64,000 nucleotides of DNA, taken from Cymodocea nodosa. Its lineage: Eukaryota; Streptophyta; Magnoliopsida; Alismatales; Cymodoceaceae. Within the stretch, counting starts at the first letter, position 1; each line of letters starts with the position of its first letter. Of this stretch, positions 1-64,000 are shown piece after piece. Made by a program: the position numbers and the translations under genes. The DNA lies in contig CM072342.1 of assembly GCA_036874045.1 (NCBI GenBank), positions 9,387,501 to 9,451,500 on the forward strand. Direction: 5' to 3'. The notes under the pieces were generated by a model. That model did no database searches. It was not told the DNA's origin and worked only from the letters and a program-made list of their open reading frames with translations.

Positions 1-384
1 TACATCACTAAAGATTTAAAGTATCAGAAGAAAGAAAATTCGGTGAAGCATAAAAAGACAAGATATTCATCATTGAAGAATTGCTGAAGAAGAAAGAGAA
101 GAAGAAGAAGAAAGATCTCGAACAGGGAGAAATGTTTTAAATTCCGTAAATTAGTTTTCTCTATTTGTAGTTATGAAATTCTTTAAATGATACATGGATT
201 GAGATATAATTGCATCTACAATTTCTGATAGATTTGAATTGTATATTGTAATTGAAACCTTGAATAAAAATGATTTTATGAAAACAATGTCTCGACTTGT
301 TTTTGAGTTTTAAAATTTCAATTATATTCAAAAATATTGAAAAACACAATTCACCCCCCTCTTGTGTAGCCATACGGTCCTACA
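1..384 (+). repeat. 5' LTR of element A (3' part only)
   Basis: Matches the last 380 or so bases of the 3' LTR of A and both LTRs of B. It includes the GAA-rich stretch near 95-115 and the conserved end with a run of C (CACCCCCCTCTTGTG), and stops at CCTACA before the primer site. Confidence 0.9.
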
Positions 385-386
385 AG

Positions 387-398
387 TGGTATCAAAGC
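387..398 (+). other. Primer binding site of element A
   Basis: TGGTATCAAAGC, two bases after the LTR end. It differs by one base from TGGTATCAGAGC, the standard complement of plant initiator tRNA-Met seen in element B. Confidence 0.88.
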
Positions 399-584
399 TT
401 TGTTAATAATCTTTGATATAAAATCGATACCAACTTATTTAATATTATTGCTTATTCTGCCTTCCTTGTTTTTAAACAAACATTAATATCTGAGCATACG
501 TTTAACTTTCTTGATTTAAGGCTCAAGTTGTTTTAAAGTTTTTAGAGTGTTTAAAATCAAATAGGTTGAAAAATCTATGGTAAG

Positions 585-2030
585 ATGACTACTGGAAATG
601 GTAATTTTTCTTTATATGAAGGCCAAAATCTTAATCGTCCTCCTTTATTTGATGGAATACATTTTGAATATTGGAAATATAGGATGACTGTTTTTCTTCA
701 AAGTATAGATCAAAAGTTGTGGTTCATGATTTCTAAACCATATACTCTATTATCTACCCCTTATAATTCTTGGACAATTACTGAAAAAGAAAATGAAACT
801 CTGAATGCCAAGGGCTTAAATATTTTATTTTGTGCATTGAGTTATGAATAGTTCAATAAAGTGTCGGCATATAAATCTGCTTATGAGGTGTGGCATGCAT
901 TAGAAGTTTCACATGAAGGTACTTCTCAAGTTAAAGAGACTAAAATAAACATGTTGATTCATAAGTATGAACTCTTTAAGATGCATGAAGACGAAAGTAT
1001 TTTTGAGATGTTTTCCAGATTTCTTGATATCATAAACTCTTTAAAATGCCTAGGAAAGAATTTTGAATAGAAGGATTTGGTGGAGAATATTCTTAGATCC
1101 CTAAGTTCTAAATGGTCTCAGAAAGTAACATCAATTAAGGAATCACGAGATTTAAATGTTTATACCATGAATGAACTTATAGGAAACTTAACAGCTTATG
1201 AAGCTCAATTAAATGAATCACTGAATCACAACAAACCAAAAATGAAGAAAGAAATATCCTTCGAAATTAATTCAGATTCTGATATATCTACTGATTCTAA
1301 CGAGGATTTGATTTTGCTGACTAGGAAATTCAAAAAAGCATGGAAAGCTAGGAAACAGCAAAGGAATAGAAATGACAAACCCTCAACATCAAAATCACTG
1401 AATGACAAGAATTCTTCATCCATAAAGTATGTATGTTACAATTGTAAGAAACCTAGACATCTTTCTCTAGATTGTCCTATAAGGAAAAATGAAAAGCAAA
1501 GTAGGACAAATCAGAAGAAGATGGCTCAGAAAACTCAAAAAAAGTTTTACAAGAAAAAAGCTTTGAAGGTCACTTGGGATGACACATCTGAAGAGTCTGA
1601 ATCTAAGGAATCATCATCAAAATCTTAACATTCAGAAGGAGAACAAGAGTTAGAAGACGTTGATCATGTGTGCTTCATGGCAAATGAGTCTAAGGTAATA
1701 TCTAATCTTGAAAGTCATTCAGATTTTAACTTTGATGAATTATTATGTGCTTATCATGCATTATTACAAAAACTTAAAGTTTGTAAACTAGAAAATAAGA
1801 ATATTAGAAACTCTATCCATTGTGGAAGAAGAAAATAGTTTCCTATCTTCTACTTTAGAAAAGTTTAAATGTGATAATGAAAATCATGCTAGAGATTTGC
1901 ATAAATTTAGATTTAATGAATGTGTCTTGCATGAACAAATACAGAATACAAATGCTAAAAAGTTAAAGATAGAATTTGAAAATGAAATCTTGAGAATGTA
2001 CTTACAACTAATAAGAATGTAAATGATAAT
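585..2030 (+). pseudogene. gag: Copia gag of element A (broken)
   Basis: Capsid polyprotein remnant starting at ATG 585. The N-terminal half has the copia gag features (FEYWKYRM, YEVWHALE, KYELFKMHEDE). A CCHC zinc knuckle (CYNCKKPRHLSLDC, the usual G replaced by R) lies near 1435-1476 and binds RNA in the family. A lysine- and acid-rich tail leads into a coiled-coil segment (1822-2022). In-frame TAG at 849 and 1068 replace glutamine codons kept in B, TAA at 1626 replaces a serine codon, and a frameshift lies near 1817. The protein can no longer be made whole. Confidence 0.88.
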
Positions 2031-2099
2031 GTTAAACTATTTTTAAACAAAAAGAAGAAATATCTGTTTAATGAACTTCATCCTCAACAACATTGGGTA

Positions 2100-3811
2100 C
2101 CAAGAAAAAGTTTTTCTTAACTTGTTTTGCAGAAGGAAACAACATCAAAATAGATCTTGGACAGTGGAGCGTCAAGTCACATGACTAGACAGAAAAGTCT
2201 ACTACAAAATTTTACAAATACCATGAAAGGAAGTGTAACATTTGGAAACAAAAGCAAAAATAAAATCATAGGTATGGGCAATGTTCAAATAACTCCGACT
2301 TGTGTTATTTCGAAAGTACTATATGTAGGAAACCTAGGATTTAATTTGCTGAGTGTCATAAAACTAATTGAAAATGGATATTATGTAGTGTTTGAAGATA
2401 ATGTATGTAAAATTATTGATAAAAATATAGATGAAATTAAGTTTATTGCTATAAGAAAATGTTCTGTATGTATTTTATCTTTACCTTCTGGTGCAGTTGA
2501 TTTAAATTCATGTTTGCTAGCTGAAACTAGTGATGCATATCTATGGCATAGAAGGATTAGGCATATAAATATGAAACTGTTATATAAATTATCTAGAAAA
2601 CATTTAGTGAGATGTTTACCAAAGATTAAATACTCAAAAGACTTTATGTGTGATGCATGTGAGTTAGGTAAACTTCACAAAAACTCTTTTAAATTCAAAA
2701 TTGATATTTCAAGCAAGAGAGTCTTAAAACTGATACATATGGATCTATTTGGACCAACAAGAATCATGAGTCTTGGTGGTGAACGGTATGTATTTGTTTT
2801 AGTAGATGACTTCTCTAGATACACTTGGGTATATTTTCTAGCATCTAAGACAAAAGTTTTTGAAAAGTTTAAAATGTTTTGCAATCTTGTTCAAAATGAA
2901 CAAAGTGTTTCTATTCAAAAACTTAGGAGTGATCATGGTACTGAATTTGATAATGATCAAATGGATAATTATTGTAATAAGCATGGCATTGATCACAGAT
3001 TTTCTTTTCCAAGAGCATTGTGTCAAAATGGTGTTGTTGAGAGAAAGAATAGATCAATTCAAGAAATGGCCAGAACTATGTTGAATGAACATAAGTTACC
3101 TCAAAATCTTTGGGCTGAAGTAGTGAATACAACTTGTTATGTTATTAACAGAAGTCATTTAAGACCTCGTGTTAATAAAACTCCTTTTGAAATTATGTTT
3201 AATAGGGTTCCAAAAATTTCTTATATGAAATCATTTGGTTGCAAGTGTTTTATTCTTAATACTAAGGATAAAAGGGATAAATTTCAAGCCAAAGCGGATG
3301 AAGGAATTTTTTTAGGTTACTCTACTAGACGTAAAGCCTATAGAGTATCTAACAAGACTTCTAGAACTATTGAAGAAACCCTCCATGTAAGCTTCAATGA
3401 AAATTCTTTTAGAGAATCTCAATCTAAAGCTAATAATGATGATATGATCAATCTCCCAAAAGAGTTAGAGATCAATAGAGAGATTGAAGATTTATCTGAG
3501 AAAATCAAAAATATGAACTTCAATGATCAAACTAATGATGAAAGTGATGGACATTTAGAAGTTGATGAGAATATTGAGGAAAATCAGAGAAATTAGCGTT
3601 ATTCTTCAACACATCCTATTACTCAAGTGATTGGTAATATTAATGAGGGAGTTAAAACTAGAGCTTCAGTAAATTTAAATAGTATTTGTATGTTTGTTTC
3701 TATGGTGGAACCAAGGAATATACAAGAAGCATTAGCTAATGAAAATTGGGTAGTGGCAATGCAAGAAGAACTAAATCAATTCATCAGAAATGATGTTTGG
3801 GAATTAGTCTC
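2100..3811 (+). pseudogene. pol: Copia protease-integrase of element A, cut by element C
   Basis: The protease active-site motif LDSGASSHMT starts this stretch, open from 2157 to 3596. The GAG-pre-integrase HHCC zinc region (LWHRRIRH ... CDACELGKLH) follows, then the integrase core with the catalytic triad visible: D in HMDLFGP, D in LRSDHGTEF and E in GVVERKNRS. A TAG at 3594 interrupts the integrase C-terminus. The frame then continues through VKTRAS and WVVAMQEELNQF into the start of RT (VWELVS), where element C is inserted. RT resumes at 19938. The domain order is classic Ty1/copia, PR-INT-RT-RH. Confidence 0.9.
3807..3811. repeat. Target site duplication of element C (left)
   Basis: GTCTC, repeated at 19933-19937 beyond the other end of C. 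Removing C and one copy restores the RT reading frame of A (WELVS then PPENQSIIG). Confidence 0.88.
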
Positions 3812-4966
3812 TATAGGATCGTTTGTATCACAAGAGGGGGGGTGAATTGTGTCTTTAGTAATTAAAATACTAGCGGATAAAACAAGAGCACAAAACACTC
3901 ATAAATGAAATTCTATTCTTTATGTAAAGACAAAATTTACTATATCTTTTTAGCTCAATTCCCTTCTTGAAAGTTTTGATAGAGTAATGTTCGATATATA
4001 ATTCAAATAGAAAAATAAAGCTCTTATTCAAAACTAATTTTGAATTGTATAGAATCTGATCTTTATGCACACAGCTTCTTTCTTTCTCTTTGCTCAGCTT
4101 TTGTATCTCTTCTTCTCTAGTTGTTGAATTTCCAGACTTCTTGCGTTTGCAGCTCCTTTTCTGAAATTGCTTGGAATTTTGAACTTCTTCTGATGTTGGA
4201 GAATTTTTCAAAATATGAATATTCAAACTTAACTTTTCAGTTAGGGATCTAGATTGAATATTCAGACTTGGTTTTTGAGAATGGGATCCTCTGTTGTAAT
4301 GTAGCTTGTACTCTCTATTAGTAGTCGAACTATGTTGTCACGTTCAGCATGTTCATCCACTTAATCCACATACTAAGTTTTTCTTTAATCCAAATTACTA
4401 TCTTTTTGAGTTTCCACTTTCTCCACTATAATTTTGAATTTCCATGATCTCCACTCGTAGATTCACCAAGACTTTATCTTCCTTGAGTCTTGTAGAATAT
4501 CTTCTAAGTCTTCGATTTAGTCGAACACTTATCCTTTAAGTCCTGTAAAAACTCGAATACTTATCTGTAACTCTTCAAGTTTTTGCACCTACAAAACACG
4601 TGACTAAACATAGCAAACTTATCTGTTCGTTAGTCATTTTATAAAACTCAAAGACTTATCTATCCATGCGTATAAAAACTTGAACAATTATCTAACTATT
4701 CGATTTTCATTACCGAATGCACATGGAAAACACGTGATAACTTAAAACATTAAAAACACACGTGTAGATAACTTAACTATACAAGTTTTTAATATAAACT
4801 ATTCGACAAAAATGAAACGTTAACTATCGAAAAGTTTAACTTTCGAAAATCTAACTCTTCAGAAATCTTTAACTTATCCGACATAAAAATGAAACTTTCC
4901 AATAATCTGTTAACTATTATACTTAGAGAATATTATTTAGACTTATTTAAAAACTTTAATAAAGCA
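3812..4966 (-). repeat. 3' LTR of element C
   Basis: Reverse-oriented LTR matching 18745-19932. Read on the plus strand it starts TATAGGATCG, whereas the other copy starts TGTAGGATCG, so the conserved terminal G has changed. At the other end it lacks the outer 27 or so bases of the partner LTR. It contains CACGTG boxes and repeated ACTTATC/CTATTCG-type motifs. Confidence 0.88.
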
Positions 4967-4980
4967 ATCTCCCCCTTTTT
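4967..4980 (-). other. Polypurine tract of element C
   Basis: ATCTCCCCCTTTTT on the plus strand, AAAAAGGGGGAGAT on the element strand, directly before the 3' LTR. This primes plus-strand synthesis in the family. Confidence 0.85.
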
Positions 4981-5258
4981 GATGATGTCAAAACCTAATA
5001 AGTCAAATAATCTATCTCTTCTCCCCCTTTTTGGCATTATAAAAAAGTAAATAAAATGTAAGGAAGAAAAATATTCTAAGTACATATCGTTTAGAAAGAT
5101 ATTTTTAAACATGCATAACTATCATGGATTAAGCATAAACTATTTAAATATAAATTGTGAAAAATAATCACATGAGTATTAAATGTAGTAAACAGTTTAC
5201 ATAATATTTTTGGTAACAAATTATAATACATAAATCATGTAATACATAATTTGTATAA
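4981..5258 (-). other. Untranslated 3' region of element C
   Basis: AT-rich, no ORF. A second C/T run (CTTCTCCCCCTTTTTGGCA, near 5017-5035) looks like an extra polypurine tract on the element strand. Nothing else is recognised. Confidence 0.5.
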
Positions 5259-5684
5259 TCACAAGCCTCTTTGTCTTTGAAAAATACTGATTAGAGTGTC
5301 TGAAATTTGCTTTGCAATGTTTGTACTTACTTTGTTTATCTGATCAATTACTACTTGATCTAAATCATTTTGTGAAACTTGTGATGGTTGCTATAAAAAT
5401 TTAGTATGGATGTCTGTATGTATACCTGTATTTGTATCTGTTTGTATACCTATATTTATATCTGTATGTATACTGGTATTGATATTTGTATGTTGCTGTT
5501 GTTCTGAAATTTGTGTTGATTGTTGTTGTTGTTGTGACTATGTTTGCCTATCTTGTTGTTGTTATTGTCGGACTATAGGTGTATCTACTTCCTAGTATTT
5601 TTGGAGTTCCTTTGCAAAGAAAGATCATGACTTTAATCTTTTATGTGGCTAAGGTGCAATATTTACATGTCTAACATCCAAATG
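5259..5684 (-). pseudogene. Q-rich C-terminal remnant of the third ORF of C
   Basis: Read on the minus strand this gives a glutamine-rich stretch and then a tail DLDQVVIDQINKVSTNIAKQ ending in a TGA at 5259-5261. It resembles the end of the third ORF in A and B, a poly-Q stretch followed by a short helical tail ending LRRGR. The upstream FFAKELQKY resembles SVKDLQKFQ of B. Integrase sequence directly precedes it in C, so RT, RNase H and the bulk of the third ORF are deleted. Several in-frame stops are present. Confidence 0.65.
5413..5492 (-). repeat. 24-bp tandem repeat, about 3.3 copies
   Basis: Units start at 5413, 5437, 5461 and 5485 (type TCTGTATGTATACCTGTATT). On the minus strand each unit is 8 codons (type HTDINTGI) inside the Q-rich tail, so the repeats keep frame. 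Confidence 0.85.
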
Positions 5685-5689
5685 AGAAT
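5685..5689. repeat. Target site duplication of element B (left)
   Basis: AGAAT, repeated at 15362-15366. Joining the flanks restores a continuous integrase C-terminus of C on the minus strand (EETLHVKFHEN). Confidence 0.92.
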
Positions 5690-5874
5690 TGTTGAGTATT
5701 TTTGTTTTGATGATGTGTGTTGAATGAAAATAATCATATTTGCTCAATTACTATTGCTTGTGAAAAGAAATTAAAATCATCAATTAATACAGAAAAAGCT
5801 TACTTATATAAATACTTGTCTGTATTGGATCTGAAGTTAATAACTAGTCGTTTCGTTGCATTAATTTCTCATTT

Positions 5875-6470
5875 AGCTAAACGTTAAGTTAACGTGTGTT
5901 TTTATTGAAAAGCATGATATGTTTTAATGTTATATCTTCTGTATCGTGAACAGTGCATGTTTAGACAACTCGTTAAGTTAGAGTTTTGTTTGTATAGAGG
6001 TTACGTGAGAACTCGTTAAGTTAGAGGCTTAAAGGTTAAAATAGGTCACGTGATAACTCGTTAAGTTAGTAAGTAAAAGAAGAGACGAACTCGTTAACTT
6101 AGTGTAATACACATGGTGAAATTATAAGTTACGAATGTTGTATTATATCACGTGAGGTGCTCATGTTTAACTCATTAAGTTAACATAACTAAACGCATTG
6201 AGTTGCTATATTGAACACTAAGGCAATGCGTTAGGTTAGCATTATAAACTTAAATTGTTATTTTTGCACGTGGTAAAATTCTTATTATAAAAACATTTGT
6301 TTATTACTGGTTCGTTGAGTTATCATAACACAACGGAGATGGTTCGTTGAGATAGCATAACACCACCAACTTAGTTCGTTGAGTTAGCTACAATACTTGT
6401 CACATGAAATGGCACATGAGGAACTCGTTAAGTTAGAAACGTTAAGTTATATATATACTTGTGTTACTCA
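5875..6470 (+). promoter_or_regulatory. U3 motif array: G-boxes with ACTCGTTAAGTTAG repeats
   Basis: At least seven copies or near copies of ACTCGTTAAGTTAG (for example near 5969, 6011, 6057, 6088, 6171, 6424). CACGTG boxes lie at 6047, 6149 and 6267, often just ahead of a copy. Three TTCGTTGAG(T/A)TA copies lie near 6311-6390. CACGTG is the plant G-box (bZIP/bHLH site). The other repeat contains a GTTAAGTTA/GTTGAGTTA core of unknown binder. The array precedes the TATA box, as an enhancer would. Confidence 0.65.
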
Positions 6471-6702
6471 TTTAGTTAACATTAAAGTAACGACTTCTTA
6501 TTACACTGATGAAAAGCTTTTGGATGAGAAAGTTTATTTTCAGGAAATTTTTCAGAGATCCAAGACTGATGATTAAAGAAAATTCAAAATACAAACGTGG
6601 GTTAGAACGTGTGTGTTTCGATGAAGGAAAAAGGAAAGATGTGGAGAAGTGGAAAACTGATAGTGGTTAAACGTGAAGGATATGCATGAAATGAAGATAC
6701 AG

Positions 6703-6710
6703 TATAAAAG
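6703..6710 (+). promoter_or_regulatory. TATA box of LTR promoter, element B
   Basis: TATAAAAG in the context AGTATAAAAGGAATAG. It is kept in the 3' LTR (14796) and in the A 3' LTR (26774). Transcription would start about 30 bases downstream and divide U3 from R. Confidence 0.75.
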
Positions 6711-6846
6711 GAATAGAATTCTCATTGATCAATTGATCGTTGCACATAAAATGAAAAATCTTTTCAAGGATCAAACCATCCCTGCACACCAAAAGAAAAA
6801 TCTTTTTCAGGGATCAAAAACACCTCTTCGGGAAAAATCTCTTAAG

Positions 6847-6970
6847 TGGAAGAAAGTTCAATGAAGCATAAAAAGGTAAGATTTTCGTCACTAAAGATTT
6901 GAAGTATCAGAAGAAAGCAAATTCGGTGAAGCATGAAAAGACAAGATATTCGTCACTGAAGAATTGCTGA
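6847..6970 (+). repeat. Tandem duplication (about 62 bp, 2 copies) in R/U5 of B
   Basis: Two units of the type GAAGCATAAAAAGGTAAGAT...TCACTAAAGA; the second ends GAAGAATTGCTGAAG. Three units are present in the A 3' LTR. Confidence 0.75.
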
Positions 6971-7271
6971 AGAAGAAAAAGAAGAAGAAGAAAGATCTCA
7001 AACAGGGAGAAAAGTTTTAAATTCCGTAAATTAGTTTTCTCTGTTTGTAGTTATGAAATTGTTTAGATGATACATGGTATCGAAATATAATTGCATCTAC
7101 AATTTCTGAGGAGAATTGAATTGTATATTGTAATTGAAACCTTGAATAAAAATGATTTTATGACAACAATGTCTCGACTTATTTTTGAGTTTTAAAGTTT
7201 CAATTATATTTCATAAAATATTAAAAATACACAATTCACCCCCCTCTTGTATAGCCATACGATCGTACAAG

Positions 7272-7283
7272 TGGTATCAGAGC
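7272..7283 (+). other. Primer binding site of element B
   Basis: TGGTATCAGAGC, a perfect initiator tRNA-Met type site two bases after the LTR. Confidence 0.93.
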
Positions 7284-7469
7284 TTTGTGAATAATCTTTG
7301 ATATAAAATCGATACCAACTTATTTAATATCATTGCTTATTCTACCTTCCTTGTTTTTAAACAGAAATTAATATCTGAGCATACGTTTAACTTTCTTGAT
7401 TTAAGACACAAATTGTTTTAAAGTTTTTAGACTGTTTAAAATCAAATAGATTGAAAAATCTAAGGTAAA

Positions 7470-8735
7470 ATGGCTACTTGAAATGGAAATTTTTCTTTAT
7501 ATGAAGGCCAAAATCTTAATCGTCCTCCTTTACTTGATGAAATACATTTTGAATATTGGAAATATAGGATGACTGTTTTTCTTCAAAGTATAGATCATAA
7601 GTTGTGGTTCATGATTTCTAAACCATATACTCCATTAACTACCCCTTATAATACTTGGACAATTACTAAAAAAGAAAATGAAACTCTAAATGCTAAGGGC
7701 TTAAATATTTTATTCTGTGCATTAAGTTATGAACAGTTCAGTAAAGTGTCGGCATATAAATCTACTTATGAGGTGTGGCATGCATTAGAAGTTTCACATG
7801 AAGGTACTTCTCAAGTTAAAGAGACAAAAATAAACATGTTGATTCATAAGTATGAACTCTTTAAGATGCATGAAGATGAAAATATTTCTGAGATGTTTTC
7901 CAGATTTCTTGATATCATAAATTCTTTAAAATGTTTAGGAAAGAATTTTGAACAGAAGGATTTGGTGAGGAAAATTCTCAGATCCCTAAGTTCTAAATGG
8001 TCTTAGAAAGCAACATCAATTGAGGAATCACGAGATTTAAATGTTTATACTATGAATGAGCTTATAGAAAATTTAACAACTTATGAAGTTCAATTAAATG
8101 AGTCACAACAAACTAAAAATGAAGAAAGAAATAGCCTTCGAAATTAATTCTGATTCTGATATATCTACTGATTCTGACGAGGATTTGATTTTGCTGACTA
8201 GGAAATTCAAGAAAGCATGGAAAGCTAGGAAACAGCAAAGGAACAAAAATGATAAACCCTCAACGTCAAAATCATTGAATGACAAGAATTCTTCATCCAG
8301 AAAGTATGTATGTTACAACTGTAAGAAACCTGGACATCTTTCTCTAGATTGTCCTATGAGAAAAAATGAAAAGCAAAGTAGGACAAATCAGAAGAAGATG
8401 GCTCAAAAAACTCAGAAAAAGTTTTACAAGAAAAAGGCTTTGAAGGTTATTTGGGATGACACGTCTGAAGAGTCTGAATCTAAGGAATCAGCATCAAAAT
8501 CTTCAAATTCAGAAGGAGAACAAGAGTTAGAAGACGTTGCTCATGTGTGCTTCAAGGCAGATGAATCTAAGGTAATATCTGATCCTGAAAGTCATTCAAA
8601 TTTCAACTTTGATGAATTATTATGTGCTTATCATGCATTATTACAAAAACTTAAAGTATGTAAACTGGAAAATAAGAATATTAGAAAATCTTCATCCATT
8701 ATGGAAGAAGAAAATTGTTTCCTGTCTACTACTTT
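7470..8735 (+). pseudogene. gag: Copia gag of element B (broken)
   Basis: Starts at ATG 7470 in the same context as the A gag. Codon 4 is TGA where A has GGA. The capsid region runs open from 7569 to a TAG at 8004-8006, with a frameshift near 8100. The rest is open (8098-8775) and carries an intact zinc knuckle CYNCKKPGHLSLDC near 8311-8352, then an acidic serine-rich stretch and the start of the coiled coil (SIMEEENCFLSTTL). At 8735 the frame passes directly into KLDIDDIGKSI, which in A lies between RT and RNase H. Confidence 0.88.
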
Positions 8736-9447
8736 AAAGTTAGATATTGATGACATAGGAAAATCTATAGATTAAACAAAATACAGAAGTATGATTGGTT
8801 CTTTACTTTATTTGACTGCTAGTAGACCTGATATTATGTTTGCTGTGTGTGTTTGTGCTAGATTTCAATCTAATCCAAAGGAATCACACTTAATTGCAAT
8901 TAAAAGAATATTTAGATATATACAAGGAACTAAAAATTTTGGACTGTATTATTCTAAGGATAGTTCAATAGATCTTATAGGATATACTGATGCTGATTAT
9001 GCAGGATCTAAATCTGATAGAAAAAGTACCAGTGGCACATGTCAATTATTGGGAAATAATTTGGTGTCATGGTTTAGTAAAAAGCAAAACTATGTAGCAC
9101 TTTCTACTACAAAAGCTAAATATGTTGCTGCTGCACTGTGTTGCACTCAAATTCTGTGGATAAGGAAAACTTTAGAAGATTTTGGATTATCATATGATAC
9201 AACTGAGATTTATTGTGACAGTAGTTCTGCAATAAATCTTTCCAAAAATCTTGTATTACATTCAAGAGCAAAGCATATAGAGGTTAAACATCATTTTCTA
9301 AGAGATAACGTAATTAAAGGAAAAATTAAATTAGAATTTGTGTCTAGTAAAAATCAATTAGCTGATATATTTACAAAACATCTAGACAAAAATACATTAT
9401 GCAACATTAGATTAAATTTAGGTATTTGTAGGCTATGTGATGTGTAA
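8736..9447 (+). pseudogene. pol: Copia RNase H region of element B
   Basis: Open from 8791 to 9447 with the copia RNase H features: MIGSLLYLTASRPDI, the catalytic D in YTDADYAG, KSTSGTCQLLG, YCDSSSAI and the C-terminal LADIFTK. The usual catalytic AEY is AKY here (E to K), while A keeps AEY. A TAA before TKYRS separates it from the gag fusion part. RT is missing upstream, so this is a relic. Confidence 0.88.
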
Positions 9448-10509
9448 AATGCTTAAACTCCACATAAAAAGATAAATATTATTGATGATGTTGTTCACCT
9501 CATAGATATTATATACTTATTATAAATATCTAAAGTAATATCTAAGCTGCTTCTTAAGATACTATGTATTTATTGTAAAATCATAGTAGTATCTTATTGA
9601 TTTAAGTAGTTTATCAATTTTAATAGTTTTTACGATTTTAAGTGGAAGTGTAAATGAAAAACATTAAATACTTCTGACATTCTGAAATTTTGATTAAATG
9701 TTTTCTTTGAATCAAGGAAAATGCATATGATCATGCATAAATTTGACTTAATTGATTAAACTTGTAGAATAAGTTATATGTAACTCATCTTAAACTGTTA
9801 ATCAAAAGTATAAGCTTATTGAAATTGATTCATATTCTCAGTACAATCATAGAAGTAAATATTGTATGAGATTTGTGTTTTATTACATCTGTATTAATGG
9901 AATACACATATACTGTGTTTAAAATGAAAAGTGCTTACAAAGTAAAAATCTTTGAGAGTTTATTGATCAGTTTGATCACGACCCTTTTGTACTTGAGCAA
10001 ATAGGTATGTAAGGATTGTTGTCTTGAAAAAGGATTCTTTAAATCTGGCAACCTAAGGTCCTGATCAGATCTGGATTGTTGATTGAAAGCTCGTTACACG
10101 GGTACATTAGAAAGCTCTTGTATGATTCAAGCTTTTTAAACTGACTTTTAAAGAAAATTATCAATATTTACTATTTTTGAAAAGATAAAGTTGTTTCATT
10201 AATTATAGATAACTTTGAATCGCATATAGTTTATACCAATATGACTACTGATTTATTGAATCAACATTAGTACTTTTGAAAATGTTTATTTCAGATACAT
10301 TCTTTTATTCTCCTTGAATTAATCGAATTGAGTTCAATGTTGTATTTTGATTCATATACAGTAGGAATTGATTCTGGAAATCATTTTTGATGATGTCAGG
10401 GTAACAGAAGTCTCTGAAAAGAAAATGTAAAAGTATAGTTATACTTAGCATCTATTGTCACTACAAGTATATTTTGTATTTTGATTGACTATATTTGAAG
10501 TATATTTGT
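9448..10509 (+). other. Conserved non-coding block of element B
   Basis: No ORF. The block aligns by eye with 21361-22421 of A and also with 56523-57828 of gypsy G2 and 35284-36600 of G1. The best core is 9955-10125, with GGTATGTAAGGATTGTTG, GAAAGCTCGTTACA, GGGTACATTAGAAAGCTC and TTGTATGATTCAAGCTT in the same order in all four. Function unknown. Confidence 0.8.
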
Positions 10510-10519
10510 AGGGGGAGGA
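10510..10519 (+). other. Internal polypurine tract of element B
   Basis: AGGGGGAGGA, repeated exactly at 22422-22431 in A. It may act as a second plus-strand priming site, or be a relic of the module boundary. Confidence 0.5.
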
Positions 10520-11031
10520 TTAACAATGTCGAAAACAGATTAATATAATTTAGAATACAAATCTTTGTTAATCTGAATTAATGTCCTCTTAAAATCTTGA
10601 TGAAATAATTTAAAAAGACAAATAAACTATTTTAGATTAAAAGGACAAAATGTTCAAATAGTTTACAATGTTCTCAAGATAATGTTAAGTTTAGCATGTG
10701 TGTTGTTTTCGGAACGTTTCAGTTGGAAGCATCCGAAAATTGTTTTAAGTGTATTAACTAGACGTTATGTTAGATAAGGTAATGTGTAAAACTGCCTCTA
10801 GACAGCATTTTACTTGTTAGGTTAGTTAAGTCAACGAGTTATACTTGAATATTTCAGGTACCTTGATTGAATAAACTTTAGTCAATATTTATTTAATTTC
10901 TAAACCCGAGTTCTCTTCATGTTGAGTTATACGCCTAAAAACCCTATTTAAACACTTATTACACGGGGACTTAGGTTATTTGTAAACTTTGTCAAGAAAA
11001 TCTTTCCCGCTTGTTGCTGTTACAACCTGCG
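10520..11031 (+). promoter_or_regulatory. Leader of third ORF with TATTTAAA box, element B
   Basis: Non-coding spacer with TATTTAAA at 10945-10952, 80 bases before ATG 11032, and GTTAGGTTAGTTAAGTCAAC repeats upstream. The same box is at 22858 in A and, ahead of the homologous ORF, at 50177 in gypsy G2. A separate promoter for the third ORF is likely but unproven. Confidence 0.5.
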
Positions 11032-13300
11032 ATGATGGTCTCCAAGTTCTATAAAGGTCGTGGTAGAGGAAAAGGCAAAAGCAGAAGAGATGCAAAAGGA
11101 AAAGAAATAGAGAATGATGAAGTTCCACGTACTTGGTTCAAGAAAATATTTCGAGTGGACAAAAGGTTAGAAGAACTTTATAGAGATTACTTCTTTTCTC
11201 AGGATATATTAGATGAAGTTAGACAAGAACTTCAACATACTGATGCAAGTATTACATACATGGGTATTTGAAGTAAATATGATAGAGAATACAGAATGAA
11301 ATGTGCTGAGATTGGATTTTTGGAACAGTATGCAAAATATTTGGAAAAAGGTGTAGGTTCATCAAATAGAACTCCTCAAACTCTTATAAACGGTACAAGA
11401 CTACATGCATTTGAGGAAGAGCATGAATCAGCTATCCCTACTCCTTTATATTCAAAACAAGTAAAATCAGATATTGCTGTAGACAAAACAAAAGTTGACA
11501 GTCTTCGGAAGGCCGTTGCAATAGAAAGTGCCTTAGAAGAATTAAAGTAGAAAACTTTTATGCAGCAATTTGAAAAGAAAACAGTAATACTTGAAAAGGA
11601 GAAACAAAAATGTTATAGAAGAAGGAAAGTCAGAAAAATTATGTCTAAGGAAACAAAGTCTATTGAAAAAGGAAAATCAGATGAAAATTTATTTCTAAAG
11701 GACAATGTATGTCTAGACATTGTACCTTATTATGCATCTAATAAACTCATCAGTTCCGAACACACTGAAACTGATGAAGATAATGAGACTTTATTTTCCC
11801 TTGCTAGAAAGCTTGAGAAGAAATCTAAGTCAAATATAAGCTCAAGTTTTTCTATTAGTACAAGTCCTGATGATGCAGAAATTGACAAATCAAAGCATCA
11901 GGCACTTGACATTGAACAAGTTATTGCAGATATAATTGACAATGTTGAGGCAGTAACTAGTTCAAAGGCTGAATTGTCTAGAGTAGCAGATATAGAAAAT
12001 GTTAACTCTAGAAGAGCTAAAAGTTAACCAACCTTCTACAAAATCTATAGAAGCAGAGTCTGAGAATTCACAGCATGAATCAATGGAAATATCTGTTGAA
12101 CAAAATGAACAATTACAGACAGATACACCAACTGTAGAATTTGTGGAAAAATTGTACTCTGAACATTCTATAGAGACTAAACAAATGAATGTTGAGCATA
12201 TTGACAATGTTCCTAACACTATTGAAGCTGAAGAATCAAGCTTACCTAAGCAGCTTCAAGATAATATTTTGGAAGAGGAACAACATGACATTCATTTTGA
12301 AGAAGAGGTTCCTGAAGATGAATTAAACTCTGAATCACAGCTTCAGGTATCACCTTCTTTGTGTACAATATTAAAAATTCAAGGTAATGCAATTAATTTT
12401 AGATCTGAAGAAGCATTGTAGAAATACAATAATTTGATTACATGTCAGATTCTACATGCTCGTCCAATAAAATTCAGAAATTTGATGGAAATAAGAGATC
12501 TGTTTGAGTTTCAAAGCCTCATTAAATTCTTGCTAGTAGGAACGAAATGGAAGCAATACACAGAGCTTATTGCAGCTTTTTATAGCAATCTAGACAAGAT
12601 TGGAAATTTTCTGAAAACTCAAATAAATGAACAGGAGTTTATATTGTCTCCTGAGTTAATTTTTGAAGTTTTAGGATTAAAGAATGAAGGTGTTGTTATT
12701 ACCAACAGATTTGACATAATAAGACAATTGGAATGGAACATTCAGTCTTTATCAAAAATTCCAGATGTATATTCTGAAATGAGATTAATGGAAAATCTGA
12801 ATGCAGAGGCAAGGTTTATTGCAAATATATTGCATGCAAATTTATTTCAGAGTGTTGGACACAATTTGGAAGTCAGCAGAAGCTGTTTATATGCAACTTA
12901 TGGCCTGCTGAATAAAATTCAAATAAATTGGTTTGATGTTTTTATGTCTCAACGACAGCATATGAGTTCAAAGTTATTTTATGGTGATGCTATATGTAGA
13001 ATCCTTGCAAGCCAATTGACTTTATCTGACTGGCCCTCTGAAACTAAAGGCATGAGAGCATTTAGTGTCAAAGATTTGCAAAAATTCCAAGCCATGCATA
13101 AACCTCAACGACAACAACAACAACAACCTGATACAGACCATATACAACAACAACAACAAAGTTATTCAGTTCAAGCAAAACAGCAAACCCAGCTACCTCC
13201 TAACTTAGATGTAGTGCTTAACAACATCAGAAATGATATTAGGCATCTAGGAGATAAAATATGTAATGTTATAAATGATATACTTAGGAGGGGTCGATAA
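11032..13300 (+). pseudogene. Third ORF (ORF X) of copia element B
   Basis: Starts at ATG 11032 (MMVSKFYKGRGRGKGKS), a basic N-terminus. A long acidic, probably coiled region follows, then a conserved globular domain (about 12434-13090: EIRDLFEFQSLIKFL, PELIFEVLGLKNEG, NKIQINWFDVF, KLFYGDAICRIL), a poly-Q stretch and a helical tail ending LRRGR. The globular part resembles the domain known as putative plant transposon protein, common in SIRE/Athila env-like positions (family knowledge). It is homologous to ORF X of G1 and G2. Stops: TGA 11269 (also in A), TAG 11548, TAG 12419, and a frameshift near 12000. Its role in the element is unknown. Confidence 0.8.
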
Positions 13301-13782
13301 CTGTTTTTGTTTGTTTCTGAATACAAAATGTAATGTTTGTATTACTTGTTTGATTCATTAAACCATACATTTTTCTGTAAATATGTTCAATTATTATTCT
13401 TGTTTACAGAAATCGTTGTTGTAATTCTCTTATATACATATATATATTCTCTGTAATTATCTTTTTGATTAATGACAAAAAGGGGGAGAAATATTATAAA
13501 AAGATGATTATGATCTTAATTGCATATATATATTATAAAAGGAGATGTTATTTAAATGGTTATTGTAATCTGATAGATGATAATTAGAAAACTGATACTT
13601 ATATAATTATTGACATCTGAGAGTTTTAGTTCTGAGAGGTAAAATTTACACAAACAATAGAAATAAGTTTAAATGAACTTAAGTCAACGAACAAGTTTAT
13701 TGAATTAAAAGTTAACCCAACGAAGGTGCTTTGTTGAGTTAAACATATTTCATAATTGATTTAATATGGTTTTGTCATCATC
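13301..13782 (+). other. 3' untranslated region of element B
   Basis: AT-rich spacer without a gene, with a GACAAAAAGGGGGAGAAAT purine run near 13474-13492, also in A near 25380. It ends with two TTAACCCAACGAAGGTG/TTGTTGAGTTAAAC-type motif copies just before the polypurine tract. Confidence 0.6.
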
Positions 13783-13796
13783 AAAAAGGTGGAGAT
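13783..13796 (+). other. Terminal polypurine tract of element B
   Basis: AAAAAGGTGGAGAT directly before the 3' LTR; A has AAAAAGGGGGAGAT. Confidence 0.85.
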
Positions 13797-15361
13797 TGTT
13801 GAGTATTTTTGTTTTGATGATGTGTGCTGAATGAAAATAATCATATTTGCTCAATTACTATTGCTTGTGAAAAGAAATTAAAATCATCAATTAATACAGA
13901 AAAAGCTTACTGATATAAATACTTGTCTGTATTGGATCTGAAGTTAATAACTATTCGTTTCATTGCATTAATTTTTCATTTAGCTAAACGTTAAGTTAAC
14001 GTGTGTTTTTATTGAAAAGCATGATATCTTCTATATCATGAACAGTGCACGTTTAGACAACTCGTTAAGTTAGAGTTTTGTTTGTATAGAGGTCACATGA
14101 GAACTCGTTAAGTTAGAGGCTTAAAGGTTAAAATAGGTCACGTGATAACTCGTTAAGTTAGTGAGTAAAAGAAGAGACGAACTCGTTAAGTTAGTGTTAT
14201 ACACGTGGTGAAATTATAAGTTATGAATGTTGTATTGTATCACGTGAGGTGCTCATGTTTAACTCGTTAAGTTAACATAACTAAACGCGTTGAGTTGCTA
14301 TATTGAACACTAAGGCAACGCGTTAGGTTAGCATTATAAACTTAAGTTGTTATTTTTGCACATGGTAAAATTCTTATTATAAAAACATTTGTTTATTACT
14401 GGTTCGTTGAGTTATCATAACACAACGGAGATGGTTCGTTGAGATAGCATAACACCACGAACTTAGTTCATTGAGTTAGCTACAGTACTTGTCACATGAA
14501 ATGGCACATGAGGAACTCGTTAAGTTAGAAACATTAAGTTATATATATACTTGTGTTACTCGTTTAGTTAACATTAAAGTAACGACTTCTTATTACACTG
14601 ATGAAAAGCTTTTGGACGAGAAAGTTTATTTTGCAGGAAATTTTTCAGAGATCCAAGACTAATGATTAAAGAAAATTCAAAATATAAACGTAGGTTAGAA
14701 CGTGTGTGTTTCGATGAAGGAAAAAGGAAAGACGTGGAGAAGTGGAAAACTAGTAGTGGTTAAACGTGAAGGATATGCATGAAATGAAGATACAGTATAA
14801 AAGGCATAGAATTCTCGTTGATCAATTGATCCTTGCACACAAAACGAAAAATCTTTTCAAGGATCAAACCATCCCTGCACACCAAAAGAAAAATCTTTTT
14901 CAGGGATCAAAAACACCTCTTCGGGAAAAATCTCTCAAGTGGAAGAAAGTTCAGTGAAGCATAAAAAGGTAAGATTTTCGTCACTAAAGATTTGAAGTAT
15001 CAAAAGAAAGCAAATTCGGTGAAGCATGAAAAGACAAGATATTCGTCACTGAAGAATTGCTGAAGAAGAAAAAGAAGAAGAAGAAAGATCTCAAATAGGG
15101 AGAAAAGTTTTAAATTCTGCAAATTAGTTTTCTCTGTTGTAGTTATGAAATTGTTTAGATGATACATGGTATCTAAATATAATTGCATCTACAATTTCTA
15201 AGGAGAATTGAATTGTATATTGTAATTGAAACCTTGAATAAAAATGATTTTATGAAAACAATGTCTCGACTTGTTTTTGAGTTTTAAAGTTTCAATTATA
15301 TTTTAGAAAATATTAAAAATACACAATTCACCCCCCTCTTATGTAGCCATACGATCCTACA
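13797..15361 (+). repeat. 3' LTR of element B
   Basis: 1,565 bp, nearly identical to 5690-7269, with TATA box TATAAAAG at 14796. It ends GATCCTACA and is followed by the AGAAT duplication at 15362-15366. Confidence 0.93.
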
Positions 15362-15366
15362 AGAAT
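15362..15366. repeat. Target site duplication of element B (right)
   Basis: AGAAT, partner of 5685-5689. Confidence 0.92.
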
Positions 15367-16700
15367 TTTCATGAAATTTTACATGTAGGGTTTCCTCAAT
15401 GGTTTTTGTTGATTTATTATAAACTCTCTATGCCTTACTTCTAATGGAATAACCAACAAAAATACCCTCATCTGATTTGGCTCTAAATTTGTATCTTCGT
15501 TCCTTAGTGTTTAAAATAAAACACTTACACTGAAAGGGTTTTAAATAACTTATTTTGGGAACCCTGTTATACTATATCTCATAAGGAGTTTTATCTAAAG
15601 TTGGTCTTAGATGTACTTTATTTATAACATAGCATGCTGTATGAACTACTTCTGCCTAGAGAAATAGGGGTAACTTATTCTCATTTAACATGGTTCTGGA
15701 CATTTCCTGAAGTGATCTGTTTTTACGTTCTATTATTCCATTTTGTGAATGAGCTCTTGGAAATGAATACCTATGATCTATGCCTAATTCTTCACAAAAA
15801 GTGTCCATTTGATCATTATCAAATTCTGTACCATGATCACTCCTAAGTTTTTGAATTTTAACATTTTCTCATTCTGAACTTTATTATAGAATATCTTAAA
15901 TATTTCAAAAACTTCAGTTTTATTAGCTAGAAAATAGACCCAAGTAAATCTAGAATAGTCATCAACTAGTACAAAAGTATAATGTTTGCCTCCTAGACTA
16001 GTTGTCCTAGTAGGTCCAAATAAATACATATGCACTAATTCTAATACTCTTTTGCTTGTTATTTCATTTAAACTTTTAAAGGATATTTTATGTAATTTAC
16101 CTAGTTGACATGCATCACACATAAACTCTTTCGAGTACTTAATACTAGGTAAACCTCTAACTAGATTCTTTTTAGACAACTTTTGTAATAATTTTAAATT
16201 TGAGTGTCCTAGCCTTCTATGCCATAAAATAACTTCATCTGATTTTGCAATTAAGCAAGCATTGTCTTTAATAATATCATAAGGCAAATTCAGAATACAA
16301 AAGATCCTTTCTTGTATGTATTGAATAAAATTTCGTTTGTAGACATGTCCATAATTTTACAAGAATCTTCTTCAAAAATTACTCTGTAAAACTCCATTAA
16401 AACAGGAACACTCAATAAATTAAAACCTAAGTTTTCCACTAATAAGACATCATTTATAAAGCATTTCTTAGTTACCTGAACCTTGCCAGACCCAAGGATA
16501 TTTGTTTTGCTTTTATTTCCAAAGGTAACTTATCCATTCTTGGTCTTTATTATTTCTGTAAGTAATCGTATATCTCCAGTCATGTGGCTGGATGCTCTAT
16601 TGTCCATTATCCATTTTGATTTGTGTACCTACAAAATAGTCAAAAAGAGATTTTATCTCTTGGAACCCATTTTTGAGTGGGTCCAAGAATTTTAGAGAGA
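15362..16700 (-). pseudogene. pol: Copia protease-integrase of element C
   Basis: Minus-strand protease remnant near 16560-16640, where the motif reads DNRASSHMTG instead of DSGASSHMT. The integrase zinc region (LWHRRLGH ... CDACQLGKLH) and core follow in the open stretch 16287-15784. The first catalytic aspartate is lost: VHMYLFGP instead of HMDLFGP. Beyond 15784 several frames continue through ERKNRSLQEM to EETLHVKF at the B insertion. Many stops and frameshifts. Confidence 0.85.
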
Positions 16701-16992
16701 GTTATATCAAAATAATCCGCATTTTTAGACTTCAACTTATCTATTTTCTGATAATTATATTTGTGTTTCTTTCTCTTAGTGTTATAATTATCAGAACATT
16801 TATCTCTATGTAAACCAGAGTTGAAATTTTCATTCTGACATTATTTGATTTCCAATATCTGATATTCTTTAAATATGAAGAAAATTGATCAAGAATATTA
16901 AGATTCTAAAATGACTTAGCTTGATTTTTTTGAAAATTTCTTTTGACATTCTTGCATCGTGTGCTATCATTTATATGCTGCATTTTATCAAT

Positions 16993-18649
16993 TTACACAT
17001 ATTTTTCTCCCTTTTTAATTACACACGGAATAGTTTTTCTCTTACTATTCTTAGTACTGGAAATAAAGACATTATTTTTAGTAGTACCATCACGCAATAT
17101 ATAATTTTCAGAAGATGCATCGTGTAAACCAATACCATGTTTTCCTACATTTGATATTTTACTACTAAGTTCATTTGTTATAGTTTGACTATTATTCCAT
17201 TTACTTAATATAGCCTTTTGATTGCAGACCTTAATTTTTAACATATCAATTTCTAAATTTAAATCAATAATAGTTAGTTCTAGTTTTTCAATTTCACAAA
17301 TCATTTTCTTCTTATCAACAATTAAATTTTCACAATTAGCATGCAATTTTCTTTCTATTGTAGTAAACCTTAAAATTTCCTGTGCATGCCTTTGATTTTC
17401 TTCTTTAAATTTATTCAACGTAGGGTTCAGAAAATCAACCTTATTTTCAGATTCAACTAGCATTTTCCTAGTGTTCTTTCCTTCTATTTTTACTTTCTTA
17501 TATTTTCTGGTCAATCTATTGTATTCAACAAGTAATCCATCAAAACTATCAAAGTTAGCATTTTGATTAGAGGATACCTCATTGGATTTTTCCATGAAGC
17601 ATACATTTACTAGATTTTCTTCTGAATCTGATGTTGATGAGGATTTATTGTCTGATGTTGAATCCTTTTTTCTTCACTTTGTGAAGCTGAAGAGTCATCC
17701 AATGTCACTTTAAGTGCCCTTCTCTTTCTGAATTTCTTACTCCTAAAATTCCTCCTCGAATTCTTCTTATCTTTGTTGAATGGACAATCAGTTTGAAAGT
17801 GACCTGGTTTGTTGCACTTGTAGCATATGATTTTTTCTTTCGTGAATGACTTCTTCTCCATATCTCCAGATGTCTTTGCTGACCTGAAGTTCCTGCATTT
17901 CTTCAACAGATTTTTAAATTTTCTAGTCAACAATAGTAAATCATCGTTAGAATCACTAGTGACTTCTGAGACTTTATCAGCCTCAAAAGCCAGATCCCTT
18001 CTAGGACTTTTCCCTTTTGGATCTAAATGTTATACTTCATAGGTTGTCAGATTTCCTATGAGATCATCGAGAGTATATGTATTTAAATCTTTGGACTCTT
18101 CAATAGATGTTGTCTTTTGAGCCTAAATTTTTGTTAAGATCTAAGGATCTTTCTTACCAAGTCTTTTTCCTCGAATTTCTTACCTAAAGATTTTAATGAA
18201 TTTACAATCTCAAGAAAATAGGAGAACATGTTAGAGATACATTCATTTTTGTGCATTTTAAAAAGCTCATATTTATGTACTAACATATTAATCTTAGATT
18301 CCTTGACCTGGTTATTACCTTCCTTGGCAACTTCTAATGCATGCCATATCTCATATGTAGTTTAATATGCAGAAACTTTATTAAATTGATCATGAGATAA
18401 AGCACAAAACAAGTTGTTTAAACCTTTAGCATTCAGTGTCATTCGCTCCTTTTCATCAAAAGTCCAAGTATCATATGGAGTCGTAACTAACACTATAGGA
18501 TTGCTTATTATATGCCATAGTTTGAAATCGATTGACTAAAAGAATACTTTCATCCTATATTTCCAGTAGCCATAATTGTTACATTTGAACATAGGAGGAC
18601 GATTAGTGGTCTGTCCCTTAGTCAAAACTAAGATTTCAGTATTATCCAT
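16993..18649 (-). pseudogene. gag: Copia gag of element C
   Basis: Minus strand from ATG at 18649 (MDNTEILVLTKGQTTNRPPM). The capsid part carries YGYWKYRM, YEIWHALEVAKEG and KYELFKMHKNE with stops between. The zinc knuckle CYKCNKPGHFQTDC lies in the open stretch 17933-17610, and a long coiled-coil tail in 17595-16993 (200 residues). It is clearly diverged from the A and B gag and has several frameshifts and stops. Confidence 0.85.
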
Positions 18650-18730
18650 TTTAAACAGATGATCCTGAGAAAATGATAGGAAAAACTGATTCCTAAATAG
18701 AGAAACAAAAGCTCTTAATTAAGATAAGAT

Positions 18731-18742
18731 GCTCTGATACCA
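18731..18742 (-). other. Primer binding site of element C
   Basis: GCTCTGATACCA on the plus strand, TGGTATCAGAGC on the element strand, two bases from the LTR end. Confidence 0.93.
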
Positions 18743-18744
18743 GT

Positions 18745-19932
18745 TGTAGGATCGTCTGTATCACAAGAGGGGGGTGAATTGTGTCTTTAGTAATTAAAAT
18801 ACTAGCAGATAAAACAAGAGCACAAAACACTCGTAAATGAAATTCTATTCTTTATGTAAAGACAGAATTTACTATATCTTTTCAGCTCAATTCCCTTCTT
18901 GAAAGTTTTAATACAGTAATGTTCGATATGCAATTCAAATAGAAAAACAAAGCTCTTATTCAAAACTAATTTTGAATTGTATAAAACCTGATCTTTATGC
19001 ACACAGTTTCTTTCTTTCTCTTTGCTCAGCTTCTGTATCTCTTCTTCTCCAATTATCGAATTTTCAGACTTCTTGCATTTGCACCTCCTTTTTTGAAATT
19101 GCTTGGAATTTTGAACTTCTTCTGATGTTGGAGAATTTTTCAGAATATGAATATTCAAACTTAACTTTTCAGTTAGGGATCCAGATTGAATATTCAGACT
19201 TGGTTTTTGAGATTGAGATCCTTTGTTGTAATGTAGCTTGTACTCTCTATTAGTAGTCGAACTATATTATCACATTCAGCATGTTCATCCACTTAATCCA
19301 CAATCCACGTACTAATTTTTTCTTTAATCCAAATTACTATCTTTTTGAGTTTCCACTTTCTCCACTATAATTTTGAATTTCCACGATCTCTACTCGTAGA
19401 TTCACCGAGACTTTATCTTCCTTGAGTCTTGTAGAATATCTTCTAAGTCTTCGATTTAGTCGAACACTTATCATTTAAGTCCTGTAAAAACTCGAATACT
19501 TATCTATAACTCTTCGAGTTTTTGCACTTGCAAAACATGTGACTAAGCATAGCAAACTTATCTATTCGTTAGTCATTTTATAAAACTCAAAGACTTATCT
19601 ATCCATGCGTATAAAAACTCAAACAATTATCTAACTATTTGATTTTCATTACCGAACGCACATGGAAAACACGTGACAACTTAAAACATTAAAAACACAC
19701 GTGCAAATAACTTAACTATACGAGTTTTTAACATAAACTATTCGACAAAAATGAAACGTTAACTATCCGAAAGTTTAACTATCAAAAATCTAACTCTTCG
19801 GAAATCTTTAACTTATCCGACATAAAAATGAAACTTTTCGATAATCTGTTAACTATTATACTTAGAGAATACTATTTAGACTTATTTAAAAACTTTAATA
19901 AAGCATATATCATCAAAACAAAATTCCTAACA
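18745..19932 (-). repeat. 5' LTR of element C
   Basis: 1,188 bp reverse-oriented LTR, plus-strand ends TGTAGGATCG and CCTAACA. It matches 3812-4966 but has 27 more bases at its outer end. The boundary at 19932 is fixed by the GTCTC duplication. Confidence 0.88.
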
Positions 19933-19937
19933 GTCTC
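19933..19937. repeat. Target site duplication of element C (right)
   Basis: GTCTC, partner of 3807-3811. Confidence 0.88.
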
Positions 19938-21360
19938 TCCACCAGAAAATCAATCCATAATAGGTATAAAGTGGATCTTTAGAAATAAAACTAACGAAAC
20001 TGGTAAAGTTATAAGGAACAAAGCTAGATTAGTTGCACAATGGTATACACAGGAAGAAGGACTAGATTATAATGAAACATTTGCTCTTGTGGCTAGGTTA
20101 GAAAGTATTAGAATATTATTGGCCTATTCTTATTATATGGATTTTAAATTATTTCAAATGGATGTAAAGAGTGCATTTCTAAATGGTTTAATTAATGAAG
20201 AAGTCTATGTAAAACAACCACCTAGATTTGAAGATATTAAAAATCTTGACTTTGTGTATAAATTGAAGAAAGCCTTATATGGTTTGAAGCAAGCACCTAG
20301 ATCATGGTATGAAAGATTATCTATGTTTTTAATAGAAAAAGGCTTTATCATGGGAAAAGTGGATCATACTCTATTTATCAAGAGAGATGGTAAAGATCAA
20401 ATTGTTGTTCAAATATACGTGGATTGTATAATCTTTGGAGTAACCTCTCATAAGCTGATAAAAATATTCTCTAAAGAGATGACTAATCAGTTTGAAATGA
20501 GTATGATAGGAGAACTTTCATATTTTCTAGGACTTCAAATTAAGCAAATGGATGAAGGTATATTTTTAAATCAGGAAAAATATGCAGATGAAATGCTTAA
20601 GAAATTTAATTTTAATGATACAAGGATTTGAGGAACTCCTATGAGTACTTCTTTAAAGTTAGATATTGATGACATAGGAAAATCAATAAACAATGAAAAT
20701 ACAGAAGTATGATTGGTTCTTTACTTTATTTGACTGCAAGTAGACCTAATATTATGTTTGCTGTGTGTGTTTCTGCTAGATTTCAATCTAATCCTAAAGA
20801 ATCACACTCAATTGCAGTTAAAAGAATATTTAAATATATACAAGGAACTAAAAATTTCAGACTGTATTATTCTAAGGATAGTTCAATAGATCTTATAGGA
20901 TATACTGATGCTGATTATGCAGGATCTAAATTTGATAGAAAAAGTACAAGTGGCACATGTCAATTATTGGGAAATAATTTGGTGTCATGGTCTAGTAAAA
21001 AGCAAAACTATGTAGCACTTTCTACTACTGATGCTGAATATGTTATTGTTGCACTGTGTTGCACTCAGATTCTGTGGATAAGGCATACCTTAGAAGATTT
21101 TGGATTATCTTATGATACAACTAAGATTTATTGTGATAGTAATTCTGCAATAAATCTTTCCAAAAATCTTGTATTACATTCTAGAGCAAAAAGAGGTTAG
21201 ACATCATTTTCTAAGAGATAACATGATTAAAGGAAAAATTAAATTAGAATTTGTGTCTAGTAAAAATCAATTAGCTAATATATTTACAAAACCTCTAGAC
21301 GAATATACATTCTGCAACATTAGATTAAATTTAGGTATTTGTAGCCTATGTGATGTGTAA
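19938..21360 (+). pseudogene. pol: Copia RT-RNase H of element A (resumes after C)
   Basis: RT continues from PPENQSIIGIKWIFRNK through MDVKSAFLNG and KALYGLKQAPRSWYERL, open to 20631. The active-site YVDD is YVDC here (IYVDCIIFG), which would abolish polymerase activity. TGA at 20629 and a frameshift near 20700 follow. RNase H runs open 20709-21200 with YTDADYAG, TDAEY and YCDSNSAI kept. A deletion/frameshift near 21195 then leads into VRHHFLRDN and the end at 21360. Confidence 0.92.
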
Positions 21361-22421
21361 AATGCTTAAACATCACATAAAAAGATAAATACTATTGATG
21401 ATATTGTTCACCTCATAGATATTATATACTTATCATAAATATCTAAAGTAATATCTAAACTGCTACTTAAGATACTATGTATTTATTATAAAATCATAGT
21501 AGTATCTTATTGATTTTAAGTATTTTATTAATTTTAATGATTTTTACGATTTTAAGTGGAAGTGTAAATGAAAAACATTAAATACTTCTGACATTCTGAA
21601 ATTTTGATTAAGTGTTTTCTTTGAATCAAGTAAAGTGCATATGATCATGCATGAATTTGACTTAATTGATTAAACTTGTAGAATAAGTTATATGTAACTC
21701 ATCTTAAACTATTAATCAAAAGTATAAGCTTATTAAAATTGATTCATATTCTCAATAAAATCATAAAAGTAAAAATTGTATGAAATTTGTGTTTTATTGC
21801 ATCTGTATTAATGGAATACATATATACTGTGCTTAAAATTAAAAGTGCTTACAAAGTGAAAATCTTTGAGAGTTTATTGATCAGTTTAATCATGAGTCTT
21901 TTGTACATGAGCATATGGGTATGTAAGGATTGTTGTTATGAAAAAGGATTCTTTAAATCTAGCAACCTAAGGTCCTGATCAGATCTAGGATTGTTGACTA
22001 AAAGCCCATTACACAGGTACATTAGAAAGCTCTTGTATGATTCAAGCTTTTCAAACTAACTTTTAAAGAAAATTATCAATAATTACTATTTTCAAAAGAA
22101 AAAGTTGTTTCATTAATTACAGATATCTTTGAATCAAATATAGTTTCTACTAATATAACTACTGAGTTATTGAATCAACATTAGTACTTTTGAAAATGTT
22201 TATTTGAAATTCATTCTTTTATTCTCCTTGAATTAATCATATTGAGTTCAAAGTTGTGTTTTAATTCATATACAATAGGACTTGATTTTGGAAATCATTT
22301 TTGATGAAGTTAGAATAACGGAAGTTTCTAAAAAGAAAATTTAACATAGTTATACTTAACATCTATTGTTATACAAGTATATTTTGTATTTTGATTGAAT
22401 ATATATATAAAGTATATTTGT
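21361..22421 (+). other. Conserved non-coding block of element A
   Basis: Aligns with 9448-10509 of B throughout and with the gypsy blocks in its core (about 21865-22050). No convincing ORF. Confidence 0.8.
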
Positions 22422-22431
22422 AGGGGGAGGA
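22422..22431 (+). other. Internal polypurine tract of element A
   Basis: AGGGGGAGGA, identical in B at 10510. Confidence 0.5.
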
Positions 22432-22941
22432 TTAACAATGTCCAAAATAGATTAATATAATTTAGAATACAAATCTTGGTTAATTTGAATTAATGTCCTC
22501 TTAAAAGCTTGATGAAATAATTTACAAAGACAAACAAACTTTTTTAGATTCAAAGGATAGGAATGCTAGAATAGTTTACAATGTTCTCAAGAAAATGATA
22601 AGGTATAGCTATTGTGATGTGTTCGGAACGTTTCAGTCGGAAGCATCCGAAAATTGTTTTAAGTGTACAAACTAGATGTTATGTTAGGTAAGGTAACGTG
22701 TAAAACTGCTTCTAGACAGCGTTTTACTCATTAGGTTAGTTAACTCAACAAGTTATACTTGAATATTTTGGGTACCTTGATTGAATAAACTTTATTCAAT
22801 ATTCATTTAATATCTAAACCCAACTTCTCTTCACGTTGAGTTATTCGCCTAAAACCCTATTTAAACACTTATTACATGGGCACTTAGGTTATTCATAAAC
22901 TTTGTCAAGAAAATCTTTCCTACTTATTGTTTCAACCTACA
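22432..22941 (+). promoter_or_regulatory. Leader of third ORF with TATTTAAA box, element A
   Basis: Non-coding. TATTTAAA at 22858-22865 lies 77 bases before ATG 22942 and matches the same position in B. Confidence 0.45.
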
Positions 22942-25205
22942 ATGATGGTCTCCAAGTTCTACAAAGGTCATGGCAGAGGAAAAGGCAAAAGCAGAGGAGA
23001 TGCAAAAAGAAAAGAAATAGAGAATGATGAAATTCCACGCACTTGGTTTAAGAAAATTTTGCAAGTTGACATAAGGTTAGCAAAAATTTACAGTGAATAC
23101 TTCTTTCCTGAAGCTATACTAAATGAAGTTAGATTAGAGCTTCATAATGCTGATGCTAGTATTACATACATGGGGATTTGAAGTAAATATGATAGAGAAT
23201 ACCATATAAAATGTGTTGAAATTGCATTTTTGGAATAGTTTGCAAAATATATGGAAAAAGGTGTAGGTTCATCAAATAGAATTCTTCAAACTCCTATTAG
23301 TGGTACACGACTACAATCATTTGAGGAAGAACATGAATCTGCTATACCTACCCCTTTATATTCAAAACAAGTAGAATCAATTATTACTATAGATAAAAGA
23401 AAAGTTGACAGTCTTCGAAAGGCTATAGAGAAAGTGCCTTTGAAGAATTAAAGCAGAAAACTTTTATGAAGCAAATGGAAAAGAAAACAGCAATACTTGA
23501 AGAGGAGAAACAGAAATTTTATAGTAGAAGAAAAGTCAAAAAAATTATGTCTTCAAAGACAAAGTCTATTGAAAAAGAAAAATTAGATGAAAATTTATTT
23601 CCAAAGGACAATGTATGTCTAAACATTGTACCTTATTGTGCATTTGATAAACTCATCAGCTCCGAGCATACTAAAACTAATGATGATAATGAGACTTTAT
23701 TTTCTCTTACTAGAAAACTTGAGAAGAAAGGCAAGTCAAATATAAGCTTAAGTTTTTCTATTAGTACAAGTCTTGATGATGTAGAAATTGAAAAATCAAA
23801 GCATCATGCACCTAACATTGAACAAGTTATTGCAGATTTAATTGACAATGTTGAGGCAGTAACTAGTTCACAGGTTGAATTGTCTGGAGTAGCAGATATT
23901 GAAAAAGTTAAGACTCTAGAAGAGCTAAACGTTAACCAGCCTTCTTCAGAATCTATAGAAGTAGAGTCTAAGAATTCACAACATGTATCAATGGAGATAT
24001 CTATTGAACAAAATGAACAATTATAGACAGATACACCAGCTGTAGAATTTGTGGAAAAATTGAACTCTGATCATTCTATAGAGACTGAATAGATGAATGT
24101 TGAGCATATTGACAATATTCCTTACACTGTTGAAGCTGAAGAATCAAGCTTACATATGCAACTTCAAGAAAATATTTTCCTAGAGGAACAACATGACATT
24201 CATTTTGAAGAAGAGATTCTTGAAGATGAATTACTCTCTGAATCAAGGCTTCAGGTATCACTTTCTTTGTATACAGTATTACAAATTCAAGGAAATTCAA
24301 TTCATTTTAGATCTAAGGAAGTAGTGCAGAAATATAATAATCTGATTACATGTCAAATTCTACATGCTAGACCAATAAAATTCAAAAATTTGTTAGAAAT
24401 AAAAGATCTATTTGAGTATCAAGGCCTCATTCAATTCTTGCTAGTTGGAATGAAATGGAAGCAATACACAGAGCTTATTACAACTTTTTATAGCAATCTG
24501 GTTAAGAATGAAAATTTTTTGAAAACTCAAATAAATCAACAAGAGTTTATATTGTCTCTTGAGTTAATTTTTGAAGTTTTGGGATTAAAAAATGAAGGTG
24601 TTGTTGTTACAAACAGATTTGACATGATTAGACAACTGGAATGGAACATTCAGTCTTTATCAAAAATTCCAGATGTATATTTTGAAATGAGATTAATGGG
24701 AAATCTGAATGCAGAGGCAAGGTTCATTGTAAATATATTGCATGCAAATTTATTTCAGAGAGTTGGACACAATTTGGAAGTCAGCAGAAGTTGTTTATAT
24801 ACAACTTATGGCTTGTTGAATAGAATTCAAATCAATTGGTTTGATGTTTTTACTTCTCAACTACAGCATATGAGTTCAAAGTTATTTTATGGTGATGTTG
24901 TATGTAGAATCCTTGCAAGGTAATTGAATTTATACGACTAGCCCTTTGAAACTAAAGGCATGAGAGCATTTAGTGTAAAAGATTTACAACGATTCTAAGC
25001 AATGCATAAACCTCAACAACAACAACAACCTGATTGTATAGACCATATACAACAACAAAAACAAAGTTGTTCAATTCAAGCAAAACAGCAAACCTAGATA
25101 CCTCCCAACCTATATGATGTACTTAACGACATCAGAAATGATATTAGGCATCTAGGAGATAAAATTTGTAATGCTATAAGTGATATACTTAGGAGGGGTC
25201 GATAA
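22942..25205 (+). pseudogene. Third ORF (ORF X) of copia element A
   Basis: Same layout as the B copy: basic start MMVSKFYKGHGRGKGKS, acidic coiled middle, conserved domain about 24350-24930 (EIKDLFEYQGLIQFL, LELIFEVLGLKNEG, NRIQINWFDVF, KLFYGDVVCRIL), Q-rich stretch and LRRGR tail. The TGA after TYMGI (23179) is shared with B. Further stops: TAG 23237, TAG 24024, TAG 24090, TAA 24921, with a frameshift near 23440. Confidence 0.8.
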
Positions 25206-25753
25206 CTGTTTTTGTTTGTATCTGAATACAAAATGTAATGTTTATATTTCTTGTTTGATTCATTGAACAATACATTTTTCTGTAAATGCATTCTATTCTT
25301 ATTATTGTTTACAGAAAGAGTTGTTGCAAATATATCTCTTACTATATATATATTCTCTATAATTATCTTTTTGATTAATGACAAAAAGGGGGAGAAATGT
25401 TATAAAAAGATGATTATGATTTTAATTGCATATAATATAAAGGGAGATGATATTTATGGTTATATAAATGTTATAAAAAGTTGATTATGATTTTAATTGC
25501 ATATAATATAAAGGGAGATGATATTTATGGTTATTGTAATCTGACAAATGATAATTAGAGAAATGGTACTTATATAATTATTGACATTTGAAAGTTTTAG
25601 TTCTGAGAGGTGAAATTTACACAAACAATAGAAATAAGCTTAAATGAACTTAAGTCAACAAACTTGTTTGTTGAATTAAAAGTTAATTCAACGAAGGTGC
25701 TTAGTTGAGTTAAATATATTTCATAATTGATTTAATATGGTTTTGTCATCATC
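25206..25753 (+). other. 3' untranslated region of element A
   Basis: No gene. Contains a local duplication of about 70 bp (AAAAAGATGATTATGATTTT near 25404, again near 25477) and the GACAAAAAGGGGGAGAAAT run also seen in B. Confidence 0.6.
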
Positions 25754-25767
25754 AAAAAGGGGGAGAT
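25754..25767 (+). other. Terminal polypurine tract of element A
   Basis: AAAAAGGGGGAGAT directly before the 3' LTR. Confidence 0.88.
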
Positions 25768-27364
25768 TGTTGAGTATTTTGTTTTGATGATGTGTGTTGA
25801 ATGAAATTAGTCATATTTGCTCAATTACTATTGCTTGTGAAAGGAAATTAAAATCATTAATTAATACAGAAAAAACTTACTGATATAAATACTTGTCTGT
25901 ATTGGATCTAAAATTATACTAAGGTAATAACTAGTCATTTCATTGCATTAATTTCTGATTTAACTAAACGTTAAGTTAACGTGTGTTTTTATTGAAAAGC
26001 ATGATATGTTTTAAGGTTATATTTTCTATATCATGTACAGTACACGTTTGGAGAACTCGTTAAGTTAGAGTTTTAGTCATATAGAGATCACGTGAGAACT
26101 CATTAAGTTAGAGGTTTAAAGGTTAAAATAGGTCACGTGAGAACTCGTTAAGTTAGTGAGTAAAAGTTTAGATAACTCGTTAAGTTAGTGTTATGCACGT
26201 GGTGAAATTATAAGTTACGAATATTATATTGTATCACATGAGGTGCACATGTTTAACTCGTTAAGTTAACATAACTAAACGCGTTGAGTTGCTATATTGA
26301 ACACTAAGGCAATGCGTTAGGTTAGCATTATAAACTTAAGTTGTTATTTTTGCACGTGGTAAAATTCTTATTATAAAGACATTTGTTTATTATTGTAACA
26401 CAAGGGAGATAGTTCGTTGAGTTATCCATAACACAATGGAGTTAGTTCGTTGAATTAGCTACAGTACTTGTCACGTGAATTGGCACATGAGAAACTCGTT
26501 AAGTTAGAAACGTTAAGTTATATATATACTTGTGTTACTTGTTTAGTTAACATTAAAGTAACGACTACTTATTACACTAATGAAAAATTTTAGACGAGAA
26601 AGTTTATTTTGCAGGAAATTTTTCAGAGATCCAGGATTGATGATTAAAGAAAATTCGAAATGTAAACGTGGGTTAGAACATGTGTATTTCGATGAAGGAA
26701 AAAGAAAAGACGTGAAGAAGTGGAAAACTGGTAGTGATTAAACGTGGAGGATATGCATGAAATGAAGATACAGTATAAAAGGCATAGAATTCTCGTTGAT
26801 TAAACTATCCTTGGACATCAAACGAAAAATCTTTTCAGGTATCAAAAACACTTCTTCGGGGAAAATCTCTCAGGTGGAAGAAAATTCAGTGAAGCATAAA
26901 AAGGTAAGATATATGTCACTGAAGATTTGAAGTATCAGGTGGAAGCAAATTTAGTGAAGCAGAAAAGGTCAGATTGACGTCACTAAAGATTTAAAGTATT
27001 AGAGGAAAGCAAATTCTGTGAAGCATAAAAAGACAAGATATTCGTCACTAAAGAATTGCTAAAGAAGAAAAAGAAGAAGAAGAAGAAGAAAGATCTCAAA
27101 CAAGGAGAAATGTTTTAAATTCCGCAAATTAGTTTTCTCTGTTTGTAGTTATGAAATTGTTTAGATGATACATGGTATCGAGATATAATTGCATCTACAA
27201 TTTCTGAGGAGAATTGAATTGTATATTGTAATTGAAACCTTGAATAAAAATGATTTTATGAAAACAATGTCTCGACTTGTTTTTGAGTTTTAAAGTTTCA
27301 ATTATATTTGAAAATATTGAAAAACACAATTCACCCCCCTCTTGTGTAGCCATACGATCCTACA
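25768..27364 (+). repeat. 3' LTR of element A
   Basis: 1,597 bp, starts TGTTGAGTATTTTG and ends GATCCTACA. Same motif array as B (ACTCGTTAAGTTAG and CACGTG, about 25960-26530) and TATA box TATAAAAG at 26774. Confidence 0.92.
26874..27062 (+). repeat. Tandem repeat, 3 copies of about 64 bp, in R/U5 of A
   Basis: Units start at about 26874, 26939 and 27003 (type GTGGAAGCAAATTTAGTGAA). The B LTRs carry two. Confidence 0.8.
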
Positions 27365-27835
27365 AACTTACTTCATTAAATTAACTATAAAAATATGTGC
27401 AATAAAGAAATAACTTGTTCATATATTTCTGATACTTACATACCTAACTATCCAATGCTTAGATGCATTTCAGATAGTTATCAAATAACTTACTGAAAAT
27501 TCACTTAAGTCATGCATTAAGATTTCAACACGTGTAATCCAGGAAATAATAAAATATTCTTCTATCGTTTAAAACATAACTATTCAATACATGCAATATA
27601 ACTCTCCAAAATAACAGAAAATTTGGATACTTAGGAATTTCAAAGCCTGTAATTCACTGACAGTTTAGAAATGTACTTAATTAATGTAAATTTCTTGAAA
27701 TTATGTAGATTCTTTCATAAAAGCATATAATAGTGCAATTATAATATAATGGCTTAGTTCTTATATGATGAGCTAAATATTTTGTAATTAATCATCCTTT
27801 AATCGTTAATAGTATGCACTTTTTCATTCTAAACA
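27365..27835 (-). repeat. Gypsy LTR fragment (target of element A)
   Basis: Reverse of the start of a gypsy LTR. The minus strand at 27835 reads TGTTTAGAATGAAAAAGTGC, as at 43168 and 57842, and the match continues to the A junction (GATAGTTA motifs, TTATAATTGCACTATTATATGC). It is diverged from G1 and G2. Confidence 0.8.
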
Positions 27836-28984
27836 ATTTCATGTTTATATTGTGAATGGTTGCAAATAGTTGAGAATGACTTGTACAAAATTTTGTTTTC
27901 TCAATTTTCAGATTTCGGGTTTATTTGTTCTATTCATATCTATAGTTTTACCCAATGGTTTTCATCAATTCTTGAGTCATTCTTGTAGAGGAAGAAAAGA
28001 TGAATCTTTCTATGCCATTCTTTTATTTTTCTAAACATGTTTGTGTTGATTTCCCAATTTTAAATGAGGATCACATAGTTAGGTTGAAATTGTGTTTGTA
28101 GACTATAGCTTTACAAAAATAGTGAAAGTAATTTCTCCCTATTTACAATGTATTTTTAAGATCTGTAAATTAGGTTTATTAGATTAATGAGTCTATTTTC
28201 ATTCAGCAACAATTTCATAGAATTTCCTAAGGAATTGATAAGGTTCTTGAGTTTTTCTTTGGGTGTGCATTTTGTAATATTTCAAGACTATTTTGCACAC
28301 CTCACTAGGGCTTAATTATTTTCAATTGAGATCGATTTAAAGTCTAAAAGTACTACATATTTTTAGATGACTTAAAACTCTTTCCAGAACATATTTTTGT
28401 ATGACTTTTCAATTCCTAATTTGGGAGAAATTGTTATTATAAGTAGAGCTCTTTTTTTGTGATTTTGAATTATAGAGGTTGTAATTGATATGGAAAGTTT
28501 TTGAATAAGATTGAAGGAAGATTGATTTTTTCTTTGTAAAAACTTATACTTAAATTAGGATAATGATTTTAATAGGTTTTTATTCCATCCTTGGTGTTGT
28601 GGGATATCAAATGGCCATTGATATGTTTATTCGACATTCACACGTGTTTTTCCTATGTTTTGCCATATGTTAATGGATTGAAATTCAATTGGTGGCAATG
28701 AAATGGATGAACCAATGATAGTCTTGAAAATAGGATTTCAACACTAAAATGCAAAATCTATCTACTGAAATTTTGAATTTTTCTATTATTTAAGACTTGA
28801 GATGATTTCTTATAGATTTTTTTTGAAAAATATGGTTCTTGATGTTTCTCTAGAGTGCTTAATCTTTAAATTTGGAGTTATATACAAGGAGATGTGATTT
28901 TTCAAAGTTGGACTCTCTTGCAATCTCCCCTATTTTAATTCTATGTAGAGCTTTTTGTCTGAACTAGTATTTTGAAATATGCAA
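27836..28984. other. Unassigned AT-rich sequence
   Basis: No ORF of note and no match to any other part of the window. It could be host intergenic DNA or an unrelated old repeat. Confidence 0.4.
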
Positions 28985-29165
28985 TTATTCTAGCACTCAT
29001 AAAACATCTCAAAAATACTTTCATTATCATGCATCTTAAAGAGTTCATATTTATAAATTAACATATTAATCTTAGTCTCTTTAACTTGAGAAGCAACCTC
29101 ATACGAAACTTCTAATGCATACCACACCTCATAAGTAGGTTTATATGTTAACAAACATCCATAGA
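28985..29165 (-). pseudogene. gag: Copia gag fragment, inverted
   Basis: Minus-strand translation gives KPTYEVWYALEVSYE, SQVKETKINMLIYKYELFKM and NESIFEMF, the capsid part of the A/B gag family. It adjoins a plus-strand continuation of the same gene at about 29200. Confidence 0.8.
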
Positions 29166-29199
29166 AAGACCACATTGCATGATTTATCATAGGACACAA

Positions 29200-30258
29200 A
29201 TTCTTTAAAATGCCTAAGAAAAAATTTTAAATAGAAGGATTTGGCGAGAAAAATTCTCAAATCCTTAAGTTCTAAATAGTCTTAGAAAGTGACTTTAATT
29301 GAGGAATCACAAGACTTAAATATTTATATTGTTAATGAACTTATAGGAAATTTAACTACTTATGAAGTTCAATTAAATGATTCTCTAAGTCACAATAAAT
29401 TAAAATTGAAGAAAGAAATTACCTTCGAAATTAATTTAGATTCTGATATTTTAACTGATTATAACGAAGACTTGATTTTGCTAATTAGAAAATCCAAGAA
29501 AGTTTGGAAAGCTAGGAGACAACAAAGGAATAGAAAGGAAAAGCCTACAACATCAAAATCTCTAAATGAAAAGGATTCTTCATTTAGAAAATGTCTTTTA
29601 TAACTACAAGAAACCTAGACATCTTTCTCTACACTATCCTATAAGAAAAAATGAAAAACAAAGTAAGACAAATCAAAAGAAGGCTTAGAAAACTTAGAAA
29701 AAGTTTTACAAGAAAAAAGCTTTGAAAGTTACTTAGGATGACACGTTAAAAGAGTTTGAATCTAAGGAATCATCATCAAAATCTTCATATTCAGAAGAAG
29801 AACAAGAGTTAGATGATGTTGTCGTGTGCTTCATAGCAGATGATTTTGAGGTAATTTCTAATCTTGAAAATCATTTAGCTTTTAACTTTTATGAATTATT
29901 ATATACTTATAATGAATTATTGCATAAACTTAAAATTTGTAAATTAGAAAATAAGAATATCAAACATTCTTTGTCCATTATGGAAGAAGAAAATTATTTT
30001 TTGTCTACAACTTTAGAAAAATTTAAATGTGATATTGAAAAGCATGTTGCAGATTTACATAGATTTAGATATAATGAATTTATTTTGTATGAACAAATAT
30101 AGAATATAAATGCTAAAAAATTAAAAATAGAATCTGAAAATGAAAAAATAAGAGTTAATATAAATGATCTTGAGTTAAAAATTGACAAATTAAAATTGAA
30201 AGAGAAAGAGTTAAATTTCACAATTGATAAATGGAATTTAAGTCAAACTAACAAGTAC
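29200..30258 (+). pseudogene. gag: Copia gag fragment (C-terminal half)
   Basis: Begins at NSLKCL, the point of the A/B gag just after the inverted piece. It continues through IEESQDLNIYIVNELIGNLT, the degraded zinc-knuckle region near 29600, acidic ELDDV and the coiled-coil region (EEENYFLSTTLEKFKCD ... ELNFTIDKWN). Stops throughout. Confidence 0.8.
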
Positions 30259-30265
30259 TCCGAGG

Positions 30266-30641
30266 TGTTAGGATTGTATGGACTTACCAAAGGAGGGGTG
30301 AATGGTGAGTGTGTTATTTTTATAACTAATTTGACTTAATTAAATACTTATGAATCTGTATGTAATGTAAATTATAATAGTTAATGTAGAAAAGACTTAA
30401 AGCAAGGAATAAAAGTACACAAGTAAATTTTTCGGTGATTGACCACTAATAGCTAGTCCACCCCTAAGGCATAGCTTGGGCTTCACTAAGTGATCAATCA
30501 CTTACAACCTTTACTTTCAGGTCAAAGCAAGAACCAACATCTTAAGCTTTTAGGTTAAAGCTCAGCAACCAACACCTTGAGCTTTCAAGTCAAAGCTCTT
30601 AACCAACCTTGAGTTTTTAGGTTGAAACTCAATAACCAACA
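30266..30641 (-). repeat. Fragment of another copia LTR family, reversed
   Basis: Starts TGTTAGGATTGTATGG and carries AGGAGGGGTGAAT, the reverse of the typical copia LTR 3' end (ATTCACCCC...). The rest does not match the A-E LTRs. It is cut at 30641 by another LTR. Confidence 0.55.
30506..30641. repeat. Tandem repeat of 33-35 bp, about 3.5 copies
   Basis: Units begin AACCAAC at 30532, 30567, 30601 and 30634, preceded by a partial unit at 30506. The middle of each unit is of the type TTGAGCTTTCAAGTCAAAGC. Confidence 0.75.
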
Positions 30642-32400
30642 TGTAGGATCGAATGACTACACAACAGGGGTTGAATTATGTTTTTCAACATTTTCAATCA
30701 TAATTAAAACTTCAAAATTAAAAACAAGTTGAGACACTATTTTAATCAAATCATTTTATTCAATGTTTCAATTATAATATATAATTCAATTCTCCTCAGA
30801 AATTGTAGATGCAATTATATAACGATACCATATTTCATCTAATTAATTTCATAATTACAAATAGAGAAAACTAATTTGCGAAATTTAAAACATTTTTCCC
30901 GATTTAAGATTTTTCTTCTTCTTCTTCTTCTTCTTCTACAATTCTTTAGTGACAAATATCTGACTTTCTCTACTTTACCAAATTTGCTTTCTTCTAATTC
31001 TTCAAATCTTCTGTGACATATATCTGAATTTCTCTTCTTCACTGAATTTTCTTCTATCTAAGAGCTTTTCCCCAAAGAGGTGTTTTGATCCCTGAAAATA
31101 TATTTCATTTGGTGTGCAGGGATAATTAATCAACGAGAATTCTATGCCTCTTATATTGTATCTTCATTTCATGCATATCCTCCATATTTAACCACAATCA
31201 GTTTTCTACTCTTAACGTCTTCTCTTTTTCCTTTATCGAAATACACATGTTCTAACCCACGTTTTCCTTTCAAATTTTCTTTAATCATCAATCCTAGATC
31301 TCTAAAAATTTTCTGCAAAATAAACTTTCTCATCTAAAATTTTGCATCGTGTAATAACAAGTCATTGTATTAATGTTAACTAAATGAGTAAAATAAGTAG
31401 ATTTATAACTTAACGTACCTAACTTAACGACTTCATCATGTGCCAAATCACGTGACATGTATTGTAACTAACTCAACAAACTAAGTCTGTGGTGTTATGC
31501 TAACTCAACGAACCAGTTTAACTTGTCTTTCGAAAGGTTAAATGCTAACTCACCGAAAAGTGTTTTAAGTATCAGATAGTTAAGTTTTCTAAGTATCCGA
31601 AATATCTTTTTACCATAAAACTAGTGAGACATGTGTCGTGACCTAAAAACATGACTTAAGTTATCTTTTGGAAGTTTAGATAGATGCTAATTATCTGAAA
31701 ATAGTTTGAGTGTCGAATAGTTACAATTGTAGGTTTCCGAAAATCCAGATAACTCGCTGATCCAATAATAAATAAATATTTTTACAATAAGGTATTTACC
31801 ACATGCAAGAATAATAATTTTAAGTTTATAACGCTAACCTAACGTGTTTCCTTAGTATTCAATATAGCAACTTAATGTGTACAGTTATGTTAACTTAATG
31901 AGTTAAACATGTGTAACTCATGTGATATAATATAACATTCGTAAACTTTAATTTCACCACATGCATAATACTAACTTAACGAGTTCATCTCTTCATTTTA
32001 ACATTTTGTTTACTAACTCAATGAGTTCTCATGTGACCTATTTTAACCTTTAAGCCTATAACTCAACAAGTTCTCACGTGACCTTTTTACAAATAATGCA
32101 TTAACTCAACGAGTTGTCTTAACGTGCACTGTACATGATATAGAAAATGTAACTTTAAAACATATCATGTTTTACAATAAAAACAAACATTAACTTAACA
32201 TTTAGTTAAATGAAAAGTTAGTATAACTTAATGACTAGTTATTTAACTTAGCATAATTTCAGATCCAATATAGATAAGTATTTATATCATTAAACTTTTT
32301 TTTGTATTAATTGATATTCTAAATTTACTTTCACAAACAATAGTAATTGAGTAAAGATGATTACATTCATTTAGCACACATCATCAAAACAAAATACTCA
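30642..32400 (-). repeat. Copia LTR (element D), reversed
   Basis: Plus-strand start TGTAGGATCG, reverse of the A/B type end. It contains the GAA/TTC run near 30910-30940, the ACTCAACGAG motif array (31430-32120) and the end CAAAACAAAATACTCA. The terminal ACA expected next to the tract is missing. Confidence 0.8.
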
Positions 32401-32601
32401 ATCTCACCCTTTTTAATGATGACAAAATCATATTAAATCAATTATGAAATATGTTTAACTCAATGAAGGACCTCCGTTGGGTTAAGTTTTAATTCAACAA
32501 ACATGTTTGTTGACTTAAGTTCACTTAAGCTTATTTCTATTGTTTGTGTGAAAATCATCTCTCAAAAGTAAAACTTTCAGAAAAATTTCAATGATCACAT
32601 A
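32401..32601 (-). other. Polypurine tract and 3' internal end of element D
   Basis: ATCTCACCCTTTTT (minus AAAAAGGGTGAGAT) precedes LTR D on the element strand. The next 190 bases are the reverse of the last internal region of B (compare 13600-13790). The rest of the interior is deleted and the sequence passes directly into another LTR. Confidence 0.75.
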
Positions 32602-33200
32602 TGTAAAATCGTATGGCTACACAAGAGGGGGGTGAATTGTGTTTTTCAACATTTTTCAATTATAATTGAAACTTTAAAACACAAAAAAAAAAGTCGAGAC
32701 ATTGTTTTCATAAAATCATTTTTATTCACGGTTTCAATTACAATATACAATTCAATTCCCCTTTGAAATTGTAGATGCAATTATATATCGATACCATGTT
32801 TCATCTATACAATTTCATAATTACAAACAGAGAAAACTAATTTGCGGAATTTAAAACATTTCTCCTTGTTTGAGATCTTTCTTCTTCTTCTTCTCTTTCT
32901 TCTTTAGCAATTCTTCAGTGACAAATATCTGACTTTCTCTACTTCACTGAATTTGCTTTCTTCTGATACTTCAAATATTTAGTGACATAAATCTTACCTT
33001 TTTCTACTTCACTGAATTTTCTTCCATCTAATACTTCAAATCTTTAGTGACATAAATCTGACATTAAAATTTCCTGCGGAATAATCTTTCTTGTCCAAAA
33101 TGTTTCATCAAGTGTAATAAGAAGTCATTACTTTAATGTTAACTAAACGAGTGAACAAGTAGATATGTAACTTAACGTTTCTAATTTAACGAGTTCCTCA
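32602..33200 (-). repeat. Truncated copia LTR (5' LTR of D), reversed
   Basis: Plus-strand start TGTAAAATCGTATGGCTACA, then the reverse of the A/B R-U5 region with its repeated GTGACATAAATCT units. It stops in the motif array at ACGAGTTCCTCATGT near 33200, where gypsy sequence begins. Confidence 0.78.
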
Positions 33201-33210
33201 TGTACTATTT

Positions 33211-33230
33211 GGTTACCCAACACGACACCA
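33211..33230 (-). other. Gypsy primer-site-like sequence
   Basis: Minus strand reads TGGTGTCGTGTTGGGTAACC, seven bases after the LTR end (CCAAACA AGTTTTC). The G2 PBS has the same spacing (CGAACA AGTTTTA TGGCGCC). Confidence 0.6.
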
Positions 33231-33237
33231 GAAAACT

Positions 33238-35268
33238 TGTTTGGATCTCCAGTAACGCACCAGAAAAACTTGGATTTGTTAACTTCTGTTTTTACTTCAT
33301 TAATTTATCTTTATGTCTATTCCTTTTTTAGAAGTAAACAAACAACCTTTCACACAAATTAGATTTTAATTCCAATTTGTATTTTAACTGTAAGTGCACA
33401 GTGTCTACTGTATTAGTGTACAAGTACAGGTCAATCCCACAGGGAATTGCTTAAGAATTGAGAACTATTCCATTTTGAACATTCAAATTTATATATTCAA
33501 TAAGCTCTCCGTTGAATTACAGTTAACTCAACGAACAAAGTTCGTTGAGTTATGGCTAACTAAACGGACTAACCTCATGGACTTAAGTTAACTCCACGAG
33601 CCTGTCTTTCCAATTTAGTACTGCTATTTACAGAGGAATTCGGCCAACCATTGGGCGGTTCCACAGATTGTAAATAACATCAATTAAGCTCTTTAATGTT
33701 AGTAAACACTGGATTTATCATTAAGCATACTAACATTTAGATAATTCAGATAGTAACCATTAAAATCTTTAAGTCTTTTGAACGAACCAATTTCAATAAA
33801 CTGTAAAACTAAAACAAACATAAAACAATCACAGCATTGACAAAGATAACATTAATCACGATACAACACAAACAACACAACACTCAATTACAAAATACAA
33901 ACACAGATAAGTTGTTTTTAGTATTTTTTTTTTAATATGAACATGGAAATGAGCGAAAGGTGAAATGTAAAGTAATCTCAGTCGACAGTAAATACTTTCG
34001 TCACTACATGGTATGCAATTACACCACTGAAAATTAAACTACTTACAATTCTATCTCCTCTCCCTATATAATCGCAAGTCTAGAATTGTAAAATGATCTC
34101 CTCTTCAGCATACAGGCATCAACCCGAAACCAAGGCTAGAAGCTTTACGATCTCCTGAGATATGAGTCGGCACTTGGGGAAAATGGCTTCCCTTCCCGCG
34201 ACGCGATCACTCCTCATAGTAGTTGTTAGGCACTATGTTTGGCTCGGAATCGACCCGACATCAGGAAAGTATACTCATAGACCTCCGATGGTTGGTGATT
34301 ATGGTGGGGGTGATGACGGTTGGTGTGGTACTTCAGAGAATTGCCGACGTTGCCTGTAGAAAGCTCAGTGCTCCTCCTCTATACACACTAGCCAAACCCA
34401 TCGATCACACCTTTACTTCTTTTTCTTCTTTTCTTTTATATTTCTTTAGTGGTAACTACTTCTACTTGAATGGTCGGTTGGATTTCCTTCATTCATATCA
34501 ACGACAATGATTTCTTCTCACTACGCGATACGTGCGATCGTGGTTTTTCCTTCCAACTGTCTTTTTTCTGCAACCGCTATAGTGGCATATTAGAAAATAA
34601 ATAGTTCATGGAGTTATAGATAACTCAATGGACTTGCTTCGTTGATTTAACTATAAAACACATACATAAATTTTACTATCCAATGCTCAGGTGCATTTCG
34701 AATACTTACAAACTTAACTATCCGATGCTTAGATGCATTTCGGATAGTTATAGATAACTCACTGAAAATCCACTTAAGTCACTTTCCTAGAACATGACAT
34801 GTGTTCATAGCTATTTTATAAATAAAAGGAGATTTCGAAGAGTTACACATATAACTATCCGATGCCTAGCTACAATTTTGGATAGTTATAGATAACTCAC
34901 CGAAAGTTCACTTAAGTCATGCATTATGGCTTCGACACGTGTACTTCAGGAAATAATAAAATATTCTTTTAAAACATAACTGTTCGGTAATATAAACATA
35001 ACTATCCAATACATGTTCGGTATGTTAAACATAACTGTTCGAAATATCAGAAAATTCGGATACTTAAGGATTTCACAACCTGCAACTTACCGGTAGTTCA
35101 GAAATGTACTAAATTAATATTAATTCCCCAAAATTAAGCAGATTCTTTAATTAAAGCTTATAATAGTGCAATTATAACATAATGGTTTAATTCTCATATG
35201 ATAAGCTAAATATTATGCAATTAATCATCATTTAACCATTAATATTATGCACTTTTTCATTCTAAACA
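33238..35268 (-). repeat. 3' LTR of G1
   Basis: Minus-strand start TGTTTAGAATGAAAAAGTGC directly after the terminal polypurine tract, ends CCAAACA. At 2,031 bp it is longer than the G2 LTRs (1.84 kb), partly from extra copies of an AACTATCCGATGC/TTTCGGATAGTT motif near 34690-35060. The usual TCGTTGAGTTA cluster (33510-33600) and U3 TATA region (34590-34650) are present. Confidence 0.85.
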
Positions 35269-35281
35269 CTTCCCCCATACC
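35269..35281 (-). other. Terminal polypurine tract of G1
   Basis: CTTCCCCCATACC on the plus strand, GGTATGGGGGAAG on the element strand, directly before the LTR. Confidence 0.82.
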
Positions 35282-36601
35282 TAAATTTTGCTAGTCCCTT
35301 AGCAAACTAAGATCTAATTAATGGGTCCTTCTAAAAGTGCTAGAATTAATTCTTCCCCTTTTTTTTTCTTTTCTTTTTTTTCTATTCAGCATAAGAACTA
35401 GTATTACTATATAGATATTCTGTATGTTTCAGCAATCAACTTGCAAATATACTTAGAATATATGCAAATTACATACAAAGTATATCATCATCACATAGGT
35501 ATTAATTATATTATCGTTTGTTCTTCTTTTCATCATCTATCATCTTGAATTTTCCAATAAGATTTCTAGAAGAAATTTCAACAACATATGAATCAAAGTA
35601 CAATCCAATTCAATATGATTAAGACAAGTAGAATAAAGAATTGTATCTCCATTAAACAACTTCAAAAGTCAATTCTAGATTCATATTTCAGCAATTCTAG
35701 ATAACAGAAAGTATATTCGATTCATAAGATATCTGTATTTCACAAAACACTTGTATCTTTTCAGAATAGTATATGTATTTTTGTACTTTAAAAGTTAATT
35801 TGACAAGCTTGAATCATACAAGAGCATTCTAATGTACCCATGTAACGAGCTTTCAGTCAACAATCCCATATCTGATCAGAATCTTAGGTTGCCAAATTTC
35901 AAGAGTCCTTTTTTAGGTCAACAATCCTTACATACCTATCTGCTCAAGTCAAAAGGCTCGTAATCAAACAAGTCAATAAACTCTCAAAGTTTTTTTTTTT
36001 TCTATTTTTTTTTCTTATTTTTTTTCTTTGTTTCTTTTCATATTACAAAACAAAAACATTAACCACATACTGTATATGCATGTATTTCATTAATATAGAT
36101 GCAGTAAACACCAATCTCATATAGTCCTACTTCTATCATTTACTGAAAATATGAATCCATAACAATAAGCTCATACTTTTTATGTAGTTTAATAAGATCT
36201 ACACATAAATCATTCTACAAGTTTAATCAGTCAAATTAAATGTATCTTTAATCATATGTGTTTCATTTAATCTAGAATTCATATTTCAGCTCCTTCAGGA
36301 CTTTAGATAATTTTTTTCATTAAGCATTCTGATTTCATTTTAAAATCATGAAACTGTTAAACTCATGAAATTCAAAAAAAACATAAGATACTATATCTAG
36401 ATTTGCATAAATGGTAAATTCTATAGCATATTATATAGCCTTCTAAATATAACATTCAAGAAGTTACAATTTATAAAAATTTTACAGTCCCAATTATCGG
36501 ATAGTTACAGCAAGTTCATAAAAATTTTCAATTTCCACAAAACTTTGCAGTACCATTTTAATTCCTTTAGCTAACAAACTTACATGGCTGTTATTTTAAT
36601 G
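35282..36601 (-). other. Conserved non-coding block of G1
   Basis: No ORF. Aligns with 56523-57828 of G2 throughout. Its core 35805-35985 (reverse of AAGCTTGAATCATACAAGAG and CAACAATCCTTACATACC) is shared with copia A and B. Poly-T runs at 35990-36030. Confidence 0.8.
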
Positions 36602-36617
36602 ACCTCCCCCCCATACC
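36602..36617 (-). other. Internal polypurine tract of G1
   Basis: ACCTCCCCCCCATACC region, preceded on the element strand by TTGAGGACAATGC, as at 56485-56522 in G2. This pair is a feature I recall from other plant gypsy elements. Confidence 0.6.
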
Positions 36618-37068
36618 TACATTTTGCATTGTCCTCAATGTAAAAGATTTGACAATAAATATAGTAATTGTAGTAGGCATGAATACAGTTTCGCTGATTT
36701 AGCACCTAACTCAACAAATGAGTTTAAATCTAAATATAGGATAAGTAATTAGTTACATATCATGTTTCGTTTGTATCTCCTTCTGCATATTCTGATTTTT
36801 TGATTCTGAAAAACTTTTCATTCACAGATAAAAGCAGAATATATAACAAAATAACATTTAACAATATTAGTGTCTTGTGTGGAACCTAGGCTCCTATACC
36901 TTTGGTGGCTCACAAGCAAGCCAGTTGGTTTCCCAAAACAGATACCAACAAACTAGATTGATATTTTGTTTTTGTTTTCTTTTATAATATAAAATGAAAA
37001 CTAACATTTTTTTTTTTTCTAAAAATAAATGCAAAAGACACACAACATTAAACACACAAAATCACAAC
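36618..37068 (-). other. Spacer between F-box gene and internal polypurine tract (G1)
   Basis: Non-coding, poly-T rich, conserved with 56065-56500 of G2 (GTGGCTCACAAGCAAGCCAG and its surroundings). Probably the 3' untranslated part of the F-box unit. Confidence 0.5.
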
Positions 37069-37272
37069 TTAAGAACATGATTGAAAAGTAGAAACAAATG
37101 GAATAAACGTGATAGTCCAAGCAAACTTTTTAGGCATAATTCTTCTTGCTATTAATTCTATTTTAATGCCATTCTTGTTCCTTCTTAATTTGTAAACTTG
37201 TAATATATCAATGCTAAATACAAGTGTGTTACTAGTAATAAAATGAAATGCAGAGAGGGATCATTTTCAGTT

Positions 37273-38202
37273 CTAGGGTAATGTAGCAGCTTCTATTTCT
37301 ACATCTATTTCAATATATTCCTCTTCCCACTTCCATTCATTTATGTCTTTCATAATCCATATTTGAAATTTCATCAATTCATCCCACCATCTTATCAGAC
37401 ATAAAGTAGGATCATTATATTCATTATACCACATTCCTATTTGAATTTTATCAAATGCTGCAAATGGTGGTTTAGCTATTTCTCTCGGTATAGGTAAAAT
37501 TTCTATATATTCATCATAATTGTCTATGCTCACTATGTATAAATCAGATCTAAATGCAACTGATATATCTATGACAAGATATATATATCCATCAAGTATG
37601 ACATGCATGCTATTAATTAATAATTTCTGTCCTAGATATATCATAATATTTTCAGTCCAAGATCTATTCAGAAAATTATACACACTTAAGCATAAATCTT
37701 CATCCCAATTTCCTGTAGGTCTCCAATAATATAATTTTTCAAGAATGGTAGAATTTTTATCAGAAAATATTAAAGCCGACCCACAATTTACAATTGGTAC
37801 TTCATATCTATTAAGTCTTCCTATATTCCATTCTTCTTTTGTTATAGGATTTCTTATCAAAATATCAGGTAATAGACTTGCATACCTTGGTTTGGTTCTG
37901 TATATTATTAATCCTTCATCCATCCCCATAACATGATTTATTCCTTCTAATGTATTGGGTGGAATTCCAGTAGTTTCTTCCATATTCAGATATTCATGGG
38001 TAATTGAACTATGATTAAATGACTTCCATATGAATCCATCTCTAATCTTAGTCATTTTTGCAGCTTGTAGTCCCTGAAAATATTTTTCTCCAACACAGTC
38101 TTTAATTTCCTTCGATACACAACACAGCCTATGCAGATCTTTAGCTGACAAGTTACTCAGTACTTCCCTTAGTGCATCCAACGGTAATTGCATCAATTCC
38201 AT
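37273..38202 (-). CDS. Captured F-box protein gene of G1
   Basis: 309-residue open frame from ATG 38202. The N-terminus LPLDALREVLSNLSAKDLHR LCC...SKEIKDCV is a typical F-box, the part that binds SKP1 in SCF ubiquitin ligases. The rest resembles an F-box-associated substrate region (RNPITKEEWNIG, LYYWRPTGNWDEDLCLSVYN, GYIYLVIDISV). The same frame continues past the stop to TAA at 37069-37071 (378 codons in all) but with TAG, TGA, TGA at 37273-37259; G2 has TGG at the first of these. So the C-terminal 68 codons are lost. It is part of the retrotransposon, between gag and the non-coding block, in both copies. Whether it is expressed is unknown. Confidence 0.8.
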   Translation of the reverse strand: MELMQLPLDALREVLSNLSAKDLHRLCCVSKEIKDCVGEKYFQGLQAAKMTKIRDGFIWKSFNHSSITHEYLNMEETTGIPPNTLEGINHVMGMDEGLIIYRTKPRYASLLPDILIRNPITKEEWNIGRLNRYEVPIVNCGSALIFSDKNSTILEKLYYWRPTGNWDEDLCLSVYNFLNRSWTENIMIYLGQKLLINSMHVILDGYIYLVIDISVAFRSDLYIVSIDNYDEYIEILPIPREIAKPPFAAFDKIQIGMWYNEYNDPTLCLIRWWDELMKFQIWIMKDINEWKWEEEYIEIDVEIEAATLP

Positions 38203-38387
38203 TTCTTGATTTTGTATAACACAAACAAAAATTTAGCAGAGACAAAAATTAACATAACTACTACACACCCTCGTGGAGTTAGGGCATAACTCAATGAACT
38301 AAGCTCGTTGAGTTAAGGACTAACTCTACGATACTATTAACTATAAATAAACATATATATATAGATAGTTACTTCAGTTATACAACT
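38203..38387 (-). promoter_or_regulatory. Motif cluster upstream of F-box (G1)
   Basis: Non-coding spacer with TCGTGGAGTTAGG, TAACTCAATGAACTAAGCTC, GTTGAGTTAAGG and TAACTCTACG in 38271-38330 and a TATATATATA run near 38353-38363 (reverse). G2 has the same cluster at 54800-54860. Confidence 0.5.
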
Positions 38388-39729
38388 TCATTCAGCTATC
38401 CTCCCAAAAGAGGTATCAATTTCATTAACAGTTCTATTGACAGGGTTAGGTATTGCTTGTACTGGCAATCCTCCAGTAGGTTTAACTTCCATTGATTCCT
38501 TCTGTCTAAGTGGTATATTTCTATTCTAATTTTGAATTGCAGCATTTCCAAATACAAAATCCAAACGATTGTTTAATTGTTGGATTATCTTTTCTAATTT
38601 CTCCATTCTAGATCCTTGTTCCAGTAATGCTTCATAACTTATATTCTTCTCATTTAAATTTTCTCCTCCTTGGAAATTGTTGTTTCTTCAAGATAAATTC
38701 GGGTGATTTCTCCAATTAGGATTATAAAAATTTCCAAAGTTATCTTTCTGGTTTCTAGCATAAATAATATCTAAATCATTAATGTTTGCATTCTTTTCTG
38801 CTAGCTTTTGATTTAATGATAACTCTTCTATTTTCTTTGTTAATTCAGTTAATTTCACTTCAAGCATAGTACTTGAATCTATTTCATGCGTTCCTCTTAG
38901 CAATATTCTTTTATTTGTAATAGCTTCAGCCAAGTTTTCCCACTATGCAGTTCTTTTTGCAAAGTTTTCTAAATATGCCCATGCTTCTTCACTACATAGT
39001 TTCAGAAATTCATTTTGACAAGTAGATTCTAATAAAGATTTCGTTGAAACATCTATGCCTTCATAAATTATACCTGTTAATTGTGCTTTACTCATTGCAT
39101 GATGTGGACATTGAGTCATTAAATCTTTAAATCTTTCAAAATATTTCTAGAATGATTCACCCTATTTTTAGCTACACATTAATATTTCTTTTTTCTTTTT
39201 AATCATTTGATGTGTTGGATAATATTTTTCCAGAAAAACATAGCAAAATTCAGTCCATGCAGAAATTGAATCAGGCGATAGAGTATATAACCATCTCTCA
39301 ACTGTCTTTTAAAGCAAAAGGGATATATCTAAGTTTAATAGCATCTATACTCATGTTCGACATTTTCATCATTTGACATACTTCATTAAATTCTCTAAGG
39401 AAATAATAGGCATCCTCTCTTTCTAATCCATGAAAATGTGGCAATTGACTAATATAATTAGATTTCAGTTCAAACCTATCTCCCTCAAAGTTTAGCAATT
39501 GAATACATGAAGGTTCATCAACTAATTCAGGATACAGAATTTCTCTTAATGGTTTTTCTACTAAAGCAGCCATCTCTACGTTCTCTTTTAAAGAAAGGTT
39601 AGCTACACCCCAAAGAATTTCGTTAAAGTCCAATTCAGAAAATGTTTCAGTACGCCTCTGTGTTGAATATTCCTAGGTAGGTGTTCTTACTAATTGTTTA
39701 GTGCTTAGAGAATGAGTCCATGTGCTCAT
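38388..39729 (-). pseudogene. gag: Gypsy gag capsid gene of G1 (broken)
   Basis: Minus strand from ATG 39729 (MSTWTHSLSTKQ) to TGA at 38388. It aligns with the intact G2 gag: FNEILWGVANLSLKEN, LKSNYISQLPHFHGLEREDA, YNPNWRNHPNLS. Stops and frameshifts break it (open pieces 39633-39298 and 38933-38688). It lies downstream of integrase and ORF X in the element, not upstream as is usual. Confidence 0.85.
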
Positions 39730-40670
39730 AAATAAACAGTAGAAGATTAATTACATACTAGTCTGAAGCTTTCCATTCAGTAAATATTTGTTGAGGGACG
39801 AAGTCGAATCAGCTACCTCTCCTTCTAGTTTCCCCAACACTTTTCTCCTTACTTTTAAAAGTGCTGGTAACTCGTAAATAACATTCTGTTTTATATATAT
39901 AATGCACATCCATAAAGTGAATAAATCTTGTTTCAAGAACGTGTCTTGCAACGTGTATCGTGGTTCCTATTTTTATGGATACGTGTACCACTATTAATTT
40001 CAAATTTTGGTAACCGCTAAGCCGTCGAAGTTTCGTTCGTGGTTAAAAGAATAACCATTTTGCTTAATCCACGAACTAACCTCATTGAGTTATAGTTAAC
40101 TCAATGGAACAATGTCGGTTACTGTTGCTAACTCTACGGACTAACCTCGTTGAGTTATCTGTAACTCAACGAAGTGACCTTATATTATATTACTGACCTC
40201 GTGGAGTTAAGTTTAACTCAACGAACTTACTTCGTTGAGTTAACACTTAGCAACCTCTAAGTTTACTCCTCGTAAGTACCTCTATGTTTTTTTCTGCATT
40301 CTGCTAACTGAAATAAAGTTAAATTTATGTCATTAATGCATCATTCTAATCAAAATTCATTTAAATCTGAACATTATATAAATATTTAACTTGCAGGTCA
40401 TTTTATGTTATGCAGAATTTACATTTTACCTTGCAACATGTAGAAATTTTCAAGCATCTATCCTGTCATTCAACAAATTGTAAATCTGTTAAACATTCAT
40501 TCATAATGTTCCACAAATTATATAACATTCAATATATTCCATTCATTCCACATTCTAAACACACATCAAAAGTATATCTGAAAATTTATATTCATTCATA
40601 TGAATCAATTACAGTACAATCAAAACAGATAGTTTTCATACAAATATATAAAAGTAGATGTACAATACAA
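39730..40670 (-). promoter_or_regulatory. Spacer and putative promoter of gag (G1)
   Basis: On the element strand: AT-rich spacer (40670-40270), a dense cluster of TAACTCAACGA/TCGTTGAGTTA motifs (40263-40075), an imperfect hairpin CGTTGCAAGA-CACGT-TCTTGAAAC (near 39955-39930), a TATA box (TATATATATAAAA, 39889-39901) and the gag ATG. G2 has the same order. Confidence 0.55.
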
Positions 40671-42942
40671 TTAGCCTCTATCCCTAAGTTCATCTACTTC
40701 CTTTTGGAGTTTCTCTAATTGTTGCTCTAATTGATTAATTCTTTCTACAACTCCTGTAATGCCTCTAGAAGGTACAGCAATCTCTGCAGCTACAAAATTT
40801 TTGTACTCTTTCACTAAAATGGTTCTTGATTTGATCTTTTTTTATGCCCATTTAGTGAAATCGATACAATCCACCATTAGCAGTGGAATCAAATCTCCAT
40901 AAAAAAATTTCTTCTTTACTATTCTCAACTTGGAGATAAAAACTACAGACCAATTTATTTGAATTCTATTTACAACTACAAACATAGCCATTTGACAAAT
41001 TGACTCAATTCTATGTCATGGCCTTGTCGTTGATAGACATTCTTAATTAAAATGTTGGCTATCATGTGTGCTTTACCATTTAAATGCTTTAGTCTATTTA
41101 ATAAAGGCACACCAAGATTTATAGCTAAACTGTCCTTGATTTCCTATTCTGTCCATTCAATGGCAGTTGTACTTTCCAAAATTTCTTATCCTTCATTTTT
41201 TAACACAAAAATGTTGTGGAGAAGCTCAAGTGTTATCTATACATCCGCTTCCTCCACGTTGGAAATTAATCCTCCTTCTCCTTCTCTTAAGTTTGCATAA
41301 AAGTAGGGCACTAGATTCTCATATACTGCACGCCCTCTTTCTTGAGAAATAAAATTCAGTAGACCTTGGAATTCAAATAATTCTTTGATTTCTTGCATTC
41401 CGTCCCAATTTACTGGTCTACTATATATAATATCATAACCCCTAATTTCTTGGTATTTATGATATACTTCCTGACTCTAAAAATGTACTTCATTCAAAAC
41501 TATTGCTTTAGTCAAGTTAGGAATGTGACTTTGTTGTTCAAGAGGGGTTTGCTCTTGATCTACTTCTTCCATATGTTGACTTTGAACATGTTCTGCAGAT
41601 TCTTGAATTTTTGCTTCTGCTTTTGTCTATGATGGAGAGTCGGTAGAACTCTCCACTCTATCTTGAATTCTTTCCATTAATTGCTGAAGAGTTTCTTGCT
41701 CTTTAGTGGAATCTACAAAGTCATTTTTGTCCAAATGGCTTCGTTCAGCTTCTTCTTCATTTTCTATTCTTTCTTCTTCCTCCTGACTACCAATCTGCTC
41801 TGTCACTGTTCTTTCTGATTCTATGGCAGATTGGGATGGAGTCACAGGCAATTCAATTTCTACCCTAATTTTTGTTTCTTCTTCTTGTACAAGCTGTAGA
41901 CTAATTTCAGCCTGTTTTTCTTCTTCTCTTTGCTCTTGAATTCCAACCTGATTTTCTTCTTCTCTTCACTCTTACTACTATTGCTCCTACTCCTCCTCAG
42001 AATCGGATAGCAAGTTTATAAAAATTGGCTCCACAGGCCCTATTGATATTGGTACTTTAGATTTAATCTCCTTTTAACACTCAGGCACTATCTCTTTTCC
42101 TTTCCTTCGTGTGATTAATTGTGCCTGGTCTTCCTCTTCTTCTTCTAAGATTAAATCTAAAAACAAAGGCTTTGCACACCTTTGAGCCACAGGTACTGGC
42201 TCTTCCTGTTTAATTTTTTCAATAATTGCTGGTCTCGAAGGACCAGCTTCAGCTTCTTTTGGAGCAAATCTGACAGCAGTTCTAGCAGTAGCTTCTTGAT
42301 GCTGTTCCACTTTATTTTTATATTGGGCTTGCAATTTCTCTGCAGCCCACTTTTTGCATAGTGCATCAAACACTAGATGTGCTTTTGCTACTGCTAAATC
42401 TTCTAATTCTACTTGGTTTCTTCCAACTTGAACCAATCCTTGAAATTCTTTTAATTCTTCTTCAATCGAAGGCCCCAAATTTCTGCTCGTGTCAACGGCT
42501 TAAATGGTGGAACTAAAGGTCCTAGCTATTGTTCCTTAGGAACAAGTCTTTCAACAGTCGGCTCCTCCTGTTCTTCCTCTACTTGTTGCTGCCACCTTAT
42601 TGCACCCCTTGCACGACCAACAATGCACTTTTTGAACCATAATCTAGCTTTATGCTGGATTAGTTCTAGGGCTACTTCATTGTTTGGCCTTATTTTTCTT
42701 TCTTTACTTAAAGCAATTTTTGTCGCTACTTTTATTTTTGTTTCTACTATTTGGGGTATTTGTATACCCAAATCAACCAAAAATTTCCTCAAGTTGAAAA
42801 GTTCTGATTCTACCTTCTGTAGTGCTTTTTCTCTTGTCCTGTTCCGAATCTTCTATCGCGTGCGCCAATCCTCTGACTCTTTCAGAAACTGTGTTGTGTC
42901 CACTGCATCTTCCCAGAACTCAGGTGTCATCTTCCTCATCAT
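40671..42942 (-). pseudogene. ORF X of gypsy G1 (broken)
   Basis: Minus strand from ATG 42942 (MMRKMTPEFWEDAVDTTQFL) to TAA at 40671. An N-terminal helical basic part, an acidic glutamate-rich middle (QEEEERIENEEEAERSHLDK) and a degraded C-terminal conserved domain match G2 ORF X and, in the C-terminal domain, the third ORF of copia A and B. In-frame TAG after RTR near 42865 and after VPKEQ at 42526 are at the same codons as in G2. Other stops are private. Confidence 0.78.
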
Positions 42943-43167
42943 GGAGTTACACAACAGCACGGAATCACTCTGATCTCTACCATTCTAAATTCTAAATGGT
43001 TTGCCGGATAATGCCCCCAAAACCTTAGGTTTTAGTTTAAATAAGCCCTAAGTTTAGGCGAGTAATCGAGTCATTTCCTGAACCAACTATTGCTCTCTCA
43101 TCCACGATCTTAGCTACAGTACTCCGTTGAGTTACAGTTAACTCAACGGAATAAGCTCGTTGACAAG
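42943..43167 (-). promoter_or_regulatory. Putative promoter of ORF X (G1)
   Basis: TTTAAATA at 43036-43043 (minus TATTTAAA) lies about 95 bases upstream of the ORF X ATG, as in G2. TCCGTTGAGTTACAG/TTAACTCAACGGAATAAGCT motifs lie at 43121-43160, next to the G2 insertion point. Confidence 0.5.
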
Positions 43168-45009
43168 TGTTTAGAATGAAAAAGTGCATATTATTAACGG
43201 TTAAATGATGGTTAATTACATAATATTTAGCTTATCATATGAGAATTAAGCCATTATGTTATAATTGCACTGTTATATGCTTTAATTGAAGAATTTGCTT
43301 AATTTTGGGGAATTAATGTTAATTTAGTACATTTATGAACTGTCGGTAAATTGTAGGCTGTAAAATTCTTAAGTATTTGAAAATGCATTTGAGCATCGGA
43401 TAGTTATACTTGTAACTCTCTAGAATGTTGTTTTATGTTTAAACTACTGCTGACGCGTGTTGAGAGCTGGTAGATTTACTTACGTTATAACTCGTTAAGT
43501 TAGTATAACTGCATGCATTGAGTTACATGAAAATACATTAAGGCAACACGTTATAAACTTAAGTTGTTATTTTTGCACGTGTTTTATAGTTAATTCAACG
43601 AAGGAAGTCTGTTGAGTTATCTGTAACTCCACAGACTATATATTTTTTAATATGCCACTATAGCGGTTGCAGGAACAGATAGTTGGAAGGAAAAACCACG
43701 TTTGCACGTATCACGCAGGAATTCAATCGCGCATGGAGAAGGAAGCATCGCTGTTGATCTGAAGGAAGGAAATCCAACCGACCATTCAAGCAGAAGCAGT
43801 TACCACTGAAGAAATATAAAAGAAAAGAAGAAAAAAAAGAAAGAGTGTGATCGATGGACGGCCAGTGTATACAGAGGAGGAGCACCGAGCTTTCTACGGA
43901 TAGTATCGGCGATTCTCTGAAGTATCACACCAACCATCGTATCACCACCTTAATCACCAATCATCGGAGGTCTGTGAGGATACTTGCCTGATGTCGGGTC
44001 GATTCCGAGCCAAACACAGTGCCTGACAACCACTGTGAGGAGTGATCGCATCGCGGGAAGGGAAGACATTTTCACCAAGCGCCGACTCATATTTCAGGAC
44101 ATCATAAAGCTTTTAGCCTTGGCTTCAGGTTGATGCCTATATGCTGAAGAGGAGATCATCTTGCAATTCTAGACTCGCGATTCTATAGGGAGAGGAGATA
44201 GAATTGTAAGTGGTTCAATTTTCAGTGGTGTAATCATGTTGCAAGTAGTGTCGGAAGTATTTACTGTCAAGTGAAATTACTTTACATTTCACCTTTCGCC
44301 CATCACATCAAAACAAAAATACCAAAAACAATTTATCTTTGTTTGTATGTTGTATTTAAGTGTTGTATTGTTGGTGTTGTATCGTGATTAATGTTATTTG
44401 TATCAATTTTATGATTATTTTATGTTAGTTTTAATTTTACAGTTTACTGAAATTGGTTCGTACAAAACAACTTAAAGATTTTAATGGTTACTATTTGAAT
44501 CATCTGAATGTTAGTATTGCATAATGATAAATCCAATGTTAACTAGCATTAAAAAGCTTAATTGATGTTATTTACAATCTGTGGAATCGCCCAATGGTTG
44601 GCCGAATTCCTCTGTAATTAGCAGTATTATAAAGAAGAGACAGGCTCGTGGAGTTAACTTAAGTCCATGAGGATAGTTCGTTGAGTTATCAATAACTAAA
44701 CGAACTTAGTCTGTTGAGTTAACTGTAACTCAACGGAGTGCTTATTGAATATAAATTTGAATTGTTCACAATCAAACATTTCTTAAATTCGTCAACAATT
44801 CCCTATGGGATCGACCTGTACTTGCACACTGATACAATAGACACTGTGCACTTGCAGTTAAAGTACAAATTGGAATTAATATCTAAATTGTATTAAAGGT
44901 TGTTTGTTTACTTCTAAAAGAAAGAATTGGCATAAAGATAAATTAACTAAGTAAAAATAGAAGTAACAAATCCAAGTTTTTCTAGTGTAGTGCTGGGAAA
45001 ACACGAACA
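43168..45009 (+). repeat. 5' LTR of G2
   Basis: TGTTTAGAATG...ACACGAACA. A motif cluster ending TAACTCCACAGAC at 43580-43635 is followed at once by a TATA box TATATATTTT near 43638. A second cluster lies at 44641-44745 near the 3' end, with a conserved GGGATCGACCTGTACTTGC stretch. Confidence 0.92.
43580..43650 (+). promoter_or_regulatory. LTR promoter region of G2
   Basis: TTAATTCAACGAAGG, TCTGTTGAGTTATCTG, TAACTCCACAG, then TATATATTTT. The 3' LTR has the same arrangement at 58270-58330. Confidence 0.6.
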
Positions 45010-45016
45010 AGTTTTA

Positions 45017-45034
45017 TGGCGCCGTTGCTGGGGA
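45017..45034 (+). other. Primer binding site of G2
   Basis: TGGCGCCGTTGCTGGGGA, seven bases after the LTR. This resembles the tRNA-Asp-type site I recall for Athila/Tat elements. Confidence 0.8.
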
Positions 45035-45077
45035 ATTGAATTGAACTGAATTGAACTAAATTGAACTGAATTGAATA
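45033..45077 (+). repeat. 10-bp tandem repeat after the primer site
   Basis: GAATTGAACT-type units, about four copies, including variants GAATTGAATT and AAATTGAACT. Confidence 0.75.
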
Positions 45078-45148
45078 GATATAAGCAACTGTTAGAGCTG
45101 TTTCATTTTAATAGTCAGAGTTGTGTGTTTTCTTCTGTAATTGAGAAT

Positions 45149-46102
45149 ATGGCATATACTTATGCTCAAAGATTTATGAAACCTTTAATTAGCATATGTG
45201 AATTCTGTAATTCTGAAGGACTCGACATTTCTGATTGTTTGAAATTGGGACATTTACAGATTGATAGATCTCATGAACAACAAATGAATTATCCTCAATA
45301 TAATAGAGCCGATTATGAGAATCCTATAGTTTACCCAACTGATGGTCAGTATAGAATGTGTAATATGATGAGAGGCACTGAAGTTTGGGATAGCTATGAC
45401 AAACTAGAGCATAGTATAGAGCAAAATCTAGACAAACTGGAATACTTTGTGTGTCAACAACAAGAAGTCAACCAATTAAACTATAAGGAGGCATATTCAG
45501 AACCTAAACAAGATATAATTTACGAAACTGAAAAAGCCATAAAGAAAATTGATCAAAAATTGAATGTAATGAAATTAGATGATCTAGAAACAAAATTAAA
45601 ATCATTAGATAAAAATGCAATGAAAATACAAGTTTTACAACAGGACAATGAAAATTATAATGTTATAAACCTGCACAACTTGCAAAATATACAACAAACA
45701 GAAAACACAAATGTAAGAGAATTTAAAGAATGCACTTTAAAACTAAAAACAATTGAAGATCATAATCACGAAAATGATATACAAAAACATCATGAAAGTA
45801 ACGAAAATCTGGAAGATGTATGTGTAACATTAAGATCTGAAACTGATATACCACCAAGAACTCAAAATGAAAATGAAAATGTAATAGCTGAAAATCTAGA
45901 AATCACTCAAGAACAATCTGAATCTGCAATTGAAGCTAAAAATTATCAAACAAATCAACTGAAAGAAAAAGAGTCTTTGAAATCAAAATCTTTAGCACCC
46001 TCTCCTGAAAGATTACAACAAACAATTCCTGAAAAACCAGAAAAAATAAGAGAAATTTTTGAAAAAGTACAAGTTAACATTCCTTTGTTAGATCTATTGT
46101 AG
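45149..46102 (+). pseudogene. Gag C-terminal linker with zinc-finger-like motif, G2
   Basis: First ATG in the open stretch is 45149 (MAYTYAQRFMKPLISICEF). CEFCNSEGLDISDC looks like the short zinc finger that in Athila/Tat gag follows the capsid. A long charged linker includes VTLRSETDIPPR, matching the VTLRSG motif that in relatives links gag to protease. The capsid itself is absent here and lies at 53387. The frame ends in TAG at 46100, the same codon as in G1 (63506-63508), and continues in frame into protease. Confidence 0.72.
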
Positions 46103-46993
46103 AATATGCCACCTTGTGCTAAATTTCTGAAGGATTGCTGTACTAAGAAAAGAGAGCGAAAAGTTCTTAGAAAGGTCTTTTTAGCTGAGCAAAGTAGTTA
46201 CCTATTTCTGCCACAAATTCCTAAAAGGTTATCTGATCCTGGAATCCCTGTTATATCATGCACCATAGGAAATACCATTCTAGAAAGAACCTTAATAGAC
46301 TTAGGTGCAGGTATAAATGTTATGCCAAGTGATATATTTCAATCCTTAGGATTAGAAGGCTTAACTCCTACTAGTACGGTTATTCAATTGGCTGATAGAA
46401 GTATAAGATACCTTAGAGGAAAAATAGAGGATGTCTTAATTAAAATCAAGAATTTTATATATCCTATTGATATTGTAATTATGGATTCCCAACAAATTAA
46501 GCATAAAAATAGTGATACATCTTTAATTTTGGGAAGGCCATTTTTAGCAACATCAGGGGCTGTTATAAATTGTAAAACTGGAGTAATGAAGTTAGCATAT
46601 GGTAATGAGGATACTCAATTAAATATTTTCAAACCAAAAAGGTTTGAGGAGTTAGAAATGTCCTTACATACCATAGACTTTTTAGAGGATGAAGGAGATA
46701 TGTTAGATGATGTGATTCAAGAAGAATTAAATAGGCAAATCAATTTTGAAACTTTAGAAGAAAGTGAAAGCATAAATATAGAAGGAGATCAGGAAGAAAT
46801 TAATTTAAAAAAAGATGATGTTCAATTAGGAGCTCTAGCTTCTGATGGGCAGCATTTAGAATTAAAACATTTACCTCCTGAATTAACTTATATATTTTTG
46901 GAAGATAAACGGACCTGTCCAATCATTATTGCTTCAGATTTGAAAGAAGATCAAATAGCTAAATTAAAAGAGGTAATAAAAAGTTATAAATAA
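46103..46993 (+). pseudogene. pol: Gypsy protease of G2
   Basis: Open after the TAG: NMPPCAKFLKDCCTKKRERK, then the aspartic protease core LIDLGAGINVMPSDIFQSLG with catalytic DLGA, and the flap/C-terminal GRPFLATSGAVIN. The acidic tail leads toward RT and ends in TAA at 46991, where G1 has a sense codon (SYKEVIGWT). Confidence 0.88.
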
Positions 46994-48472
46994 GCAATAG
47001 GATGGACTATGACTGATATAAAAGGGTTAAGTTCAACTTTATACTGTCACCACATATATTTAGAAGAGAATGCTAAACCTGTTAGAATTCCTGAGAGGAG
47101 ATTAAATCCAAACCTTAAGGAAGTAGTCAAGAAGGAAATAGTTAAATGGTTAGATAATGATATAATATATCTGATTTTTGATAGCTTGTGGGTTAGTCCA
47201 ATCCATGTAGTTCCTAAGAAATCAGGATTAATAGTTATTAGGAATGAAAGTCAAGACTTGATACCTACTAGAATTCAATCAGGCTGGAGAGTATGTATAG
47301 ATTATAGAAAGCTGAATGCTATGACTAGGAAAGATCATTTTCCCTTACCTTTTATAGATCAAATGCTGGAAAGATTAGTAGGGCAATAATATTTTTGTTT
47401 CCTAGATGGGTATTCAGGGTATAATCAAATTCTAGTAGCATTAGAGGATCAAGAGAAAACAACTTTCACCTGTCCTAATGGAACTTATGCTTTTAAAAGA
47501 ATGCCATTCGAATTATGCAATGCACCAGCTACCTTTCAAAGGTGTGTGCAGGGCATATTTACTAGAATGACTAATGAATTTTTAGAAATATTTATGGATG
47601 ATTTTACTGTATATGGCAACTCATATGAAGTGTGTTTAAGCAATTTAGACCAAATATTAAAACGATGTGTGGAAAAAAATCTGGTTTTAAATTGGGAAAA
47701 ATGTCACTTCATGGTTAAACAAGGAATAGTCTTAGGGCATGTTGTTTCTAAAAAAGCATTGGAAGTAGATAAAGCTAAAATAGGAGTAATTTCTAATCTA
47801 CCAGAACCTAAATTAGTAAAAGATATTAGATCATTTCTAGGACATGTTGGTTTTTATAGAAGATTTATTAAAGACTTTAGCAAGATAGCTAGACCTTTAA
47901 CTAATCTATTAAAAGATGTTCCATTTAACTTTGATAAAAATTGCAAGGAAGCATTTTTTAGACTTAAGACTAGCTTAATTTCAACTCCTATAATTCAAGC
48001 ACCTAATTGGAACCATCCATTTGAATTAATGTGCGATGCTTCTGATTTTGCTGTAGGAGTAGTGTTAGGACAGAAAATAGAAAAATCTCCTAGAGTGATT
48101 CATTATGCAAGCAAAACCTTAAATGATGCTCAAGTTAATTACACAACTATTGAAAAAGAATTATTAGCTGTTGTGTTTGCTTTAGAAAAGTTTAGATCAT
48201 ATTTAATTGAAGCTAAAGTAATAGTATACACGGATCATTCAGCTCTAAAACATCTATTAAAGAAAAAAGAAACTAAACCTAGATTGATCCGATGGATATT
48301 ATTATTGCAAGATTTCGATCTAGAAATTAAAGATAAAAAAGGTTGTGAGAATGTAGTAGCAGATCATTTATCAAGATTACAAATAGAAAAATCAAATATT
48401 GAAATTAAGGATAATTTTCCTGATGAACAATTAATGACCATCAACACAATACCTTGGTATGTAGACAGTTAA
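46994..48472 (+). pseudogene. pol: Gypsy RT and RNase H of G2
   Basis: RT starts WTMTDIKGLSSTLYCHHIYL and continues [47 protein letters not shown] and the active site FMDDF. The connection [21 protein letters not shown] leads to RNase H with [25 protein letters not shown] and [10 protein letters not shown], all catalytic residues present. TAA at 47387 replaces a glutamate codon. A 2-base deletion near 48468 shifts the frame before integrase. Confidence 0.92.
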
Positions 48473-49754
48473 TTACTTAGTTACTGGTTTAACACCTAAG
48501 GATTGGAATAGACAGAATAAGAAATTGTTTTTCTCAAGAGTAAAATATTACTGTTGGGAAGACCCTTACTTATTTAAGAAATGTCCTGATCTGGTTTTAA
48601 GGAGGTGTGTTCCAGAAACTGAATATTCGAGCATATTGTCTTTCTGTCATGACCAAGCTTGTAGAGGACATTTTGGTTCAGGGAAAACTACTGCAAAAAT
48701 TCTGCAATGTGGGTTTTATTGGCCAACACTATTCAAAGATGCTCATAAATATTGCTTAAGTTGTTTAAGATGTCAACAAATAGGAAGAATATCAAAGAGG
48801 AATATGATGCCTCTTAATCCTATTGTTGAGGTTGAAATCTTTGATGTGTGGGGAATAGATTTTATGGGTCCATTTCCTATGTCTAATCAATTTAATTACA
48901 TATTGTTGGGAGTGGATTATGTATCTAAATGGATAGAAGCTATTCCTACAAAAACTAACGATAACAAAGTGATAATACAATTTATAAGAACAAATATATT
49001 TGCCAGATTTGGAATACCTAAAGCTATTATCAGTGATAGAGGAACTCATTTCTGTAATAGAAGTTTTGAAGCCTTAATGAAGAAATATGAAGTAAACCAC
49101 AAAATTGCAACATCATATCATCTGCAAACAAGTGGACAAGTAGAAAGTGCAAACAAACAAATTAAATTAATCTTGGAAAAAGTAGTAAATCCTACTAGAA
49201 CAGATTGGACTAATAGATTAATAGATGCACTTTGGGCTTATAGAACTGCTTATAAAACGAGCTTAGGTATGTCACCTTTTTGGCTAGTATATGGAAAAAG
49301 TTGTCATTTACTTGTTGAAATAGAACATAAAGCTTATTGGGCATTAAAAACTCTGAACACTAATTTAAATCAAGCTACTGAAAATAGGAAAATGCAACTA
49401 ATTGAATTAGAAGAATTTAGAAATGAAGTTTATTCAAAGACTGTAAGAGAAAAAGAGAAAATTAAATTCTGGCATGATAGAAAAATTATTCCTAAAAACT
49501 TTGAAATAGGACAAAAAGTATATCTTTATATGGCTAGACTCCATAACCATCCAGGAAAATTAAGATCTAGATGGGCAAGACCTTACATAGTTCAAAATGT
49601 TTATCCTTATGGAGCTATTGAAATTGAAAATCCTAAAAATCAAAATATATTTAAAGTAAATGGACAAAGACTTAAACCTATTCTGAAAACACCAAAAAGC
49701 TCCTTTGAAATTATAGAAGAAATCAAAGTAGAGGACTACTCAAGTTTTACTTAG
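48473..49754 (+). pseudogene. pol: Gypsy integrase of G2
   Basis: Open 48525-49754 (409 residues). The zinc-binding region is [11 protein letters not shown] ... YCLSCLRC. The core has the triad: D in [11 protein letters not shown] in [10 protein letters not shown] and E in [10 protein letters not shown]. The C-terminal part [20 protein letters not shown] resembles the integrase tail of the lineage. It would be expressed only if the upstream frameshift and stops were bypassed. Confidence 0.92.
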
Positions 49755-49772
49755 TAAGAAATCAGTTTTTAT

Positions 49773-49816
<44 letters not shown>

Positions 49817-50280
49817 ACATTAAAAATATATATAAAACATAAAAATAGTTGCGGTTCAAAAGACTAGATCCATCGGTATGGCCGAAAAATTTAAAAAAAA
49901 AATATTTAAGTTTGACTGAAGCGTAGTATCGATTAAACCTTTAAAAGAATAGAAAAACTATTCTCTGTAATATTTTTATTACTATATTTGCTTGTATAGG
50001 GAGTCCATTGAGTTACGCTTAACTCAACGAGCTTACTCTGTTGAGTCTTGAGTTAGTCAACGAGCTTATTCCGTTGAGTTACCTGTAACACAACGGAGTA
50101 CTATAGCTAAGACCACGGATAAAATAGTAATAGTTGGTTCGGGAAATGACCCGATTACCTGCCTAAACTGAGTGCTTATTTAAACTAAAACCTAGGGTTT
50201 TGGGGGCAATATCCGACAAATCATTTAAAATCTAGAACATTAGAAATCAGAGTGATTACGTGCTGTTGTGTAACTCCACG
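49755..50280 (+). promoter_or_regulatory. Spacer and putative promoter of ORF X (G2)
   Basis: A (TA)n run at about 49777-49811. The motif cluster 49999-50100 has CCATTGAGTTACGC, TAACTCAACGAGC, CTGTTGAGTC and CCGTTGAGTTACC. TATTTAAA at 50177-50184 is 97 bases before the ATG. Copia A and B carry the same box ahead of the homologous ORF. Confidence 0.55.
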
Positions 50281-52498
50281 ATGATGAAGATGACGCTTGA
50301 ATTTTGGGAAGATGTTGTTGATACATCAGAATTTCTGAAGGAATCAGAAGAGTGGCACACGCGGTAGAAGATCAGAAATACGACAAGAGAGAAAGAGCTA
50401 CAGAAGGTAGAATCAGAACTTTTCAAGTTGAGAAGAGATTTAGTAGATATGGATATACGAATACCTCAAATGATGGAAACACGAATCAGAGTGGCAATTG
50501 AAATTGCAGTAAGTAAAGAAAGACAAATAAGGCCAAGTAACGAAGTTGCCCTAGAATTAATCAAGCGTAAGTCCCGACTCTGGTTCAAAAGACGAATCTA
50601 TAAACAAGCTAAACGGGTGATCTAGGAGCAAGAAATGAAAGCAAATGAAGAGGCAACTGAAGAACGGGAGGAACCAACTGCTGAAAGACCTGTTCCTGAG
50701 GAGCAGTAGTCTGGACCTTCAGTTCCACCTTTTAAGCCATTGGCATGAGCAGAAATGATGGGGCCTTCGATTGAAGAAGAAATAAGAGAATTTGCAAAAC
50801 TGGTTCAAGTTGGGAAGAACCAAGGAGAATCAGAAGATTTGGCAGTGGCTAAAGCACACTTGGTGTTTGATGCACTGTACAAAAAGAGGGCTGCAGAAAA
50901 GTTGAAAGCCCAATATAAAATCAAGGTAGAACAGCATCACGCAGCTACTACCAGAACTGTTGCCAAACCTATTGTAAAAGGAGATGAAGCTGGTCCTTCG
51001 AGACCAGTAATTATAGGAAAAGTTAAACAGGAAGAGCTAGTACCTGTGGCTCAAAGGCCTACAGAGCCTACTTTTGTAGATTTAATTTTAGAAGATGAAG
51101 AGGAAGAACAGGCACAACTAATCAGAAAAAAGGAAGGAAAAGAAAAAGTGCCTGAATATGAGGAAATTAAATCTGAAGTACTAATTTTTACAGGGCCTGT
51201 GGAGTAGATTTTTATTAACCTGCTATCCGATTCTGAGGAGGAGCAGGAGGAGCAAAGAAAAGAAGAAAATCAGGTTGAAATTAGTCTGCAGCCTATACAA
51301 GAAGAAACAGAAATTAGGGCAAAAACTGAATTGCCCGTAACTCCATCCCAATCTGTTACAGAATCAGAAAGAATAGTAACAGAACAGATTGGTAGTCAGG
51401 AGGAAGAAGAAAATGAAGAGGCTGAAAGAAACCATTTAGACAAAAATAATTTCATAGATTCCACTGAAGAGCAAGAAACTCTTCAACAAATTATGGAAAG
51501 AATTCAAGACAGAGTGGAGAGTTCTGTCGACTCACCACCACAGATAGAAGCAAAAGCAAAAATTCAGGATTCTGAAGAGAATGTCCAAATGCAGCTTATG
51601 CTAGAGGAAGAGCAAGAGCAAACTCCTCTAGAGCAACAAAGTCACCTTCCTGACCCGACTGAAACAACAATTTTGAATGAAATACATTTTTGTAGTTAGG
51701 AAGCTTATATCAAATACCAAAAAATAAGGGGTTACGATATTATTTACAATAAACCAGTAAATTGAGATGGAATGCAAGAAATCAAAGATCTATTTGAATT
51801 CCAAGGTCTACTGCAATTTATATCTCAAGATAGAGGGCATGCAGTATATGAAAATTTAGTGCCCTGTTTCTATGCAAATTTAAGAGAAGGAGAAGGAGAA
51901 TTAATTTCAAACGTGGAGGAAGCTGATGTATAGATAACACCAGAGCTTCTCCACAACATATTTGGTTTAAAGAATGAAGGAACAAAAATTTTGGAGGATA
52001 CAACTGCAGTTGAATGGACTGAGCAGCAAATTAAGGATTGTTTAGCTATCAATTTTAGTGTGCCATTATTAAACAGATTGAAGCATTTAAATGGTAAAGC
52101 ACACATGGTAGCTAACATTCTGATTAAGAATGTCTATCAACGACAGGGCCATGACAGAATTAAGTCAATTTTTCAAATGGGCCACGTATGCAGTTGTAAA
52201 TAAGATCCAAATAAATTGGTCTACAGTTTTTATCTCCAAGCTGAAAACAGTAAAGAAGAAATTATTTTATGGAGATTTGATTCCACAGTTGATGGTGGAT
52301 AGTATTGATTTCACTAGATGGACACCAAAAAGGATTAGATCAAGAACCATTTCAGTGACAGAATACAGAAATTTTGTAGTTGCAGAACTAGCAGTACCTT
52401 CTAGAGGAATTACAGGAGCTGTAGAGAGGATTAATCAATTAGAACTTCAATTAGAAAAACTCCAGAAGGAAGTAGATGAACTTAGGCATAGAGATTAA
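50281..52498 (+). pseudogene. ORF X of gypsy G2 (broken)
   Basis: From ATG 50281 (MMKMTLEFWEDVVDTSEFLK) to TAA 52498. The N-terminal part is helical and basic, the middle very acidic. The C-terminal domain about 51770-52400 (EIKDLFEFQGLLQFI, TPELLHNIFGLKNEG, NKIQINWSTVF, KLFYGDLIPQL) is followed by a coiled tail LEKLQKEVDELRHRD. The C-terminal domain is plainly homologous to ORF X of copia A and B. TAG after HTR and after VPEEQ are shared with G1. Others (TGA after KPLA, TAG after GPVE, TAG after HFCS, TGA after KPVN, TAG after EADV) and a frameshift near 52190 are private. Related to the putative plant transposon protein domain; function unknown. Confidence 0.8.
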
Positions 52499-53386
52499 AT
52501 TGTATTGTTCGTCTACTTGTGTAAAATTGTATGATGTACTTGTATTGTAATTGATTCATATTAATGAATGTAAATTTTTCAGATGCAATTTTCATACGTG
52601 TTTTGAATGTGAAATGAATGGAAATTATTGAATATTATGTTATTGTGAAACTTTATGAATGAATATGTAACAGATTTACAATTTGCTGAATGACAAGATA
52701 ACTGCTTAAAAATTTCTACATGTTATAAGGTAAAATGTAAATTTTGCATAATATAAAATGACCTGCAATTTAAATCTTTATATAATGTTCAGATTTAAAT
52801 GTATTTTAATCAAAATGTGGCATTAATGACAAAGATTTAACTTTATTACAGTTAGCAGAATGACAAAAAAAAAAAAAAATAGAATAGAAAACTTACAAGA
52901 GTGAAACTTAGAAGTTGCTAAGTGTTAACTCAACGAAGTAAGTCCGTTGAGTTATCTGTAACTCAACAAAGTTAGTCCCTAGAGTTAGCAACAGTAACCA
53001 ACTGTGTTCTGTTGAGTAATCTGTAACTCAACGAGGTTAGTTCGTGGATTAAGCAGAACGGTTATTCTTTTAACCACAAACGAAACTTCGTCGGTTTAGT
53101 AGTTACCAAAATTTGAAATTAGTAGTGGTACACGTACCCATTAAAACAGGAACCACGATGCACGTTGCAAGACACGTTCTTGCAACGAGATTTATTCACT
53201 TTATGGATGCGCAGTATATATATGAAATAGAATGTTATTTACGAGTTACCAGCACTTTTAAGAGAAAGGAGAAAGCGTTGGAGGAACTAGAAGGAGAAGC
53301 AGCTGATTCAACCTTCATCCGACAACAAATATTTATAGAATGGAAAGCTTCAGACTGGTATGTAATTAATCTTCTGTTATTTATTT
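52499..53386 (+). promoter_or_regulatory. Spacer and putative promoter of gag (G2)
   Basis: AT-rich to 52915. A cluster follows (52925-53045: TAACTCAACGAAGTAAGTCC, GTTGAGTTATCTG, TAACTCAACAAAG, TAACTCAACGAGG). Then a perfect hairpin 53163-53187 (CGTTGCAAGA, loop CACGT, TCTTGCAACG), TATATATATG at 53215-53224, and the gag ATG at 53387. The open frame from TTG 53113 has no ATG in a sensible place and is probably not coding. Confidence 0.6.
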
Positions 53387-54730
53387 ATGAGCACATGGAC
53401 TCGTTCTCTGAGCACTAAACGATTTGTAAGAACACCTATCCAGGAATTTTCATTGCAGAGGGGTACTGAAAAATTTTTTGAACTAAACTTTAACGAAATT
53501 CTTTGGGGTGTAGCTAACCTTTCTTTAAAAGAGAACGTAGAGATGGCTGCTCCAGTAGAAAAACCATTAGGAGAGATTCTGTATCCTGAATTAATTGATG
53601 AACCTTCATGTATTCGATTGCCAAACTTTGAGGGAGATAGGTTTGAACTGAAATCTAATTATATTAGTCAATTGCCACATTTTCATGGATTAGAAAGAGA
53701 GGATGCCTATTATTTCCTTAGAGAATTTAACGAAGTTTGTCAAATGATGAGAATGCCGAACATGAGTATAGATGCTATTAAACTTAGATATATCCCTTTT
53801 GCTTTAAAAGATACAGCTAAGAGATGGTTATATACTCTGTCGCCTGATTCAATTTCTACATGGACTGAATTTTGCTCTGTTTTTCTGGAAAAATACTATC
53901 CAACACATCAAATGATTAAAAAGAAGAAAGAAATATTAATGTCTAGCCAAAAACAGGGTGAATCATTTTGGAAATATTTTGAAAGATTTAAAGATTTACT
54001 GACTCAATGTCCACATCATGCAATGAGTAAAGCACAATTAATAGGCATAATTTATGAAGGCATAGATGTTTCAACGAAATCTTTATTAGAATCTACTTGT
54101 CAAAATGGATTTTTAAAATTATGTAGTGAAGAAGCATGGGCATATTTAGAAAATTTTGCAAAAAGAACTGCACAGTGGGAAAATTCGGTTGAACCTATTG
54201 TAGATAAAAGATTATTGCCAAGAGGAATGCATGAAATAGATTCCAATACTATGCTTGAGGTGAAATTAAATGAATTAACAAAGAAAATAGAAGAGTTATC
54301 ATTAAATCAAAAGCTAGCAGAAAAGAATACAAACATAAATGACTTAGATATTATTTATGCTAGAAACCAAAGAGATAACTTGGGAAATTCTTATAATCCT
54401 AATTGGAGAAATCACCCGAATTTATCTTGGAGAAACAACAATTTCCAGGGAGGAGAAAATATAAATGAGAAGAACATAAGTTATGAAGTATTAATTGAAC
54501 AAGGAGCTAGAATAGAGAAATTAGAAAAGATAATCCAACAAGTAAACAATCGTCTAGAATTTATATTTGGAAATGCTGTAAATCAAAATCAGAATAGAAA
54601 TATACCACTTAAACAGAAGGAACCAATGGAAGTTAGACCTACTGGAGGATTGCCAATACAAGCTATACCTAATTCTATAAATAGAATGGTTAATGAAATT
54701 GATACCTCTTCTAGGAGGGCAGCTGAATGA
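53387..54730 (+). CDS. gag: Gypsy gag capsid protein of G2, relocated downstream of pol
   Basis: Intact 447-residue frame from ATG (MSTWTRSLSTKR) to TGA. Residues about 85-245 form the retrotransposon gag capsid domain: LKSNYISQLPHFHGLEREDA, YFLREFNEVC, LRYIPFALKDTAKRWLYTL, WTEFCSVFLEKYYP, ESFWKYFERFKDLLTQCPHH. Near residue 340 is YNPNWRNHPNLSW, also part of Athila/Tat gag. A coiled segment (IEKLEKIIQQVNNRLEF) is near the end. It is the best-preserved gene of the element. In known gypsy elements gag precedes protease; here it follows integrase and ORF X in both copies, which would need its own transcript or a subgenomic one. Confidence 0.9.
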   Translation: MSTWTRSLSTKRFVRTPIQEFSLQRGTEKFFELNFNEILWGVANLSLKENVEMAAPVEKPLGEILYPELIDEPSCIRLPNFEGDRFELKSNYISQLPHFHGLEREDAYYFLREFNEVCQMMRMPNMSIDAIKLRYIPFALKDTAKRWLYTLSPDSISTWTEFCSVFLEKYYPTHQMIKKKKEILMSSQKQGESFWKYFERFKDLLTQCPHHAMSKAQLIGIIYEGIDVSTKSLLESTCQNGFLKLCSEEAWAYLENFAKRTAQWENSVEPIVDKRLLPRGMHEIDSNTMLEVKLNELTKKIEELSLNQKLAEKNTNINDLDIIYARNQRDNLGNSYNPNWRNHPNLSWRNNNFQGGENINEKNISYEVLIEQGARIEKLEKIIQQVNNRLEFIFGNAVNQNQNRNIPLKQKEPMEVRPTGGLPIQAIPNSINRMVNEIDTSSRRAAE

Positions 54731-54925
54731 AGCAGCATATCTAAAGCAACTATTTGTATGTATATATGTTTTTATTTTTATTTTAAGTTAATAGTATCAT
54801 AGAGTTAATTTTTAACTCAACGAACTTAGTCCATTGAGTTATGCCTTAACTCCACGAGGGTGTGCAGTAGTTATGTTAATTTTTGTCTCTGCTAAATTTT
54901 TGTTTTTATTTTACAAAATCGATAA
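54731..54925 (+). promoter_or_regulatory. Motif cluster between gag and F-box (G2)
   Basis: GTATGTATATATG (54758-54770), then TAACTCAACGAACTTAGTCC, ATTGAGTTATGCC and TAACTCCACGAGGG (54812-54860), then a T-rich leader to ATG 54926. The matching G1 spacer is 38203-38387. Confidence 0.5.
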
Positions 54926-56064
54926 ATGGAATTAATGTAATTACCGTTGGATGCACAAAGGGAAATACTAAGTAACTTGTCAACTAAAGATCTATGCAGG
55001 ATGTGTTGTGTATCAAATGAAATTAAAGACTGTATTGAAGAAAAATATTTTCAGGGACTACAAGCTGCAAAAATGACTAAGATTAGAGATGGATTTATAT
55101 AGAGGTCATTTAATCGTAGTTCAAATACCCATGAATATCTGGCTATGGAAGAAACTATTAGAACTCCACCCAATGCATTGAAGGAATGAGTCATATTATG
55201 GGGATAGATGAAGGATTAATCATATACAAGACGAGACCAATGCATGCAAGTTTATCATTACCTGAGATTTTGATAAGAAATCCTATAACATGAGAAGAAT
55301 GTAATATAGGAAGACTTAATATATTTGAAGCACCAACTGAAAATTGTGGGTCAGCTTTAATATTTTCTAATAAAAATTCTGCAATTCCTGAAAAATTATA
55401 TTATTGGAGACCTACAGGAAATTGGGGTGAAGATTTACGCTTAAGTGTGTATAATTTTCTGAATAGATCTTGGAATGAAAACATTATAATATATCTAGGA
55501 CAGAAATCATTAATTAACCAAACACATGTCATACTTGATGGTTATATTTATTTAGTCACGGAGATATCAATAGCATATAGATCTGATTTATACATAGTGA
55601 GCATAGATAGTTATGATGATTATATAGAAATTTTACCTATACTGAGTGAAATAGCTAAACCACCATTTGAAAAATTTAATAAAATTCAAATAGGAATGTG
55701 GTATAATGAAGAAGATGATCCTACTTTATGTCTGATAAGATGGTGAGATGAACTGATGAAATTTCAAATATGGATTATGGAAGACATGAATGAATGGAAG
55801 TGGGAAGAGGAATATATTGAAATAGATGTAGAAATAGAAACTGCTACATTACCCTGGAACCAAAAAGGATCCCTTTCTGCATTACATATCATTAATGATA
55901 ATACACTCGTATTTGGAATTTATAATATATTGCATGTTTACAAATTAAAAAGGACCAAGAATTGCATTAAAACAGAATTAATAGCAAGAAGAACTATGCC
56001 TAAAAAGTTTGCTTGGACTGATACATTTATTCCATTTGTTTCTACTTTTCAATCATGTTCTTAA
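54926..56064 (+). pseudogene. Captured F-box gene of G2 (broken)
   Basis: Aligns with the G1 F-box gene from ATG 54926, but codon 5 is TAA. A TAG (after GFI), a 1-base indel near 55187, a TGA in RNPIT-E, and a TGA at 55744 (W codon in G1) break it. The C-terminal part keeps the sense codons lost in G1 and runs to TAA 56064 (WNQKGSLSALHIIND ... WTDTFIPFVSTF), showing the ancestral protein was about 377 residues. Confidence 0.82.
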
Positions 56065-56505
56065 GCTATGATTTTGTGTGTTTAATGTTGTGTATTCTAC
56101 ATTTATTTTTAGAAAAAAAAAAAAGAATTTTGAAGTTTTTCATGTTCAGTTTATAAAAAAAAAAAAAACAAACAGAACAAAATATCAATCCAGTTTGTTG
56201 GTATCTGTTCTGGGAAACCAACTGGCTTGCTTGTGAGCCACCAAAGGCATAGAAGCCTGGGTTCCACACAAGACACTGATTTATTAATATCTGTTAAATG
56301 TTATTTTGTTTTATATTCTGTGTTTATCTGGGAATGAAAAGTTTTTCAGAATCAAAAATCGGAATATGCAGAAAGAGATACAAATGGAACAATGTATGTA
56401 ACCAATTACTTATCCTGAATGTTAAATCAAACAAAACTTTATTCATGCCTGCTACAATTACTATACTTATTGTCAAATCTTTTACATTGAGGACAATGCA
56501 AAATG
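56065..56505 (+). other. Spacer after F-box gene (G2)
   Basis: Non-coding, with two poly-A runs (56110-56124, 56155-56168), conserved with 36618-37068 of G1. Confidence 0.5.
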
Positions 56506-56522
56506 TAGGTATGGGGGGGAGG
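56485..56522 (+). other. Internal polypurine tract of G2
   Basis: CATTGAGGACAATG followed by TAGGTATGGGGGGGAGG. It lies 1.3 kb before the terminal tract, and G1 has the same pair. Confidence 0.62.
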
Positions 56523-57828
56523 TAATTAAAGTAACAGCCATGTAAGTTTGTTAATTAAAGGAATTAAAATGGTACTACAAAGTTTTGAGGAAATTGAAAA
56601 TTTTGATGAACTTGCTGTAACTATCCAATAATTGAGACTATAAAATTTTTATAAACTGCTTGAATATTATATTTAGAAGGCTATAGAAGATGCTATAGAA
56701 TTTATTATTTATGTAAATCTAGATATAGTATCTTATGATTTTTCTGAATTTCATGAGTTTAACAGTTTCACGATTTTAAAATGAAATCAGAATATTTAAT
56801 GCTTAATCAGAAAATTATCTGAAGTCCTAAAAGAGCTAAGATGTGAATTCTAGATTAAATGAAACACATATGATGAAAGATACATTTACTTTGACTAATT
56901 GAACTTGTAGAATGATTTTTGTGTAGATCTTATTAAACTATAGATAAAGTATGAACTTATTGTTATGGATTCATATCTTTAGTAAATGATAGAAGTAGGA
57001 TTATATGAAATTGGTGTTTTACTGCATCTGTATTAATGAAATACGTGCATATATAGTATGTGATTAATGCTTTGTTTTGTGTGTGCATTTATTTTTAGAA
57101 AAAAAGAAAAAGAAAAAATAAATAAATAAACCTTGAGAGTTTATTGACTTATTTGATCATGAGCCTTTTGTACTTGAGTAGATAGGTATGTAAGGATTGT
57201 TGACCTGAAAAAGGACTCTGAAAATCTAGCAACCTAAGATCTTGATCAGATTTGAGATTGTTGACTGAAAGCTCGTTACATGGGTACATTAGAAAGCTCT
57301 TGTATGATTCAAGCTTGTCAAATTAACTTCTAAAGTACACAAAAAAAAAAAGAAACATATACTGTTCTGAAAAGATACAAGTGTTTTGTCAAATACAGAT
57401 ATCTTATGAATCGAGTATATTTTCTGTTATCTAAAATTGCTGAAATATGAATCTGGAATTGACTTTTGAAGTTGTTTAATAGAAATACAATTCTTTATTC
57501 TACTTGTCTTAATCAGATTGAATTGGATTGTACTTTAATTTGTATGTTGTTGAAATTTCTTCTAGAAAAACTTATTGGAAAATTCAGGATTACAGATGAT
57601 GAAAAGAAGAACAAACGATAATATAATTAACACCTATATGAAGATGATATACTTTGTATGTAATTTACATATATTCTAAATATCTTTGCAGGTTGATTAT
57701 AGAAACATACAGAATATATGTTTATGCTAAACAGAAAAAAAAAAAAACAAAAGGGGAAGAATTAATTCTAGCACTTTTGAAAGACCAATTAATTAGATCT
57801 TAGTTTGCTAAGGGACTAGCAAAATTTA
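56523..57828 (+). other. Conserved non-coding block of G2
   Basis: No ORF. Shared with G1 throughout and with copia A and B. The core 57132-57318 contains GAGAGTTTATTGA, TTTTGTACTTGAG, AGGTATGTAAGGATTGTTG, AACCTAAG, GAAAGCTCGTTACATGGGTA and TTGTATGATTCAAGCTT in the copia order. Confidence 0.82.
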
Positions 57829-57841
57829 GGTATGGGGGAAG
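57829..57841 (+). other. Terminal polypurine tract of G2
   Basis: GGTATGGGGGAAG directly before TGTTTAGAATG. Confidence 0.85.
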
Positions 57842-59692
57842 TGTTTAGAATGAAAAAGTGCATATTATTAACAGTTAAATGATGGTTAATTGCATAATAT
57901 TTAGCTTATCATATGAGAATTAAGCCATTATGTTATAATTGCACTGTTATATGCTTTAATTGAAGAATCTGCTTAATTTTGGGGAATTAATGTTAATTTA
58001 GTACATTTATGAACTGTCGTTAAATTGCAGGTTGTGAAATTCTTAAGTATCTGAAAATGCATCTAAGCATTGGATAGTTATACCTGTAACTCTCCGGAAT
58101 GTTATTTTATGTTTAAACTGCTGTTGACACGTGTTGAGAGCTAGTAGATTTACTTACGTTAAACTCGTTAAGTTAGTATAACTGCACGCGTTGAGTTACA
58201 TGAAAATACACTAAGGCAACGTGTTAGGTTAGTGTTATAAACTTAAGTTGTTATTTTTGCACGTGTTTTATAGTTAATTCAACGAATAAAGTCTGTTGAG
58301 TTATCTGTAACTCCACAAACTATATATTTTCTAATATGCAACTGTAGCGGTTGCAGGAACAGATAGTTGGAAGGAAAAACCATGTTTGCATGTATCACGC
58401 AGGAACTCAATCGTGCTTGGAGAAGGAAGCATCCCCGTTGATCTAAAGGAAGGAAATCCAACCGACCATTCAAGCAGAAGCAATTACCATTGAAGAAATA
58501 TAAAAGAAAAGAAGAAAAAAAGAAAGAGTATGATCGATGGACGGCCAATGTATACAAAGGAGGAGCACCGAGCTTTCTGTAGAAAGTATCGGCGATTCTC
58601 CGAAGTATCACACCAACCATCGTATCACCACCTTAATCACCAATCATCGAAGGTCTGTGAGGATACTTGCCTGATGTCGGGTCAATTCCGAGCCAAACAC
58701 AATGCCTGACAACCACTGTGAGGAGTGATCGCGTCGCGGGAAGGGAAGACATTTTCACCAAGCGCCAACTCATATTTCAGGAGATCGTAAAGCTTTTAGC
58801 CTTGGCTTCGGGTTGATGCCTGTATGCTGAAGAGGAGATCATCTTGCAATTCTAGACTCGCGATTCTATAGGGAGAGGAGACAGAATTGTAAGTGGTTCA
58901 ATTTTTAGTGGTGTAATCGCGTTGCAAGTAGTGTCGGAAGTATTTACTATCAAGTGAAATTACTTTACATTTCACCTTTCGCCCATCACATCAAAACAAA
59001 AATACCAAAAACAATTTATCTTTGTTTGTATGTTGTATTTGAGTTTTGTATTATTGGTGTTGTATCATGATTAATGATATCTGTATCAATTTTATGATTG
59101 TTTTATGTTAGTTTTAATTTTATAGTTTACTAAAATTGGTTCGTACAAAACAACTTAAAAATTTTAATGGTTACTGTTTGAATCATCTGAATGTTAGTAT
59201 TACATAATGATAAATCCAATGTTAACTAGCATTAAAAAGCTTAATTGATGTTATTTACAATCTGTGGAATCGCCCAATGGTTGGCCGAATCCCTCTATAA
59301 TTAGCAGTATTATAAAGAAGTGACAGGCTCATGGAGTTAACTTAAGTCCACGAGGATAGTCCATTGAGTTATCAATAACTAAACGAACTTAGTCCGTTGA
59401 GTTAACTGTAACTCAATGGAGTGCTTATTGAATATAAATTTGAATTGTTCACAATCAAACATTTCTTAAATTCGTCAGCAATTCCCTGTGGGATCGACCT
59501 GTACTTGCACACTGATACAATAGACATTGTGCACTTGCAGTTAAAGTACAAATTGGAATTAATATCTAAATTGTATTAAAGGTTGTTTGTTTACTTCTAA
59601 AAGAAAGAATCGGCATAAAGATAAATTAACTAAGTAAAAATAGAAGTAACAAATACAAGTTTTTCTAGTGTAGTATTGGGAAAACACGAACA
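57842..59692 (+). repeat. 3' LTR of G2
   Basis: 1,851 bp, matches 43168-45009 with scattered transitions and ends ACACGAACA. The following ACTAACTC is G1 integrase-ORF X spacer (compare GAGTTAGTCAACGAGC at 50051). Confidence 0.92.
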
Positions 59693-60038
59693 ACTAACTC
59701 AAGACTTAATGGAGTAAGCTCATTGAGTTAAGCGTAACTGAACAGACTTCCCATACAAACAGATATAATAAATAAAATAAAATAAAATAAAAATACTTAA
59801 GATAATAGTTTTTCTGTTTTTTACCGGTTTAACTGATACTATGTTTCAGTCAGACCTATTTTTTTACCGATTGAATCGATACTATGTTTCAGTAAAACCA
59901 ATTTTTTTTTTTTACTAAAAATTAATATAGATATTTTTATGTTCCGGTCATACCGATGGATCCAATTGGTTAAAACGTAATGATTTTTATATTTTATAAT
60001 TTTTTTTTTATAAAAATAAAAGAAAAACTGATTTCTTA
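59693..60038 (-). other. G1 spacer after integrase
   Basis: Part of the integrase-ORF X spacer of G1, the rest being 42943-43167. It has an AAAAT run at 59768-59793 and a 43-46 bp duplication at 59821-59909 (units start TTACCGG and TTACCGA, both with GATACTATGTTTCAGT). No gene. Confidence 0.7.
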
Positions 60039-61140
60039 CTAAGTAAAGCTCGTGTAGTCCTCTACTCTAACTTCTTCTATAATTCCAAAGGAGCTTTTTG
60101 GTATTTTCAAAATAGGTCTAAGTCTTTGTCCATTTACTTTAAATATATTCTGATTTTTAGGATTTTCAATCTCAATAGCTCCTCCATAAGGATAAATATT
60201 TCGAAATATGTAAGGTCCTGCCCATCTAGATCTTAATTTTCCTAGATGGTTATGGAGTCTAGCCATATAAAGATAACTTCTTGTCCTATTTTAAAGCTTT
60301 TTGGAATAATTTTCCTATCATGCCAGAATTTCATTTTCACTTTTTCTCTTACAGTCTTCGAATAAGCTTCATTTCTAAATTCTTCTAGTTCAATTAATTA
60401 CATTTTCCTATTTTCAGAAGCTTGATTTAAATTAGTGTTCAGAGTTTTTAATGTCCAATAAGCTTTATGTTCTATTTTAACTAGTAAATGACAACTTTTT
60501 CCATATACTAGCCTAAAAGGTGACATACCTAAGTTTGTCTTATAAGCAGTTCTATAAGTCCAAAGTGCATGTATCAATCTATTAGTCCAATGTGTTCTAG
60601 TAGGATTTACTACTTTTTCTAAGATTAACTTAATTTGTTTGTTTGCACTTTCTACTTGTCCACTTGTTTGCGGATGATATGATGTTGCAATTTTGTGGTT
60701 TACTCCATATTTCTTCATTAAGGCTTCAAAACTTCTATTACAGAAATGAGTTCCTCTATCATTGATAATAGCTTTAGGTATTCCAAATCTGGCAAATATA
60801 TTGGTTCTTTTAAATTGTATTACCACTTTGTTGTCATTAGTTTTTGTAGAAATAGCTTCTATCCATTTAGATACATAGTCCACCCCCAACAATATGTAAT
60901 TAAATTGATTAGACATAAGAAATGGACCCATAAAATCTATTCCCCACACATCAAAGATTTCAACCTCAACAATAAGATTAAGCGGCATCATATTCCTCTT
61001 TGATATTCTTCCTATTTGTTGACATCTTAAACAACTTAAGCAATATTTATGAGCATCTTTGAATAGTGTTGGCCAATAAAATCCACATTGCAGAATTTTA
61101 CAGTAGTTATCCCTGAACCAAAATGCCCTCCATAAGCTTG
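60039..61140 (-). pseudogene. pol: Gypsy integrase of G1
   Basis: Minus-strand pieces 60991-60398 and 60266-60039. The catalytic triad is kept: D in [10 protein letters not shown] in [11 protein letters not shown] in [10 protein letters not shown]. The tail [20 protein letters not shown] ends at TAA 60039. Frameshifts near 61140 and 60300-60400 break it. Confidence 0.9.
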
Positions 61141-62663
61141 GTCATGACAAAAAGACTATGCTCGGATACTCAGTTTCTGTAACACACCTCCTTAAAACCA
61201 AATCAGGACATTTCTTAAATAAGTATGAGTCTTCCCAATAGTAATATTTTACTCTTGAGAAAAACAATTTCTTATCTTGTCTATTCCAATCCTTAGGTGT
61301 TAAACCAATAACTAAGTAATTAACTATGTCTGCATACCAAGGTATTGTGTTGATGGTCATTAATTGTTCATCAGGAAAATTATCCTTAATTTCAATATTT
61401 GATTTTTCTATTTGTAATCTTGATAAATGATCTACTACTACATTCTCACAACCTTTTTTATCTTTAATTTCTAGTTCAAATTCTTGTAATAATAATATCC
61501 ATCGGATCAATCTAGGCTTAGTGTCTTTTTTTTTTATTAGATGTTTTAAAGTTGAATGATCCATGTATACTATTATTTTAGCTCCAATCAGATATGATCT
61601 AAACTTTTCTATGGCAAACACAATAGCTAATAGTTCCTTTTCAGTAGTTGTGTAATTACCTTGAGCATCATTTAAGGTTTTGCTTACATAATGAATCACT
61701 CTAGGAGATTTTTCTATCTTCTGTCCCAACACTAGCTATTTTGCTAAAGTCTTTAATAAATCTTCTATAAAAACCAGTATGTCCTAGAAATGACCTAATA
61801 TCTTTTACTGATTTAGGTTCTGGTAGATTAGAAATTACTTCTATTTTAGCTTTATCTACTTCCAACCCTTTCTTAGAAACATGCCCTAAGACTATTCCTT
61901 GTTTAACCATGAAGTGACATTTTTCCCAATTTAAAACCAGATTTTTTTCCACACAGCGTTTTAATATTAGGTCTAAATTTTTTAAACAAACTTCATATGA
62001 GTTTCCATATACAGTAAAATCATCTATAAATATTTCTAAAAAATCTTTAGTCATTCTAGTAAATATGTCGTGCATACACCTTTGAAAGGTGGCTAGTGCA
62101 TTGCATAATCCGAATAGCATTCTCTTAAAAGTATAAGTTCCATTAGGATAGGTGAAAGTTGTTTTCTCTTGATCCTCTAATGCTACTGGAATTTGATTAT
62201 AACCTGAATACCCATCTAGGAAACAAAAATATTCTTGCCCTACTAATCTTTCTAGCATTTGATCTATAAAAAGTAAGGGAAAATGATCTTTCCTAATCAC
62301 AGCATTCAGCTTTCTATAGTCTATACATACTCTCCAGCCTGATTGAATTCTAGTAGGTATCAACTCTTGACTTTCATTCCTAATAACTGTTAATCCTGAT
62401 TTCTTGGGAACTACATGGATTGGACTAATCCACGAGCTATCAAAAATCGGATGATCTAACCATTTCACTATTTCCTTCCTGACTACTTCTTTAAGGTTTG
62501 GATTTAATCTCTTCTTAGGAATTCTAACAGGTTTAGCATTCTCTTCTAAATATATGTGGTGACAACATAAAGTTGAACTTAACCCTTTTATATCAGTCAT
62601 AGTCCATCCTATTACTTCTTTATAACTTTTCACTATATCTATTAATTTAGCTATTTGATCCAC
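61141..62663 (-). pseudogene. pol: Gypsy RT and RNase H of G1
   Basis: RT is open 62663-61701 with WRVCIDYRKLNAVI, CNALATFQRC and the active site FIDDF. Directly after [13 protein letters not shown] the sequence jumps to [15 protein letters not shown]. About 55-60 codons present in G2, including the first RNase H aspartate (CDASDF), are deleted. The rest of RNase H and the start of integrase run 61732-61142. Confidence 0.9.
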
Positions 62664-63505
62664 TTTTAAATCTGAAGTAGTAATGATTGGACAGGTTCGT
62701 TTCTCTTCCAGAAATATATAGGTTAATTCAGGAGGTAAAGGTTTTAATTCTAAATGTTGCCCATTGAAGCTAGAGCTCCTAATTGAACATTATCATTTTC
62801 TAAATTAACTTCTTCCAGATCTCCTTCTATATTTATGCTTTCACTTTTCTCTAAAGTTTCAGAATTGATTTGCCTATTTAATTCTTCTTGAATCACATCA
62901 TCTAACATATCTCCTTCATCCTCTAAAAAGTCTTTGGTATATAAGGACATTTCTAACTCTTCAAACCTTTCTGGTTTGAAAATATTTAATTGAATATCTT
63001 CATTGCCATATAATAACTTCATTACTCTAGTTTTACAATTTATAACCGCCCTTGATGTTGCTAAAAATGGCCTTCCCAAAATTAAAAATGTATCACTATT
63101 TTTATGCTTAATTTGTTGGAAATCCAAAATTACAATATCAATAGGATATATAAACTTTTTGATTTTAATTAAAACATCCTCTATTTTTCCTCTAGGGTAT
63201 CTTATACTTCTATCAGCTAATTGAATAACCGTACTAGTGGGAGTTAAGCCTTCTAATCCTAAGGATGCAAATATATCACTTGGCATAACATTTATACCTG
63301 CACCTAAGTCTATTAAGGTTCTTTCTAGAATGGTATTTCCTATGGTGCATGATATAACTGGGATTCCGGGATTAGATAATTTTCTAGGAATTTGTGGCAG
63401 AAATAGGGAACTACTTTGCTCAGCTAAAAAGACCTTCCTAAGAATTTTTCGCTCTCTTTTCTTAGTACACCAATCCTTTAGAAATTTAGCACAAGGTGGT
63501 ATTTT
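62664..63505 (-). pseudogene. pol: Gypsy protease of G1
   Basis: Minus strand. PPCAKFLKDWCTKKRER follows the shared TAG, then the core LIDLGAGINVMPSDIFASLG and GRPFLATSRAVIN. Open 63286-62750, with a frameshift near 62755 (LGALAS...GQHLELK). Confidence 0.87.
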
Positions 63506-64000
63506 CTACAATAGATCTAATAAAGGAATGTTAACTTGTACTTTTTCAAAAATTTCTCTAATTTTTTCTTGTTTTTCAAGTATTGTTTGTTGTAATCTTT
63601 CAGGATAGGGTGCTAAAGATTGTGATTTAAAAAATTCTTTTTCTTTCGTTTGATTTGTTTGATCATTTTTAGCTTCATTAAAAGATTCAGATTGTTCTTC
63701 AGTGATTTCTAGATTTTCAGCTATTACATTTTCATTATCATTTTGATTTTTACTCTTATCCACCTTCATATTATTTTCATTTTGAGTTCTTGGTGGTATA
63801 TCAGTTCCAGATCTTAATGTTACACATACATCTTCCAGATTTTCGTTACTCTCATGATGTTTTTGTATATCATTTTCGTGATTATGATCTTCAATTGTTT
63901 TTAGTTTTAAAGTGCATTCTTTAAATTCTCTTGCATTAATATTTTCTTTTTGCTGTATATTTTGCAAATTATGCACATCTATAACATTATAATTTTCATT
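63506..64000 (-). pseudogene. Gag C-terminal linker of G1 (partial, runs off window)
   Basis: Matches 45680-46102 of G2: HNLQNIQQKENINAREF, CVTLRSGTDIPPR (the intact VTLRSG motif), LLDLL and the TAG at 63506-63508, shared with G2. It has a short insertion (MKVDKSKNQND) missing from G2. The start and the zinc-finger part are outside the window. Confidence 0.75.

Follow-up and report, generated by a model that had tools for sequence, protein, structure and literature searches.

Ty3/gypsy-type elements with gag behind integrase in three families of the Cymodocea nodosa genome

The stretch of DNA analysed here (the window, 64,000 nucleotides of Cymodocea nodosa contig CM072342.1) contains two related LTR elements, G2 on the plus strand and G1 on the minus strand. 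Comparison of the window with itself showed that G2 lies inside G1, which is interrupted at 43164/59694, and the location of one within the other implies two separate insertions. The 5' LTR of G2 (43168-45009, plus strand) is 94.5% identical to 57839-59693, and its 3' LTR (57842-59692, plus strand) is preceded by a purine-rich tract; the TG..CA ends were assigned via the 5' LTR of G1, whose alignment begins at TG. G2 is flanked by a degenerate target duplication, with ACAAG at its left end and ACTAA at its right, and the interrupted region in G2's own copy, turned to the plus strand, reads GACTAACTC. A primer binding site of the tRNA-Asp type at 45017-45034 (plus strand) agrees at 17 of 18 positions with the complement of plant tRNA-Asp.

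The coding region of G2, all of it on the plus strand, is enclosed by these two LTRs, and its pol has the order protease, reverse transcriptase, RNase H, integrase. The pol frame starts at 45149-46102 with a CCHC-like knuckle, CEFCNSEGLDISDC, and a VTLRS linker, as the preliminary description of the locus had held, and no capsid was found there. Protease (46103-46993; Asp_protease_2, E=2e-4, a match that falls short of the curated cut-off) is followed by a stop-interrupted reverse transcriptase and RNase H (46994-48472) and by integrase (48465-49754; rve 9e-14, Integrase_H2C2 5e-13). The segment 47390-48472 matched RVT_1 (1e-20) and RT_RNaseH (3e-36), and 46994-47389 was assigned to the start of reverse transcriptase by reading its translation. 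Behind integrase come ORF X in three pieces (50749-52498), gag (53387-54730) and an F-box ORF (54896-55854) that is broken by stops and frame changes and matches the G1 F-box ORF at 75-80% by tblastn. The gag ORF spans 53366-54730, with an ATG at 53387 and 447 codons; it matches PF03732 (Retrotrans_gag) at 1.8e-19, contains YNPNWRNHPNLSW and then a coil, and its N-terminus, MSTWTRSLSTKR, aligns with the N-termini of Gags P0001 and P0002. Integrase stop and gag ATG are 3.6 kb apart, with ORF X between them. The pol pieces 45065-46993 and 47390-49754 gave no capsid family match, and from 46103 on they matched protease, reverse transcriptase/RNase H and integrase, leaving the separate ORF downstream of integrase and ORF X as the sole capsid found in G2. 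The Retrotrans_gag match confirmed that this ORF encodes the capsid, as had been proposed; gag is an intact ORF, and as a small correction to the preliminary description the pol and F-box frames of G2 are interrupted by stops.

The same order, integrase, ORF X, gag and F-box, was found on the minus strand in G1. Its pol (60042-64000, with integrase at 61324-60042) runs on past the window, and is followed by ORF X (40677-42478), gag with one frame change (38388-39729), an open F-box ORF of 319 codons (37273-38232; F-box 1.6e-9) and a 3' LTR that is truncated in the window self-comparison (33213-35268). The gag matches cover 39651-38391 in two frames, the outer ends being those of the preliminary description, and bear out its placing of the G1 gag after ORF X. 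In the next 10 kb of the same contig beyond the window (L009), G1 goes on through its leader and into its 5' LTR; this part aligns to G2 from position 2482 back to position 4, apart from an interruption of about 340 bp. A gag query against this true 5' end of G1 gave chance matches only (E 2.0 and 3.4).

Four capsid queries were run on the stretch from 5' LTR to protease in G2, one further copy of the same family (family A), five copies of a second family (family B) and the G1 leader. A capsid upstream of protease was not found in these eight elements; there were 12 matches at E<=10, the best at E=0.059 over the zinc knuckle, the next at 0.19 and the others at 2.9 or worse. A hidden 5' capsid was rejected, since neither L009 nor the eight leader searches gave a capsid match; the G1 flank beyond 64000, to which the preliminary description had pointed as the place to look, turned out to be leader and 5' LTR, with no capsid found there or in the other seven elements. 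Gag upstream of protease, by which Ty3/gypsy (Metaviridae-type) elements are recognized, is not the arrangement found in these elements, and we therefore file them as a variant of this group, not as a standard member.

The two window copies represent very few of the candidate gag matches in the 374.6-Mb host genome, which number in the thousands. A Pfam gag search returned 4640 candidates, 150 of which were scored and listed, and a search with family A gag returned 7805, of which 99 were scored. Three families with the pol-gag order were recognized: the G-like family A, family B, whose gag is 41-46% identical to that of A, and family C, at about 37%, with gags sharing only about 31-46% identity between families. 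In the first set returned by the gag search, the integrase end was upstream of gag on the same strand at all eight loci. For a second set, 20 loci were taken from the 150 listed, each with 5-kb flanks; one of them (L011) duplicates L001 of the first eight. Here integrase was upstream of gag at 16 loci and reversed at none. Four loci (L017, L020, L025, L027) had no match to protease, reverse transcriptase or integrase in either 5-kb flank, and at none of the 20 did such a match lie downstream of gag on its own strand. L014 has a pol-start match 4.2 kb past gag, which lies beyond B-type LTR sequence and was taken as a neighbouring element. Twelve of these loci belonged to family A, seven to family B and one was gag only (L027). 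Gag of the family A loci was 89-96% identical to G2 in its main pieces, and at least one ORF X piece was present in 8 of the 12. At the seven family B loci neither ORF X nor the F-box was matched within the stretch examined, and the pol-gag order thus also occurs in families without a match to either.

Pairing of matches gave a consistent order in larger samples. For family A, 99 gag and 132 protease matches, among the matches listed, formed 24 same-strand pairs within 25 kb, with protease upstream of gag in 24 and downstream in none, and one opposite-strand pair. With P0007, a canonical-type Gag fused to LRSG, as query, 116 gag match rows were obtained, the leading ones from family C, which is about 33% identical to P0007. 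When these were paired with 150 matches of the family C integrase end, among the matches listed, integrase was upstream for 66 of the 116 rows and downstream within 12 kb for none; two rows had opposite-strand neighbours and 50 had no listed partner, and 48 of the 52 best-scoring rows, which are of the family C type, had an upstream integrase. The distance from integrase match start to gag match start was 937-1011 bp in 65 of the 66 pairs (median 999) and 2496 bp in one, and the spacer after the integrase stop was about 300-400 bp in the B and C copies read. Open frames of 1469-1536 codons hold the integrase end in 16 of the 150 integrase matches, all without internal stops; one further match, in a frame of 1488 codons, has a stop within the match. 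Frames of this length would offer room for pol and a short leader part and would be too short for a full gag-pol. Many copies are dead, as 87 of the 99 listed family A gag matches contain a stop.

Gag ahead of protease was seen at a single place, L041, obtained with the fused Gag-protease query P0017. It consists of a family A gag with the usual 5' flank of a downstream gag (window 53021-53399), about 270 bp unmatched to G2, and a truncated pol that starts in mid-linker. L041/L042 was rejected as a canonical gag-protease arrangement and interpreted as a place where two broken copies were joined secondarily, given the downstream-type flank on its gag. Several other P0017 protease matches start well before LRSG (query 205-288), one of them B028's own, and a canonical relative may be among the rest.

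The family B copies showed that pol and gag belong to one element. LTR pairs, 93-95% identical, enclose both in all five copies, with the 3' LTR cut by the end of the stretch examined in B028 and B029. Of three copies, B030 has TG..CA ends and a perfect 5-bp target duplication, GTTAA, and B016 and B011 gave none. The B pol frames open, in the translations of the five copies, with a CxxC-H-C knuckle and then a VTLRS/G-type linker. Primer sites match the tRNA-Asp complement at 15-18 of 18 positions in all eight elements. Non-autonomous elements of the TR-GAG type carry gag without pol between their LTRs, and this candidate was rejected because pol and gag lie inside one LTR pair in five of five B copies. 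An AT-rich leader of roughly 0.7-1.2 kb separates primer site and pol in family B and ends in acceptor-like TGCAG or TGTAG. Such a site lies about 100 bp before the pol start at L035 (4300-4350), L032 (4750-4770) and L031 (4785-4800), all on the plus strand, and at L034 around 4855-4866 in minus-strand numbering; the leader may contain an intron.

We judge the pol-gag order to be heritable, present in three families of one plant genome, and not the product of a broken copy. A one-off rearrangement, nested insertion or assembly chimera at the window locus would have some precedent, as G2 does sit within G1 and L041 is a junction of broken copies, but the same order recurs in three families and in independent insertions spread over many contigs, LTR pairs surround pol-gag in five of five B copies, and the near-constant integrase-to-gag spacing already refutes a chimera, so that this explanation has next to no probability left. 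The heritability argued in the preliminary description from two copies is now supported by three families, many contigs and the reverse transcriptase clade described below. Derivation from one chimeric locus, which that description had named as a possible refutation, is excluded by the number of contigs and by gags as divergent as those of A, B and C, all of them behind integrase.

Family A elements carry further ORFs. An F-box ORF follows gag at all 12 sampled family A loci, as it does at 37273-38232 (minus strand) and 54896-55854 (plus strand) in the window; an F-box gene carried by a retrotransposon might divert the turnover of host proteins. In ORF X, the last piece (52124-52498) resembles an ORF behind pol of Ty1/copia-like elements in the window (37%, E=1e-13 to 12869-13087). 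Ahead of the 3' LTR, the gypsy-type elements have a stretch (56867-57692, 36258-35444) that shares 70-73% identity with one located behind pol in the copia-like elements (9724-10508, 21638-22266), suggesting exchange between the superfamilies. About 108 bp within the gypsy-type LTR (58158-58265) are 81-84% identical to the copia-like segments 6165-6272, 14257-14364 and 26251-26358, possibly a shared regulatory element.

Alignment with Gags of other plants located the point at which gag was cut. In A, B028 and C the downstream Gag ends 11-21 residues past an LPSQxxPNP-type motif, which reads LPIQAIPNS or LPIQAIPNPV in A, LPSNTIPNPR in B028 and IPSQAITNPR in C, whereas P0008 and P0017 (Daucus carota) run on into LRSG about 20-24 residues further, P0017 then continuing into protease; in G2 the stop likewise falls shortly before the point where relatives run on to LRSG-protease. 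The gene was thus separated just before the Gag-protease linker, and Gag joined to LRSG-protease in one frame, as in Athila-like elements, was not found. The downstream Gag has its own zinc knuckle in B028 and C, and the pattern was not found in A or B016, whose types of Gag seem to have lost it. The division between capsid and zinc finger proposed in the preliminary description is therefore right about the knuckle at the pol start, but it is no simple split, since a knuckle also remains in the downstream Gag of B028 and C. The Gag P0009 (286 residues, from a JGI contig) stops after PNPR and lacks LRSG, a hint that the split may be present in another organism. IMG/VR scans with gag found no relative.

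A reverse transcriptase tree was built from three A copies, four B copies (one X-rich B row was omitted) and 58 homologues, with family C not included. A and B formed one clade with support 97/93, nested among the 58 homologues, of which the named ones are from plants and none is a named Athila/Tat reference. A second RNase H domain (aRH) is a mark of the Tat/Ogre/Retand group. Gag-C motifs occur in the same protein in 25 of the 58 homologous reverse transcriptases, as labelled by regular expression, and 33 are unlabelled. The path between A and B is about 0.77 changes per site, similar to that to the nearest other elements (0.7-0.8), which would make the order old. The families might instead have relocated gag independently: A differs in having ORF X and the F-box, and C is outside the tree. 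Against such convergence, A and B are one clade and in all three families Gag ends at an equivalent position, and we consider it rather improbable.

The downstream gag of family A is under purifying selection, much like the enzymes. Its median pairwise dN/dS was 0.53 (91 pairs, 14 copies), compared with family A medians of 0.46 for integrase (28 pairs) and 0.38 for reverse transcriptase (6 pairs); those of the F-box and the ORF X pieces were 0.59 (90 pairs) and 0.32-0.71. Copies evolve neutrally after insertion, and these medians would therefore understate constraint in the active lineage. This similarity of gag to integrase and reverse transcriptase speaks against the alternative that the gene behind integrase is a surplus or decoy gag, gained like an env-like ORF, with the working Gag supplied in trans by canonical elements. 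Extra ORFs of plant elements do lie most often between pol and the 3' LTR (available text of PMC7264820), and family A has its F-box ORF in that region. Nevertheless, the downstream gag is the only capsid found in the elements examined and is common to A, B and C, and no canonical gag-pol element of this clade that could act as donor was seen among the genome matches listed, which is no proof of absence. Taken together, we regard a decoy gag as very unlikely.

Our preferred reading is that these are, very probably, autonomous-type, Athila-like (OTA) Ty3/gypsy elements in which one ancestral event put gag behind integrase. An ancestor may have duplicated gag to a position behind pol; the 5' copy would then have lost its capsid and kept the knuckle-linker part that now heads pol, while the 3' copy would have lost the linker, the Gags of the A and B016 type later losing the knuckle too. 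This duplication and loss is suggested by the motif positions and by the weak knuckle similarity (E=0.059).

With the sole capsid behind pol, these elements cannot use the standard route to Gag, in which translation begins at the 5' end and now and then reads on into Pol. We propose that Pol is translated from the full-length LTR transcript and that Gag would come from a separate, more abundant mRNA, produced by splicing or from an internal promoter, which would replace the frame linkage that normally sets the Gag:Pol ratio. In family A, where 3.6 kb with other ORFs precede gag, a separate Gag mRNA would be the simplest solution; the short spacers of B and C would also permit reinitiation. Splice acceptors upstream of gag did not exceed those of shuffled sequence (p for the top site 0.05-0.76 across 8 intervals), which, with the 300-400 bp between integrase stop and gag in the B and C copies read, fits the alternative that Gag is made from full-length RNA by reinitiation or at an internal ribosome entry site and not from a separate mRNA. 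The longer, ORF-containing spacer of family A speaks against this, and structural Gag normally exceeds Pol, a ratio that reinitiation after a 1500-codon frame would hardly favour; we hold this alternative to be a serious one, if on balance unlikely.

Gag before pol is the textbook order in LTR retrotransposons and retroviruses and is treated as fixed, because Pol is normally a rarer extension of Gag or linked with it. We lean, with some reserve, towards the broader view that one gag relocation gave rise to a lineage that diversified, has persisted for long, was active until recently and produces Gag from an mRNA of its own; it would be the first LTR-retroelement lineage known to work in reversed order, and would have been missed since element-finding pipelines discard unexpected domain orders. 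A pol-first lineage that diversified would mean that the Gag-Pol linkage can be given up, and would offer a natural system for how the Gag:Pol ratio and Pol packaging are achieved; such lineages may be absent from current databases.

The published descriptions place gag first. A plant reference survey classes Ty3/gypsy by GAG-PROT-RT-RH-INT and removed elements of unexpected order, in the available text of PMC6317226, and the available part of a review of additional ORFs has gag and pol following the 5' LTR (PMC7264820). The motifs placed behind integrase in animal proviruses in the accessible text of PMC4299795 are dUTPase and others, not gag. Among the open-access PMC papers listed, no title or abstract beginning reports pol before gag in LTR retrotransposons. 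Retand, Grande, Bagy-2 and SIRE carry an additional ORF, in some of them in sense orientation, between pol and the 3' LTR; this ORF either resembles env or has no known function, and their gag keeps its place at the front (available text of PMC7264820; for SIRE, PMC6317226), whereas here gag itself is displaced. The elements are close to Athila, Calypso and Diaspora (OTA) in their protease, reverse transcriptase, RNase H, integrase order, their tRNA-Asp-type primer site a few bases past the LTR and their long LTRs, and Athila and Calypso, as here, have an ORF after pol. The fused Gag-LRSG proteins P0017 (Daucus carota), P0012 (Humulus lupulus) and P0008 have a homologous Gag with the same LPSQxxxNPK-type and LRSG motifs, but in these Gag runs straight into LRSG (and in P0017 and P0012 then into protease, in one frame), whereas here it stops before LRSG. 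Diaspora has one gag-pol ORF of 1892 codons with Gag first, and its primer binding site, 5 bp from the LTR, is complementary to tRNA-Asp (available text of PMC1142308), whereas in the elements described here the capsid is a gene of its own after integrase.
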